Of a stretch of DNA of 64,000 nucleotides, positions 1 through 64,000 are shown piece after piece (positions within the stretch are counted from its first letter, which is position 1; every line of letters starts with the position of its first letter). A program made the position numbers and the translations under genes. The stretch covers positions 28,247-92,246 of the forward strand of contig MCFE01000337.1 of assembly GCA_002104905.1 (NCBI GenBank), written 5' to 3'. The notes under the pieces are model-generated. The model did not search any database. It saw only the letters and a list, made by a program, of their open reading frames with translations, and was not told the DNA's origin. The stretch comes from Basidiobolus meristosporus CBS 931.73 (Eukaryota > Basidiobolomycota > Basidiobolomycetes > Basidiobolales > Basidiobolaceae).

Positions 1-1852
1 GCTGTTGATGCCGATAGCCTACGAATTCGACCCGGAGATAGTGATCGGTTGGTAGTCGAGATGTACTTGGTTGCTAAGGGATGCCAGCTAATGGAATTGA
101 ACGGGAATTAGTGGCCTCGGGATTCAACGCGGCCTCAGGTTTGGCGGAAACTTTGGACATCGGAAACACGTGCTAAGCTAACCCACCGTACAAAGGGGAC
201 TTGATGGGGGGATGCTTCGTTACCCCCGCGTGCTACGCGCATCTCACTCACAAGCTGAAAACATTGGCTGGAGGGAAGGTGGTGCTAAGCCTGGAGGTGA
301 GGATCACATTCAAGGGACTTGCGAGATCGGTCTTGCTAACCAGCAATTTGATCAGGGCGGGTACAACTACGACATCATTTCCGAGTCCGCGCTAGCGTGC
401 GTGCGCGTGCTTATCGGAGAAGACCCGCCTCAATTGCAACCGGGAATCCCAAGCCCGATATGCGTGGAGACGGTGGAGAAAGTGGCGCAGATCCACTCAG
501 TTTATTGGAAATCCCTACGCGAGCTCAACATCAAATCCTCCTTCGCCGGTATGGAACCACATGGAGACACCGACCAGAGAACCCTATAGCTAATCTTGAC
601 TCGCTTAGATGGCCTGAAAAAGAGGGTGGAGCAGCGTCAGAGTAAGCCAACCTGTGCCGAATTTCCCAGCTGCCTATCCCCCTGACCCCGTTTGAACAGA
701 GTTATCTGCAGAGCGATCGAAGAAGCTCATCGATGAGTTCGGTCTCCTGAAGCTTCCCATCGCTGGGTCCAATGTGCCCGAGTTCTTTCACGAGGAAGTA
801 TTTCAAACGTACGTAGACACCCGCAAAAATGGGGCGAGGGAGCGGACCTAACGGATTACATTCTTCGCAGCGACCGAACACTCACCTCGTCGGTTTTGGT
901 GGTGTTTATTCACGACATGTAAGCATCGATCGCTGTCTCGATCCGAACTGAGCCCGATCTAACCTAGTCCCGCTCGCAGGAACCACAAGCAAGCTACATC
1001 GGCGCAAGAATCTGGCTTTGTATGTCCAGTTGACAATCACCCGTTGGCCGCGGCGATATACTAACCAGCCCGGCAGTTTGACATTGCCAACAGAATCCTA
1101 GGGAACATCCTCGTCAACAATTGGGAGCTCATCGACGTCAACATCCCATATTTGGTATGACTGCCAATGGACATGTCTCCACCACATCTGACTCTTCTCT
1201 GCAGGACGATTTCCAGGACGAAGATAGAAGAATCGTAGATCGCCTGATAAGCTACATCTGGGATCGATATATCAAGTAAGTGCCCATTGAAGCCTAGTGG
1301 CACAGCGAAAGCTCACGAAGCTGTTTTCCATAGAACCACAACCCAGAAGAAGATCGTCTTTGTTGCCACCGGATACGGCGCCGTATCAGTCGGGCATCTT
1401 ATCACATTGATAGGTAGAGAAGACGTAGGCAGGAGTTTCGCGCGCCACTTACTGACGCAGGATTTGTTTAGACGATGTACAGAAGTATTCCATGTTCATG
1501 GCGCTGATTCCCGGCGACGAGTTGCCCATGGTACCGCCAGAAAAGAGCGACTGGTTTTCGAAGGTATGCATCGCCGGTTCGGTTGTACGTGTGCGAGATA
1601 CTCATCCACATCCCTCCTCTGCCGCCACCCCTAGAATACCTATATTATGGTTGACCCCACGATTGCGAAGCAGCATCATTCAAGCTGCTTTGGCAGACTG
1701 GTTTCGAATGGTAGGTCGGCCACGTCCACTTTGCCGGTCAGCTACCTGCTAATCCTTTCTCTTCAGGAAACCTCCATGAATTTCCCATGAACACTCTGGC
1801 GCGGCTTGCCCAAGATATGTTTACACAGATCAAAGAGTGGCTCACTAGATAG
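1..1852 (+). CDS. HDA1: Class II histone deacetylase with Arb2 domain, 5'-partial (Hda1/Clr3 type)
   Basis: Lysine deacetylase of the HDA1/Clr3 group, which acts on histones in gene silencing; the N-terminal catalytic part lies before the window. I read 14 exons: 1-47, 112-138, 196-296, 356-548, 609-641, 700-808, 871-918, 980-1019, 1077-1154, 1205-1275, 1334-1413, 1472-1563, 1635-1710 and 1767-1852, with GT-AG introns of about 50-75 nt. The first exons give the end of the deacetylase fold ([33 protein letters not shown], then LEGGYNYD across a splice). The later exons ([39 protein letters not shown]) match the C-terminal Arb2 domain of fungal Hda1 proteins. The stop is TAG at 1850-1852. The gene is convergent with CAND1, 158 bp away. 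The family call is firm; exact splice sites are read by eye. Confidence 0.88.
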
Positions 1853-2010
1853 TCCCGGTGTAACCCCCCACCACCCTAATCCCCTACACATTGTATCATA
1901 GTGATATGAATGTAGCCGAAACTAATCAACACCTCAACTCACTTCCATTATTTATTGATGCAGTAAATTGACTTTTTAATCCTTCGTCGGAATGGCTGCT
2001 GTTGGTTTCC

Positions 2011-5000
2011 CTAGCTAAGATCCATGAATTCTCCCAAACCACCATTCAGATAGCTCTCTTTGGCATCCATCTCCTGCAAGACGGTCTGGTATTCCTCGGC
2101 CAACGCGCCACTCTTTAGCTCGCTCAGGAACCCGACGAACTTGGGAGAGCTTGATGCCTCGGAGAGTTTCGAGATCACCGCAACGGCGCGAAGCGCAGAT
2201 CTGACAAGCTCCTGATGCTTTTCGACCTCCTGTTTCACCGAGGATTGTTTGATCTTGTGCTCGATGGTTGCTTTAAGTGGGTCCACACAATCGTCCAGCT
2301 TCTGCGCCACTGCAGCTGGAAGCACGCGCGCAAGTCGGATAAGCATGAGATGGGCAAGCACCTTGATGTCTTGTTGATCGCTAAGTCCCATGACCACCCG
2401 CTCCAAAAAGCCGAAAATCTCGATTCGATCCAGACAGTGGTCAAGAAGGGTGTACATGCACTCGAACGCTGCCTTTCGAATCTCAAGGCCCTCGTCGACC
2501 TTGTGTTTGAACGGGCCCATCTCGACCGTGTGGATTAGGTTGTCACGAACCACTGTTTCCTCGTACAGCAATGGAAGGAGTTGGTCGAGCACATCGCGAA
2601 TCAAATACGGCTTGTTGTGGGCGGCCGAGTTGAGGGTGGATAACGACATCTTGCGTACGTTTAGGTCGCCATCATGCATCAATGACAGGAACTCCACGAT
2701 CAATGGATGAAGCAAATCATCGAAACTCTGGGTTTGGTCGGTGAATGTATACCGGATTGCGGTAACTACGGTGCCTCGGGTGTGTGGCGAGGCCGACTGA
2801 AGCTGCGCTTTCAGATCGGGCAAGAATCTCTGTGGGCTAGTCAAGGTCATCTTGCCGATGCACTCGGCAACCACATTGCGTGTCCCTTCCTCTTGGGTAT
2901 CGCAGTTGGCAAATAGGAGCTCCCATATCTCGGTGTTGAATTGCTTGAGCACCTCGGCATCCTGCTGGTGGGAATGGCGGGTGATCAGCTCCTTCAAAGA
3001 GTGGAACAGAAGGTACTGCTTCTTGCTTTGTCCTTTAATCTCATCAATGATGATCGGAAGATATTTGGGAACATTGCCCACAGCAACGTTACCCAAAGCG
3101 AAAGCCGCTGCAGACTTGATTTCCTCCAATTGGGATGAGAATAGAGAAAGGATCAAGCTGTGAAGCTCCTCATTCTGACTTAGGTCAATCTTACGACCGA
3201 TCTCTCCCAAAGCCAGTAAGGAGAAGCACTTGAGAGAATCGGACGATGAGGGATTGTTGATTTCGTTGATGAAAGTGTTGACCGTCGCTTGACAATTGCT
3301 GGGCGAGTTTAGACACAAGGTGGCTGCACACTGGGCAATGATGGAATGCGATTGAGTGGTTGCACTAGGCTGCTCATGCTCGCCATCAGTGCGTACCAAG
3401 TTCATAAGACTATTCATCAACGGGGTGAAATCCCTCTCGTCCGTACGAACCAGGGTTGCGTATATCTTGAGAAGGCTATCCAAAGAGGTTCCTTGAATAA
3501 GAGGTGATTTGACCAGGTTGAGCAAGGACTCCAGAATGTCCTCCTTGACTTGCACCAACGAGCCGGGATTTACCTCCAATACAACACCAAGGGTGCTCAG
3601 AGCAAGGGGGAGCAAATGGAGATCCGAATCGGAGAGCAGTGGCCGGAGCTCCACAAGCACGCTGGTAAATGTTTCGGAATTAACATACTCGCCATATCTT
3701 TTCAGAAGTGCCTTGAGACAGATGAGACTCGAAGCCTTGATTTGTCGGTTGTTCTTTCTCAACAATAGGGCTACTTCGGAGATGGCCTCTAAGATTACGT
3801 CTTTGGTATCCTCATTACCGATGACTGGTGACTCCGCAATCATTGTGAAGGCTTTTACGGTGGTTAATCTAGTAATCTCATTCTTAAGTCTCTCCAGCAG
3901 CAATGGCATGCATTCCTTTAATTCGGGTTTCAACTCATCGCCTGTCTGGGAGAGCAAGACTCCTAAACAAGTTATCGAACGCTCCTTGACTTCTTGATCA
4001 GCATCCGAGGTAAATAATCTGGCTAAGGTGGCTTTACAAATTTGCTGGATGTACGATTTGGAATTCTCTCCCAGAGGTGAGAGGTTGTAAGAGTCGGTGC
4101 TGGGAATATACACAATGGGACGAATCACCTTGATAAGCTCGTTGCACACCAACAATGCCTCGGAGGGGATCTTATAGAATTTGTCGTTGACAGAGGCAAT
4201 GATAGGCGGTGCAAGGCGCTCCAGGTGAGAGTTGAAAACGTGTGGTGGATGTGTGCGGAACAGTTGTCTCAAGAAAGAGAGAACCTCTATCTTCAGGTTG
4301 GAGCTGGTCCCAGAGCTCTGACTGGCGATTGTGGTTTCTGACCCGGCTAGGGAGGAACTGATTGCGGGAATGAATAGCGAGATTTGATAATCCAGGCCTC
4401 CGCGAAGTACCGTGATAAGTTCTCTTAGAAGGACGAAGCCGGTCTGTCTTGTTTGAATCGATTTCGAAGTTAGCTGCTTAGACAGGCTTTTGGCTAGCTT
4501 GGGCACCTGTTGACGAAGGAGTTGAGGCATGCTGTCATCAGTGTCCATTGGGTTGTGAAGTTTCCGGCGCTTAGCCTCGAAGACAATGTCATCGGCGTCT
4601 TGTGCCTCTTGCTCGTCTTTGGCATAAACGATTGTTTGTCGTAATAGAGTGATAAACGTCTGGAGAATATCCACACGTACGGTCTCTTCTCTTTCCTTGA
4701 ATCTGGCGATCAGAGCTGGAGCTACGGTCTCGTAAAGCTTAGGCAGTAGTTCGTGTCGAGTTGATATAATGGCAGAGAAAACTTTGGAAGCGGATCTTCT
4801 CACTTTCCACGAGATGTCATCGTCATCGGAGAACTCGCTGTCAAGATGGGGTTAGCAGCCGATCTTCTCGAATGGATTCAGAATTCGCCACCACATACTC
4901 ATCAAACTCATCTTCTTCATCCTCATCTTCATCCTCATCCATAGCATTCTCGTCGGCCTCGTCATCATCATCCGGATCCTCGAAGTTTGGATCGTACTTG

Positions 5001-6410
5001 ATATATTCTAGGCACAGGTCGATGATAGTAGGAATGTAGCGAGTGATCTCAGTGGGGCATCTCAGCACCAATGACTCCAAAGCCTTGTTTCACCAAATTC
5101 ACAGCGCACTTTAGTAACGAACAACGCAAGATATATCGCTCAAAGCTTTGATCCTACCTGTAGGCAGTATTCTCTGAGTTCGTCATCCTCCTCCTTGGCG
5201 TAAACAATCACAATAGGAAGGATCTCCTCCAGATACTTGCCCAATCTTTGAGCACTGAAGCGGCTGTATAATATAGCGGAGCTTAAGAGCGTGCTTTAGG
5301 ATGAAACTGTAAACCTATATCAGACTCACCTCACAGTTCCCACACAATAGATGAGAGTCTTGGATTTATCGTGAGAATTCTCGGTTCGCTTGAGCTCCAC
5401 CAAGAGTTTCTGTACAAGCTCGTTGAATAAATCGTCACCGATGTTAACAACCAAATTACCTAAACAGTAACGTATCATTGGTAAATGATTGACACGACTA
5501 ACCATGATTCTGATTCAGTGCTTACCGATGGCGACGGTGGCCCTCTTGCGGATCGCTGGTCGGGAATGATTCAACAGCAGAATTAGCGCGTTTTGGATGG
5601 AGCTTTGTAGTTGTGGATTGGCGACAAGGAGAATTCCGAAGCGAGACAGGACTTCGATCATCACATCCAGTGTATCTAGCTGAATTTCATAGATAGTGTT
5701 CTATCGTACACGGCATTTTAGAATAGGCAGGAGCACATAATAGCAAGAGCAACAAAAGTACATTATCGAGCTGTGAGATGAGTCGGGGGATAAGCCGTTG
5801 ACAGATATTCAGAGCTACAGTCGAATTGGATGGGATTTCAACAATCACAGTCTTCAGCCCTAAGAGTCATGGATTTCAGTACGTGTATGTCAGCACTTGC
5901 TCAATAACCACGCTGGTCTAAACGGAACATTACCGATGCTACCAATATCACGCTTTTCTTCGCGCTTCTGCACAGTGAACCCGCAAAGCTCGTCGACTAT
6001 TTCTTGAAGTTGCGCTTCATGTAACTTCTTAACTAGAGGGCCTAAACTATAACACCGCCACAAACAGGCGTATGCTTGATAAATCTTCCATATATCTGCT
6101 GGTGGTAAGCCAAAAGGAGAACTAACCACTTGATGGCAAGATTCTGCACCTCGCCATTTTTATCGTCCAGTAGTTTCAACACAGCAGCAACTACCTTCTT
6201 TTCAGTCGACTCCTCTAGTTGAAAGCTGTCCTTCTGGAGCTCGTTGGTCAGGTCGTTGGTGGCCATGTACCGAAAATCCGTGTCGCTGGAGGTCATCTAT
6301 GTTCAACATGCGGGTGGCAAAAAAATGAATAGCGGTTTCAAAGGTCAAAGGTGCACAGTAATTACTTTTTCCAGCAGCGAGGCCACCATGTACGCACTAG
6401 TATTTGCCAT
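2011..6410 (-). CDS. CAND1: Cullin-associated NEDD8-dissociated protein 1 (CAND1/TIP120)
   Basis: HEAT-repeat solenoid that binds unneddylated cullin-RBX1 and exchanges substrate receptors on SCF-type ubiquitin ligases. The start is ATG at 6408-6410: a 45-nt first exon ([15 protein letters not shown]) splices over a 69-nt intron to [16 protein letters not shown] at 6296, matching the conserved N-terminus of animal CAND1. An in-frame ATG further upstream at 6584 has no family support. Several small exons follow, including an acidic Asp/Glu run (about 4890-4990). The last exon is one long piece, 2011-4837, encoding 941 residues. Its end holds the TIP120 domain ([20 protein letters not shown], then [20 protein letters not shown], about 2190-2530). 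Total length is about 1,250 residues, like the animal protein (about 1,230). The head faces CHS7 copy 1 across an 880-bp intergenic region. Confidence 0.93.
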
Positions 6411-7293
6411 TTTTATTAGCAGGAAAACTTGAAAGGGCGTGGTCAAGAACCGATTCAGGTATACGTTGTTGTTTTTAACCTCTGTAATGAAGAGGCTTAA
6501 GCTGGATTTGTCCACATCACCATAATTGTGGCATAAAAACTCGTTTAATTGGGAAACGTCATCTGGGATAAACCGTGACGTCATGTTTAAATGCCGGGTA
6601 CCTTTGGCATAGCAACTAAATGATGTCTAGATGCTCGATGACTGTTTGATGTTGGTCAGATGTTTTTGGCTAGACTTGGTTATCTTTAACGGTAAGATTT
6701 AGGCTAAATGTTGGTTATCTTATACGGCAACAATGTAGTACGAATTAATATGTCAAGTAGAGTATAGGGTTTGGGACTTAGGACTTGGGATTTGGGACAT
6801 ATCAATAAGACCAGGCTAGGGTTCCACAAGGAATCATTGCACATGGACGCACATCCAATAAGTGCATCTTTCTGATATGAAGACTCACATCTGGTGCGAA
6901 CCCTGCCTAAAACATACCATCAATGTGCACCAATTCATGGAAAGGGTTAACTTCATGGCGAGCGCATTAATGTGTGCCTGATAGACCACATAGATTAGGT
7001 TTCGCATGTATAGATCTGTGACTTTAGTACCTGACCCCCAATATTCGAGTGTTCCAAAATTAGATGGTTATCAGCGCTATTTTTACACCATTCGACAGCA
7101 GTATTGGTGGATTGGTGGATTGGTGGATGTTGACCTGAACTCCACATGAATCCTCCTATAAAACCTCCAGATTCGCTTCGTTTATTGCGATTTCCTGACT
7201 GAGAAGCTGAACCCCTTTAAATCATTCTTTCACTCAACCAACAGACCTGGATTCATCAAACGACCATTTTGTGAGCCCAGTTAATCCTTAGAT
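6411..7293. other. Divergent intergenic region, CAND1 / CHS7
   Basis: No gene is recognised in this 883-bp gap. It must hold the promoters of two divergent genes. A short in-frame extension upstream of the CAND1 start exists but has no family match. Confidence 0.6.
7103..7163 (+). promoter_or_regulatory. Promoter elements of CHS7 copy 1
   Basis: Three tandem 8-bp units ATTGGTGG (7103-7126) each contain ATTGG, the reverse of a CCAAT box. A TATAAAA box follows at 7157-7163, about 130 bp before the CHS7 ATG. A role in transcription is inferred from position and motif only. Confidence 0.5.
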
Positions 7294-8450
7294 ATGAAGT
7301 TTGGAAGCTTTGATCAAGTCTGTCGTGAGGTTCCGCTCACCGTGTGCTCCTTGCTGGGCGCCGACGGAAACGGAATAGAGCCCCACTGTTATGCGCGTAA
7401 CTTCGAATTTGCTGGCAAATTATTCTTCGAGTTCGGTTGGTTCACCTTGTTTCTCTATTATCCATTTGTACCTGGGCCTCAACGTTTTCTTTCAACAGCT
7501 GTCATGGTCATCTACATCGCCGCACTCGTGATGGGAATTATCATGATATATCACATCAAAACCAAGTATACGGCCGTCGGTGAGTCTTGGCCAAACCCTC
7601 CCCTTTATTCTTGTATCATTCTCACCCAGATGTTTGATAGGCCGAAAGGAAATGGTGACCTTCTTCATCTTGTATATGCTCACTACGCTTGTTGAAGCAC
7701 TTGTGGTCTCGGGGATTGTGCCGGCTTCTTCTTCAATCCAACCGGTACGTGTTATGCATTCAGCTTCAACCGCTTTTCACGACTTGCTCACAACACCATG
7801 TATCTGTAGTGGTTTGTTGCTGCCCACGTTGGTTTGCTCTCCGCCTCCATTTGGTGCCTGCTATTCAATGGCTTGGTCGGCTTCCAGATCTTTGAGGACG
7901 GAACCGCGCTGTCACTTTGGGTAAGTTCAGCGGAGTCCCCACGCGCGCACGCCACTCTATTTCTAAACGATGATATCATAAGGGCATCCGAATCTCTTCC
8001 CTGATCGTATTCGGAGGGGCATTCTTCGTTGCCATTGGCACTTTCAAGAACATGGTTGGCTTTCTTAGCCCATCCAACCCAATTCTGCTTTGGATCATTT
8101 ATTTCATCTTCAATGGTGCCGGGGTCCTAATCTATTTCATCCTTCAGCTCATCCTTGTCTTCAAAACCCTGGATGATCGTTGGCCTCTGGGCGACATTCT
8201 CTTTGCAATCGCGTTCTTCGTCATTGGTCAAGTCATTCTCTACATCTTTTCACAAGACATCTGCAACTACGCTACCCACTACATTGACGGCATGTTCTTT
8301 GGTGTCATGTGCACGCTCCTATCGGTCATGATGACCTACAAATACTGGGATTCCATCACCAAAGAGGATCTCGAGTTTTCGGTCGGGGGCAAGACCGCAC
8401 AGTGGGATGTCAAGTACGACATGGGCGGCTATAACAACGGCAGATACTAA
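7294..8450 (+). CDS. CHS7: Chitin synthase export chaperone, CHS7 family (copy 1)
   Basis: Multi-pass ER membrane chaperone that lets chitin synthase III (Chs3) leave the ER, so it acts in cell-wall chitin deposition. Five exons: 7294-7435, 7499-7579, 7641-7744, 7810-7920 and 7983-8450, giving 301 residues, close to yeast Chs7. Family landmarks are the N-terminal FGSFDQVCREVPLTVCSLLG with Cys pairs, KTKYTAVGRKEM across the second splice, NGLVGFQIFEDGTALSLW, TLDDRWPLGDI and the C-terminal YKYWDSITKEDLEFSV. About seven hydrophobic segments are visible. It is convergent with a second CHS7 gene 242 bp downstream. An AATAAA polyadenylation signal lies near 8560. Confidence 0.93.
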
Positions 8451-8692
8451 GCGACAAATCAGCCCATGAATCCCACCATATCTATCTTTAATCTGTCTCA
8501 CGCCAATAGACTGTTGTACATTCATAAGCAATTCTATCTCCAGCCTCTCATGCAAGAATAAATTCCTCCTCATTCGCTTCGTAAACCTTGTATCTTGCCA
8601 GATCGTGAGCCAAAATTCAATGGAAAAGCTGATTTCAGGGATGCATTGAGTTTAATGATTGAAAAGTCCTATTGAGATGTACTGAAGTGAAT

Positions 8693-9915
8693 CTAGAGCC
8701 GGGCGCTGCTAAGGGGCTTTTCCGGGTTCTTGTGGTAGATTTCGTCCATAGCGGCATTCTGCACCTCCCACTGGTCGGATTTCGAGTCGACCAGGTATTC
8801 GAGGTCGTCTTTGGTAATGGAGTCCCAGTACTTGTATACCATCATGATTGAAAACAGAGTGGCGGCCGAGGCGAAGAAGAGCCCGTCTAAGTAGTGGGTG
8901 ACTGCCTCGCATATCTCGTGCGAGAAGCCCAAGAGTCCAACTTGCCCTGCGATAAACGAGATTCCTGCAATCAGGATGTCCCCTACGAGCGAGATCAGCT
9001 CACGTGGCCCAATCGACGCAATCGACCCAATCAACCGACTGCTTACCTAATGGCCATCTATCGTCCAGAGTTTTGACCACCAAGATCACTTGCAAAATAA
9101 AGTAGACAGCAATAGCGGCACCATTGAGCACCACCATCACGATCCACAGGCCGACTGGGTTGGTCGAGTCCAAGTTGCCCCGGAAAGTCAGGATGGATAT
9201 GGCGAACACCCCGCCCCATACGAAAACCGAAGAAATCCGGATCGACTAGACAAACGCAGTTAGTTACCCAGGGGATTTCAGGTTATGACTGGCTCGCTTA
9301 CCCAGAGCGACAAAGCAGTTCCATCTTCGGCAAATTGGAAGCCCACGAACCCATTTAGTAACAAACACCAGACAGTGGTGGACATGAGGGCCACATGAAC
9401 CGCTGTAAACCACTGTGACATATACGGGATTAGGGCGAATGAATGGGAACAATTGCGCTGACGCTTACTGGATACACTCCGGATCCAATGGGTATAATAC
9501 CGGTAATCAGGAGCATTTCCATCAGTACCGTGGACGCATAAAGATAGAAGAACATGACCATCTCCTTTCTCCCTATCAGCCAAAAACATCTCATTAAACT
9601 CGAGTGGCTTTGGTTTGGCCTGATATGGGAAACCCACCGACTGCTGTATACTTCATTCTGATATTGTAGATCATGATTATTGTCATGATCAACGCCACCG
9701 CATAGACCGTAAACGTTCCTTAAACGAATTTAGCTACATCGGCCGTGTGGAAAGCAACTGAAGTGGCTACCTGGTTGTAGAAGGATGAAGCCCCCAATGT
9801 CCACGTTTCTAGAGTAGCAGGTGGGCACTGTTCTACGATCTAGTGGGCCAACTAGAGGGCACACTGTGAGGGAAATTGTGCGACAGATATTGTCGAAGCG
9901 GCCAAGCTCAGCCAT
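8693..9915 (-). CDS. CHS7: Chitin synthase export chaperone, CHS7 family (copy 2)
   Basis: Paralogue of the neighbouring gene, same predicted role in ER export of chitin synthase. Six exons on the minus strand: 9771-9915, 9638-9718, 9469-9572, 9302-9412, 9047-9245 and 8693-8982, giving 309 residues. Conserved landmarks are GRFDNICRTISLTVCPLVGP, CYSRNVDIGG, MKYTAVGRKEM, NGFVGFQFAEDGTALSLW, TLDDRWPLGDI and YKYWDSITKDDLEYLV. The first four splice positions match copy 1; copy 2 has one extra intron within DRWPLG. The C-terminal tail differs and is richer in charged residues. Divergence is clear at protein level, so the duplication is old. A TATA-like stretch lies about 120 bp upstream (near 10036-10043). 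Confidence 0.92.
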
Positions 9916-10607
9916 GATACTATAAAAACAGAAAGTAACTCGACTCCTGCCAATTGCTCAAAATCTGAGAACCAACCAGTCTATGTGATTTAACGACGAT
10001 GTTGCGAAACCCTTGAAGAACCGGCCACTCGAGGCATATAAATGATCGATCGAGACACGGGGCTGGTTAAGGAGTAGCAAGTGTTTGTTGCGCAGGGGTC
10101 CCTGATTTTCCATTTCTCCTTGAGAAACAACAGCCTGAATGCGTCACTCCCACCGTCAACTGTACCCCTTTGCGAAGTAGATCGAAGATAGGCGTTGTTG
10201 CCTGTGTAGTCCGCCCCACTGTGTGCTTATTTTGAACATGCAAGCAAGCCTGTTACCGAGCCTATGCATTTAATATCAGATTGACCTTGCTAATATAGGC
10301 TAATTTATCCATCTAAAGCCACTGATTAATCTGGACATTATCCGGTGCTTGGTATGGGAAATTTTGCAGAATAGATTCCATATTTACCACCTGAATACAA
10401 CCATATATATTCAACCATGCTCGTGATTTGATGGTTGATGTGCCACGGAACGCTCGGATTACCATATCCTGTGATTTGGTCTTGGTAGAAGATTACGAGT
10501 CCCACCTTAAGCTAGATGAGTGGTGTGTCATGGAATTCAAGAATAGCATAAATAGCTTCTGCCACATAGGTTGGTTTCCAATTTTCTGAACCACTGGTGC
10601 TATCAAG
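9916..10607. other. Divergent intergenic region, CHS7 copy 2 / ISN1
   Basis: About 690 bp without a supported gene; presumed to hold the promoters of both flanking genes. Apart from the TATA-like stretch near 10036 nothing specific is seen. Confidence 0.5.
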
Positions 10608-12270
10608 ATGACTTCCTCCTACCGTATTAATTACCAACTCCGGGCACACAAGCGTGACCCTTTCATCGAGTTTATCAAGGGAATGTTGCTCACTCCCTTC
10701 ACGCTTCACTCGAAGCCTCGCTACGAAGATACTCAAAGCGTCAGCGAAACGCACGATCAGAATCTCAAGAGATACACCGAAATCATGGCGAACATCGAAG
10801 TCCTCATCAACGTAGGTCTTCTTCCGTCCAGCCTCAGCGGTTACGGGTTCGCTAATCGAGATGTTTCCCATTGCAGGAACACATTGTCAAGCAAAATCAG
10901 GGTCTTGCTGATCACTCTCAACTATTCCGATTGATCCCCTCCATCGGTTCATTCTTCACACCGCTTCCATTGAAGGACGCGTTCTTACAAGCAAATGCCA
11001 AGCATTCGATTGCTGCCAGAAGATTTGTGCCACCCAGTTTCAACGATATCAGAAGGTATGTTTGCTTTGGGCAGATCGCATCTCGTTACCCGATGCTAAA
11101 ACATTCCCTGACCCCGATAGAATGCTGAACACAGCACAGGCTTCAGCCATCGCCCCACAACTGAAACTCATCACCTTGTACGTGGTTTAGTCTCGATCAT
11201 TTCCCACTTTTCTTACTAACTCGACCTTCTTTATCAACAAAGTGATGGAGATATGACGCTGTGTAAGTTAAACCTTGGAATTGCTTAAACTCCAGTTCGA
11301 ACGTATGCTCATTCAACCTAAAAATAGATGACGATGGAAAAGATTTCGCCAAAGACAGTGAACTGGTCTTGCTGTTGATCGAGCTATTGAGAAACAATCT
11401 ATATGTTGCTATTGTTACCGCCGCAGGCTATGGAAATGCTCACATCAAGTACGAATCCCGTCTGTCCGGTCTATTGGAGGGCTTCAGACAATCCCAGCTC
11501 ACTAAAGAGCAATTGTCGCGCTTCTACGTACTCGGTATGTTGTTCATTTGGGATTGGTGTGCACGATCTTTGGATAGCCACTAACCAGTCGACTGCCCTT
11601 CAGGCGGAGAGTGTAATTACTTGTTCCAATGCACCGAGTACTGTCGCCTTCAGTATATCCCCGAGGAGACCTACCAGCCACAGGAAATGAGAGCCTGGCG
11701 CCAGGATCACATACAAAGTTTGTTGGACGAGGCATTTAAAAATATCCAACAGTGCGTTGATGATATGAAGCTGCCAGTGAGTGTGATGCGCAAGCCCAAG
11801 GCAGTTGGTAAGTAAATCTTCGTAGCGTACGTTCCGAGCCAGCCGTTCTAAATTGCACCATAGGGCTATTGCCAAAGCCTGGAGTCAAGATCTTCCGCGA
11901 ACAACTGGATGAGTGTGTACTGTCGACTCAAGCCAGCATTCTGGAACATCAGCACGCCCATAACTACACCTTACCGTTCTGTGTATTCAACGGCGGCAGC
12001 GATGTTTGGGTTGATATCGGTAACAAGCTCATCGGTGTTCAAGTCTTGCAGCATTTCCTAGGGGCTGCTCCATCGGAGACACTGCATGTTGGTGATCAGT
12101 TTTTGTCCACTGGAAACGACTATGCCACCCGGCGAGCCTGCTGTACACTCTGGATCGTAAACCCAGAAGAAACCAATCAAATCCTCATTGAGCTTACACA
12201 GCTTCTCAACCAGCATCCCAATAGAAGCTCTCCAAAAATAGCCGCCGAAGAGTCAGTAAATGAGAACTGA
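10608..12270 (+). CDS. ISN1: IMP-specific 5'-nucleotidase
   Basis: Hydrolyses inosine 5'-monophosphate to inosine and phosphate in purine salvage and degradation; cytosolic HAD-fold enzyme. Seven exons: 10608-10811, 10877-11055, 11121-11177, 11243-11262, 11328-11534, 11604-11807 and 11864-12270, giving 425 residues, normal for the family (about 450 in yeast). The start MTSSYRINYQLRAHKRD matches the family. The HAD nucleophile motif is FDGDMTLYDDG (Asp148 and Asp150), assembled across the 20-nt exon 4. Further landmarks are IVTAAGYG, YESRLSGLL, FNGGSDVWVDIGNK and LHVGDQFLSTGNDYATR, the last carrying the magnesium-site acids. A polyadenylation-like AATAAA lies near 12355. Confidence 0.92.
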
Positions 12271-12710
12271 ATGTTCGATCACTCACACATCTGTCATCCC
12301 AATCATAGCCTCCTCTCCATCCGCTCTCCACCCCCTCTCACCGTGTACGTAGGAAAATAAAACTTGAATGCGAGTCAAACTTTGTGCACCAAACAATCCA
12401 ATTATTTGGATAAATTTAGGAAGCAAAACAAACCTAAGCCTCCTGAAGTTTGTTCTCAGCAGAGGTGGTATAATATGAATAAGCAGGCCAATCAATTGGC
12501 TTCATCATCCTTGGTGATACCTTGCACACAATTAGTCACGAGCTATATATAACCGAATATAATTAACCCGCCAGAGTATTATAAGTAGTTGCTGATTTCC
12601 AATTCACCGCCCATCACAGTTTACCCCCTCCTTCCCCTACTTCAAGCTGACTTCGCACGTTTTGCCCAGATACCTTCGCTCTCTCTTGACAAGTATGTAA
12701 ATTGCTTGCT
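12271..12710. other. Intergenic, ISN1 to IQ-motif gene
   Basis: Contains the ISN1 3' UTR and the promoter of the next gene in the same direction. A TATATATAA stretch sits near 12544. No other structure is seen. Confidence 0.45.
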
Positions 12711-13901
12711 ATGTTTTCTCCTCAAAAAGATTCTGCTGCTGCGACCATCCAAAAGATCTACCGTGGTTATTGGTTAGTGGTATTTCCTGAATTTTGTCCC
12801 AATCACGCTACTTTTTTTACCACGGCGGGTCCCCCCTCAATAGCCCCATCATCTGAAATACTGATTGCTTTCTATAAAGTCTTCGACGAGAACTTCAAGG
12901 TCTTACCCTAACTGCAGCCCGGTGGCATGAGATCCTTGAGTTCATCCGAGCTCATATGTTGAGTAATCAACAGCTTCAGAAAGATATATCGAAATCGGAG
13001 CGTGCTAGAAGACGTTGGCAGAAAGCGATCTTCTTCAGTGCGCGATTGGGAAGGGTAGCTGAACATTTTCTTCTGAACCCGGAATGAATGGATCCTAAAC
13101 TATTGAATTCTACCATAGGGAATCCTGGATGGCGACGCGGATTCTGCCTTACTTTTGAAAACCGAACACTGGCTAGAGTCGGTGGACATCGAACACCGGT
13201 ATGGCTCTAACTTACGGGTAAGCATCTCCCTAGTGATCTCTGGGACCGGATCTGTTGCTCACAAAATTGCTCTCGCTGTTCAGGCGTATCATGACCATTG
13301 GAAAGTGAAGGAGGACACCGATCAAAACTTCTTTTATTGGCTTGATTTCGGTAAAGGAAGAACGTTGGATTTGCCGGAATGTCCACGTAGCAAGCTGGAC
13401 AGTCAAAAGCTGGTGTACTGCTCGCTAGAGGAGCGAGAAAAGTTTCGCGTTACAGTGGATCCGGAAACACGCTTATTGGTTTACGCTAACTCCGGCCTTC
13501 CGGTTCATACCTTTCCGGAACCCCAGCCAGAATTGGCACCGGACGGTGCCCATGCCGACTCCATCGGATCGAATGGTGCCGACCAACAGAAAGCGCCCAA
13601 GGGCTTCAAATTCATCTACGTCATCTCGCCAGCAGGGAATCTGTACATTCATCGCAAGATCCGAGGCCGATTTCAGCACTCGAGTTTCCTGGCTGGACAG
13701 AGTGTGTGGGGTGCTGGTGGGATCGAGGTGGACCAAGGGAGGCTGCTCAAAGTCACCCTCCATAGTGGGCACTATCGGCCCACGGTTAAGCATTTGGATC
13801 GATTCATTGAATACCTCAAGGCTCAAGGAGTCGAGTTGGACCACGTTGTGAGGGAAACCTTTAAAAACAAGGCTATGAAAGGCACCGAGCCTAAAGTGTA
13901 G
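12711..13901 (+). CDS. IQ-motif calmodulin-binding protein, similar to plant IQM family
   Basis: Four exons (12711-12772, 12880-13054, 13119-13217, 13284-13901) give 317 residues. The N-terminus has an IQ motif (AAATIQKIYRGYW) expected to bind calmodulin or a myosin-type light chain. The main domain has the landmarks of plant IQM proteins: LTAARWHEILEF, WLESVDIEHRYGSNL, FFYWLDFGKG, KFIYVISPAGNLYIH, FQHSSFLAGQSVWGAGGI and LHSGHYRPT. The third intron (66 nt, 13218-13283) has no stop and keeps frame, but removing it restores the family pattern RYGSNL-AYHDHW. The biochemical function of the domain is unknown to me. An AATAAA lies at 13917. Confidence 0.8.
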
Positions 13902-14041
13902 CCTTCACTTGGCACAATAAATGATTTTCTGGATGTACACATTAGTTACTGGTTTATTTTAAAGCCTGTCTTCGACCTGGGTATGATGAGGAGGGATGAA
14001 ATACATATATAGTTTAGGTTGGTTGGTTGGTTCGTGCCCGG

Positions 14042-14520
14042 TTACTGCTTTTGCTCAGCTTCAGGGGCAGCCTCTACTTTGGTTTGCTCGGTAGCTCCAC
14101 CGTTACCGTACAGAACTTCGTAGCGCTTACGGTTGGCTTCCTGAACCTGTTGCGCGCGGTTCTTTCTTTCAAAACCAGTCAAAGCAGCTTCAGAGCCGTT
14201 AGCAAATCCAGCGAGGGAAATGGCAATCAGCAACCAAGACTATGGGAATGCGAGTTAGTACCGGAAAACTGGACCAAAGAACATGTCGACGTAGCTAACC
14301 TTTTGTACAGTGGGGAGACGGTTGAAGTAAGGCCAGGTGGCGTTGGCGACAACTCCGGCAAAAGAGGCGACAGCGGCATACTTTACAGCACCAAAAAAGC
14401 CACTGCGATACAGAAAGGTAAGTAAACGCTCAAGGCTGGAGCCTAGCAATCGACGGATTCTTACCGGGTCATGGCAGAGTCGGTAACCTCCTCACCCTCG
14501 GTTCTAGTGACGACACGCAT
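14042..14520 (-). CDS. Small two-helix membrane protein, possibly ENOD93/HIG1-like
   Basis: Three exons (14465-14520, 14300-14402, 14042-14239) give 118 residues. Two hydrophobic helices are visible: GAVKYAAVASFAGVVANATW and SWLLIAISLAGFANGSEAAL, followed by a basic stretch (ERKNRAQQ) and a polar Ala/Glu/Gln tail. Size and pattern resemble the early nodulin 93 / HIG1-type small proteins, some of which associate with mitochondrial respiratory complexes, but this match is from memory of a weak pattern. It converges with the IQ-motif gene. The exon structure, with three consistent GT-AG junctions, makes the gene itself likely; the function is uncertain. Confidence 0.6.
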
Positions 14521-15244
14521 GTTGTGTATATAGAGAGAAGTATAAATGTAACAAAAATTACGAACGAACACTTCCGCCCTCAACTGAGCATTGTATTTAT
14601 AGTCAATCCGCCAGCCAGCGCTATTATCAATCCATGTCAGATTACCTAAATTAGGAGATAAACATGCTATTAGCAATCCATATTCTTTAAATGACTTCTT
14701 TTCTCGATTTCGGAGCCGTATTTGTCCCCATCGTCGTGAAGAACCACTGATCCCGGAGTCTGGACTTGACCGTTGCCTTATTTGTTCCGCATGGTCCTAA
14801 TTCACCCCTCCGTCTACTTTCGATTATTGGCGACAAGTGGTTTGCTTTTGAATAAGCTTTACCTTGGGCTCCTGTTGTGGCAAGTCAAGCCCTCCTAATT
14901 TGGATGACCGGAAATACCGTTTACCACCCCGAACCTGGTGAATGAGCTGCCCCACCGGGATCCCCACTAAACCCCACTCAGATTAGCTTCTCCCTCGATT
15001 GGACAAGCTGTCGATCGCTGGAGTGTTTCTGATATATAAATAATAAGCTACGAATCCGCGAAATATCGGGAAATTTGCTGTTGTTCGTGGGATTCCCCTA
15101 ATTCCCATTTTCCCGTAATTTCCTTTGATTGTTCTTGTCGTTGATCAAGTGCTGGCGATGTCAATACCCTCCTATAAACCGCATTCATTATACTCTGCAA
15201 CATAGTTATTGCTATCTTCCCCTCCCCCAGATATTTTTGGTGAC
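14521..15244. promoter_or_regulatory. Promoter region of the hybrid histidine kinase gene
   Basis: A 724-bp divergent intergenic region. A TATATAAA box lies at 15033-15040, about 205 bp before the kinase ATG. The reading frame upstream of that ATG is open back to 15209 but starts with TTG, so ATG 15245 is taken as the start. Confidence 0.45.
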
Positions 15245-18200
15245 ATGGATTGGGAATTCGAATTAAAGGAGCTTCTTGACTTCTCCATATTAAAAGTGCT
15301 GGCGCGCACTACAGGCTCCACCCTATGCGAGGCACGGGACACCTGCACACAGGAAGTCAAATGGTTAAAGGCCTTTTCGTCAAGGCGGAATCTTAAAAGA
15401 GACCGGTTTTTTTCAGAGTCAATCATAAGGTCAGGTGGCGACAGTTTGGTTCCCACCCTACTTGATACCATCCATACTGAAGATGATGGCGATTTCCTCA
15501 TCCTTGAGCCGGCAGGGATTCCTTTAGACACATACAAACCAACCAGCCTCGAAGATTTCCTGTTAATGGCCATACGATGTTGTGACTGCTTGGAGAAGCT
15601 CCACTTGTTGGCGATTGTTCACGGAGGCGTGTGTAGGGAGTGCTTCTTGTGGGACGAGACAAAGGAGCAGTTGAGGATTTCGGATTTTTGCCACTCACGA
15701 ACCAATTCCGTACAAAGCCAACTGCACATTACTTCCACCATGATAGACAGAATCCAAAGTCGCTCCCCGCATAAAGCTCTGGACTTCACCAGTGACATAC
15801 TAGATTTAGGTAACTATTCTCTAAGAAAGTATTGCTCCACTGCTAGCTTTAGCCTTTTGACATTGACATAGGCGAGCCATTCTCTTTGCATAGGTTCGGC
15901 ATTGTTCAAGTTGCTGGTTAATGAACCCCAAGTCGTGGGCATGGATACCTTTGCCAAAACGGGTATCCGGGCATTCCTCGATCCACAACGATATCCAGTT
16001 GCACTGTCCGACTTGTTTGTCAAGTTACTGGTAAGCAGCAAGCAGCTCTCATGTTTGGCACGGGATATAAACGAGTGATTGAATTTGTAGTCGCCCACGA
16101 CAACCTACAAAAGCGTGACCGGCCTGAAAGCCGACCTGGATCGGATCCTCTCTGCCTGCAAGGATCCCAAGAAAACCAACCAAATCCCCCCTGAGCTGGG
16201 CAGATACGATTGCCCAGTTTCCTTGCAGCTCCCTAACAAACTGTATGGGCGCGAGGCGGAGAGGGCGCAGCTGAATACCATACTCGAAAGGATGAGTCAT
16301 CAAGTGCACGAAGGAAGCCAGTCCTCGGAGCTGGTGATTATCACCGGAGACCCAGGGATCGGCAAGACAGCCCTTGTCAACTCAGTACTAAACAAAGCGT
16401 GGAGGCAGGGTATCTTCGTGTCGTGTAGATGCAGGCGGCATTTCCCACTCGGAGCAATCACCCAGTGTTTGCGCAGCACCATCAAGAAGATCATCAAATA
16501 CTCCGACGAGGATCTACAAAGGCTACGGCTCTCGATCTTATCTCAGATCCCTAACAACATGAGACTGCTGCTGGATGACATCCCCGAGTTAAAGCTGGTC
16601 GTTGGCGTCCACCACCCGCCAGTGGAGCCTCTACCGCCCGCACAGGCCCATATGCGCTTCTGTATCACTTATCTCAAGCTTGTTCGCGCAATCACCAATC
16701 TGGAGATCAATCTGACCTGCTTTCTGGATAGACTGGAATGTGCTAGTCAGGCGACGCTGAGTTTGTTCTCGTTCTTGATGAGGAACAGTTGCGGACGCTT
16801 GCTGGTGATTGCCGCGAGAAGAGAGTCCGATAGAGAGAACCAATGGATCCGGGAGCTGCTCGAGTACGACGTCAAAGTCACCGAGATCCCGCTGAGGCCC
16901 TTAAGTACCCAGGATGTTCGAGAGTTTGTTGCTGACACGGTTTCGTTAAACACTAGCGCGGTAGAATCATTAGTCGCTAGCTGCTCTACCGCCGAAGGGA
17001 ATCCATTTGCGTTGACACAAATCCTGATCGCTTTGTATCGGGAGAAACGAATTCAGTTCAACCGTGCAAGCAGCCGATGGAGTTGGCAGTTGGATGCCAA
17101 CAGCAAAATCGTGGATTTCCTGGACGTTGACCTACTCGTACGCTGTTTGCGCAGCCTCAGCAAAGGCCTACAGACGTTGCTTGCTCATGCTTCTATCATT
17201 GGCTACAGCTTTACAGCCAACCTCTTGCACGCCCTGCTCAAGCCGCCGTATCCGCTGGAGGAAAATCTTCAGATCGCCCTTCGTGAGGGATTCATCAGAT
17301 ACGCCCCAGAAGAGGAGTGCTATTACTTCTTCCACGATATAGTTCAGGAAGCGTCCCAGAAGCTGTTGGACGAGGATGCCAAGAGCCAGCTTCACCTAAA
17401 CATCGGTCAATTGCTGTTAAAAGAGACGGGCACGAATGTGTTCCTGATTGCAGAGCACTTCACCTATGCCGCGGGGATCATCCGTCGTCTAGAGGATCGT
17501 GCAGATTACAAGCGATGCTTGGTGGCTGCGGGTGCGAAGGCCAAGTCTTTGGGTGCTCTGGAGAACTCTCTCATTTACTACCAGAAGGCCATTACACTGG
17601 TGGAGCCGCTTCCTCTTCGTGGCCATGCGGAAACCAACTCTTCCTACGAAGAGGCGTTTTCCTTGATGCTGGAGTGTGCAGAGATGTCCAGCGCATGCCA
17701 AGAATTCACAACGGCCTCCGAGATATTGAACCAGCTACTTCTCAAGGCAAGAAGCCTGACTCACAAATGTCAAGTGTACATACATATCTATCATATTCAA
17801 ATGGCAACAAATCAATTCGAAGATGGGGTTCAAACAATCCTGAATTGCCTCCGGGATTTCGGGTTCGATGTCGCACGGGACCCCAAGGATGCCAAGTTGG
17901 GCCCCTTACTGGAGGAGCTCCGATACTCGACACTTCTAGCCGACACCAGTGCATTGGAGGATCGCCTTAAATGGTGTGACGACCCTCAGATGTCGACGCT
18001 AATGGATTTCTTGGCCCCGGCTCTCTACTCCCCTTACATTTCCTGGCTCCGCCACATACACATTGCCATCAGCGCCATCATGGTACGCTTGACGCTGAAA
18101 CATGGGCTTAGCGCACATTCGTGTGAGGCGTTTGTGTACTTCGGTGCTCACTACGCGCATGTGTTTGAGAGCGGAGAGTTTGCGTATGAGTGCGGCAAGT

Positions 18201-21200
18201 TTGGAGTTCGGGTGGCCAAAAGGTTTGCCGGTCCCAACATCCAGGCCAAAGTGTATTTGGTGTTCGCCACGTTTTTGAACCACATGAAGAACGATCCCCA
18301 CGACGGCCTGACTTTGCTGAAAGAATCCCAGGAGCTCGCCTCGTCGGCCGGTAACTTGAAGATCTCTGCCTTGTCGTCGGGTATGGCAGCAACGAAGCAA
18401 TTCTTCCTGGGCCTTCCGCTTGGCGAGGTGCTCAAAAACGCCAGGGCTAGCAGCCTGGAGTTGTTGAAGGTACATCCAGACAATAATCTGACGTATGCCA
18501 TCACCAGCATCTCCAGACTGGTCTTGGCTCTACAGGGGAAGTGTATCCGAGGCTCAGCAAATCTAATCTTTGACGACGGCCAGTATTCGGAAGAAAACCT
18601 CCTTCGTGTCATAACGAGCGAGGCTAGATTTAACCGGTCCATGGTGTGGCACTCGCGAGTTCGTATCTTCGCATTCTACTTCTTAGGGTATTACCCAGAA
18701 GCCCTACAGGAAGCTCAGAGAAGTGAGGAGATCTCGGACAGTAACGAATCCATTGACAACTTCAAAAAGTGGGCCGTTAGCTTTCACTCGCTGACTCTGG
18801 CGGCGCTGATTCGCAAGGGTCAGCTCAATGATAACCAAGCAAAACAAGCTCTGGAGACCATACGGCAAAACCAGCTGACAACTCAGAAGTGGATCGTCCA
18901 CCAGGTGTATGGGCCACATACTACGCTCTTCTTGATTGTGGAAGCGGAGCTATATGCCTTGAATGGCGAGCCGATGAAAGCTCTGGATCTTTACGAGCAG
19001 GCAGCCCAACAGTCACGCCAGTTGAAGCTTGTCCACTACGAAGCATTATCCTACGAGCTATATGCCGAATTTCTTTTGCGTCGAGGTTACATCACCACCG
19101 GCATGATGATGTTGGAGCAATCCATCAAGACCTATAGTAAATGGGGAGCATACGAAAAAGCCCAACTGCTTCAGCGTATGCAAGACAATTGGGTCACTAG
19201 TCTGCCTGCACTCTCCAAAACCCCCAGCTCCGCCTCAGTGGCGTGCCAAACAGACGAGGCGCTAGAGGAGGATGACTCTTCTCGGTTTGCTACAAACGAG
19301 ATAGTGGCCACTCCTCCATCGCAACAGCCTTCCCCAGGCGGCAGAACGCTGACCGATTTCATAGAAACTCTGCAGCATCTCTCATCCGAGCTGGAGTATG
19401 AGCCGCTGATCCATCAAATCCTTGAACAGACTCCTCGCTTCGTCTCTATACACTCGGGCAGTCTGATCCTGTTGGACCAGGGAAAGCTAACTGTATCTGC
19501 TAGATGGGAACATGACGAGGGTGCGTTTCTGCTGAGCCCGGCCATCCCACACGATGACGTGAGTTTCGTATGCAGCGCTTTGGTAGACAAAGCCCTTGCA
19601 AGTAAATCGGTGGAGTTTTTTGACTATGACACAACCAACCCTCTGGAAAACGTATCCGCTAAGGTCCGCGAACACATAGACAGGAGGTCGGCTGGCAAGA
19701 AGTTCACCGCGGCGGTGTTCCCGCTGATTCACAAGAACACCCTGGTCGGCGCCCTCTACTTCGAAAACACCGCCCTCCCAGAGCCCGATTTGCAAGAGAT
19801 TGAGCAGCTATGCAAGCACATTGCGCTATGTCTGGTGAACGCGTCCCTCTTAAGAACCACGCAGCTCAAGTTGCGAGAAACCGAGCAAGCCAAGAACCAC
19901 TACCTCACCCTTGTGAATGCACTTCCATGTGTTGTGTGGATTGGCAACCGAGATGGCTCCAGTTGGTTTGTCAACGAGAAAGTCGAGGAAATCACCGGGG
20001 TTACCTCGAATCAGTTTCTGGGGTGGGGGTGGTCACAGTTCATTCACCCAGACGATATTGACTCGATGATGAGCAAGTGGCGATCATGCATCGCCAAGCT
20101 GCAAGCCTGCGAGTTGGAATTCCGAATGCTCTCGAGAGATGGTACATATAGGTGGGTGCTAGGTCGCCATGTCTGTGTCCGCGACACGTACGGAAAATAC
20201 ACATGGTACAGCATGTGGATGGATATCGACATCCACAAGCAAGCGTTGTACCATGTCGAGGAAGGCAAAAGACGCTACTCGTTGCTTTTGGAATGCATTC
20301 CTTGCCAGGTGTTTACTGCTCAGCCAGATGGGATCATTGACTACGTCAACTCATCATGGTGCAAGTACACCGGACAGAATATCCAGCAAGCCACCGCGTC
20401 AAACTGGACCAGTTGCATCCACCAGGATGATTTGAAGGCCCACCAGGAGCAGTATACTCAATGCCTGCAGAATGGACTGACGTTGGAGTGCGAGTGCAGA
20501 ATTCGTGGGGCCAGTGGAGCCTATCGCTGGTTCATCATCCGCGCCATGCCTTTGAAGGACTCTTGCGGTACGCTCATCAAATGGTTTGGCATGTGCACGG
20601 ACATTGACGAACAGAAGCAGCAGCAACGGCTAAAATCCAACTTCTTGGCGAACATGTCCCACGAGCTACGCACCCCATTCTCCGGGGTGATTGGGATGCT
20701 CTCCTTGCTTCTGGATACGTCTTTGAACAGCGAGCAACTTGAGTACGTGGAGATGTGCAAGCAGTCATGCGATGTGCTGATGCAAGTCGTGGACGACCTT
20801 CTGAATTTTTCGAAGCTCGAGGCGGGAAAGGTGGTGCTCGAGCAGCTACCGTTTCACGTAGAAGATCTTCTGGGAGATGTGTGCGAACTGCTGACCACCC
20901 TGGTAAGTAAAAAGAACCTTGAAGTTGCGTTCTATGTGGACCCCCGCATCCCGAGTACCTTAATTGGAGATGGAAATCGCCTGAGGCAAATCCTGCTCAA
21001 CCTCCTAGGCAACGCAATCAAATTCACCCCCAAGGGGTATATTGTGGTTCGATGCCACGTCGCTCAAGAGCCATCCCAGGACGGGGAGCTGGTGGTAAAG
21101 ATCGAGGTGGAGGATACCGGGATTGGTATGACCATTGAGGAACAGGCCTATCTGTTTCAACCATTTTCACAGGTCGACGGCAGCACCACACGGCTGTACG

Positions 21201-22252
21201 GCGGGACCGGACTGGGGCTATCCATCTGCTCGCAACTGGTCAAGCTGATGCATGGGCGCATTGGGGTGATCAGTCAGAAGGGGAAGGGCTCGAATTTCTG
21301 GTTTACAGCCACGCTTAAGCAAGAATCCGACGCTGTGTCCGTCGAGAACGCACCTGAAATCCTGCAACTCATCAGTCGGATCCACTCGCTCAAGGAGAGT
21401 CCCCGCTTTCTTATCAGCCTGCACCAGTCCATTGCCCCGATGATCACGAATTATCTCGGCCCGTTTGATTGTGTCACTTGTGAGAACGCACTGGAGATTT
21501 CGGAGGGAATCAACGCTGCCAAGGAGGCGAATCAGCCGTTTGACATTGTGATTTTGGATGCTGCAATGGACCAGGAGCAGTGGGAAATGCTCGTTGAAGC
21601 GAGTCTACTAGATGGGGTCAAGACGTTGGTGCTGACCTACCCATCGTCCGTAAAGATGGATGAAGAGGCCCCTAGCTTTAAGGGGCTGGAAATCCGCCGC
21701 ATCACCAAGCCAGTGAGGCGATCCAAGTTTCTCAAGTGTGTGGTCGATTTGTTTGATGGCAATTCGTCCCCCGATGGTGCGCAAACTTTGTCGACCGCCA
21801 CATCCAGCACCATGCCCGCCGAACCGAATACGGCGAATGAGCCCAATGGTGAAGGAACGATGCATGTCTTAGTGGCGGAGGACAACTTCATTGCACAACA
21901 GCTTATCACTCGAATGTTACAGAGGATGGGACACGACGTCACCGTGACCAACAATGGACTTGAGGTGGTAGACGTCTACAAGAGCCAGCCATACCTGTAT
22001 GCCTGTATATTCATGGACAAAATGATGCCCCTCTGCGACGGATATGAAGCTACTCGCAGAATCCGCGCTTTCGAGAGCGAAAGCAGCATAACCCGCAGAA
22101 TACCCATTGTTGCCTTGACTGCGGATGCCCAGTCCAAAACCAAGAAGGAATGTCTGGGGGTAGGAATGGATATGTGGCTGACCAAACCCTGTGACAAGAA
22201 GAACCTCATGAGAGTGCTGGCCGAGGTGGCAGCCCTTCAACCGGAGTTGTAG
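15245..22252 (+). CDS. Giant hybrid histidine kinase: kinase-like, AAA ATPase, GAF, PAS-PAS, HK, REC
   Basis: Sensor kinase of a fungal multistep phosphorelay, resembling fission yeast Mak2/Mak3 (group X). Exons 15245-15809, 15894-16030 and 16091-22252 give 2,287 residues. In order: a protein-kinase-like domain lacking catalytic HRD and DFG (it reads HGG and DFC), so a probable pseudokinase; an AAA/STAND ATPase with Walker [10 protein letters not shown] near residues 320-328; a long helical, TPR-like region; GAF (about 1316-1490); two PAS domains (about 1500-1745); HisKA with phospho-acceptor His1758 in MSHELRTP; HATPase ([35 protein letters not shown]); a degenerate receiver-like segment ([11 protein letters not shown]); and a C-terminal receiver with acceptor Asp2210 in FMDKMMP and the LTKPCDKK lysine. 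No membrane segment is seen, so a cytosolic sensor is expected. Confidence 0.93.
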
Positions 22253-22490
22253 TGCCTTACTATAGAGCTGATCAATAGAGCGTTTCTGTACAGACATCAA
22301 TACCCATATCATATATCCAAGTCATGTAAACTAATGTAAATAAAATCCGTCCAAATGAATGATTAATCGAGATCATTCACCAAATCGACCTGCTTGACTC
22401 GGAAAAAAAAAAGAAAAAGAAAATTCAGGAGGATCCTCATCAGTGGTAAATGCCGAATTGTGGTACTCCTGTTGTTCGCCTTCTATAGAC

Positions 22491-23965
<1,475 letters not shown>

Positions 23966-24089
23966 TCAATTCCCTATAGCTCACCTATCTTAGACGCATT
24001 CTGATACATTTGTTATATAAAGAAGTCCGGTTGGGTTGAATATATCGGCAACTAATACAATATCCTTTATTAAGAGTTATATCCCCCGG

Positions 24090-27000
24090 TTACCTGTAGT
24101 AACGTTGGTGAATGGGATCATCCTGAGGCAGATGGTGGTAACGGCCTGCTGGAGGCTTAGGTAATGGTCGACTGTAGGGTGTGTACATTGGCATTTGCAT
24201 TGGTTGACTGGATTGAGGCATTGGTGGTGGGGGTTGTGGTCGAGCCATGGGTGTTGGTGTGGCATAAGGGTGAGGATTAGAAGAGTAAATGTTCGGGTTC
24301 ATGTTGGGGGTAGAAGTCATCCTCGTAGCATTGGAGCGGGGATGATTTGGCATGTAGTGCATTGGGTCTGGGAACGTATCAGGGGAATCTCGAGCATAAT
24401 CCGTAGTGAGTGGTGCAGGGTATGCCTGGGGCATGTATACATCAGGCATTGGAATCCCTGCACCTGGGTCATACTGGGCCTGAAAGGGGTAGACAGCGTC
24501 AATCGCACCTGGGCGCTGAGTCTTTGGGGGAAGGGGTTTAGGTGGAGGAGTAGGCTTGGGCCTAGGAGGATGGTTGTATGACGAATTTGAGGCTACATTA
24601 GACGTGGTAAAAGAGCTTATCGAAGGGTAGTTCACTGGCTTTTTAGGCAGAGGTGGACGGTACTCCTCTGATCTTGTGCTGTTGTAAGCAGATCTGCTGC
24701 GGTTTTCGGGTGGCCGGTTCTGGTCTTCGTTGCCTCGATTCCCGCTAAAACTAGCGTAAACTCGCTGGTTTTCCAATCGAGGATGGACCGGTAATGGAGG
24801 TGGAGAGGGTGATGGTGATGGATATGATTCAACATGTTGAGGAATATGAATCGAGTTGAGGTTTCCTGGACGATTTTCGGTAGTCGCATTGCTTGTCACT
24901 GATGTCTTGTAGTCAGGACCATTTGAAGAACCCCCGCTTAGCATGGGGTCCGGAAGAGCACTACGTGGCCGGGGGCGTTGCGAGTGCCTAGTCAACACAT
25001 TTGCACTACCCGATTCAGCAGAATGATTTCTACCTGAAAGATCCGATTGCGGAGGTCGGGGATTATTGGGCGTAACAATGGGTGGCGATTTCGAGGCTTC
25101 CCGAGAAACGAGCACCTGCTCTGGCTCCACTTCTCTAGACTTTGGAGAAACACCTCGAGACAATGAGGCAACACCCTGGCCGGATGATTTTGCATCCTTC
25201 ACATTCTTTGGATCATGGGTGCCTTGAGCCGCACTCGTATCGATTGGTGTCGATATTGTCACTGGAGCTGTAGGTTTTCTATGCGACGTAGACTCGTCGT
25301 TGCTGCTGGGCTTAGAGATCGAGGCCACGCTTACGGTAGACTCCTCCGCAATATGAGGTTGAGTTACAGCCGGTGGTGGGGCTTGTATCTTGGGGATTGA
25401 AGTTGATGAAGTAACGGGGTTAGGAGCTGCCCCTGCAGGAGGCTTGGATGTCTCCGACGCGCTTGGAATAGATACATCTCTTTTGCAGGTCGGGGTGGGA
25501 ATCCGTTTGTTTTCGCTTAGGACTGATGGTGGAGGTGGAGATGGAGATGACTTGCGTACTACTGTTGGCTCAGGAGGGAAGGAGGATTCTGAATTCGCAG
25601 AGGATAGCGGTGCAGGTGACTGAGACTTAGGGATAACCAGTGACCTAGGGATTTGCACCGTTTGTGCGTTCGGGGACCAGGATAGGCGTTGTTCTGAGCT
25701 GATGCTGCTAACGCTGAGACTTCGCATGCCGGTAACAATCTCGCTCTGCTCCACCTGGGTTTTCAGTGTTCGCAAAGAATCCAAAAAGCCCCATGGAGGC
25801 AGAACATGTGTGGAGCCAATGATCACCTCTCTGTTCAATTCTTTCGAGATTTCGTACACCGACCTCATCTCTGAATGGGTCATGCCGCCGATCATAAACA
25901 GGATGATCCGCCCCTTCTGGTTGACGCTCTCCCCTAAGGTGCCTTTCTTCCTCTTGGTCCATTTCGGGGCCTGATGACGAAATACCTGGGCATTGGCACC
26001 CTGCCCATTTGCTCCACCTCCGTGATGATTGCTGGTCATAATGGGGAACATGTCCGGTGGAAGGGTATTTTGAACAAGATTCTCCACGATTTGTTTGACC
26101 ATTGGGACGTACCGAGCAATCATCAGGAAGTCCGTTGGTTCCTTGAAAGTTTTCAGCTTTTTGCTCAAGGTGCTTCCTTTCTTACTGCTCTTGTTCAGTT
26201 TCACGCCCAGCCGATCTAGGCTTTGGATCGCGGCACTATCCTTCTTGTTCAAGTCCAACTGCGCATGAAAATTGATCTCTTGCCAAGTTTCTTCGCGCAA
26301 GCCGTCCTTCGATAAGATGTAGAGGATCAAAATCCGCAACTTGTTGTCGGGACTGATCGACGGATCATCAAGGACAGGCACTATCTCGTCCACCATGTGC
26401 TTGGAGGCTTCGCCATTCTCACGCACGCCCGTAGCCAGATCCTAGCAAGTCAAGAAGATTAGATTTGGGTGAATCGGCTCGAGAGCGCTCCTTACCTGCT
26501 CCAACAGGGCAAGTCTCTCGATATCTAGCTTGGTAAATAGCTCCGTGCACTCCAGCGAAAGTGACATGTGCAGTGAACATTTCTCCTTGATATCCTGGTA
26601 TTCCGGGAGTGAATACAAAGTCTCTCGAAGCTGCCGTAACTTGGCGCTTGCACTCATATCGGGATTGTTGACCATCTTCTTGTTCCCCAGCTTGGTGATT
26701 TTCGCGACCAGGCCTTGAACACACTGGTCAAAAGGGACGTGTCGGTACTCAACCCAGATAGGGTCATCCTCATTCAACGCCCCCTCCTTGTCGATTTCGG
26801 CGCCTTGGGCATCAATGTACTTGTAGGTGTAGGTAGCCTCTTCTGGCAAACACATCAAATCGTGGACTATCGCTTGGTAAGTGACTTCATGCAGCAAGGG
26901 TGCCCGAAGATCTACCGTGCGATCCAGCACGAGCAAGGTGGCCCGGGGTTGACGAGGGTCGATGGTCTAATGGAAATGGTCAGCAGGAGCTTGATTTGTC

Positions 27001-28032
27001 GGCTGGCTGTCTCCCTCACCTGTAGGTATTGCTTTCCACGCTGCAGTGAATCAAACTCCTCTTGCACCAGCTCGGCCAAGTCATAGGAAAGCTCGGTGGT
27101 GTTCAATTCCCCATCAGGCTTGTAATATTTAATGATCGGGTTTTCGCCCAGAGCCACATTCAACGACACAATCTAGGCAGCTTCGTTAATCCACCAGCTT
27201 CAGATCTTTGCTACCAGAGCATACGTACTTTCTTGGCCATGTCTTTGAGGATCAGGTGCCTGTTCTTAGTGGGAGTCGTGGAGTATAATTCGGATATGGC
27301 GTGTGGTGTTTTGGTCGTGAATACCTGTGCTTCAGGCACTGATTGGCAATGATGTTAGCGCGGGACGAGGGGCCTTTATGTGCACGAAGACCGTACCAAA
27401 GAAGTCCACAAAGTATTCTACAATATTCTGGATATACGAGGCCGCCGGTGACTGGGTTAAATACTGATACATATCATCACCAAGCTCTACATAGAAATCC
27501 AGTTACGATCTTGACTGGATTGTGTGTTCTCGAGATTGGTTACCTGTAGTGAAATATAAATATGCTCCTCCGTAGAGAGGGCCAGCATGCAATTTACTGC
27601 CTTCTGTAAAATCCTTCACTAGGCATTCAATCGATTCCCAAGTTGGGGTAATGAGATATAAGACGTCGACCTCTGGAAATCCATTTCTGGGTAATTCTAG
27701 CTTCTCGTACACTATCCAAAGTTAAGGTTAGTAGCCAGATAGTACTGTCCCCAATCGAACGGAGGCACCCACGTGACACTTCAGTTAGAAACAAATCCTT
27801 CTGCTCAACACACGCGTCTAAATAGGTCCTGGCAGCTTCATCCACAACCAAAATGCGCCCCATCTTTGGAGCAGGCAATGAATTGACCATGTCAAGAAAT
27901 CCTAATAGAAACAACAAACATTTAGCCCATCGACATCTTCCCTGTTGCGCGAGGAAGGAGTATTGTAGGAAAAGACTCACGCTGCCTGAGCATTCGGCGG
28001 ATAGAAAAACCATGGTTGGTTTGTTCTAACAT
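24090..28032 (-). CDS. SEC1: SEC1/Munc18 family protein with very long Pro/Ser-rich C-terminal tail
   Basis: Regulator of SNARE-mediated exocytosis that binds syntaxin (Sso-type) and assembled SNARE complexes at the plasma membrane. Eight exons: 27981-28032, 27773-27901, 27711-27544, 27486-27397, 27338-27229, 27172-27020, 26966-26496 and 26441-24090, all GT-AG and in phase, giving 1,174 residues. SM-family landmarks are RILVVDEAA, FPEVDVLYLITPTWESIECLV, GGAYLYFTT, ATLLVLDRTVDLRAPLLHEVTYQ, DDPIWVEYRH, KLRILILYIL and FMIGGMTHSEMRSVYEIS. The SM fold ends near residue 610 at STHVLPPWGFLDSL. The last ~560 residues are low-complexity Pro/Ser/Thr-rich, with many PxxP stretches and Tyr-rich repeats near the end, and should be disordered. 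Known Sec1 proteins are about 600-720 residues, so the tail is unusual. Confidence 0.92.
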
Positions 28033-29366
28033 TTTTGAGCAAAGTTAAGTGAAAGAGTAGCAAACCAAGTCCAAGAGCAGTCGTCTTTATGTTCGATATG
28101 GTACTTCGGCGCGAATTTAATCTGGATTCTTGGCTTTGTTAGACAAATCAACCCACATTCGAGACCTGGCGCTGGTAATCATATAGGATGTGCCAAACTT
28201 TATTTATTAGTAAACATGGAGTAGATTCTATTGGATCTGCAATCTTCAGATTCATTTATATTGTCCTACTGTGTACGACGGCATACCATGAATGAATTAA
28301 CTGCAATGGCTTGCTGATCGTGCTCATCTCCCTTGGTACCGGTTGCCATTATTTCGCTTTGTGTTAGGGGCTTTGTTCTGTGATTGATGGGTGGTGCCAA
28401 CTCTCTACATCAAGATACTGTAACATTTATTTATTTACTTTGAAGAAATTGCTATTTCTTGTCTTTTGTACTTGCAGAGTTCCCGCACAAACAAGAATAC
28501 TTCATCCCAGCTTCATGGTGGTATGTGGCGACTGTTTAGTTTATACCCAAATTACTCATATATCCCAAGTTTGTATTTATCTTCTAGCAAAGTTGTGTTA
28601 TTTACTTAGGATTCAGTTCGTAAGATATTAGCTGATTCTTTCAATTAGTGAGGTCCTGAAAGTTGTAAAATGCTCAAACTCATCCAAAAGGCCCCAATAT
28701 TTGTACATCACTTCCTGAGACCCTTCTGACACCCTTATCATTAGTTTGTGACATTCTTCCAAAAGTATAAATACTGCAATTGAACTCAATAAAGCAAGTG
28801 AGTATCATGCAATTCTTCTAGTTCTCTAAATCACTTTCAATACTTGTCAGAATATTGAAATATGGTAAACTTATCCACAATTTTACAAAGATAATAAATG
28901 AAATCAAGAAAGGAAGTTCATGTAAAAATGGGGGTTTTCTTTCGTTTGCAGTAAGCTTAGTTCCAATAACCGTTGGTGAAATTTCTAACAGCTTTTGCTA
29001 AACATCAACCACGCGTATAACAGTTGCATAACAACTAATTTGTGATGGATCCGTTATCCTTCGAAAATCAAATTCTATATTTTGTCCAGCGAAATATTGA
29101 TCCCGGAAGAGCTTTGGCATTCAATACTATCCAAAATGAGATAAATTGATATCGCAATATTGGGCAACGGTTGAACTATAAGGAACAGTATATAATAACG
29201 CGATGTTTTGCTTAAAACTCGAAAATACAACGGCAAGGATCTTTCACATTAATACTGTTAGGTTGCCCAAAGAAACATTCATGATTAATTAAAATGCTAT
29301 TGCTTTTATTTTACATCCTATTTATACTAATGTTACAATCAGGAAAACACCTTCTGGCACTTCCTA
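28033..29366. other. Gene-free AT-rich stretch at start of subtelomere
   Basis: About 1.3 kb. The right part is the SEC1 promoter; the rest shows only short, unrelated ORFs and AT-rich sequence. From here gene density and GC content drop. The last ~70 bp (TTTTACATCCTAT and onwards) is shared with the 3' flanks of the other PTR2 copies. Confidence 0.5.
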
Positions 29367-30986
29367 TCAACACTCAATGGCATCAAACTTCCGGAAGATC
29401 CAGTAGAAGATGACAGTCATGACTCCCATCAGTCCGGTTTGGATGCCGAACACGTACACAAAGTTGGGGTCGTTGCTCCACACTGCAAGGATCAGGCCAA
29501 TCAGACTGCCACCACAGTTGGTGAACAGGAAAAGAGAGGTCACCACCGACTTGAGCTCGGGGGCGGCTTGTCGGAAGGCGAACTCCAGGCCGGTGACTGA
29601 GGCGAAGATCTCGGAGATGGAGATTCCAATGAACGGGATCACTTGCCACCAGATGGAGATGTCGTTGACTGGTTGCTCACCCTCGGGCAGGCCACTCAAA
29701 TCGGTGAAGTTGTAGTAGGGGCCGGTCTTGTAGACCTGTGCTTGGAGAACGGTGACATAGACAAAGGCAAGTGTGGCAATTGTGAACCCGATGGTGATGC
29801 GTGTGATGGGACCAAGACGGCAGCCCATTCTTCTCAGCAATGGGAAGATGGCCGTGTCAAAGATAGGGATGGCAACTACCAGGACAAGGCTGTTGACCAG
29901 GTTCAGCTGCTCGGGCCCACTGATGAACGATGGTCTTTGCATCGTCAGTCCCATGTTGATGAAGTTGTCGGACATGTTGTAGTACAGAGCCCAGTAGAAG
30001 GGATAGAACAGGAACACCAAGCAGGCGCGCAGGGTTTTCTTGAGATCCTCGATGAACTGATCGTCCCACTCAAAGCCATCCACCTTGGCGTAGTCAAGCC
30101 AGTGCTCGATGGGCCCATTGGTCTTGGCATTGTCCAACGGGGTCTTGCGATGGGACAGAGCATACTTGATGCAGGAGTAGGTCTTCGAGAGGACAGTGCC
30201 GGATGGAGGCTTGACATAGTACAGCTTTTTGGCGGACACGAAGATCACGAGGCCAATCACGAACATGATCGCTGGCAGCGAGTAGGCCAGGGGATAGGAT
30301 CCGTAGTCGTTGGCAACGATGGGACAGATGAACTGGCCCAACAAGGCGCCACAGTTGATGGCCCAGTAGAAGAAGCGGAAGATGCGCTCAACGGTGAGCT
30401 GTGAGTCGGTGTAGACACCAGGGGTCTTGGTCGGGAAGATTCCTTCCTTGATCTGCTCAGCGGCAAAGGAGGAAACATTGGACTTGATGCCGCCGGTGCC
30501 GAAGGAGATGAAGACATACAGGGCAATCACGAAGCCGATCACACCGAAGCTTCCATCCAGAGAGGTTGGGAGGGAGCTGACTGCCAGGAACACCAAGCCC
30601 ACCATGTAGAAGAGGGAGAATATGACGATGGTCTTGAACTTTCCGATGTAGCGGTCAGCAACGACGGCACCAAGAATAGTGGTGCAATAGGCCAGAAACT
30701 GGAAGCCTCTGTTCACGGCGGTGGCAGTGCTCTTGTTGAAGCCAAGAACCTTGAGCATGTAGGGTTGGAACAGAAGCGAGGCACCGTAGAAGGCAAAGCG
30801 CTCGCACAGCTCGGTGATGATGATGAACCAGGCCGCGAGGGGGACCTTTCCAGCAACGCGTAGCTTGATGTCATCGGAGTTGGGAGGATCATCTTGTGCA
30901 GCATCGATGTGCTCCACTTGGGTAGACTTTTCGAAGGGCTTTTCTTCGCTCATAGTTGTTGTGGGGAATTTCTGAGGAAACAGCAT
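29367..30986 (-). CDS. PTR2: PTR2/POT family proton-coupled peptide transporter, copy 1
   Basis: Major-facilitator symporter importing di- and tripeptides with protons at the plasma membrane. Single exon, 539 residues, about 12 hydrophobic segments. The POT proton-coupling motif ExxER is at Glu59-Glu62-Arg63 in ELCERFAFYG, and the PTR2 signature FYWAINCGAL is at residues 206-215. Two starts are possible: MLFPQ at 30986, or MSEEK 11 codons later at 30953; both are conserved in all four copies. The protein is identical to copies 2 and 3. Unlike those copies, this one has no protease gene beyond its 5' end; upstream homology stops about 90 bp before the ATG. Confidence 0.93.
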   Translation of the reverse strand: MLFPQKFPTTTMSEEKPFEKSTQVEHIDAAQDDPPNSDDIKLRVAGKVPLAAWFIIITELCERFAFYGASLLFQPYMLKVLGFNKSTATAVNRGFQFLAYCTTILGAVVADRYIGKFKTIVIFSLFYMVGLVFLAVSSLPTSLDGSFGVIGFVIALYVFISFGTGGIKSNVSSFAAEQIKEGIFPTKTPGVYTDSQLTVERIFRFFYWAINCGALLGQFICPIVANDYGSYPLAYSLPAIMFVIGLVIFVSAKKLYYVKPPSGTVLSKTYSCIKYALSHRKTPLDNAKTNGPIEHWLDYAKVDGFEWDDQFIEDLKKTLRACLVFLFYPFYWALYYNMSDNFINMGLTMQRPSFISGPEQLNLVNSLVLVVAIPIFDTAIFPLLRRMGCRLGPITRITIGFTIATLAFVYVTVLQAQVYKTGPYYNFTDLSGLPEGEQPVNDISIWWQVIPFIGISISEIFASVTGLEFAFRQAAPELKSVVTSLFLFTNCGGSLIGLILAVWSNDPNFVYVFGIQTGLMGVMTVIFYWIFRKFDAIEC

Positions 30987-31722
30987 GGAGGATGAGGCAG
31001 CTTTTATTAGTTGTCAGCCAAACTTAATTCAACCAAGTGACAGATTTGGCAAGATTGACATATATAAATATAGCCACTTACGGAAAGAAGATTTTTTAGC
31101 TGTACGATTGACCATTAAACTTGATTGGGAAGTACATCCAGATATACACCAAAATACGTGATTGCGATCAGCTGGTATTGTGGATAACTCTCTGCTATAT
31201 GGAATGACAACAGGAGTGTTGATAGCCATTACCAAAGACAGACCATTGAAAATAGCCAGATATGGGTGGCCGTTGTGATAGTCGAATATTCTCCAGAGGC
31301 GAGCCTGATGATAGCAGGAAGCAATATTCGTCCTTATATATTCTATTTAGCATATAGTATTTACGTGTTAGTGCACCAGAAGGGTTTGCTTTGCTCGTAA
31401 AGTTGAGTTTTATTGATTATCAGATGGTTCAATAGTAGAGTGTCAATATGAAGTTACCAATGTGCAGGAAATGGGAAAGTATGGCTCACTACACGACTGC
31501 TAATGCTCCAGAAGTTAAACAAACCATATATTTCAATGCATAATTCAACTCGAAATGAAAAGTCACACAGTCAATAGATCGCTTTGCTCAATACCAATAT
31601 CATTGGACAACTAGAGTTGTTCAACACTGAAATTGCGGAACGGTTTGATATGGTGATAGGATTAGAAATCTGCAATTAATTCTAATAAATCCGAAACTTT
31701 GCTGTTGTCCTTTACTCACAAC
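30987..31722. other. Intergenic, PTR2 copy 1 / GNAT gene
   Basis: Divergent 736-bp gap. The first ~75 bp next to PTR2 are shared with the other copies, including an AATAAAAG stretch on the PTR2 strand near 31003-31010; the rest is unique AT-rich DNA with no gene. Confidence 0.45.
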
Positions 31723-32187
31723 ATGCTGAGGGTCGAGAGAACAGACAGTAACGGTAAAGGCTTCAAACAATTGATAGCTGCCTTAGACGAGTATCTAGCC
31801 ATCGCTGATGGACATTTAAGTGAGGAGGAGCGAAATGCCTATGTGGAGCTAAATACTATCGAATACATAGACACAGTAGTTATGGCATACGATGATGAGG
31901 AGCCCGTTGGCTGCGTCTGTTTCCGACCATATGATGCTCAAAAGGCCGAACTAAAAAGAATGTTTGTCGCCCCTGAAAAGAGGAAGTTGGGCGTTGCTTC
32001 GGCCGTAATCGCTGAATCGGAAAACTGGATCAAAGAATTAAACTTCAAGGAGATTATACTGGAAACTGGCCAGAACATGCAAGCAGCAATCAACTTTTAC
32101 ACAAAGCAGGGATATGAACCTACTGACAGATATGGGGTATATGTTAATGCTCCGAACAGTGTTTGTATGAAGAAAGAGATTAAATAA
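31723..32187 (+). CDS. GNAT family N-acetyltransferase, intronless
   Basis: Acetyl-CoA-dependent N-acetyltransferase of unknown substrate. Single exon of 154 residues from ATG 31723. GNAT landmarks are the beta4 segment EPVGCVCFRPY, ELKRMFVAPEKRKLGVASAVI (motif A, the acetyl-CoA pyrophosphate loop, here R-K-L-G-V-A), ILETGQNMQAAINFYTKQGYEP (motif B) and a C-terminal CMKKEI strand. The layout is like small bacterial GNATs, and the lack of introns contrasts with the core genes; both suggest transfer, which I infer and cannot test here. It lies alone between PTR2 copies 1 and 2 and is not part of the duplicated module. Confidence 0.85.
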   Translation: MLRVERTDSNGKGFKQLIAALDEYLAIADGHLSEEERNAYVELNTIEYIDTVVMAYDDEEPVGCVCFRPYDAQKAELKRMFVAPEKRKLGVASAVIAESENWIKELNFKEIILETGQNMQAAINFYTKQGYEPTDRYGVYVNAPNSVCMKKEIK

Positions 32188-32715
32188 AGGTTGTGATATA
32201 CTGATCTACAAATATAAGCCCTTAAGCCCTGTTATCATGGTAGACGTATTTATTTCGCGTGTAAAAAACCTTTCGTAAGAAAGGAATCGTTGAATGTTTA
32301 TGGGAATTAAGCAAGAACGATAGCATCTTTATGGTAAGTAAATAGGCGACCAATATCATGGAAATTATACCGAATTTTCGTGGTTCCTTATTACTGCTTA
32401 TTTCTCGAGATTGCCATATTAGAGTTGTGGTCCTGGAATCAATTAATTCCTATATTTTAGTTTTCTCTCTAGTAGACCAAAACCATCATTGGTTTTACAA
32501 AGCTCAGAGAATTTAACAAATAAACCACCCAATCGTGTTGAGCAACGCAGTGGAAAGTAGCTATTTATTAGAGGTATATGCTGAAATCTAATATACATAT
32601 TTAATATATTGGCACTCAACTCTGCTACATACCTCTGAAATATTCAAAGCACATCCCTGAAATTCTGAATGCCAGCGATATTACCAAGTAAACACTCACG
32701 AATAATTGAAACGCT
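32188..32715. other. Gene-free spacer after GNAT gene
   Basis: AT-rich, about 530 bp, no ORF or RNA gene seen. Confidence 0.5.
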
Positions 32716-32783
32716 ATTGCTTTTATTTTACATCCTATGTATACTAATGTTACAATCAGGAAAACACCTTCTGGCACTTCCTA

Positions 32784-34403
32784 TCAACACTCAATGGCAT
32801 CAAACTTCCGGAAGATCCAGTAGAAGATGACAGTCATGACTCCCATCAGTCCGGTTTGGATGCCGAACACGTACACAAAGTTGGGGTCGTTGCTCCACAC
32901 TGCAAGGATCAGGCCAATCAGACTGCCACCACAGTTGGTGAACAGGAAAAGAGAGGTCACCACCGACTTGAGCTCGGGGGCGGCTTGTCGGAAGGCAAAC
33001 TCCAGACCGGTGACTGAGGCGAAGATCTCGGAGATGGAGATTCCAATGAACGGGATCACTTGCCACCAGATGGAGATGTCGTTGACTGGTTGCTCACCCT
33101 CGGGCAGGCCACTCAAATCGGTGAAGTTGTAGTAGGGGCCGGTCTTGTAGACCTGTGCTTGGAGAACGGTGACATAGACAAAGGCAAGTGTGGCAATTGT
33201 GAACCCGATGGTGATGCGTGTGATGGGACCAAGACGGCAGCCCATTCTTCTCAGCAATGGGAAGATGGCCGTGTCAAAGATAGGGATGGCAACTACCAGG
33301 ACAAGGCTGTTGACCAGGTTCAGCTGCTCGGGCCCACTGATGAACGATGGTCTTTGCATTGTCAGTCCCATGTTGATGAAGTTGTCGGACATGTTGTAGT
33401 ACAGAGCCCAGTAGAAGGGATAGAACAGGAAGACCAAGCAAGCGCGCAGGGTTTTCTTGAGATCTTCGATGAACTGATCGTCCCACTCAAAGCCATCCAC
33501 CTTGGCGTAGTCCAGCCAGTGCTCGATGGGCCCATTGGTCTTGGCATTGTCCAACGGGGTCTTGCGATGGGACAGAGCATACTTGATGCAGGAGTAGGTC
33601 TTCGAGAGGACAGTGCCGGATGGAGGCTTGACATAGTACAGCTTTTTGGCGGACACGAAGATCACGAGGCCAATCACGAACATGATCGCTGGCAGCGAGT
33701 AGGCCAGGGGATAGGATCCGTAGTCGTTGGCAACGATGGGACAGATGAACTGGCCCAATAAGGCGCCACAGTTGATGGCCCAGTAGAAGAAGCGGAAGAT
33801 GCGCTCAACGGTGAGCTGCGAGTCGGTGTAGACACCAGGGGTCTTGGTCGGGAAGATTCCTTCCTTGATCTGCTCAGCGGCAAAGGAGGAAACATTGGAC
33901 TTGATGCCGCCGGTGCCGAAGGAGATGAAGACATACAGGGCAATCACGAAGCCGATCACACCGAAGCTTCCATCCAGAGAGGTTGGGAGGGAGCTGACTG
34001 CCAGGAACACCAAGCCCACCATGTAGAAGAGGGAGAATATGACGATGGTCTTGAACTTTCCGATGTAGCGGTCAGCAACGACGGCACCAAGAATAGTGGT
34101 GCAATAGGCCAGAAACTGGAAGCCTCTGTTCACGGCGGTGGCAGTGCTCTTGTTGAAGCCAAGAACCTTGAGCATGTAGGGTTGGAACAGAAGCGAGGCA
34201 CCGTAGAAGGCAAAGCGCTCGCACAGCTCGGTGATGATGATGAACCAGGCCGCGAGGGGGACCTTTCCAGCAACGCGTAGCTTGATGTCATCGGAGTTGG
34301 GAGGATCATCTTGTGCAGCATCGATGTGCTCCACTTGGGTAGACTTTTCGAAGGGCTTTTCTTCGCTCATAGTTGTTGTGGGGAATTTCTGAGGAAACAG
34401 CAT
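32784..34403 (-). CDS. PTR2: PTR2/POT family peptide transporter, copy 2
   Basis: Protein identical over all 539 residues to copies 1 and 3, although the DNA differs at scattered third positions (for example near 32997-33005, 33433 and 33466). Same ExxER and FYWAINCGAL motifs. It is head-to-head with the intact aspartic protease gene; the shared 816-bp region suggests co-regulation. A secreted endopeptidase with a peptide importer would form a nitrogen-scavenging pair. Confidence 0.93.
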   Translation of the reverse strand: MLFPQKFPTTTMSEEKPFEKSTQVEHIDAAQDDPPNSDDIKLRVAGKVPLAAWFIIITELCERFAFYGASLLFQPYMLKVLGFNKSTATAVNRGFQFLAYCTTILGAVVADRYIGKFKTIVIFSLFYMVGLVFLAVSSLPTSLDGSFGVIGFVIALYVFISFGTGGIKSNVSSFAAEQIKEGIFPTKTPGVYTDSQLTVERIFRFFYWAINCGALLGQFICPIVANDYGSYPLAYSLPAIMFVIGLVIFVSAKKLYYVKPPSGTVLSKTYSCIKYALSHRKTPLDNAKTNGPIEHWLDYAKVDGFEWDDQFIEDLKKTLRACLVFLFYPFYWALYYNMSDNFINMGLTMQRPSFISGPEQLNLVNSLVLVVAIPIFDTAIFPLLRRMGCRLGPITRITIGFTIATLAFVYVTVLQAQVYKTGPYYNFTDLSGLPEGEQPVNDISIWWQVIPFIGISISEIFASVTGLEFAFRQAAPELKSVVTSLFLFTNCGGSLIGLILAVWSNDPNFVYVFGIQTGLMGVMTVIFYWIFRKFDAIEC

Positions 34404-35219
34404 GGAGGATGAGGCAGCTTTTATTAGTTGTCAGCCAAGCTTAATTCAACCAAGTGACAGATTTGAGAATATTGACAGATAGGGATATAGCCAATTTAGG
34501 TAGTTGACCCACTGATTTATTTCAAGCAAAATCCAATCAATTATACTTAAATAGGTAGCTCTTTCAGAAGATAGTTAACCTGAATCAATTTTTAGTCATC
34601 TGTTTACTTATCAAGATTTGCCAATCATTTAACCTTTTATGTACTGAGCATTTGCCTAGAGTAATTATCGGTTTGAGATCTTGGCCATATTCCAATCCTG
34701 ACCCCTAACCCCATCCAAATACAGATAACAACCAATCATGCCCTCTAGGCAACGACATCGGAAAGCTTTGATAGTTGTTTTGTAAGCACACGGGGCAAGG
34801 CCAAATTAGCAGCAATATTACCCAGCAGCTTGGCCATGGAGCTTATTGTAAGTAATTGGTGGTACTTCAAATCCAGTGATTTCTATTCTAATTTTATAAC
34901 TAAAGGCTAATTGACTGCTACTCTAAAGATATAAAAGTCACTCTCTCACTACATATGTAGCTTAACCATATTGTACATCTCTCCAAGCTTGGTCGGAAGG
35001 ATAAGTGCATTATCAATTAATCAGTGAATGTAACATCCACTCCCATATGCTCGGAATTAATTGCTTATTATGTGGAGGGAAATTCTCTTCTGGAATAGCA
35101 CGCGGCATTATTACTTTGTTGGGCTGGCTGCTTCCCCTGCATTTTCGTATCACTCCGAGCCCTTTATATTTGGCGGCCTTCGTTCTTCAGGCGGTAAGTA
35201 CGGCACTATTGGAGCAACT
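34404..35219. promoter_or_regulatory. Bidirectional promoter region, PTR2 copy 2 / protease
   Basis: 816 bp between divergent genes, kept at the same length and nearly the same sequence in the right module copy (39930-40745). On the protease side TATAAAAG lies at 34930-34937, about 280 bp before the protease ATG. Retention in both copies supports function but may also reflect recent duplication. Confidence 0.5.
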
Positions 35220-36527
35220 ATGGCTAGGTTAATCACCCTTTTCATTGCAGTTGCTATTGTTCACCCAACCTTTGGTGCCGTTCTTCCTCGTGGAAACGAA
35301 GTTTATACACTTCCGATTCGTCGTTCATTTGCCCATGCGTCCAGTATATCGCGTAGAAGTGTGTATGCTAGAGCAGTAGGAAGCATCCCAGCTCAAAGTA
35401 ATGTGGTCCATGTAACTACTTTTTTCATTCCACTATATCGTCGATTCTGAATAGTAATGAAGCATACCTATATATACACAGTATACCGCCTCCATTGGGA
35501 TCGGAACTCCACCTACTTCCTATGATCTTCTGATCGATACCAATTCTGCCAATACATGGGTAGGAGCACAGAAGGCCTACGTTCATACCAGCACCTCCAC
35601 CCAGACTGCAGATTCGGTTTCCGTCACTTATGGAAGTGGTTCATTCTCGGGAACCGAGTTCAGCGATACGGTGACGATTTCGCCTGGATTGGTGGTTCAA
35701 TCTCAATCAATTGGGGTAGCTTCCTCATCTCAAGGGTTTACCGACTGCGACGGGATACTTGGTTTAGGTCCAGTTGATCTAACCCTTGGCACGTTATCTC
35801 CCAGCACTGGCTCCACAGTCCCTACCGTTGTGGACAACCTGTTTTCACAAGGTACAATCCCTAGCAATGTTTTTAGCCTCTCATTTGAGCCATCTACTTC
35901 GCTGACTTCCACGAATGGTGAGATTACGTTTGGTGGCACGGATTCGACCAAATACACTGGCAGCATTGCTTATGCTCCTATCACTGCAACATCTCCGGCA
36001 AGGGATTTTTGGGGTGTTGACGGGTCCTTCCGATATGGTGCTTCTGAGCCTATCTTGTCAACTACCGCCGGATCCGTTGATTCGGGCACAACGTTACTCT
36101 TACTGCCAACAGACGCATTCCAAAAATACTTGAAAGCAACAGGGGCGGTGATTGATAAAGCTACTGGGTTGCCCAAGCTTACTTCAGCCCAATTCGCCAA
36201 GCTGAAGTCGCTTTTCATTACCATTGGAGGCACTACACTAGAGCTCACTGCAAATGCCTGCATATTTCCTCGGGCATTAAACACTCAAATCGGTGGAGAG
36301 GCTGGGGGTATCTATCTTGCATTTGGTGATTTAGGTTCGAACTCAGGTGCAGGCTTAGATTTCATTTTGGGGCTGACGTTCCTGGAGAGGTTCTATAGTG
36401 TATACGACGCAGATAACAAGAGAGTTGGTAAGTTGATAGCTTACGGAGGCCCTCGCTTTCTTTGTGCTAATATTCGTTATGCTTAGGTTTCGCCACTACT
36501 CGTTTCACACATGCGAACACGAATTGA
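35220..36527 (+). CDS. Secreted A1-family aspartic protease (polyporopepsin-like)
   Basis: Pepsin-fold endopeptidase, predicted extracellular. Three exons (35220-35411, 35482-36427, 36487-36527) give 392 residues. Signal peptide MARLITLFIAVAIVHPTFGA, a short propeptide with dibasic RR sites, then the mature fold starting YTASIGIGTPP. The first catalytic motif is DTN at Asp83-Asn85 rather than the usual DTG/DSG; the second is normal, DSGTT at Asp264. The flap region VTYGSGSFSG and the end GLTFLERFYSVYDADNKRVG-FATTRF are typical. The last short exon is needed to complete the conserved C-terminus. An in-frame ATG at 35070 exists upstream but would bury the signal peptide. Activity is uncertain because of the DTN change. 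Confidence 0.87.
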
Positions 36528-36852
36528 TTCCATACCATTGATTGCGTATCTCTTATACCAAGATTATACTGTTGCATGCATACGTGAAGTATACCTAATA
36601 AATGAATAAGTAGACTTTTGCGTGACGATTAATCCCAATGCACCAGTGCAGAAATTTTTTTGAAAAGGAGGGTTTCGGAATGCAGTGCATCACCTGTGGC
36701 CACCCTGTGAATTGTAATGTTACTATCTAATACAAGCTAACTATTTCTGAAGGATCGTTATACCAACACTCTGACATAAGAATCATGTATAGCAATGGTA
36801 ATAATAATGAAGCTCAGTTTTGATATGGTAAAGAGAAGAGTATTTGAGGGTA

Positions 36853-38242
36853 TCGAATCAAGATTGAGGGAGATGTCAGACATGATTACCAAATATGTTC
36901 TCAGTGTTTTTCTTACCCATTGTGATAGATTACAGCCCAACACTACAAATTGACATTTTGTGATTTCCTATTCGGTCCAATGCTGACACCTCCAGATATT
37001 GGGTTCGTCCTTTATCGTCAAACAGATCTCAGATAGTTTTGGATATCATTATTACAGATTGAGTAGCATATTTAGTATGCATTACCAACCAAGTCATTCA
37101 ATTAATAGTAAAGAAGGCCAACCCTAAACACCACATATCTCATTAAGTTGTAGATCATCTTTATTTGATGCTTCCTTGTCAGCAAGAAATCATTCCTATA
37201 CATAACTGAAGTACACTTCTTGTGTCAATCGCAATAATACATATCATATTTCTGAGAGTTTGTGCGCTGCAAGTTGAGTTGAGTTGAATGTGTGCAAGGT
37301 AATCAAAAAGTAGATCGTGCTTATAGTCAAGCAGAATGTTAAATATATATCATAAGGGATTTTATCGTACGAGATATAGTTCAATACTACATAGTATCGA
37401 TTATCAGCCATAGATGAGATGGTACACAAGTATTGATCATAAGATAAACAGTTCTGAAGTGATGGTACATTATCTTGGCTGACCCATCAGGGATTTCTTC
37501 TGCTTTGCTACAAAGAATGGATAAGTAGTGAAATTGCTACATGTAATGGTAGCCAAATCTGATCGAAAACACCTCTATTGAATACAATAGTTGAGTAGCT
37601 TCAAAATAATCTATTGCCGATATCATGCTATTTTATATGCACAAGTGCTGCTTGCCAATGTGCCGAGATTTCACCGTCAATATTGCGCAAACATGGAGTC
37701 ATGAAGTAGCATGAATGGAAGTAAAAACTTGATGTATCCACAGGTCCTGCAGCTCGTGTATCTAGTTTATAGATCAATATCCGCATTTTTATACGACTCT
37801 AACAAGGACCACTTTATCCTAGAGACGTTGCGTATACAGACATCGTGACATTTTATTTTGGCATTACATATGATCAGCATTATCATATTTACCACTAGTA
37901 ATCATGAATCCAAATATGGACGGCGAATCTGCTTTTAGTTTCTCAACAAGCTTCGTTTACTCAATTTTGATCCTCAAAAAATCAAAAAGTTGGAGAATTT
38001 GGCATGCAGTATTTATTTTGCAACATCCTAAAGCAATAGGTACACATGATTGCTCCAAGTATTTCGAAGGGCAATATTGGCACGAAGTGCGAGTGATGGC
38101 TACTTGCTACAGAAATTTAGAGAGTAGATAGTCCAACAAATACGATTCTTGACAGTCTACTAGCACAATGGCGAAATTTTTAATGACAACATTAACATTA
38201 TCAAACTATCATAGAAATCACTCAAGATTAAACGAACTGCTT
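36853..38242. other. Unique AT-rich spacer between module copies
   Basis: About 1.4 kb with no supported gene. A short segment near 36866-36900 (GATGTCAGACATGATTACC) recurs near 44727-44750, so fragments of this spacer are shared with the flank of PTR2 copy 4. Confidence 0.5.
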
Positions 38243-38309
38243 TTGCTTTTATTTTACATCCTATGTATACTAATGTTACAATCAGGTGAACACCTTCTGG
38301 CACTTCCTA

Positions 38310-39929
38310 TCAACACTCAATGGCATCAAACTTCCGGAAGATCCAGTAGAAGATGACAGTCATGACTCCCATCAGTCCGGTTTGGATGCCGAACACATAC
38401 ACAAAGTTGGGGTCGTTGCTCCACACTGCAAGGATCAGGCCAATCAGACTACCGCCACAGTTGGTGAACAGGAAAAGAGAGGTCACCACCGACTTGAGCT
38501 CGGGGGCGGCTTGTCGGAAGGCGAACTCCAGGCCGGTGACTGAGGCGAAGATCTCGGAGATGGAGATTCCAATGAACGGGATCACTTGCCACCAGATGGA
38601 GATGTCGTTGACTGGTTGCTCACCCTCGGGCAGGCCACTCAAATCGGTGAAGTTGTAGTAGGGGCCGGTCTTGTAGACCTGTGCTTGGAGAACGGTGACA
38701 TAGACAAAGGCAAGTGTGGCAATTGTGAACCCGATGGTGATGCGTGTGATGGGACCAAGACGGCAGCCCATTCTTCTCAGCAATGGGAAGATGGCCGTGT
38801 CAAAGATAGGGATGGCGACTACCAGGACAAGGCTGTTGACCAGGTTCAGCTGCTCGGGCCCACTGATGAACGATGGTCTTTGCATCGTCAGTCCCATGTT
38901 GATGAAGTTGTCGGACATGTTGTAGTACAGAGCCCAGTAGAAGGGATAGAACAGGAAGACCAAGCAAGCGCGCAGGGTTTTCTTGAGATCCTCGATGAAC
39001 TGATCGTCCCACTCAAAGCCATCCACCTTGGCGTAGTCCAGCCAGTGCTCGATGGGCCCATTGGTCTTGGCATTGTCCAACGGGGTCTTGCGATGGGACA
39101 GAGCATACTTGATGCAGGAGTAAGTCTTCGAAAGGACAGTGCCGGATGGAGGCTTGACATAGTACAGCTTTTTGGCGGACACGAAGATCACGAGGCCAAT
39201 CACGAACATGATCGCTGGCAGTGAGTAGGCTAGGGGGTAGGATCCGTAGTCGTTGGCAACGATGGGACAGATGAACTGGCCCAGCAAGGCGCCACAGTTG
39301 ATGGCCCAGTAGAAGAAGCGGAAGATGCGCTCAACGGTGAGCTGTGAGTCGGTGTAGACACCAGGGGTCTTGGTCGGGAAGATTCCTTCCTTGATCTGCT
39401 CAGCGGCAAAGGAGGAAACATTGGACTTGATACCGCCGGTGCCGAAGGAGATGAAGACATACAGGGCAATCACGAAGCCGATCACACCGAAGCTTCCGTC
39501 CAGAGAGGTTGGGAGGGAGCTGACTGCCAGGAACACCAAGCCCACCATGTAGAAGAGGGAGAATATGACGATGGTCTTGAACTTTCCGATGTAGCGGTCA
39601 GCAACGACGGCACCAAGAATAGTGGTGCAATAGGCCAGAAACTGGAAGCCTCTGTTCACGGCGGTGGCAGTGCTCTTGTTGAAGCCAAGAACCTTGAGCA
39701 TGTAGGGTTGGAACAGAAGCGAGGCACCGTAGAAGGCAAAGCGCTCGCACAGCTCGGTGATGATGATGAACCAGGCCGCGAGGGGGACCTTTCCAGCAAC
39801 GCGTAGCTTGATGTCATCAGAGTTGGGAGGATCATCTTGTGCAGCATCGATGTGCTCCACTTGGGTAGACTTTTCGAAGGGCTTTTCTTCGCTCATAGTT
39901 GTTGTGGGGAATTTCTGAGGAAACAGCAT
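38310..39929 (-). CDS. PTR2: PTR2/POT family peptide transporter, copy 3
   Basis: 539 residues, identical in protein to copies 1 and 2, with scattered silent changes (for example near 38452, 38818 and 39236). It faces the protease pseudogene at 40746 across the conserved 816-bp region, so it may have kept the shared promoter after losing its partner. Confidence 0.93.
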   Translation of the reverse strand: MLFPQKFPTTTMSEEKPFEKSTQVEHIDAAQDDPPNSDDIKLRVAGKVPLAAWFIIITELCERFAFYGASLLFQPYMLKVLGFNKSTATAVNRGFQFLAYCTTILGAVVADRYIGKFKTIVIFSLFYMVGLVFLAVSSLPTSLDGSFGVIGFVIALYVFISFGTGGIKSNVSSFAAEQIKEGIFPTKTPGVYTDSQLTVERIFRFFYWAINCGALLGQFICPIVANDYGSYPLAYSLPAIMFVIGLVIFVSAKKLYYVKPPSGTVLSKTYSCIKYALSHRKTPLDNAKTNGPIEHWLDYAKVDGFEWDDQFIEDLKKTLRACLVFLFYPFYWALYYNMSDNFINMGLTMQRPSFISGPEQLNLVNSLVLVVAIPIFDTAIFPLLRRMGCRLGPITRITIGFTIATLAFVYVTVLQAQVYKTGPYYNFTDLSGLPEGEQPVNDISIWWQVIPFIGISISEIFASVTGLEFAFRQAAPELKSVVTSLFLFTNCGGSLIGLILAVWSNDPNFVYVFGIQTGLMGVMTVIFYWIFRKFDAIEC

Positions 39930-40745
39930 GGAGGATGAGGCAGCTTTTATTAGTTGTTAGCCAAGCTTAATTCAACCAAGTGACAGATTTGAGAATATTG
40001 ACAGATAGGGATATAGCCAATTTAGGTAGTTGACCCACTGTTTTATTTCAAGCAAAATCCAATCAATTATACTTAAATAGGTAGCTCTTTCAGAAGATAG
40101 TTAACCTGAATCAATTTTTAGTCATCTGTTTACTTATCAAGATTTGCCAATCATTTAACCTTTTATGTACTGAGCATTTGCCTAGAGTAATTATCGGTTT
40201 GAGATCTTGGCCATATTCCAATCCTGACCCCTAACCCCATCCAAATACAGATAACAACCAATCATGCCCTCTAGGCAACGACATTGGAAAGCTTTGATAG
40301 TTGTTTTGTAAGCACACGGGGCAAGGCCAAATTAGCAGCAATATTACCCAGCAGCTTGGCCATGGAGCTTATTGTAAATGATTGGTAGTACTTCAAATCC
40401 AGTGATTTCCTTTCTAGTTTTATAACTGAAGGCTAATTGACTGTTACTCTAAAGATATAAAAGTCACTCTCTCACTACATATGTAGCTTAACCATATTGT
40501 ACATCTCTCCAAGCTTGGTCGAATGGATGCGTGCATTATCAATTAATCAGTGAATGTAATGCCCACTTCCATATGCTCGGAATTAATTGCTTATCATGTG
40601 GAGGGAGATTCTCTTCTGGAATAGTAGACAGCATTATTGCTGTGTTGGGTTGGTTGCTTTCCCTGCATTGTCGTATCACCTCGAGCCCTTTATATTTGGT
40701 GGCCTTCGTTCTTCAGGCAGTAGGTACGGCACTATTGGTGCAACT
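39930..40745. promoter_or_regulatory. Bidirectional promoter region, PTR2 copy 3 / protease pseudogene
   Basis: Counterpart of 34404-35219, same length, with the TATAAAAG motif preserved near 40456-40463. Confidence 0.45.
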
Positions 40746-41908
40746 ATGGCGAAGCTAATCACCTTTTTCATTGCAGTTGCTATCGTTCACTCAACCTTTG
40801 GTGCCGTTCTTCCTCGTGGAAACAAAGTTTATACACTTCCGATTCGTCGTTCATTTGCCCGTGCGTCCAGTTTATCGCGTAGAGGTGTGTATGTTAGAAC
40901 AGTAGGAAGCATCCCGGCTCAAAGCAATGTGGTTCATATAATTACTTTTTTCATTCCACTATATCGTCGATTCTGAATAGTAATGAAGCAAACCTCGGTT
41001 TCCGTCACTTATGGAAGTGGTTCATTCTCGGGAACCGAGTTCAGCGACACGGTGACGATTTCGCCTGGATTGGTGGTTCAATCTCAATCAATTGGGGTAG
41101 CTTCCTCATCTCAAGGGTTTACCGACTGCGACGGGATACTTGGTTTAGGTCCAGTTGATCTAACCCTTGGCACGTTATCTCCCAGCACTGGCTCCACAGT
41201 CCCTACCGTTGTGGACAACCTGTTTTCACAAGGTACAATCCCTAGCAATGTTTTTAGCCTCTCATTTGAGCCATCTACTTCGCTGACTTCCACGAATGGT
41301 GAGATTACATTTGGTGGCACGGATTCGACCAAATACACTGGCAGCATTGCTTATGCTCCTATCACTGCAACATCTCCGGCAAGGGATTTTTGGGGTGTTG
41401 ACGGGTCCTTCCGATATGGTGCTTCTGAGCCTATATTGTCAACTACTGCCGGATCCGTTGATTCGGGCACAACATTACTCTTACTGCCAACAGATGCATT
41501 CCTAAAGTACTGAAAAGCAGCAGGAGCGGTGATTGATAAAGCTACTGGGTTGCCCAAGCTGACTTCAGCCCAATTCGCCAAGCTGAAGTCGCTTTTCGTT
41601 ACCATTGGAGGCACTACACTAGAGCTCACTGCAAATGCCTGCATATTTCCTTGGGCATTAAACATTCAAATCGGTGGAGAGGCTGGGGGTATCTATCTTG
41701 CATTTGGTGATTTAGGTTCGAACTCAGGTGCCGGTTTAGATTTCGTTTTGGGGCTGACGTTCCTGGAGAGGTTCTATAGTGTATACGACGCAGATAACAA
41801 GAGAGTTGGTAAGTTGATAGCTTACGGAGGCCCTCGCTTTCTTTGTGCTAATATTCGTTATGCTTAGGTTTCGCCACTACTCGTTTCACACATGCGAACA
41901 CGAATTGA
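40746..41908 (+). pseudogene. Aspartic protease pseudogene
   Basis: Second copy of the secreted A1 protease. Signal peptide and propeptide are present (MAKLITFFIAVAIVHSTFGA), but 145 bp are missing near 40995, which removes the 3' splice site, the start of the mature fold and the first catalytic Asp motif. The 5' splice site GT has also changed to AT (near 40938). A TGA interrupts the frame at 41511-41513 where the intact copy reads a Leu codon. The remaining two-thirds, including DSGTT, are nearly unchanged, so the loss is recent. Confidence 0.9.
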
Positions 41909-42233
41909 TTCCATACCATTGATTGCGTATCTCTTATACCAAGATTATACTGTTGCATGCATACGTGAAGTATACCCAATAAATGAATAAGTAGACTTTT
42001 GCGTGACGATTAATCCCAATGCTCCGGTGTTGAAGTTTTTTGAAAAGGAGGGTTTCGGAATGCAGTGCATCATCTGCGGCCACTCTGTGAATTGTAACGT
42101 TACTTTCTAATATAAGTTTACTATTTCTGAAGGATCGTTATACCAACACTCTGACATAAGAATCATGTATAGCAACGGTAATAATAATGAAGCTCAGTTT
42201 TGATATGGTAACGAGAAGAGTATTTATGGGTAT

Positions 42234-42840
42234 TTCGTTTTCTCTGACATAGAGAAGCACACAATCATACCCTCCGACACCCATACATACGGATTGTTTT
42301 ATGTTTGAAGTAGCACAACATATTTAGTGGAACAGCAACATTCTCGTAATGAGATCTGGGTGGAATAGAAGTTGAACATCAAAAAGTAGTTGTAGTGAAG
42401 GTCAGTAGACTATTCGGTATATACAACGGTAGCCTAGACTTCACATCATTTCTCGAATGCTCAGCAAGATTGGTAAATACCGTTAGAATTATAACTCAGT
42501 TATAGTGAATAATATTCAAGTAATACAAAGTTATGATACAAGTGCTACATATTTGCGGAACTGACCGCTTTCCTACGCTCATATGCTGCGAATATATTAA
42601 CACAAATCTTATAAAACTTGAGTTGACAGTCAGTGTTACACTTGGCAATAAAAAGCGAAGAGTATGAGCATTGACACGTATTATTCGTCTGTACATCACC
42701 GATAGTTAGATAAAGATTCAAAAATTTACGAGCTGCGACTGCTTGCTACAGAGCTCCAAAGCTTTTGAAATTATGAGTTGGTCCGATATACCACGCTTAT
42801 TGGTTTACAAATTATATGCATCCGCATTTATTTTTACATC
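42234..42840. other. AT-rich spacer before PTR2 copy 4
   Basis: About 600 bp, no supported gene. Confidence 0.5.
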
Positions 42841-42889
42841 CTATTTATACTAATGTTACAATCAGGTGAATACCTTCTGGCACTTCCTA

Positions 42890-44509
42890 TCAACACTCAA
42901 TGGCATCAAACTTCCGGAAGATCCAGTAGAAGATGACAGTCATGACTCCCATCAGTCCGGTTTGGATGCCGAACACATACACAAAGTTGGGGTCGTTGCT
43001 CCACACTGCAAGGATCAGGCCAATCAGACTGCCACCACAGTTGGTGAACAGGAAAAGAGAGGTCACCACCGACTTGAGCTCGGGGGCGGCTTGTCGGAAG
43101 GCAAACTCCAGACCGGTGACTGAGGCGAAGATCTCGGAGATGGAGATTCCAATGAACGGGATCACTTGCCACCAGATGGAGATGTCGTTGACTGGTTGCT
43201 CACCCTCGGGCAGGCCACTCAAATCGGTGAAGTTGTAGTAGGGGCCGGTCTTGTAGACCTGTGCTTGGAGAACGGTGACATAGACAAAGGCAAGTGTGGC
43301 AATTGTGAATCCGATGGTGATGCGTGTGATGGGGCCAAGACGGCAGCCCATTCTTCTCAGCAATGGAAAGATAGCCGTGTCAAAGATAGGGATGGCAACT
43401 ACCAGGACAAGGCTGTTGACCAGGTTCAGCTGCTCGGGCCCACTGATGAACGATGGTCTTTGCATCGTCAGTCCCATGTTGATGAAGTTGTCGGACATGT
43501 TGTAGTACAGAGCCCAGTAGAAGGGATAGAACAAGAACACCAAGCAAGCGCGCAGGGTTTTCTTGAGATCCTCGATGAACTGATCGTCCCACTCAAAGCC
43601 ATCCACCTTGGCGTAGTCCAGCCAGTGCTCGATGGGCCCATTGGTCTTGGCATTGTCCAACGGGGTCTTGCGATGGGACAGAGCATACTTGATGCAGGAG
43701 TAGGTCTTCGAGAGGACAGTGCCGGATGGAGGCTTGACATAGTACAGCTTTTTGGCGGACACGAAGATCACGAGGCCAATCACGAACATGATCGCTGGCA
43801 GCGAGTAGGCCAGGGGATAGGATCCGTAGTCGTTGGCAACGATGGGACAGATGAACTGGCCCAGCAAGGCGCCACAGTTGATGGCCCAGTAGAAGAAGCG
43901 GAAGATGCGCTCAACAGTGAGCTGTGAGTCGGTGTAGACGCCGGGGGTCTTGGTCGGGAAGATTCCTTCCTTGATCTGCTCAGCGGCGAAGGAGGAAACA
44001 TTGGACTTGATGCCGCCGGTGCCGAAGGAGATGAAGACATACAGGGCAATCACGAAGCCGATCACACCGAAGCTTCCATCCAGAGAGGCTGGGAGGGAGC
44101 TGACTGCCAGGAACACCAAGCCCACCATGTAGAAGAGGGAGAATATGACGATGGTCTTGAACTTTCCGATGTAGCGGTCAGCAACGACGGCACCAAGAAT
44201 AGTGGTGCAATAGGCCAGAAACTGGAAGCCTCTGTTCACGGCGGTGGCAGTGCTCTTGTTGAAGCCAAGAACCTTGAGCATGTAGGGTTGGAACAGAAGC
44301 GAGGCACCGTAGAAGGCAAAGCGCTCGCACAGCTCGGTGATGATGATGAACCAGGCCGCGAGGGGGACCTTTCCAGCAACGCGTAGCTTGATGTCATCAG
44401 AGTTGGGAGGATTATCTTGTGCAGCATCGATGTGCTCCACTTGGGTAGACTTTTCGAAGGGCTTTTCTTCGCTCATAGTTGTTGTGGGGAATTTCTGAGG
44501 AAACAGCAT
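42890..44509 (-). CDS. PTR2: PTR2/POT family peptide transporter, copy 4
   Basis: 539 residues, differing from the other three only at Asp33 to Asn and Thr141 to Ala. It shares upstream sequence with copies 2 and 3 for only about 100 bp (to about 44608) and has no protease partner. Its silent differences are a mosaic: some sites group it with copy 2, others with copy 3. Confidence 0.93.
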   Translation of the reverse strand: MLFPQKFPTTTMSEEKPFEKSTQVEHIDAAQDNPPNSDDIKLRVAGKVPLAAWFIIITELCERFAFYGASLLFQPYMLKVLGFNKSTATAVNRGFQFLAYCTTILGAVVADRYIGKFKTIVIFSLFYMVGLVFLAVSSLPASLDGSFGVIGFVIALYVFISFGTGGIKSNVSSFAAEQIKEGIFPTKTPGVYTDSQLTVERIFRFFYWAINCGALLGQFICPIVANDYGSYPLAYSLPAIMFVIGLVIFVSAKKLYYVKPPSGTVLSKTYSCIKYALSHRKTPLDNAKTNGPIEHWLDYAKVDGFEWDDQFIEDLKKTLRACLVFLFYPFYWALYYNMSDNFINMGLTMQRPSFISGPEQLNLVNSLVLVVAIPIFDTAIFPLLRRMGCRLGPITRITIGFTIATLAFVYVTVLQAQVYKTGPYYNFTDLSGLPEGEQPVNDISIWWQVIPFIGISISEIFASVTGLEFAFRQAAPELKSVVTSLFLFTNCGGSLIGLILAVWSNDPNFVYVFGIQTGLMGVMTVIFYWIFRKFDAIEC

Positions 44510-46139
44510 GGAGGATGAGGCAGCTTTTATTAGTTGTCAGCCAAGCTTAATTCAACCAAGTAACAGATTTGAGAATATTGACCGATAGGAATATAGCCAA
44601 TTTAGGAAACAGAAGCATTGGGGTATTGCAAACAAAATCCAGTCAATTATACTTGAATTAGTAGCTCATTTCTGAATATAGTCGTGATAAGCCTTCATTG
44701 CCTACTGTTTGTTCTTCAAGATTGTGAGAGATGTCAGACATGATTACCTTATATGTATTGAGCATTTCCTAAGAGCATTTATCGATCATAATAATATGCT
44801 CAATGGACAAAAGCTAAACCTTGTAGAAATGCTACTTGGCAGCTTGCCTTGTTCTGCTTGGCGCTCGGAGAAATAGTCCTGAGTAGTGTGTTGGAAAAGA
44901 TGGGCTTAGAAGCTACTTGGTTGGGTCGCTTAGGGCTAATTCTAGTCCCAACAGACCTCAGATTACGCGATATTATGTATAGCTCTAACTATTGAAATAG
45001 ACAAGCGGATATACCCTGAGTGATATTTTACATGGCACAGTCCATAGTATCGATTGTTAGTCGTAAATGAGCAAGAGAGAAGCTTTCTGAGAACTTTACG
45101 TTAGTATCGTTGTACTGATGTTATTGATCATATATTTGTAAATGTTCGAGGATGAATTCAGGAGTAATGGCGCATTATGTCGGCCCCCAATAAAGAATAT
45201 CATTTAGTTAGTATTCGACTTAGGCTTAACTGACCGAGAGAATGGTCAGGAGAGTGGCCAGGAAGAAAATCTTGAAGTTCATGGCTGATTTTGAATATAC
45301 TAATTGATGTGTAGGCAACGGCAGATGTCGTTTTGATAACCAAATATATGAGAATTCCATTTGAAAAGAAGCCTAATTGACACACGTAGTTGATCTATAA
45401 TTAAGTATAGGATAAAAATATCGAGAATTATTCTACCTGGAAATATCGAGAATTATTCTGCCTCATAGTTGGCCAGTAACTAGGGCGTATTACGCTTGAG
45501 TAAAATGCTTTCGTTTTGACACGAATGATAGTAGCTGAAGACTGCACTTGACTTGATTCAAATGGAGGACGCCTATCCAAGCAATGTATGAGGGCATTTT
45601 CCAACAAACGTATCTGGGTCAGTATTTTGAACACGATAGCCGTCAGGGTAGAAGCCTCAGATGGACTCAGACCTTGGGACAAACATGCCCTTATCATTTG
45701 CTCTCACGGCAAGCTTCACAAGCGGGGTTCTGCGTGAAAGAACAAAGTACTTGCTGAACGTGGATCTTAACCAGATCACAGAAAGAAAGAGCTTTGCGAG
45801 GAAGGGGGTGGAGCCTGGACTCCAATTACTGCCTGCCATCGAAGCATGTTCATAATTTTACGCCATGTTAATCTCTGTGGCCGACCATAAGATTAGTGTC
45901 ATGCTACCTCAGTTTAGTCAGCTAGCTCTTTGAGGCTATCAGGGGCATAGTGCAGTCCTAAGCTTTCTCCAAGTGTACGCCAATGCGCAAACAAAGCCTA
46001 GAAGAAGTTAGACTGGGAGGTTTGTTATTTGAGGGTTAGGTACCCTAAGTCATGGGTCTCCACCTGTATCTGTTAACCCACCAGATCGCACCTAGTGTGA
46101 ATATTCTAACCATGTACTTAGTGGGATGACAAATATCAA
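44510..46139. other. AT-rich stretch without a recognised gene
   Basis: About 1.6 kb. Small ORFs near 45428-45855 show no family. On the minus strand, 45282-45229 could encode an 18-residue signal-peptide-like segment (MNFKIFFLATLLTILSVS) that runs straight into a stop, perhaps a relic first exon. At 46033-46048 a G-strand telomeric motif is followed by a C-strand one (GGGTTAGGTACCCTAA). Confidence 0.45.
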
Positions 46140-46178
46140 AAGGTGAGATCTTTATTTTAAATTTTAAATAAAGAAGCC
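46140..46178 (-). mobile_element. LINE/SINE-type 3' tail fragment
   Basis: The motif GGTGAGATCTTTATTTT and AATAAAGAAGCC matches the 3' tail of the LINE and SINE copies further right and is in the same orientation. Its hairpin (CTTTATTT paired with AAATAAAG) has a different sequence but the same form. No coding remnant was recognised beside it. Confidence 0.5.
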
Positions 46179-46199
46179 AGGTCAGACCTCTGATATCTG

Positions 46200-46840
46200 G
46201 GAAGGTGCAAGATTACAAGATGAATATGGACTTCTTTGAATCCCGGACATCCTCAATATTAAAATTAGGTGGAGAAAGGAGTAACACTCCTTGCTCATGA
46301 TAGTGTTTCCTGAAGAAGTTGGTGATTTGGGGAGATTGTAAATTCCTCAATCAACTGGTAATCTTCTGAGGAGCTCTTTTTTGAAGGAGAACAGCCTGAA
46401 GAGAGGACTGCCAAAGTGGTGTCTGAGCAAATATTCAGAGGGCTCCCAATCAATGATATTGGGGATTGTCTGGCAGGAAGAGAGGCAGTCTTGCCTGTGC
46501 TTTCCCTACAAAAATAATTGTAATGAATCCATCAAAAGGCTGTCACAAAATTTAAATCCTGTGACTAAGAGGTATTGATGCCACTAGGACACTGTGCAGC
46601 ACTTGTTGGAAAAAAATTGCACCTCAGATTTCACAAAAAACTTTGCCCAAGCTTTTGATCATAACAACCCCTAAGCAGATTTTGATTGGTACTCTGACAT
46701 TTTTGCTAAATACAGGAGATGATTGAGTGTCCAGGATTGGATAGTAAGAGAAATAGCAGATACCCAATCAATAACCCCATCTTCTTGATTATATCCAGTG
46801 TAAGGCTGTAGAGTAAGAACTAAATTAGCCCCATTTGGTT
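46200..46840. other. Unrecognised sequence between LINE fragments
   Basis: Possibly the degraded body of the preceding element. A 65-codon plus-strand ORF at 46381-46578 has no recognisable features and is not called. Confidence 0.4.
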
Positions 46841-46867
46841 AGGTTTAGGTTGCTGGGTTAGAATTAG

Positions 46868-47217
46868 GTGGGAGACAGTTCCCACCAGGTGTGATCTTTA
46901 TTTTAGCTGAAACAAAGAAGCCAGTGCTACTGTTGTAGCATTGATACAAGAATGTGTAGCTGAGGGGAGTTGGTAGACAATTAATAAGAGATGAAGGCTC
47001 TTCAGTGCTTAAGACATTATTCAGTGGGAATGGGGGGGGGGGTAAGTGAGATAAGATTGACATGTCAACAACATCTATAAGGGGAACATGATATTGGCTG
47101 AAACCATTGTAAAGGGAGTGTGCTGCTTCAGATATTGCTGAAAACAATCTGCCTAGGACTTTTATAGGCCAGCTTGGGCTTGTTGTAAGAGTCTTGGAGA
47201 GATTGTAAGTCATTGGA
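46868..47217 (-). mobile_element. 5'-truncated, diverged LINE copy
   Basis: Reading on the minus strand, the sequence is a diverged version of the LINE C-terminus (YHVPLIDVVD, PPFPLNNVLSTEE compared with YHIPLINVVH, PPFPLNSVLSTEE) followed by the shared 3' tail. The 3' end abuts degenerate telomere-like DNA (46840-46867) and the 5' end abuts GGGTTAGGG at 47217-47229. It is the oldest-looking LINE copy. Confidence 0.75.
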
Positions 47218-47229
47218 AAGGGTTAGGGG

Positions 47230-48654
47230 GAGACAGTCACCAACAGGTGAAGTCTTTATTTCAGTAGAAATAAAGAAGCCAGCACTATTGTTGTAGCTCT
47301 GATACAAGAGTGTGTAGCTGAGGGGAATTTGTAGGTAAGTTAATAAGAAGTGATGATAGCTCTTCAGTGCTCAAGACACTGTTCAGTGGGAAGGGGGGTA
47401 GCAAGAGAGGTATGAATGACTTGTGAACAACATTAATGAGGGGAATGTGATAAGGATTGATATTCATCATAAAGGGAGTGTGCTGCTGCAGATATTGCTG
47501 CCAAAGGTCTGTCAAGTACTTTAGGTAGGCTAGCTTGGGTTTTTCTGACTGCAGAATATATTGAGCAAACTTTTTGACTTCAGGATCTCCAAGTATAGTT
47601 CTCCAGCAGGAGTCAGGTGTAGTGTGGTGTGTTCTCTTCCATGCCTTAATCAGTGGGTTGTTGCAGTGGTGAAGTCTGAGGTATAATCTGGTTCTAAGGT
47701 AGAGAAGTCTGATCTTGTAGGGCATAAACCCAAAAGCACCAAGAATAGCATGTCTGTAGGGGCATTCAGGCAAATGAGGCACCAAGGAAGTAATGCACCA
47801 TACTGCAAACTTGTCAAGCTTAGTGCAGTCTCTAGAAGTAAGAGAGAGAAGTGGTAAGCCAAATTCCAGGACAGGGAAGACAAACTGCTTGAGTAGAAGG
47901 AGGCAGCTGGGAGCTGAAGTTGTAGGAGGAGTAACAGCCAGTAGCTTGTGGAGTGCCTGTCTTGCCAGGATAATTCTCTTCTTCAGGTGTGCTCCAGAGT
48001 CTAGTCCAGTAGGAAGGAAAGGAAAGCCAAGATATGTAGCAGAAACCTGAGCAGGTAGAGTGGAGTTCTCCAAGTTGATGGGAGAGCCCAAAGGCACTGT
48101 CTTTGCAATGGAAAGCTGGAGATTATTCTTCTGCAGATAGTGGTGGATGGTCTGGGAGTCTTGTTGCACATTGGAGGAGGATATTCTGATGTCATCAGCA
48201 AAGAGAGTAACCAGGCAGTCAGCTGAGAGTCTTGGAAAATCATTCAGGAAGATGGCAAACAGTATAGGACCAAGCACAGAGCCTTGAACCACCCCATTGG
48301 GAACTGAGAACACAGCTGATTGCTCACTTGGGTGAAGAATTCTTGCTTGTGGATCCAGAAACAGAGACCTGACAAGGAGGGTGAGAGATGTACAGGAGAA
48401 ACATTGCAACTTGGACCAAAGCAGATTTCTGTCAACTGAATCAAAGGCCTTAGTAATATCAAACAGAACAGAGGGATACTTGAACTGGAGAGAGTGATCT
48501 TGGCTAAGTATGACTGCATATTCCAAGGAGAGGCCAGGAACAAAGCCAAACTGTGCAGGGTGAAACTTGAGGGAGTCAGAGTAGAGCTCCTGAGCAAGCA
48601 GAAGCTCAAACACCTTTCTGCAGGTGGGCAGCAGAGATATTGGCCTGTAGGAGC
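47230..48654 (-). mobile_element. 5'-truncated LINE copy with reverse transcriptase C-terminal part
   Basis: Open frame 47285-48654 of about 450 codons lacking a start. It holds the RT motifs LFDITKAFDSV and LFADDIRISS and the thumb/C-terminal region, ending LVSELQQ. The 5' end stops inside RT at GAGC, where the fuller copy (60038-62856) continues, and is joined to TTAGGG. The 3' tail starts at the GGTTAGGGGG junction near 47220-47229. Confidence 0.85.
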
Positions 48655-48664
48655 TTAGGGGGGG

Positions 48665-49182
48665 AGGAAAGTCACCAAGTGGTGAAATCTTTATTTACTT
48701 ATGACAAGTATCCAAAGAAGCCATTTTAATCTGAAGTAATTCCTAGAAAGCTAGGTCTGAGAGATATCTTCCTGGTAAGCCAGGTCTGATAGTTGAGAAG
48801 CTGAGTGGTACTGTATTTCCTAGTTAGCTAGGTCTGAGAGAGGTTTCCTGGGAAGCCAGGCCTGAGAAGTGAGAATCTGAGTATATCTGAGGTGAGTTGT
48901 ACTGATTTGCGGTAGCTTGTTTGTGGCCAGAATGGCCAGTAGACTGGGGGAACTGAGGGGTATTTCTGGGTGATCACTGGCCAAATTTACTAGGCAAATC
49001 TGACCAATTAGCATTTCAAGGATTTCAGCCAATCAGAGCCTTTACTTTGCCCGATGGTTGATCAAGCCATCTCCCAATGAGCACACATCAATTTATTGAT
49101 CAAGTTTTGTTGGATCCAGGATTTGAACCCACAACCATGGGTATGGAAGGGTTAGGGATAACCACAAGGCTAAGTGTTCTTG
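48665..49182 (-). mobile_element. tRNA-headed SINE with LINE-like 3' tail, copy 1
   Basis: About 518 bp, nearly identical to 59508-60027. On the minus strand the 5' head has an A-box-like TAGCCTTGTGG (49172-49162) and a perfect B-box GGTTCAAATCC (49129-49119), the internal Pol III promoter of tRNA genes, about 32 nt apart. The body has four small hairpins at 48742-48860. The 3' tail (48665-48717) shares the GTCACC-loop-GGTGAAATCTTTATTT motif with the LINEs. It lies between LINE copies at TTAGGG junctions. Structure fits a SINE mobilised by the LINE; no coding capacity is expected. Confidence 0.75.
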
Positions 49183-49189
49183 GTTAGGG

Positions 49190-49926
49190 GAGACAGTCAC
49201 CAACAGGTGAAATCTTTATTTCAGTTGAAACAAAGAAGCCAGCGCTACTGTTGTAGCTTTGATACAAGAGTGTGTAGCTGAGGGGAATTTGTAGGTAAGT
49301 TAATAAAAAGTGATGATAGTTCTTCAGTGCTCAAGACACTGTTCAGTGGGAAGGGGGGTAGCAAGAGAGGTAAGAATGACTTGTGAACAACATTAATGAG
49401 GGGAATGTGATAAGGATTGATATTCATCATAAAGAGAGTGTGCTGCTGCAGATATTGCTGCCAAAGGTCTGTCAAGTACTTCAGGTAGGCCAGCTTGGGT
49501 TTTTCTGACTGCAGAATATAGTGAGCAAACTTCTTGACTTCAGGATCTACAAGTATAGTTCTCCAGCAGGAGTCAGGTGTAGTGTGGTGTGTTCTCTTCC
49601 ATGCCTTAATCAGTGGGTTGTTGCAGTGGTGAAGTCTGAGGTATAATCTGGTTCTAAGGTAGAGAAGTCTGATCTTGTAGGGCATAAACCCAAAAGCACC
49701 AAGAATAGCATGTCTGTAGGGGCATTCAGGCAAATGAGGCACCAAGGAGGTAATGCACCATACTGCAAACTTGTCAAGCTTAGTGCAGTCTCTAGAAGTA
49801 AGAGAGAGAAGTGGTAAGCCAAATTCCAGGACAGGGAAGACAAACTGCTTGAGTAGAAGGAGGCAGCTGGGAGCTGAAGTTGTAGGAGGAGTAACAGCCA
49901 GTAGCTTGTGGAGTGCCTGTCTTGCC
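49190..49926 (-). mobile_element. 5'-truncated LINE copy
   Basis: Contains the last ~225 codons of the LINE protein, in frame apart from lacking the 5' part, and the complete 3' tail. The 5' end breaks at CTTGCC, where fuller copies continue AGGATAATTC, and is followed by TTAGGG at 49926-49931. Confidence 0.85.
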
Positions 49927-49969
49927 TTAGGGTGTAGGTGTTATAGTAAGGGCTAGGAAAAGGTTAGAA

Positions 49970-50043
49970 GAGCAGGGGGTCTGGGGGACGCAGTCCCCTA
50001 GAGAATAAAAAAGCAGGGGGTTTGGGGGATGCAATCCCCCATA
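49970..50043. repeat. Two GC-rich hairpin repeats
   Basis: Two similar units, GCAGGGGGTCTGGGGGACGC and GCAGGGGGTTTGGGGGATGC, each followed by a CCCC(C) run that can pair with the G runs. They differ at matching positions, so each fold is kept. Function unknown. Confidence 0.5.
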
Positions 50044-50574
50044 CTGCTCCCATACTCTTTAAATTCCCGTTGGATTACTTTTCTCTCATTCTTGGTTCTG
50101 GTCCCTTAGGGTTAGAATTCCTCCTCCTAACCCTTATCACCCTAACCATGAATATTTTTACCCTACAATTGGCACATTGTCTGCTCATATAGTGGGCATG
50201 TCTGGGCCAATATTTGTCTCCCTATACTGTCCATATGCTCTGTATAAGTCTTGATGACTATTTAATTAATAAATTGTTATTTTTAATGTATATCTAATAA
50301 TCAATGGGATTCATCCCAATCTGACCACAATCCCATATTTTGATAAGCTTTGGGCACCATAAATTGCGCAGCCCTAATATGATAAAAAAATTCATGGCCA
50401 ATACAAATTTTCTGTAACCCAATTGCTTTTACCAAATATAAAGTGTATCCCAAAGTTCCATATATATTATGGCTATAATAGAAACTTTATTTGACACCAT
50501 CGCAACTACTACTTATGTTCTATGCGCACATGTATCCTGCGGGAATTGTAAAACTTAGCCACATGGTACAAAAG

Positions 50575-51195
50575 TGCTTTTATTTTTCATCATGATAGTT
50601 TTACATGAGTTCCTAACGCACTTTGAAAGTATGCAGTAGCCATACCCCAACAGGTTTTAAGGATGTCCACTAGCTACGTCTACTTGTGTCTAGCGGGGGC
50701 CATCAATCATCAGCCGTGCAATACTGAAATGCTTTTATTTTTCATCATGCTAGTTTTGTATGAATCCCTAATGCACTTTCATAGTGCGCGGTAACCATAC
50801 CCCAACAGGTTTTAAGGATACCCACTTGCTACATTTACTTGTGTCTAGCGGGAGTCATCAATCATCAGCCGCGCGGTAATAAAGTGCTTTTATTTCTCAT
50901 CATGATAGTTTTACATGAGTCCCTAACACACTTTTATAGTGCGCGGTAACCGTACCCCAACAGGTTTTAAGGATACCCACTTGCTACGTTTACTTGTGTC
51001 TAGCGGGAGTTATCAATCATCAGCCGCGTGGTAATAAAGTGCTTTTATTTTTCATCATGATAGTTTTACATGAGTCCCTAACGCACTTTTATAGTGCGCG
51101 GTAACCATACCCCCAGAAAGTAGTGTGGATGCTTACTTTAAACGCTCACTTGTGTATTGTACGGACTATCAACAAACAGCCGCGTGGGAATGGAA
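50575..51195. repeat. Tandem repeat, about 155 bp x 4
   Basis: Units begin at 50575, 50731, 50885 and 51041, each with GCTTTTATTT, then ATAGTTTTACATGAGTCCC, CCATACCCCAACAGGTTTTA, CTTGTGTCTAGCGGGAG and ATCATCAGCCGCG. The fourth unit diverges after about 70 bp. This looks like a subtelomeric satellite. Confidence 0.85.
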
Positions 51196-51572
51196 CATCA
51201 TAGAAAAGCATTGCTTTGTTGTTAGCAGGTATTGATGCGCAAATAGTGGTACTATGTGAATTATTGAGTAACTATTTACTCTAGTTGGTTCCAAGATATT
51301 CCTAGACAATATGCTCAAAATCAATATTAGCATCAATAGCTTGCTCTTTGATCACTAAACCACCGCACCCAATATGCGGTGGCCTTGGTTTTGTCTAGCC
51401 GTCAAGGAATGAAACCAGAATACGGTCACAAGAGAGGCAAAAGTGAAATGTGATGAAGTAAGTGTATATGAAAGTATTATAAATCTACAGGACAGAAGAG
51501 AACAACTAGTAGTTAAACAGCACTCACTGACACTCCACCAAGTAGAGCACCAACACGGACAATAAACAAGTC

Positions 51573-52034
51573 ATGAGGGGAAAGCTTAAGGACCGCTACT
51601 TGGGGATCAAGACCAAAAGAGGAAGCTGCCTCTACCATAGCAGTCCTTGCGCTCCAAAGGAAGACCAAGAGTCTATTATAGACAAAGATTGCGGCAAGAA
51701 GAGCAGTACAATTACCAGTTCTGGTAGTGGTACCTTTGGAAGTCCCAAATACCTGGAGAAAACTTGGAAAAAATTGGCAGATGACTCAGTTGTCCTGAGG
51801 AGAAAACAAACCAATGTGATTGAGCAGTTCCAAAACAAACTTCAGCTTAGTTCTTCTTTGCCTCACTATAAAGTACTCCAAGTGGCTTATTTGGATTATA
51901 AGTGTATGAAGGAGAATCAGGCAGAGACTGATCAATTAAGTGATAGTCAATTGCATCACTTCTTAGATCAGGTAGAGAAACAGTCGCACAGCCAAGAGAC
52001 GGAACAAGAATTGACAATTACAGAAACCAAATAA
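51573..52034 (+). CDS. Unknown protein, 153 residues, subtelomeric
   Basis: Single-exon ORF with its own TATAAAT box at 51478-51484 (about 95 bp upstream) and AATAAA signals just after the stop (near 52060), so it looks like a real Pol II gene. The N-terminus is basic (MRGKLKDRYLGIKTKRGS), with a Ser/Gly linker, then a helical part (NVIEQFQNKLQLSSSLPHYKVL) and an acidic Gln-rich tail. No family recognised. It is co-directional with the next ORF and the helicase pseudogene. Confidence 0.55.
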   Translation: MRGKLKDRYLGIKTKRGSCLYHSSPCAPKEDQESIIDKDCGKKSSTITSSGSGTFGSPKYLEKTWKKLADDSVVLRRKQTNVIEQFQNKLQLSSSLPHYKVLQVAYLDYKCMKENQAETDQLSDSQLHHFLDQVEKQSHSQETEQELTITETK

Positions 52035-52266
52035 TTTTGCCAATGTAGTTTTGCATTTTAATAAAATAAAAGGGTGTTAATAAGAACAGAATAAAGTTAA
52101 CTCATGTGTACATCAAATGATTCAAATACTGGCTAGATGGATGTTATGTAGGAGCAAGAAGCTCAGTAACCTCAAAGGAAAGATATGATGAATGGGCCTC
52201 CAACATCATCCAAATGAGTATAAAAGTGGAGAAAGGAGACATAATCCTTCATAAAAAACAAGAAGC

Positions 52267-53073
52267 ATGGAAGCAGGCAGTAGCCGGGTAGATGCCAGGA
52301 GTGAAGGTAGAGTACAAAGAGAGCGAGGAAGGGGACAAGGACGCGGAAGAGGATGCGGAACCAGGTGCGGAAGAGGAAGAGGGCAAGGAAGTGGCCAAAT
52401 CCAAGAGGAGCGTGAAGGAGGTGTTGCAGCAAACGTGGATGATGCTGAGCAAGTTGCTGTAGTCACTACCAGGCAGCCGGTCAACCAAGTTTCCCAAGCA
52501 TTGTCAGAGGTTCAACAAGAGCTTCCGGAATATAGGACAACATCGCACCATGAGATATTGCGACGTATGTGCCAGGAGATTAAACAGAGGAGGGGTGATA
52601 TTGTAAAGCTAAATCGGGATATTGCTGGACTTCAAGCCCAGATTGATTACAGTTTCCACCATTCTACTGAGGCATTAGTGGCACAAATGGTGGAAAAGTT
52701 TGCCTGCATCAGGGCAAGCGATGAGCAGGGTGCATCTTCCAACCCAGGTGTACTTGCAAGCGACAGTATTGGAGGGTATACTACTTCCTCCCTTGAACCT
52801 ACCACAAGCCAAGAGACAAGAGCAGAATCCTCCACAACAATGAGAATGGCCCCCACGCAGGTTGATATGGAAGTGTGCAAAGAAGACGTGGAGAAGCAGA
52901 GTGGGGATACTATAGGCCAACCAGAAACTGTAATGGAGGCGGAGAGACCAAGTCATATTGTCATCTTAAAAATACCACAGGTTGATTCATCGCTATCACT
53001 TCCCCCATCATCACTATCTGTGCCCCCATCACCACTATCTGTGCCCCCATCACCACCGCCATCCTCTGGCTAA
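52267..53073 (+). CDS. Unknown RG-rich coiled-coil protein, 268 residues
   Basis: Single-exon ORF with TATAAAAG at 52219-52226, 41 bp before the ATG, and AATAAA just after the stop. Residues about 14-45 form an Arg-Gly rich stretch of the kind that binds RNA or G-rich nucleic acid. A coiled coil follows (EILRRMCQEIKQRRGDIVKL onwards), then a Ser/Thr-rich linker and three PPSSLSV-type repeats at the C-terminus. No family recognised. RNA or telomere binding is only a guess from composition. Confidence 0.55.
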   Translation: MEAGSSRVDARSEGRVQRERGRGQGRGRGCGTRCGRGRGQGSGQIQEEREGGVAANVDDAEQVAVVTTRQPVNQVSQALSEVQQELPEYRTTSHHEILRRMCQEIKQRRGDIVKLNRDIAGLQAQIDYSFHHSTEALVAQMVEKFACIRASDEQGASSNPGVLASDSIGGYTTSSLEPTTSQETRAESSTTMRMAPTQVDMEVCKEDVEKQSGDTIGQPETVMEAERPSHIVILKIPQVDSSLSLPPSSLSVPPSPLSVPPSPPPSSG

Positions 53074-53164
53074 CTTGAGTAAATAAAGAATTTCCACCAT
53101 CCCAAATCAATGAATTGACAAGTAATAAGTTGAACTGATAAGATTGACAATTTACAGACTAATA

Positions 53165-53188
53165 GACTTGTTCCATTGTACCGTGCCA
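53165..53188 (+). repeat. Left terminal inverted repeat of DNA transposon
   Basis: Starts GACTTGTTCC and ends GTGCCA; preceded by the TAATA target duplication at 53160-53164. Confidence 0.8.
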
Positions 53189-53941
53189 GGGCGCGTGGCG
53201 CGATCCGCGGTTGCAAAGAACGATCGGGCGCAATATTATAGCTACCAGAAGGCAGGATTGTTCTTGGACAATTTTGCACTATGCGGGACGATCTCGCACA
53301 CTATGGCACAATCTGACACGATGAGGTTGGCACGGATGATCGCGCCAACTTGTAATGCTTGCATCATGTGCGCAATGGGATACCGCTATAATGGCAGGTA
53401 AAATCCGGTATTTGGATATGTTTCTTTAATGTAAATGGAAATAAATGTGTATCACACTATAAACTACACTGATACTTACCATTTTGGTTACCCTCACTCC
53501 AATTGGATGGTATCTCAGTGGTTAATTGGTCCAAAAGTATCCTGAAGCTGGCAGCCCCCAATTGGCTCATTGACTACTGAAAAAGCTACCTGATTTGCCA
53601 TCAAATATCCCATTTTGCCCATTGAGCAAGTAAATCCCTGATCCTAGTGATTGGGCAAGGTGTCATAGCTAGCATGCAAGCAATCGTGTAGGTGCAAAAC
53701 AGATCCAATAGCTGCACTGGTATTACCAATGACGTATATATATGCAGGGTGTTTATTTATAGGGGTTCTGTCTCAAATGTGAGACGACCTTGATATTACT
53801 TATATCAAAAATTTGATGATCACTGATTTGCAATGGCTTGATTCGGATCGCAAAAAAAAAGGGTTGTCGGGATCATTACAAATGTGAGCAATTCAAAGCA
53901 ATGGCATCATCTTCTCCTGGGTTTTTTTCTCACAGGGATTA

Positions 53942-55162
53942 CTACTGAGCATTTGGTAGTGACTCACTTTGCACACCTATACTACTTCCTGGCTGACTAT
54001 CATCTTGGCTACTTGTGTATTTGTAGTCAGTATTTTGCCTCCTAGTTGATGAGTGCGATGCTGCAGCTTGGCCGCGCTGAATCACTCCGACTGAACCAAC
54101 TGAACCAACTGAACCGGCCTGTAGTGCCACGCGCTGACGCGTTCTTTTACTTGTCAAGGGCTCCGGTGGTTGAGTCACTTCATGTTGGTCATCATCAGTC
54201 AGTTCACCAGAAGTAACTCGCTGATGGTCAGGCAAAACGGCACGCGCAGGCACGCCTTGACGCGTTGAGATGGCCCTTGGCTGAGTTGGATGTGATGCCG
54301 CATGTTGATGCGACTCGGTCCGCTCCAATGGACTTGTGTCTAAATGAGCAGTTTGGCAAGTTCTGGTAGTTTTGCTCTGAAGCGCGCGCGTTGACCCGAC
54401 ACGCATTGACTCAACGCGGGGCGTTCTGGTAAAGGGTGTTGGCGTGGTCTGGACTGACGTGCGCCGGCGCGCTGTGGTTGCAAGAGATGGTAGGGAATCC
54501 AGCAAGGCATGCTGGCGCAATCTGGACAATGTTGCTCGCGGTCTGTATTCTTCCTCCTGAAGCTCACCATCTGATTCCTCAAGGTATTCACTTACCCTCT
54601 GTCTGATACTTTGGAGCTGTTGCCTGGATGAGTCCTGTGTATATTGCTCTCGGAAGCCACTTAGCTCTACCAATATATCACGTAGTACATTAGTCATTTG
54701 AGGCAAAAACTCATTCAAAATCTCTTTGGTTCCCAAAGTTGAGGCACAAACGGACGCGTCCAGCCCGTACTGTGCAAATTGCGCGTGAAATCATTCCCGC
54801 GCGGCTTCCTCGTCAAATCCCCTCACTCTCAGCTCATTCTTGATTTCAATACTTGTCTTGTTATATATCTTTTTACATACATCGGCTGGCATCTTGATGT
54901 AGAACTCATGCCACAGCTTTCTACTCAAATTCTTCCATCTTTGTTGACTCTCTGAGGTATCTAGTTCTGCTAGATTAATCAGTAGTGCCCAAATATCTGT
55001 ATGAAGGCTCATCATAGACACTTGGGCCATACTAAAATCATTTGGCGAGAACTCAAACGGATCCAACATCAACTTTTCCGGTCCGGACCGCGCTTGTGAG
55101 CTGGGGGATGGGTTTTGTCTGGGTTGTACTAAAGATGAGTTGAGGCTTGGTATGGGGACCAT
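53942..55162 (-). CDS. Second transposon protein (accessory), unknown family
   Basis: ATG at 55162. The frame meets a TGA at 54793-54791, but a GTGAGG donor (54826) and a CACAG acceptor (54770) define a 57-nt intron that removes it and keeps frame; exons are then 54827-55162 and 53942-54769, giving 387 residues. The first exon has a compact helical region (QQRWKNLSRKLWHEFYIK, VCKKIYNKTSIEIKNELR). The second has a helical start (LPQMTNVLRDILVELSGFRE) and then a long Arg/Ser/Thr/Gln-rich, basic, probably disordered part with a GSVGSVGSVG repeat. It may be the DNA-binding partner that Harbinger transposases need, but no Myb/SANT motif is certain. Confidence 0.6.
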
Positions 55163-55521
55163 AGCAACGGATTTGGATACTTATACAGCAGTATATTGGC
55201 ATCAACCTGGTCTTATATGAGATATATATGAAAACTAAAGTGATTGTTGAATTTTCCATATATTATGCATGATGCATCTCGGATCGCGTTGACACAGATC
55301 AGATCACATCAATTGCAGATTTCCTATTTGATTATAGACCTATGATTAAAGCATCAATAAAAGTACCAAGGCATTGTTTGCGGATGATTTTTGCGACATA
55401 ATGATGGGATACATGGCAATTGATGGAGATTTAACCATAATGTGTTAAAAATCAGATAAATAACGCAGATCGCGCCAAATCAATTCAAACCGCCTCCATA
55501 CAATCATCCATCAATTTTAAT
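55163..55521. promoter_or_regulatory. Divergent promoter region inside the transposon
   Basis: About 360 AT-rich bp between the two divergent transposon genes. No clear TATA box was assigned. Confidence 0.4.
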
Positions 55522-56406
55522 ATGACTTACTCATCTGAATGGTCTTTTCTCATCAATCCCATCACTACCACTGGATTTCCTTTTGACACCCTGGAGGAGA
55601 TCTATTCCAAGTACTGTGGACCATCAACCCCAATCTACTCAAGGAGATCCCTTGTTAAGCTTCTCTGCTATTACAAGAACTATTGCCCTACAAGGTTTCA
55701 TCCCACCATCCATGGCAACAAAAGTCCTAGAAGCTTTCATTCCCAGCTGACAGCAATGGAGAACCACCTTGCAGAGGGTATGAATGACTTAGAGCAAGCT
55801 TGGAATACTAGGTTCAGAAGCTCCAATAGACTTCCGTATCCCAGAGTGTTCAGCAACAGGTTCCATATCAGGAGTATTTTGGATACCTTCCCAGTGAGGA
55901 TTAACAGACCTTCTAGAGGGCAGAGGCACTTTTATTCTGGCAAGTACAAGGCACACTGTGTGAAGTTTCAAGCACTGTCTGACATTGAGGGTAACATCAT
56001 CTGGTTTAGTGGGCCATTTGCTGGAAGTAGGCATGACAAAGCAATCTGGGTAGAGAATCATCCTGAATTCAGTAGAGGGGAGAAATGTATGGCAGACTTG
56101 GCCTATATAGGAGAGGATTGTCAGAGATTAGGATGTATTACAGCTTATAGGAAGCCAAGGAATGGTGTGCTTAGCAGGAAGCAGAAGCTCTACAATGAGA
56201 TATTTAATCATTTCAGAGTAAGGGTAGAGTACACATTTGGATATCTGAAGAGATTCAGCATATTGGCAGGTAAATACAGAGGAAAGTCATATATAGGAGA
56301 AAACAGCAGAATAGGTAAAATAGTTAAGATACTTATCAATGCACAGTATGTTCATACAAGAAGACATCCACTGAGAGAAATGTGTCTGGAGCATTATGAA
56401 GAGTAA
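55522..56406 (+). CDS. DDE superfamily transposase (Harbinger/PIF, DDE_4 type)
   Basis: Catalyses cut-and-paste of the surrounding element. Single exon, 294 residues. The DDE triad is complete: Asp121 in SILDTFPVRI, Asp192 in CMADLAYIGED and Glu236 in VRVEYTFGYLKRF. Further family landmarks are YSGKYKAHCVKFQ, SDIEGNIIWFSGPFAGSRHD and FSRGEKCM. The N-terminus has a short helical region but no long DNA-binding domain, consistent with a partner protein. The intact frame and TIRs suggest the element could still be active. Confidence 0.9.
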   Translation: MTYSSEWSFLINPITTTGFPFDTLEEIYSKYCGPSTPIYSRRSLVKLLCYYKNYCPTRFHPTIHGNKSPRSFHSQLTAMENHLAEGMNDLEQAWNTRFRSSNRLPYPRVFSNRFHIRSILDTFPVRINRPSRGQRHFYSGKYKAHCVKFQALSDIEGNIIWFSGPFAGSRHDKAIWVENHPEFSRGEKCMADLAYIGEDCQRLGCITAYRKPRNGVLSRKQKLYNEIFNHFRVRVEYTFGYLKRFSILAGKYRGKSYIGENSRIGKIVKILINAQYVHTRRHPLREMCLEHYEE

Positions 56407-56693
56407 ATAAAGCAAGGAAAGCACTATTCTGAGCAACATAAGTAAGATTGAGTAAAATTACCAGTAACTGTATCATACCACTGGCATCATGGTAGAAATT
56501 ATAGTGCCAGATAGTGCCGTAGAGTGCCAGATCAATCCGGCACTATAAACCGGCTGGCACTATGTGGCACTATCCAACGGAACAAGTCTAATATATGTAA
56601 AGTATGTAGTACTTAAGAGCTTTCAAGTTGTGGTGTATTATCAAGTATTCACCGTCACATAAATCACGCAGCAGTTGTTGTATCCCTATCCCA

Positions 56694-59495
56694 ATGGCAT
56701 TAGAAGCCAGCAGTTACAAGGAGCATCGGAAAAATTTTGGCATTTACCTGGCGACGGTGGCAGGTGTAACAAAATGCAGCTATTGCTCAATGACCATTAC
56801 CCTGTCTATGAGATACTTGCTATTATATGGAGGGTATTCTGTTGAGCACTTTCAAGACAGCAAAATATCCCCGCCTTATGATGAGCGTATAGCTGAAGAA
56901 ACATCCGGCCGTGGAATACTCTATGAGCCCAGCTCAAAGGTTCAAATGATTCACCTTGCTGATCTACACGGTGATGAAGACATCACAGTGACAGTTCTCC
57001 CAACTCCAGACAACATATCAACTACAGAGGCAGCCAAAGGGGTGATTTTAATTGGCAACAGCTGTGCTACTGACCACAAAAATCTCTACATATATGGTGG
57101 TTTTGAGCTGAGCCGTAGAGAATACTCAGGGCAACATGAAAGTGCCAAAAAACGGGGGAAAAAAGCAATACAAAGCAAGAGTGGGGAGACAATCAATAGA
57201 AGACTGAGCAAGCTGGAGGTAATCATGTACAAAGATGGCAATGGATGCTCCAGAGTATTGGAGACAAGGCCATTCTTGAATAATCCGGCAAATATGCCTT
57301 CAGCAAGAGGTTGGGCAGTTCTTACGTACGCATTTGATTGCTTATTCTTGCTGGGTGGCTATCCTACACCATTGGAACCACCTTATACCCAACCAAATGG
57401 GAGTTTTTTAAACAAGTTCTACTGTTTAAAATTGCAAACTGGTGATTGGGAAAGACAATATGTACACTCAGCAATACAGGAGCTTGGAGAAAACTTTATT
57501 GCTGTGGTAAACAAGTATGGCAACCAAATCCAATACATCAACAATGCAAATGTTACATTCACCTATGATGTCAATAATCAGATCTGGATTTACCCTCCTG
57601 ATCCAAGTCAGGAAGAAATGAGTACAAAGCAGCTACTAGGGCGCATTCTTAATGAATTGGCAACAATCTCTCAGCAGCACAAGAGGGAAGGCGAAGGAAG
57701 TGCTGAGACTGAAAATATCTTGCGGCATAGTGCCCATGGTCTTACTGTCCCACTTAAGAACCATCAAGCATTTGGCGTACAATGGCTGATGTATACAGAG
57801 GCCATCCATAAAGGAGCATTGCTTGCCGATTCCATGGGACTTGGAAAGACATTGCAGATATTAAGTCTCATATTGGAGACACCTGAGCAAAGGCCAAATC
57901 TTATTGTTGTCACGCTTGGAATACTTCTCAATTGGGTGATGGAGATAAAGTCAAAAACAAGGATATCCAATGAAGAGCTTCATGTATTTCATGGAAAATT
58001 CCGAGCTATCAAGAAGTCAGATATGGAAACTAAGAGGATTGTGCTCACCACCTACCACACACTATGTGTTGAAGCAAGGAACCCTGATTTGCCTATATGG
58101 AATGTGAAATTTGGCCAAATAGTGGCCAATGAGGCAGATACACTTAAGAACTACAAAGGTGGTAGCTTAAATGCAGTGAGTAAAATTGATGGAGAATCCT
58201 TGATACTTGTCACTGCCACCCCATTCCAAAATGAGATTATGGATCTTCATTCATATCTCACATTATTCAATCTATGGGAAGGCATTCCAAAGGATTTCCA
58301 TCGACTCCTACTTGAGGAGGCCAATGCAAACAGGCTAGTTGAATGGGTTGTAGAAAGACTTGGCTCATTAATATTGAGACGCGTCCAGAGTCGCAAATAT
58401 TTGGAGAACGCGCAGTATCCATGCCTAGTATTCAAGAGCAGATTGTCTTGTGCCAATTCTTGCCGGAGGAGCTGCAGGAGTACAAACAACTGCAGTCAAG
58501 TCTTCCAGAGGAAGTCGGTCGGATGGGTGCAAATACCTATCTGCATCTGTACTCATGCCATCCATATATGTATACCTGGAGCAGGAAGAGGAATTGGCTG
58601 AAAAAAGCGGCTGATGCTAGCATTGTCCAAGATGTCAAGATGAGTGAGGATGATTTTGTACCTGAGATTGATGAGGATCTTGAGGCGGTTGCGGTTGAGG
58701 TTGAGGAGCAGCTTCAAGAGATTAATAGCGAAGTGGTTGACAGCTCATCCAATGTTCCATCTACTTCTGCACCAACTGCCATACGCACCAAAGACGCCCC
58801 TACAATTGCCCAAAGAGGGCTTGCGTTAGAGGACTCCAACAGGGTATTCATCCAAGATTTCCTCACTGGTGTAACCAACAACACTGTGAACGAGCATAGT
58901 GGCAAAACTCGGAAAATCATGGAAATCCTGCTTGAAATCCAAGAAAATAAGGAGCACGCACGTGTTATTATTTTTTCTGGGTTTAATCTGATGCTTGACA
59001 TAGTGGCTTACCATTTGAGGGAGCAGAGCATTGAACATCTGAAGATTACCGGTTCCACCCCAGTTTGGATACAAAAGAGCAGTATAGATACATTTGCATT
59101 ACCAGTTCCGGAGGGCAAGATTTGTGTGTTACTGATCAATGTCAAATGTGGCGCATTTGGATTAAATTTGCAGATGGCATCAGTGGTGATCATTGCCGAC
59201 AATCGGTGGAATCCCTATGTAGAAATTTAAGTGAAGGCCAGAGTTTGGAGGGTGAATCAACCAAATAATGTTTCTAGTTACCAGTTAGTCATGCAAGATT
59301 CCATTGAAGCTCAGGGTGTAATTGACAGTCAAACTCGTAAGATTGGCTTATTTGGCCAGATTACGCATACGTTGGTAGATGAAGCATCCAAAGTACCAAT
59401 TTCATTACAACTTCAAGATCAAGATGATTGGTACTTGAGCCAATTACATGAAGCGCAAGGCAGTGGATCTCTGATGCACGAAGATGAAGAGGAGG
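56694..59495 (+). pseudogene. SNF2-family helicase-like gene with kelch-like N-terminus, broken
   Basis: ATG at 56694. The N-terminal ~300 residues include kelch-type motifs (YLLLYGGYS, LYIYGGFEL, LFLLGGYPTP). Then comes a SNF2 ATPase: LKNHQAFGVQWLMYTE, Walker A DSMGLGKT near residue 379, ILVTATPFQN. Motif II reads NEAD at 479-482 instead of DEAH, so the catalytic Asp is lost. The frame shifts by one base between about 58380 and 58400 (after SLILRRV). The downstream frame carries the helicase C-lobe (RVIIFSGFNLMLDIV, GAFGLNLQMASVVIIADNRWNP) and hits TAA at 59228-59230. The same frame continues with KARVWRVNQP-type motif VI-like sequence and stops where telomeric repeats begin. Confidence 0.85.
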
Positions 59496-59507
59496 TAGGG
59501 TTAGGGG
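59496..59507 (+). repeat. Interstitial telomeric repeat at broken helicase gene
   Basis: TAGGGTTAGGG directly follows the coding remnant of the helicase gene and directly precedes the SINE 3' end. Confidence 0.75.
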
Positions 59508-60027
59508 GGAGGAAAGTCACCAAGTGGTGAAATCTTTATTTACTTATGACAAGTATCCAAAGAAGCCATGTTAATCTGAAGTAATTCCTAGAAAGCTAGG
59601 TCTGAGAGATATCTTCCTGGTAAGCCAGGTCTGAGAGTTGAGAAGCTGAGTGGTACTGTATTTCCTAGTTAGCTAGGTCTGAGAGAGGTTTCCTGGAAAG
59701 CCAGGCCTGAGAAGTGAGAATCTGAGTATATCTGAGGTGAGTTGTACTGATTTGCGGTAGCTTGTTTGTGGCCAGAATGGCCAGTAGACTGGGGGAACTG
59801 AGGGGTATATCTGGGCGATCACTGGCCATATTTACTAGGCAAATCTGACCAATTAGCATTTCAAGGATTTCAGCCAATCAGAGCCTTTACTTTGCCCGAT
59901 GGTTGATCAAGCCATCTCCCAATGAGCACACATCAATTTATTAATCAAATTTTGCTGGATCCAGGATTTGAACCCACAACCATGGGTATGGAAGGGTTAG
60001 GGATAACCACAAGGCTAAGTGTTCTTG
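59508..60027 (-). mobile_element. tRNA-headed SINE, copy 2
   Basis: Nearly identical to 48665-49182. A-box at 60017-60007, B-box at 59974-59964, the four body hairpins at about 59586-59705, and the 3' tail with TCACC-AAGT-GGTGA at 59516-59529. It sits between the telomeric junction at 59496 and the LINE starting at 60038. Differences from copy 1 are few and lie mostly in loops. Confidence 0.75.
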
Positions 60028-60037
60028 GTTAGGGGGG

Positions 60038-62856
60038 AGACAGTCACCAACAGGTGAAATCTTTATTTCAGTTGAAACAAAGAAGCCAGCGCTACTGTTG
60101 TAGCTTTGATACAAGAGTGTGTAGCTGAGGGGAATTTGTAGGTAAGTTAATAAGAAGTGATGATAGTTCTTCAGTGCTCAAGACACTGTTCAGTGGGAAG
60201 GGGGGTAGCAAGAGAGGTAAGAATGACTTGTGAACAACATTAATGAGGGGAATGTGATAAGGATTGATATTCATCATAAAGGGAGTGTGCTGCTGCAGAT
60301 ATTGCTGCCAAAGGTCTGTCAAGTACTTCAGGTAGGCCAGCTTGGGTTTTTCTGACTGCAGAATATAGTGAGCAAACTTCTTGACTTCAGGATCTCCAAG
60401 TATAGTTCTCCAGCAGGAGCCAGGTGTTGTGTGGTGTGTTCTCTTCCAGGACTTAATCAGTGGGTTGTTGCAGTTGTGAAGTCTGAGGTATAATCTGGTT
60501 CTAAGGTAGAGAAGTCTGATCTTATAGGGCATAAACCCAAAAGCACCAAGAATAGCATGTCTGTAGGGGCATTCAGGCAAATGAGGCACCAAGGAGGTAA
60601 TGCACCATACTGCAAACTTGTCAAGCTTAGTGCAGTCTCTAGAAGTAAGAGAGAGAAGTGGTAAGCCAAATTCCAGGACAGGGAAGACAAACTGCTTGAG
60701 TAGAAGGAGGCAGCTGGGAGCTGAAGTTGTAGGAGGAGTAACAGCCAGTAGCTTGTGGAGTGCCTGTCTTGCCAGGATAATTCTCTTCTTCAGGTGTGCT
60801 CCAGAGTCTAGTCCAGTAGGAAGGAAAGGAAAGCCAAGATATGTAGCAGAAACCTGAGCAGGTAGAGTGGAGTTCTCCAAGTTGATGGGAGAGCCCAAAG
60901 GTACTGTCTTTGCAATGGAAAGCTGGAGATTATTCTTCTGCAGATACTGGTGGATGGTCTGGGAGTCTTGTTGCACATTGGAGGAGGATATTCTGATGTC
61001 ATCAGCAAAGAGAGTAACCAGGCAGTCAGCTGAGAGTCTTGGGAAATCATTCAGGAAGATGGCAAACAGTATAGGACCAAGCACAGAGCCTTGAACCACT
61101 CCATTAGGAACTGAGAACACAGCTGATTGCTCACTTGGGTGCAGAATTCTTGCTTGTGGATCCAGAAACAGAGACCTGACAAGGAGGGTGAGAGAGGTAC
61201 TGGAGAAGCATTGCAACTTGGACCAAAGCAGATTTCTGTCAACTGAATCAAAGGCCTTAGTAATATCAAACAGAACAGAGGGATACTTGTACTGGAGAGA
61301 GTGATCTTGGCTAAGTATGACTGCATATTCCAAGGAGAGGCCAGGAACAAAGCCAAACTGAGCAGGATGAAACTTGAGAGAGTCAGAGTAGAGCTCCTGA
61401 GCAAGCAGAAGCTCAAACACCTTTCTGCAGGTGGGCAGCAGAGATATTGGCCTGTAGGAGCTAGGATCCAGGTGCTTTCCTTTACCCTTGTACAGTGGCA
61501 GAACATTTGCAAAGGACCATTCCTCAGGAGTAGAAAGCTGGGCTGAGCATTGCTGAAACAGTGGAAGCAGAAGTGCAGACATGGCCTTGGTACTAGTCTT
61601 CAGAAGCTCATAGGAGATTGTGTCCACACCTGGAGCAGTAGAGTTGGGAAGCCTCTTGAGCACATTATGGATTCTCCTTTGATCAAGTGCAAGTGGGATG
61701 GGCAGAGTCTTGAAGTCAGGATGAAAGCCAGGAGTTGAGTACTGCTTTGTAGAGAAGAAGATGTTAGCCAGCTGTTCTGTTGAAGGTAACTTCCTGGAAG
61801 AGGGCCTCATTGCCCTGTAGAGTCTTGATACTGTTCTTGTTATAGAGTCGGAAGATTGCAGAGGCAAGGAACTCATAATATGATCCCAGAGCTGAGTATG
61901 CAGAGTGTGGTGAATTGCCTTGGAGTGGTGTATTGCTGTCAGGAGGAGTTTCTCTGTTTTTGGGTTAGGGAAGCTCAGGTAGCTTTGTTGCAGGGCTGAA
62001 ACAATGGATTCCCATTTTCTTGAGGTAACAGCAGTAGTCTTGCATGGCAGTGAGAGGGAGGCAGACACCAGAATCAGATGCTTCACAAAGAGCCAGGCAA
62101 AGTTGAGATCATCTGGCAGAGAAAGTAGCAAACTGGCAAGCTTCAAGTAGTTCCCAAAGTCTTTCTTCTGATTCTTGGTAGCTTTGTGGGTGAGCACAGT
62201 AAGTTTTGGCAGCTTCTTCTTCACAACTGGTTGCATAGAAAGGGACCAGGCTGGGTGGTCAGAGGCTCTCAAGGATCCTAGCTCAGCTCCAGAGAATTGC
62301 TTAACTTCATTCACAAAGTAGAGGGCAGCAGCAGAAGGGCAGATCCAGTCAACACATCTTTTCTCAGATTGGGCACCTAGTACTAGCAGGTGGCTTTCTC
62401 TCAGGAAGTTCAGTAGGAATGTAGACCTTGGCTTCATTCTTGCAGTCAGAGTAGTCTTGTTCTCAGGATGGGGAATGTTGAGATCTCCAAGCAAGATAAC
62501 AGGTGTTGATATAGATTGTTGGTATTGCTGAACCTTCTGGCATATAACTTGCACTTCCTGAAGGGCTAGGCTTGGAGGCAGATAGCAGAGCACCAGACTG
62601 ATAGTTGGCAACTGGAGAGCAGCACAGTAAGGGGAGTAAAGAGGAACACAGAGCTGAGGAGTATTGATGGTAGAAGAGATGAAGCAGATAGAGGAGGTAT
62701 TCTTTGTTCTAGGAGTAGAAAAGCAATATAGATTAGTCAAAAGTATAGAGGGTAGCTGGACATCAATCAAACACAGGAGGGAAAATATTGAAAGAAGTCT
62801 CTCTAGAGTTGGTCTTGATGGCTGTATGCTGTTGCAGTTAAGCAACAGAACTTCAG
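60038..62856 (-). mobile_element. Longest LINE copy: endonuclease plus reverse transcriptase
   Basis: Non-LTR retrotransposon with one long frame (stop at 60092) of about 920 codons. N-terminal endonuclease/exonuclease/phosphatase (APE-type) domain: VLLLNCNSI, LLGDLNIPHP, ASDHPAW. Then reverse transcriptase: YKGKGKHLDPSSYRPISLLP, FGFVPGLSLEYAV, LFDITKAFDSVD, NGVVQGSVLGPILFAIFLND, and FADD encoded at 61009-60998. A C-terminal region with Cys/His residues near CPYRHAIL follows. The frame has no ATG at its left end: upstream codons come from the neighbouring element's tail, so the copy is slightly 5'-truncated at the start of the endonuclease domain. The 3' tail carries two hairpins (60044-60057, 60061-60082) and no poly(A). 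Confidence 0.9.
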
Positions 62857-62864
62857 GTAGGGGG

Positions 62865-63763
62865 GAGACAGTCACCAACCGGTGAAATCTTTATTTCAGT
62901 TGAAACAAAGAAGCCAGCGCTACTGTTGTAGCTTTGATACAAGAGTGTGTAGCTGAGGGGAATTTGTAGGTAAGTTAATAAGAAGTGATGATAGTTCTTC
63001 AGTGCTCAAGACACTGTTCAGTGGGAAGGGGGGTAGCAAGAGAGGTAAGAATGACTTGTGAACAACATTAATGAGGGGAATGTGATAAGGATTGATATTC
63101 ATCATAAAGGGAGTGTGCTGCTGCAGATATTGCTGCCAAAGGTCTGTCAAGTACTTCAGGTAGGCCAGCTTGGGTTTTTCTGACTTCAGAATAAATTCAG
63201 CAAACTTCTTGACTTCAGGATCTCCAAGTATAGTTCTCCAGCAGGAGCCAGGTGTTGTGTGGTGTGTTCTCTTCCAGGCCTTAATCAGTGGATTGTTGCA
63301 GTTGTGAAGTCTGAGGTATAATCTGGTTCTAAGGTAGAGAAGTCTGATCTTATAGGGCATAAACCCAAAAGCACCAAGAATAGCATGTCTGTAGGGGCAT
63401 TCAGGCAAATGAGGCACCAAGGAGGTAATGCACCATACTGCAAACTTGTCAAGCTTAGTGCAGTCTCTAGAAGTAAGAGAGAGAAGTGGTAAGCCAAATT
63501 CCAGGACAGGGAAGACAAACTGCTTGAGTAGAAGCAGGCAGCTGGGAGCTGAAGTTGTAGGAGGAGTAACAGCCAGTAGCTTGTGGAGTGCCTGTCTTGC
63601 CAGGATGATTCTCTTCTTCAGGTGTGCTCCAGAGTCTAGTCCAGTAGGAAGGAAAGCAAAGCCAAGATATGTAGCAGAAACCTGAGCAGGTAGAGTGGAG
63701 TTCTCCAAGTTGATGGGAGAGCCCAAAGGTACTGTCTTTGCAATGGAAAGCTGGAGATTATTC
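62865..63763 (-). mobile_element. 5'-truncated LINE copy abutting the terminal telomere
   Basis: Contains the last 268 or so codons of the LINE protein and the full 3' tail (with loop AACC in the TCACC/GGTGA hairpin). Its 5' end stops at GGAGATTATTC, where the long copy continues TTCTGCAG, and the terminal TTAGGG array begins there. Nearly identical to the long copy, so it is young. Confidence 0.88.
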
Positions 63764-64000
63764 TTAGGGTTAGGGTTAGGGTTAGGGTTAGGGCTAGGGT
63801 TAGGGTTAGGGTTAGGGTTAGGGTTAGGTTAGGGTTAGGGTTAGGGTTAGGGTTAGGGTTAGGGTTAGGGTTAGGGTTAGGGTTAGGGTTAGGGTTAGGG
63901 TTAGGGTTAGGGTTAGGGTTAGGGTTAGGGTTAGGGTTAGGGTTAGGGTTAGGGTTAGGGTTAGGGTTAGGGTTAGGGTTAGGGTTAGGGTTAGGGTTAG
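63764..64000 (+). repeat. Telomere, (TTAGGG)n, right chromosome end
   Basis: About 39 units of TTAGGG reading outwards, with two variants close to the inner edge (one CTAGGG, one TTAGG). The array runs to the window edge. It marks the G-rich strand towards the right end. Confidence 0.97.

Follow-up and report, generated by a model that had tools for sequence, protein, structure and literature searches.

Single-orientation, TTAGGG-linked LINE and SINE arrays at chromosome ends of Basidiobolus meristosporus and a possible end-primed origin

In Drosophila, the retroelements HeT-A, TART and TAHRE have their 3' ends toward the centromere, their cDNA is added at the chromosome end, and they form head-to-tail arrays with 5' truncations, in an organism that has neither telomerase nor TTAGGG repeats. 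The elements described here differ in that the host has a telomerase sequence, and TTAGGG stands at the tips and at the joins. The closest working analogue is the MoTeR1/MoTeR2 pair of rice blast, although the endonuclease differs. As described in the sections of PMC7367193 drawn on here, these are a fungal non-LTR element and a non-autonomous partner with a common 3' end, lying head-to-tail at telomeres with (TTAGGG)n between copies and with 5' truncations, and de novo telomeres are seeded by 1-4 nt; all these traits resemble our case. The first-pass annotation of this DNA had held that such systems differ in detail, and this understated the likeness, as rice blast already has arrays of one orientation in which TTAGGG separates 5'-truncated copies and a non-autonomous partner takes part. 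In the same sections, MoTeR1 is described with an endonuclease of the restriction-like type and, at the 5' end, with telomere-like variant repeats, whereas here an APE-like domain was found and no REL motif in ORF2; MoTeR tracts run from half a unit to more than 20 units, against a median of 9 nt here; and MoTeR2 has 860 bp at the 5' end and 77 bp at the 3' end in common with MoTeR1, whereas here the partners share the 3' tail. The B. meristosporus LINE works like MoTeR without being one.

FoTeR of Fusarium oxysporum, also a fungal non-LTR element, is confined to telomeres, and its 3' ends adjoin TAACCC repeats, but it has a REL endonuclease, belongs to a clade with MoTeR1, Cnl1 and CRE, and has 3' tracts of 3-8 units, and no SINE is described in the cited sections of PMC12857005. 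Bombyx mori, the host of SART1 and TRAS1, has telomeric repeats, and these two LINEs have an endonuclease directed at such repeats and need their 3' UTR; unlike the present elements, they cut inside TTAGG repeats, have poly(A) joins and need at least three repeats, and their telomeric copies are described as full-length, according to the excerpts of PMC7265360 and PMC4700185 used here. Finally, endonuclease-independent L1 insertion occurs at dysfunctional telomeres in mutant mammalian cells (Morrish 2007, via the cited excerpt of PMC4700185). That case resembles ours in having an uncapped end as substrate and lacking the usual endonuclease site; L1 is opportunistic there, whereas here this looks like the normal life of the element family.

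The array at a telomeric contig end

The window, i.e., the whole 64,000-nucleotide stretch analysed, comes from contig C577 (92,246 bp) of Basidiobolus meristosporus CBS 931.73 and makes up its telomeric end; window and contig finish at the same base. Re-comparison with reference copies bore out the seven elements annotated at first pass, with their positions, and 7/7 LINE and SINE copies lie on the minus strand. The array had been placed at 46840..63764; it falls into two clusters, and the stretch between them is not LINE/SINE but another repeated subtelomeric unit, called unit U. The features are the following:

46873..47181, minus strand: LINE copy, the oldest, 3' part, 5' truncated, with a degenerate telomere-like inner edge (80% identical to the reference LINE in an alignment of 315 columns)
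47231..48655, minus strand: LINE copy whose 5' truncation falls in ORF2, with GGGTTAGGG at the inner edge (97.8% identity)
48663..49184, minus strand: SINE copy that extends to the commonest 5' end, CCAAGAACACTTAGCC, and has CTTAGGG at its inner edge (98.3% identity to the copy at 59508)
49191..49926, minus strand: LINE copy, 5' truncated, its 5' side running into TTAGGG and then unit U (98.8% identity)
49932..59495, plus strand: subtelomeric repeat unit U (constant left edge, Pfam, tandem repeats)
59496..59506, plus strand: TAGGGTTAGGG, a putative healed break that links the cut gene to a SINE (paralogue comparison)
59508..60029, minus strand: SINE copy reaching the commonest 5' end (comparison with reference)
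60038..62860, minus strand: LINE copy cut exactly at the ORF2 start, inner edge GGTTAGGG (sequence comparison)
60092..62860, minus strand: ORF2, 922 aa (RVT_1, Exo_endo_phos_2 and PDB matches)
62866..63765, minus strand: 5'-truncated LINE copy nearest the tip, followed directly by the telomere as its cap (98.9% identity)
63764..64000, plus strand: terminal (TTAGGG)n telomere (tandem repeat; contig end)

The claim of TTAGGG at every inner edge holds strictly for five of the seven copies, where it directly precedes positions 47230, 48665, 49190, 59508 and 60038; the edge at 62865 is preceded by TAGGG, whose TAG is also element sequence, and that at 46868 by degenerate telomere-like repeats only. 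No poly(A) was seen at the joins, as had been stated.

ORF2 showed a reverse transcriptase at residues 466-678 (RVT_1, 1.8e-25), and RVT_1 was detected in 6/6 members of protein group A2, in line with a LINE reverse transcriptase. In agreement, LINE-1 ORF2p structures in the PDB matched this region at 6.6e-13 with ORF2, and with a profile such structures were matched at 1.6e-21. The closest protein matches were five metagenome proteins (48-80% identity), followed by LINE proteins at about 30%, which may be Jockey-like, as the source name of one (P0073) suggests. An APE-like region at approximately residues 1-202 matched Exo_endo_phos_2 weakly (2e-4, below the Pfam cut-off); this domain was just above the cut-off in the relative P0005 (27.5 vs 27.4 bits) and was found at E<0.1 in 4/6 members of A2. 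The residues kept were the N motif at 8-10, Y93, G-D-x-N at 125-128 (D126, N128) and S-D-H at 200-202 (D201, H202), which are presumed to be catalytic, and this conservation suggests that the APE-like region may cut. The APE-type endonuclease first proposed is a candidate from weak Pfam matches and motif residues; the metal-binding Glu position is Asp in 36/36 reads (overlapping loci included) and in 2/2 relatives covering it. A simple pattern search of the 922-aa ORF2 revealed no CCHC, RHD/RHN or K/R-P/A-D motif of the REL type.

The LINE is about 4.6 kb long, with a TGA-CTA site between ORF1 and ORF2 where readthrough may occur, and at least three SINE families have its 3' tail. The common tail, CTTCTTT...AAATAAAGATTTCACC-loop-GGTGACT, was present in the LINE and in four SINE sequences of three families, supporting the SINE partner in a fungal host that had been suggested. 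On the sense strand it is a stem-loop followed by a C-run, and in most copies this C-run meets the GGG of a tract of one or two TTAGGG units. Neither ARAGORN nor Rfam detected a tRNA gene in the SINE; compared by eye with the consensus, GGTTCAAATCC is a candidate B box and TAGCCTTGTGG is A-box-like with one mismatch, the two lying about 43 nt apart.

Orientation and 3' junctions across the genome

The window observation was confirmed and holds across the genome, where 626 exact LINE 3' cores and 383 exact SINE cores were counted. The strand bias of the LINE cores (587 forward, 39 reverse) was discarded as biology, since telomere repeats are skewed alike (7428 to 81). Contigs are mostly assembled telomere-right, presumably through left-end trimming by the assembler, so orientation was scored relative to contig ends and not to strand. 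On contigs >50 kb, 66/67 sampled copies lay no more than 19 kb from the contig end they faced, with the 3' end toward the centromere and the 5' end toward the tip, and one was internal. Contigs <50 kb were left out because their ends need not be chromosome ends, and this dropped 61/100 LINE copies, 29/40 SINE copies and 2 of 19 hand-picked, non-random places (6 variant LINEs and 13 SINEs on contigs with high coordinates; a seventh variant LINE lies in the window). Several copies on the dropped contigs face the farther end (for example, C27, C217, C284, some of C32, and C969). On contig C291, the left end has left-facing copies and the right end right-facing ones. The internal copy, on C558, is flanked by GGTTAAGGG; 99 kb separate it from the contig end toward which it points, and 119 kb from the opposite one. 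Apart from this copy, the arrays sampled are telomere-confined, of a single orientation and TTAGGG-linked; 0/49 classified neighbours were in opposite orientation, and LINE and SINE order was mixed. The genome sample therefore supported the uniform orientation relative to the tip, with the 3' end on the telomeric G-strand, and the check suggested at first pass, for many internal or oppositely oriented copies, turned up the C558 copy and one on C969, which faces the farther end of a 45-kb contig, and hence not many.

The first 100 LINE 3' junctions listed had TTAGGG in 85 cases, TAGGG in 10 and another G-run in 5, and 40 SINE copies gave 33, 5 and 2, respectively. Under equal base frequencies, TTAGGG before a fixed site would be expected in 0.02 per 100 copies by chance, as opposed to 85/100 observed. 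The C-run adjoined TTAGGG or another G-run in these 100 LINE and 40 SINE joins, and no poly(A) of the TRAS/SART type was seen at them. A few joins showed GGG without TTAGGG, and a clean TTAGGG was absent at C558, C923 and C969. The join tract had one unit in 64 of 100 copies, two in 26, none in 4 and three to seven in 6, with a median of 9 nt, and terminal tracts measured 149-252 nt (14 loci with repeats and 8 without, among 22 reaching the right contig end; the first measurement used 15 hand-picked tip loci, 14 with a tract). The tract at outermost copies was no longer than at inner ones (≤1.1 kb, n=15, vs ≥5 kb, n=33; both median 6 nt, p=0.17; 7 reverse copies left out). In M. oryzae, interstitial TTAGGG tracts with three units or more reportedly break (PMC7367193, sections cited), so surviving joins could be enriched for short tracts; the comparison of outermost and inner copies, a small sample, does not favour this enrichment.

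These junctions bear on two other readings. The APE-like domain might nick TTAGGG DNA in the manner of TRAS/SART, with the G-strand 3'-OH as primer and the distal repeats lost or turned into the cap. The kept motif residues and the near-constant TTAGGG phase at the joins agree with such nicking, as does the use of 3' UTR and telomeric target pairing by SART1 (PMC7265360, excerpt cited). Nonetheless, a random nick in a tract of 150-250 nt would leave long proximal tracts, not a median of 9 nt, and SART1 requires at least three repeats (same excerpt), while 90/100 joins here have one or two units and 4 have none. The joins with GGG alone, the lack of poly(A) in the 100 LINE and 40 SINE joins and the Glu-to-Asp change also argue against nicking, which we consider rather unlikely. 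The join repeats could, on the other hand, belong to the element RNA, whose CCCUAA end would be copied in with no need for a telomeric primer. Frequent TTAGGG at the 3' end, mostly of one or two units, is compatible with this, and transcription through an array would be expected to yield such RNA tails; however, the tract spans none to seven units, with TAGGG and variant units, and the three joins lacking a clean TTAGGG also speak against it. We give this reading hardly any credence.

5' ends, unit U and the cut subtelomeric gene

Scattered 5' ends re-capped by TTAGGG, as proposed at the outset, were upheld by a sample of 90 breakpoints, from which 10 lying at the end of a reference and 11 with the motif inside the element sequence were excluded. 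At least 1 nt was shared with the repeat in 62/90 (47% expected) and at least 2 nt in 34/90 (19%), p ~3e-5. Pointing the other way, filler or mismatching bases occurred at 13/90, and the mean overlap was 0.76 nt, equal to the 0.75 nt of a null without filler. A full-length LINE at L058 continues straight into the terminal telomere. There was no indication that telomerase has been replaced, as terminal TTAGGG tracts exist together with a telomerase sequence at C880, where PF12009 scores above its cut-off; this sequence is split in two, and one of the pieces contains an in-frame TAG. The scattered 5' ends had been ascribed to copying that stopped early; the scatter stands, but stopping need not be its cause, since truncation with the same capping is also seen in a host gene and in unit U, and 5' truncation was accordingly rejected as proof of aborted copying.

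This host gene, a subtelomeric one, is cut 23 nt before its stop and joined to TAGGGTTAGGG and a SINE. All the paralogues read (8/8) run through to the stop codon; these were 8 of 9 loci, L222 having no match to the search string. The lost continuation was not found within the window. In one of these eight, on C80 (L223), there is also a cut, just beyond the stop, and TTAGGG joins it to a LINE. From this comparison, the cut gene appears to be a case of terminal loss, not of insertion into intact DNA.

Unit U contains 155-bp tandem repeats, a DDE_Tnp_4 ORF and Kelch/SNF2 ORFs (Pfam), and its right side is cut within the SNF2 gene. Its left edge is fixed after TTAGGG and was identical in 20/20 copies fetched, non-randomly, from 40 scored among 167 first-look candidates of a search with the first 179 bp. 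That unit U is common to chromosome ends with a fixed left edge would suit a spread of the arrays chiefly through recombination between ends, or break-induced replication, on TTAGGG homology, with retrotransposition rare; moreover, break-induced replication is documented in MoTeR arrays (PMC7367193, sections cited). However, on the inner side of the tract 93/100 proximal 30-mers were distinct, and the sole recurring one (8 copies) was the usual 5' end of the SINE. This points to independent events, and segmental duplication was rejected on this ground. With a fixed 3' end, scattered 5' ends, and neighbours of one orientation in mixed order also against it, we judge spread by recombination very unlikely. 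An inward age gradient along the arrays was weak and not significant (LINE rho -0.44, p=0.06, n=19; SINE -0.22, p=0.28, n=25; all 44 copies -0.16, p=0.30).

A proposed route of end extension

The reading we favour, and think probable from the sequence data, is that 3' ends which are short or broken are extended by copying element RNA directly onto them, and that telomerase then re-caps them. A chromosome end would lose nearly all its telomere, or break and gain one or two telomerase repeats, and such an end would offer a G-ended 3'-OH. The C-run of the element RNA, held by the reverse transcriptase, would pair with it, and copying would extend the G-rich strand itself, so that the cDNA would become the new chromosome end. 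Telomerase would seed repeats on the 3' end of the cDNA, often via a chance match of 1-4 nt, fill-in would make the second strand, and repeated rounds would give stacked arrays. We infer addition at the end from anatomy, namely tip-facing copies and terminal gene loss. From the overall interpretation given at first pass, the tip-facing single orientation, the telomeric 3' joins, re-capping and the SINE partner were retained, but not early stopping or a difference in detail only.

It is quite possible, if somewhat short of probable, that this telomerase-positive fungus keeps a standing second end-extension system, in which the LINE, whose endonuclease may be dispensable, and several SINE families extend uncapped or broken ends and telomerase finishes them, so that LINE/SINE retrotransposition would act as chromosome-end repair. 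With this family, the telomere-bound fungal retroelements gain an APE-like endonuclease class and true short partners, and it lies outside the REL/CRE group (MoTeR, FoTeR, Cnl1), in an early-diverging lineage. Its approximately 1000 exact copies, with mostly independent joins, are a natural record of end healing alongside telomerase, with a bearing on the loss and replacement of subtelomeric genes, and the question of whether the LINE lives by end-priming alone becomes directly testable.

The LINE/SINE array of the window

The window carries seven pieces of the telomere-linked LINE and its short partner, the main SINE, and sequence comparison placed all of them on the minus strand, at the coordinates where the first-pass annotation had put them. 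Along the plus strand, host DNA or an older element is followed by TTAGGG and then by the complement of the element's 3' end, and the 5' points are variable, with TTAGGG or the next element beyond them, as had been described. The claim of TTAGGG at each inner edge was too broad, since the full motif was found at 5 of the 7 edges, TAGGG at one, and degenerate repeats alone at another. The features of the region are the following:

29367-30986, 32784-34403, 38310-39929 and 42890-44509: four nearly identical transporter-like ORFs of 539 aa, named by eye
35671 and 40983: protease-like ORFs between some of the transporter-like ORFs, named by eye
46873-63765, minus strand: the seven LINE/SINE pieces
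49932-59495: unit U, a repeated subtelomeric unit
62866-63765, minus strand: outermost LINE, capped directly by the terminal tract

The four transporter-like ORFs are a recent tandem amplification. Just inside the oldest array, at about 46131-46180, a diverged version of the shared 3' tail (AGATCTTTATTTTAAA...AATAAAGAA) was also observed, perhaps from another SINE family.

Telomere joins across the assembly

The window spans C577:28247-92246 of an assembly of 89.0 Mb in 1311 contigs, and its right edge is a contig end with telomere repeats. Its CAND1-like ORF matches a protein of Basidiobolus meristosporus CBS 931.73, a fungus of the Basidiobolomycota, at every one of 930 residues. Exact matches to the 30-base LINE 3' core numbered 587 forward and 39 reverse, and those to the SINE core 363 and 20; when up to three mismatches were allowed, the LINE core gave 1231 and 116, a pattern that should take in the SINE core too. 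These strand counts say little, because most contigs have been put together with their telomere on the right (7428 forward vs 81 reverse telomere repeats), a strong bias that is apparently an artefact of the assembly. The joins were analyzed in the first 100 LINE places listed (210 bases each) and the first 40 SINE places, samples that are ordered by contig number, hence non-random, and biased to young copies by the exact cores. The proposal that each 3' end abuts TTAGGG held for 85/100 LINE copies, the others meeting TAGGG (10) or another G-run (5), where chance predicts about 0.02/100. The SINE ends gave TTAGGG in 33/40, TAGGG in 5/40 and another G-run in 2/40. In 93/100 LINE joins the 30-base flank on the inner side of the tract was distinct, and the single repeated flank (8 copies) was the SINE's commonest 5' end. 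The joining of these elements to telomere repeats is a real and strong observation.

Orientation was scored on contigs >50 kb, whose ends are more likely chromosome ends. All exact LINE copies (39/39, on 24 contigs, within 18.2 kb) and all exact SINE copies (11/11, within 18.4 kb) faced the nearer contig end, as did 13/13 SINEs and 3/4 variant LINEs among 17 further hand-picked copies; contig C291 has tip-facing copies at both ends. The fourth variant LINE, C558:99464 (minus), is the exception, an internal copy on a 218-kb contig that faces an end 99 kb away; its edge reads GGTTAAGGG in place of a clean TTAGGG join, and it is an internalised relic or a misjoin. On a 45-kb contig, the copy C969:38287 (minus) faces the farther end.

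Loss and healing of chromosome ends

The SINE at 59508 is joined via TAGGGTTAGGG to the SNF2-type gene at the right side of unit U, which breaks off 23 nt short of its stop codon. This gene continues to the stop in 8/8 paralogues read across the cut (from 9 loci retrieved, among 17 matches listed), and the missing stretch had no match within three mismatches anywhere in the window. An ordinary target-primed insertion keeps the distal target on its far side; here it is gone, indicating terminal loss. On contig C80, one of the eight paralogues breaks off in turn a short way beyond the stop and is followed by TTAGGG and a LINE.

For re-capping, 90 unique 5' breakpoints were analyzed, all of them lying within elements or within unit U. 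Overlap with the telomere repeat of at least 1, 2 and 3 nt occurred at 62, 34 and 16 of them, against 47%, 19% and 6% expected of random breaks. Filler or mismatching bases, impossible in this null, separated element and repeat at 13/90, and the mean overlap including these cases was no larger than that of the null (0.76 nt vs 0.75 nt). Breakpoints were scattered along the LINE and more crowded toward its 3' end, and at one locus (L058) a full-length LINE runs directly into the terminal telomere. Telomerase sequence has been kept: on contig C880 two neighbouring Telomerase_RBD matches exceed the curated cut-off, and one has an in-frame TAG that is perhaps an intron.

Tract length at the LINE joins (n = 100) has a median of 9 nt: a single repeat unit is present at 64 joins, two units at 26 and three to seven at 6, and 4 joins have no unit. 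Of 22 loci reaching a right contig end, 14 had terminal repeats of 149-252 nt, the other 8 having none. In M. oryzae, interstitial tracts of at least three units are reported to be lost with time (PMC7367193). If long tracts had merely decayed, the outermost copies should have longer ones; with leading partial units left out, the 15 copies lying ≤1.1 kb from the end and the 33 lying ≥5 kb from it had the same median, 6 nt (p = 0.17), which favours chromosome ends that were already short.

Element anatomy, proposed priming and relation to known systems

The LINE is about 4.6 kb long, as summed from distances in different copies, and at the loci read (L051-L062, about 1640-1950) a unit of about 100 bp occurs one to three times in tandem in its 5' UTR. 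Internal TTAGGGTTAGGG in this UTR and CCCTAACCC on the sense strand of the SINE head were also seen, possibly fossil join points. The main SINE is 522 bp and at least two more families (C and D) exist; all share with the LINE the tail CTTCTTT...AAATAAAGATTTCACC-loop-GGTGACT, with differing loops. A tail stem was predicted in 4/4 sequences folded, but only the LINE tail clearly exceeded shuffled sequences in stability (z -3.3 vs -0.6 to -1.1 for the SINEs). Inspection of the SINE by eye showed a B-box and an A-box-like motif spaced as in a tRNA; ARAGORN and Rfam detected no tRNA in it.

Unit U contains 155-bp tandem repeats, a DDE_Tnp_4 ORF and Kelch/SNF2 ORFs, and we take it to be reminiscent of yeast Y' elements. 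Its first 179 bp gave 167 first-look candidates, 40 of them scored. The left edge was identical in 20/20 fetched copies, with 19 differing upstreams (L224 and L242 alike), joined at TTAGGG (14), TAGGG (2) or otherwise (4).

ORF1 (about 500 aa) matches coiled coils weakly and passes no Pfam cut-off. It leads in a single frame through TGA CTA into ORF2 in 25/25 reads keeping the junction, overlapping loci counted (e.g., L048 near 1802), and ORF2 has no ATG upstream of its first catalytic motif. As UGA CUA is a readthrough context documented in animals as well as fungi (PMC4207609), ORF2 is probably translated by readthrough. The 922-aa ORF2 of the window copy contains a LINE reverse transcriptase (RVT_1, 1.8e-25; PDB LINE-1 ORF2p, 6.6e-13), closest to five metagenome sequences (48-80% identity) and then to LINE proteins near 30%. 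A pattern search found no restriction-like endonuclease (REL) motif in it. The region upstream of the reverse transcriptase matches the APE family weakly: the window copy stays under the Pfam cut-off and one relative narrowly passes it. It has the typical APE residues, but Asp takes the metal-binding Glu position (36/36 reads, some loci overlapping, and 2/2 relatives covering the site). Nicking of telomeric DNA by this domain is the main rival to end-primed reverse transcription, which we favour as the best of several mechanisms. In the latter, the C-run of the element RNA would pair with the GGG at the tip of a chromosome end that is almost bare or has only just healed, the extended G-strand itself would be the first cDNA strand, and telomerase would then cap its new end. 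The sequence data give the anatomy of the arrays, from which the priming step, the enzyme and the succession of events are inferred. At C923:45839 (plus) a LINE is joined to unit U at GGG, and the C969 copy is also joined at GGG, both without TTAGGG, which suggests that the requirement is for a primer ending in G.

MoTeR1/MoTeR2 already form arrays of 5'-truncated copies, arranged head-to-tail with TTAGGG in between and including a non-autonomous partner, with de novo telomere addition from seeds of 1-4 nt (PMC7367193); FoTeR and Cnl1 stand with MoTeR in the REL group (PMC12857005; PMC12810828); SART1 requires at least three repeats and joins via poly(A) (PMC7265360); and L1 in mutant cells can insert endonuclease-independently at uncapped telomeres (PMC4700185). 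Among the titles and abstracts listed by searches of the open-access literature on telomere-bound LINEs with SINEs, APE-type telomeric LINEs and Basidiobolus or early-diverging fungi, none describes such a system, and the available part of a zygomycete genome review covering Basidiobolus does not mention telomeres (PMC10386755). By the features tested, the B. meristosporus LINE works like MoTeR and like HeT-A without belonging to either.
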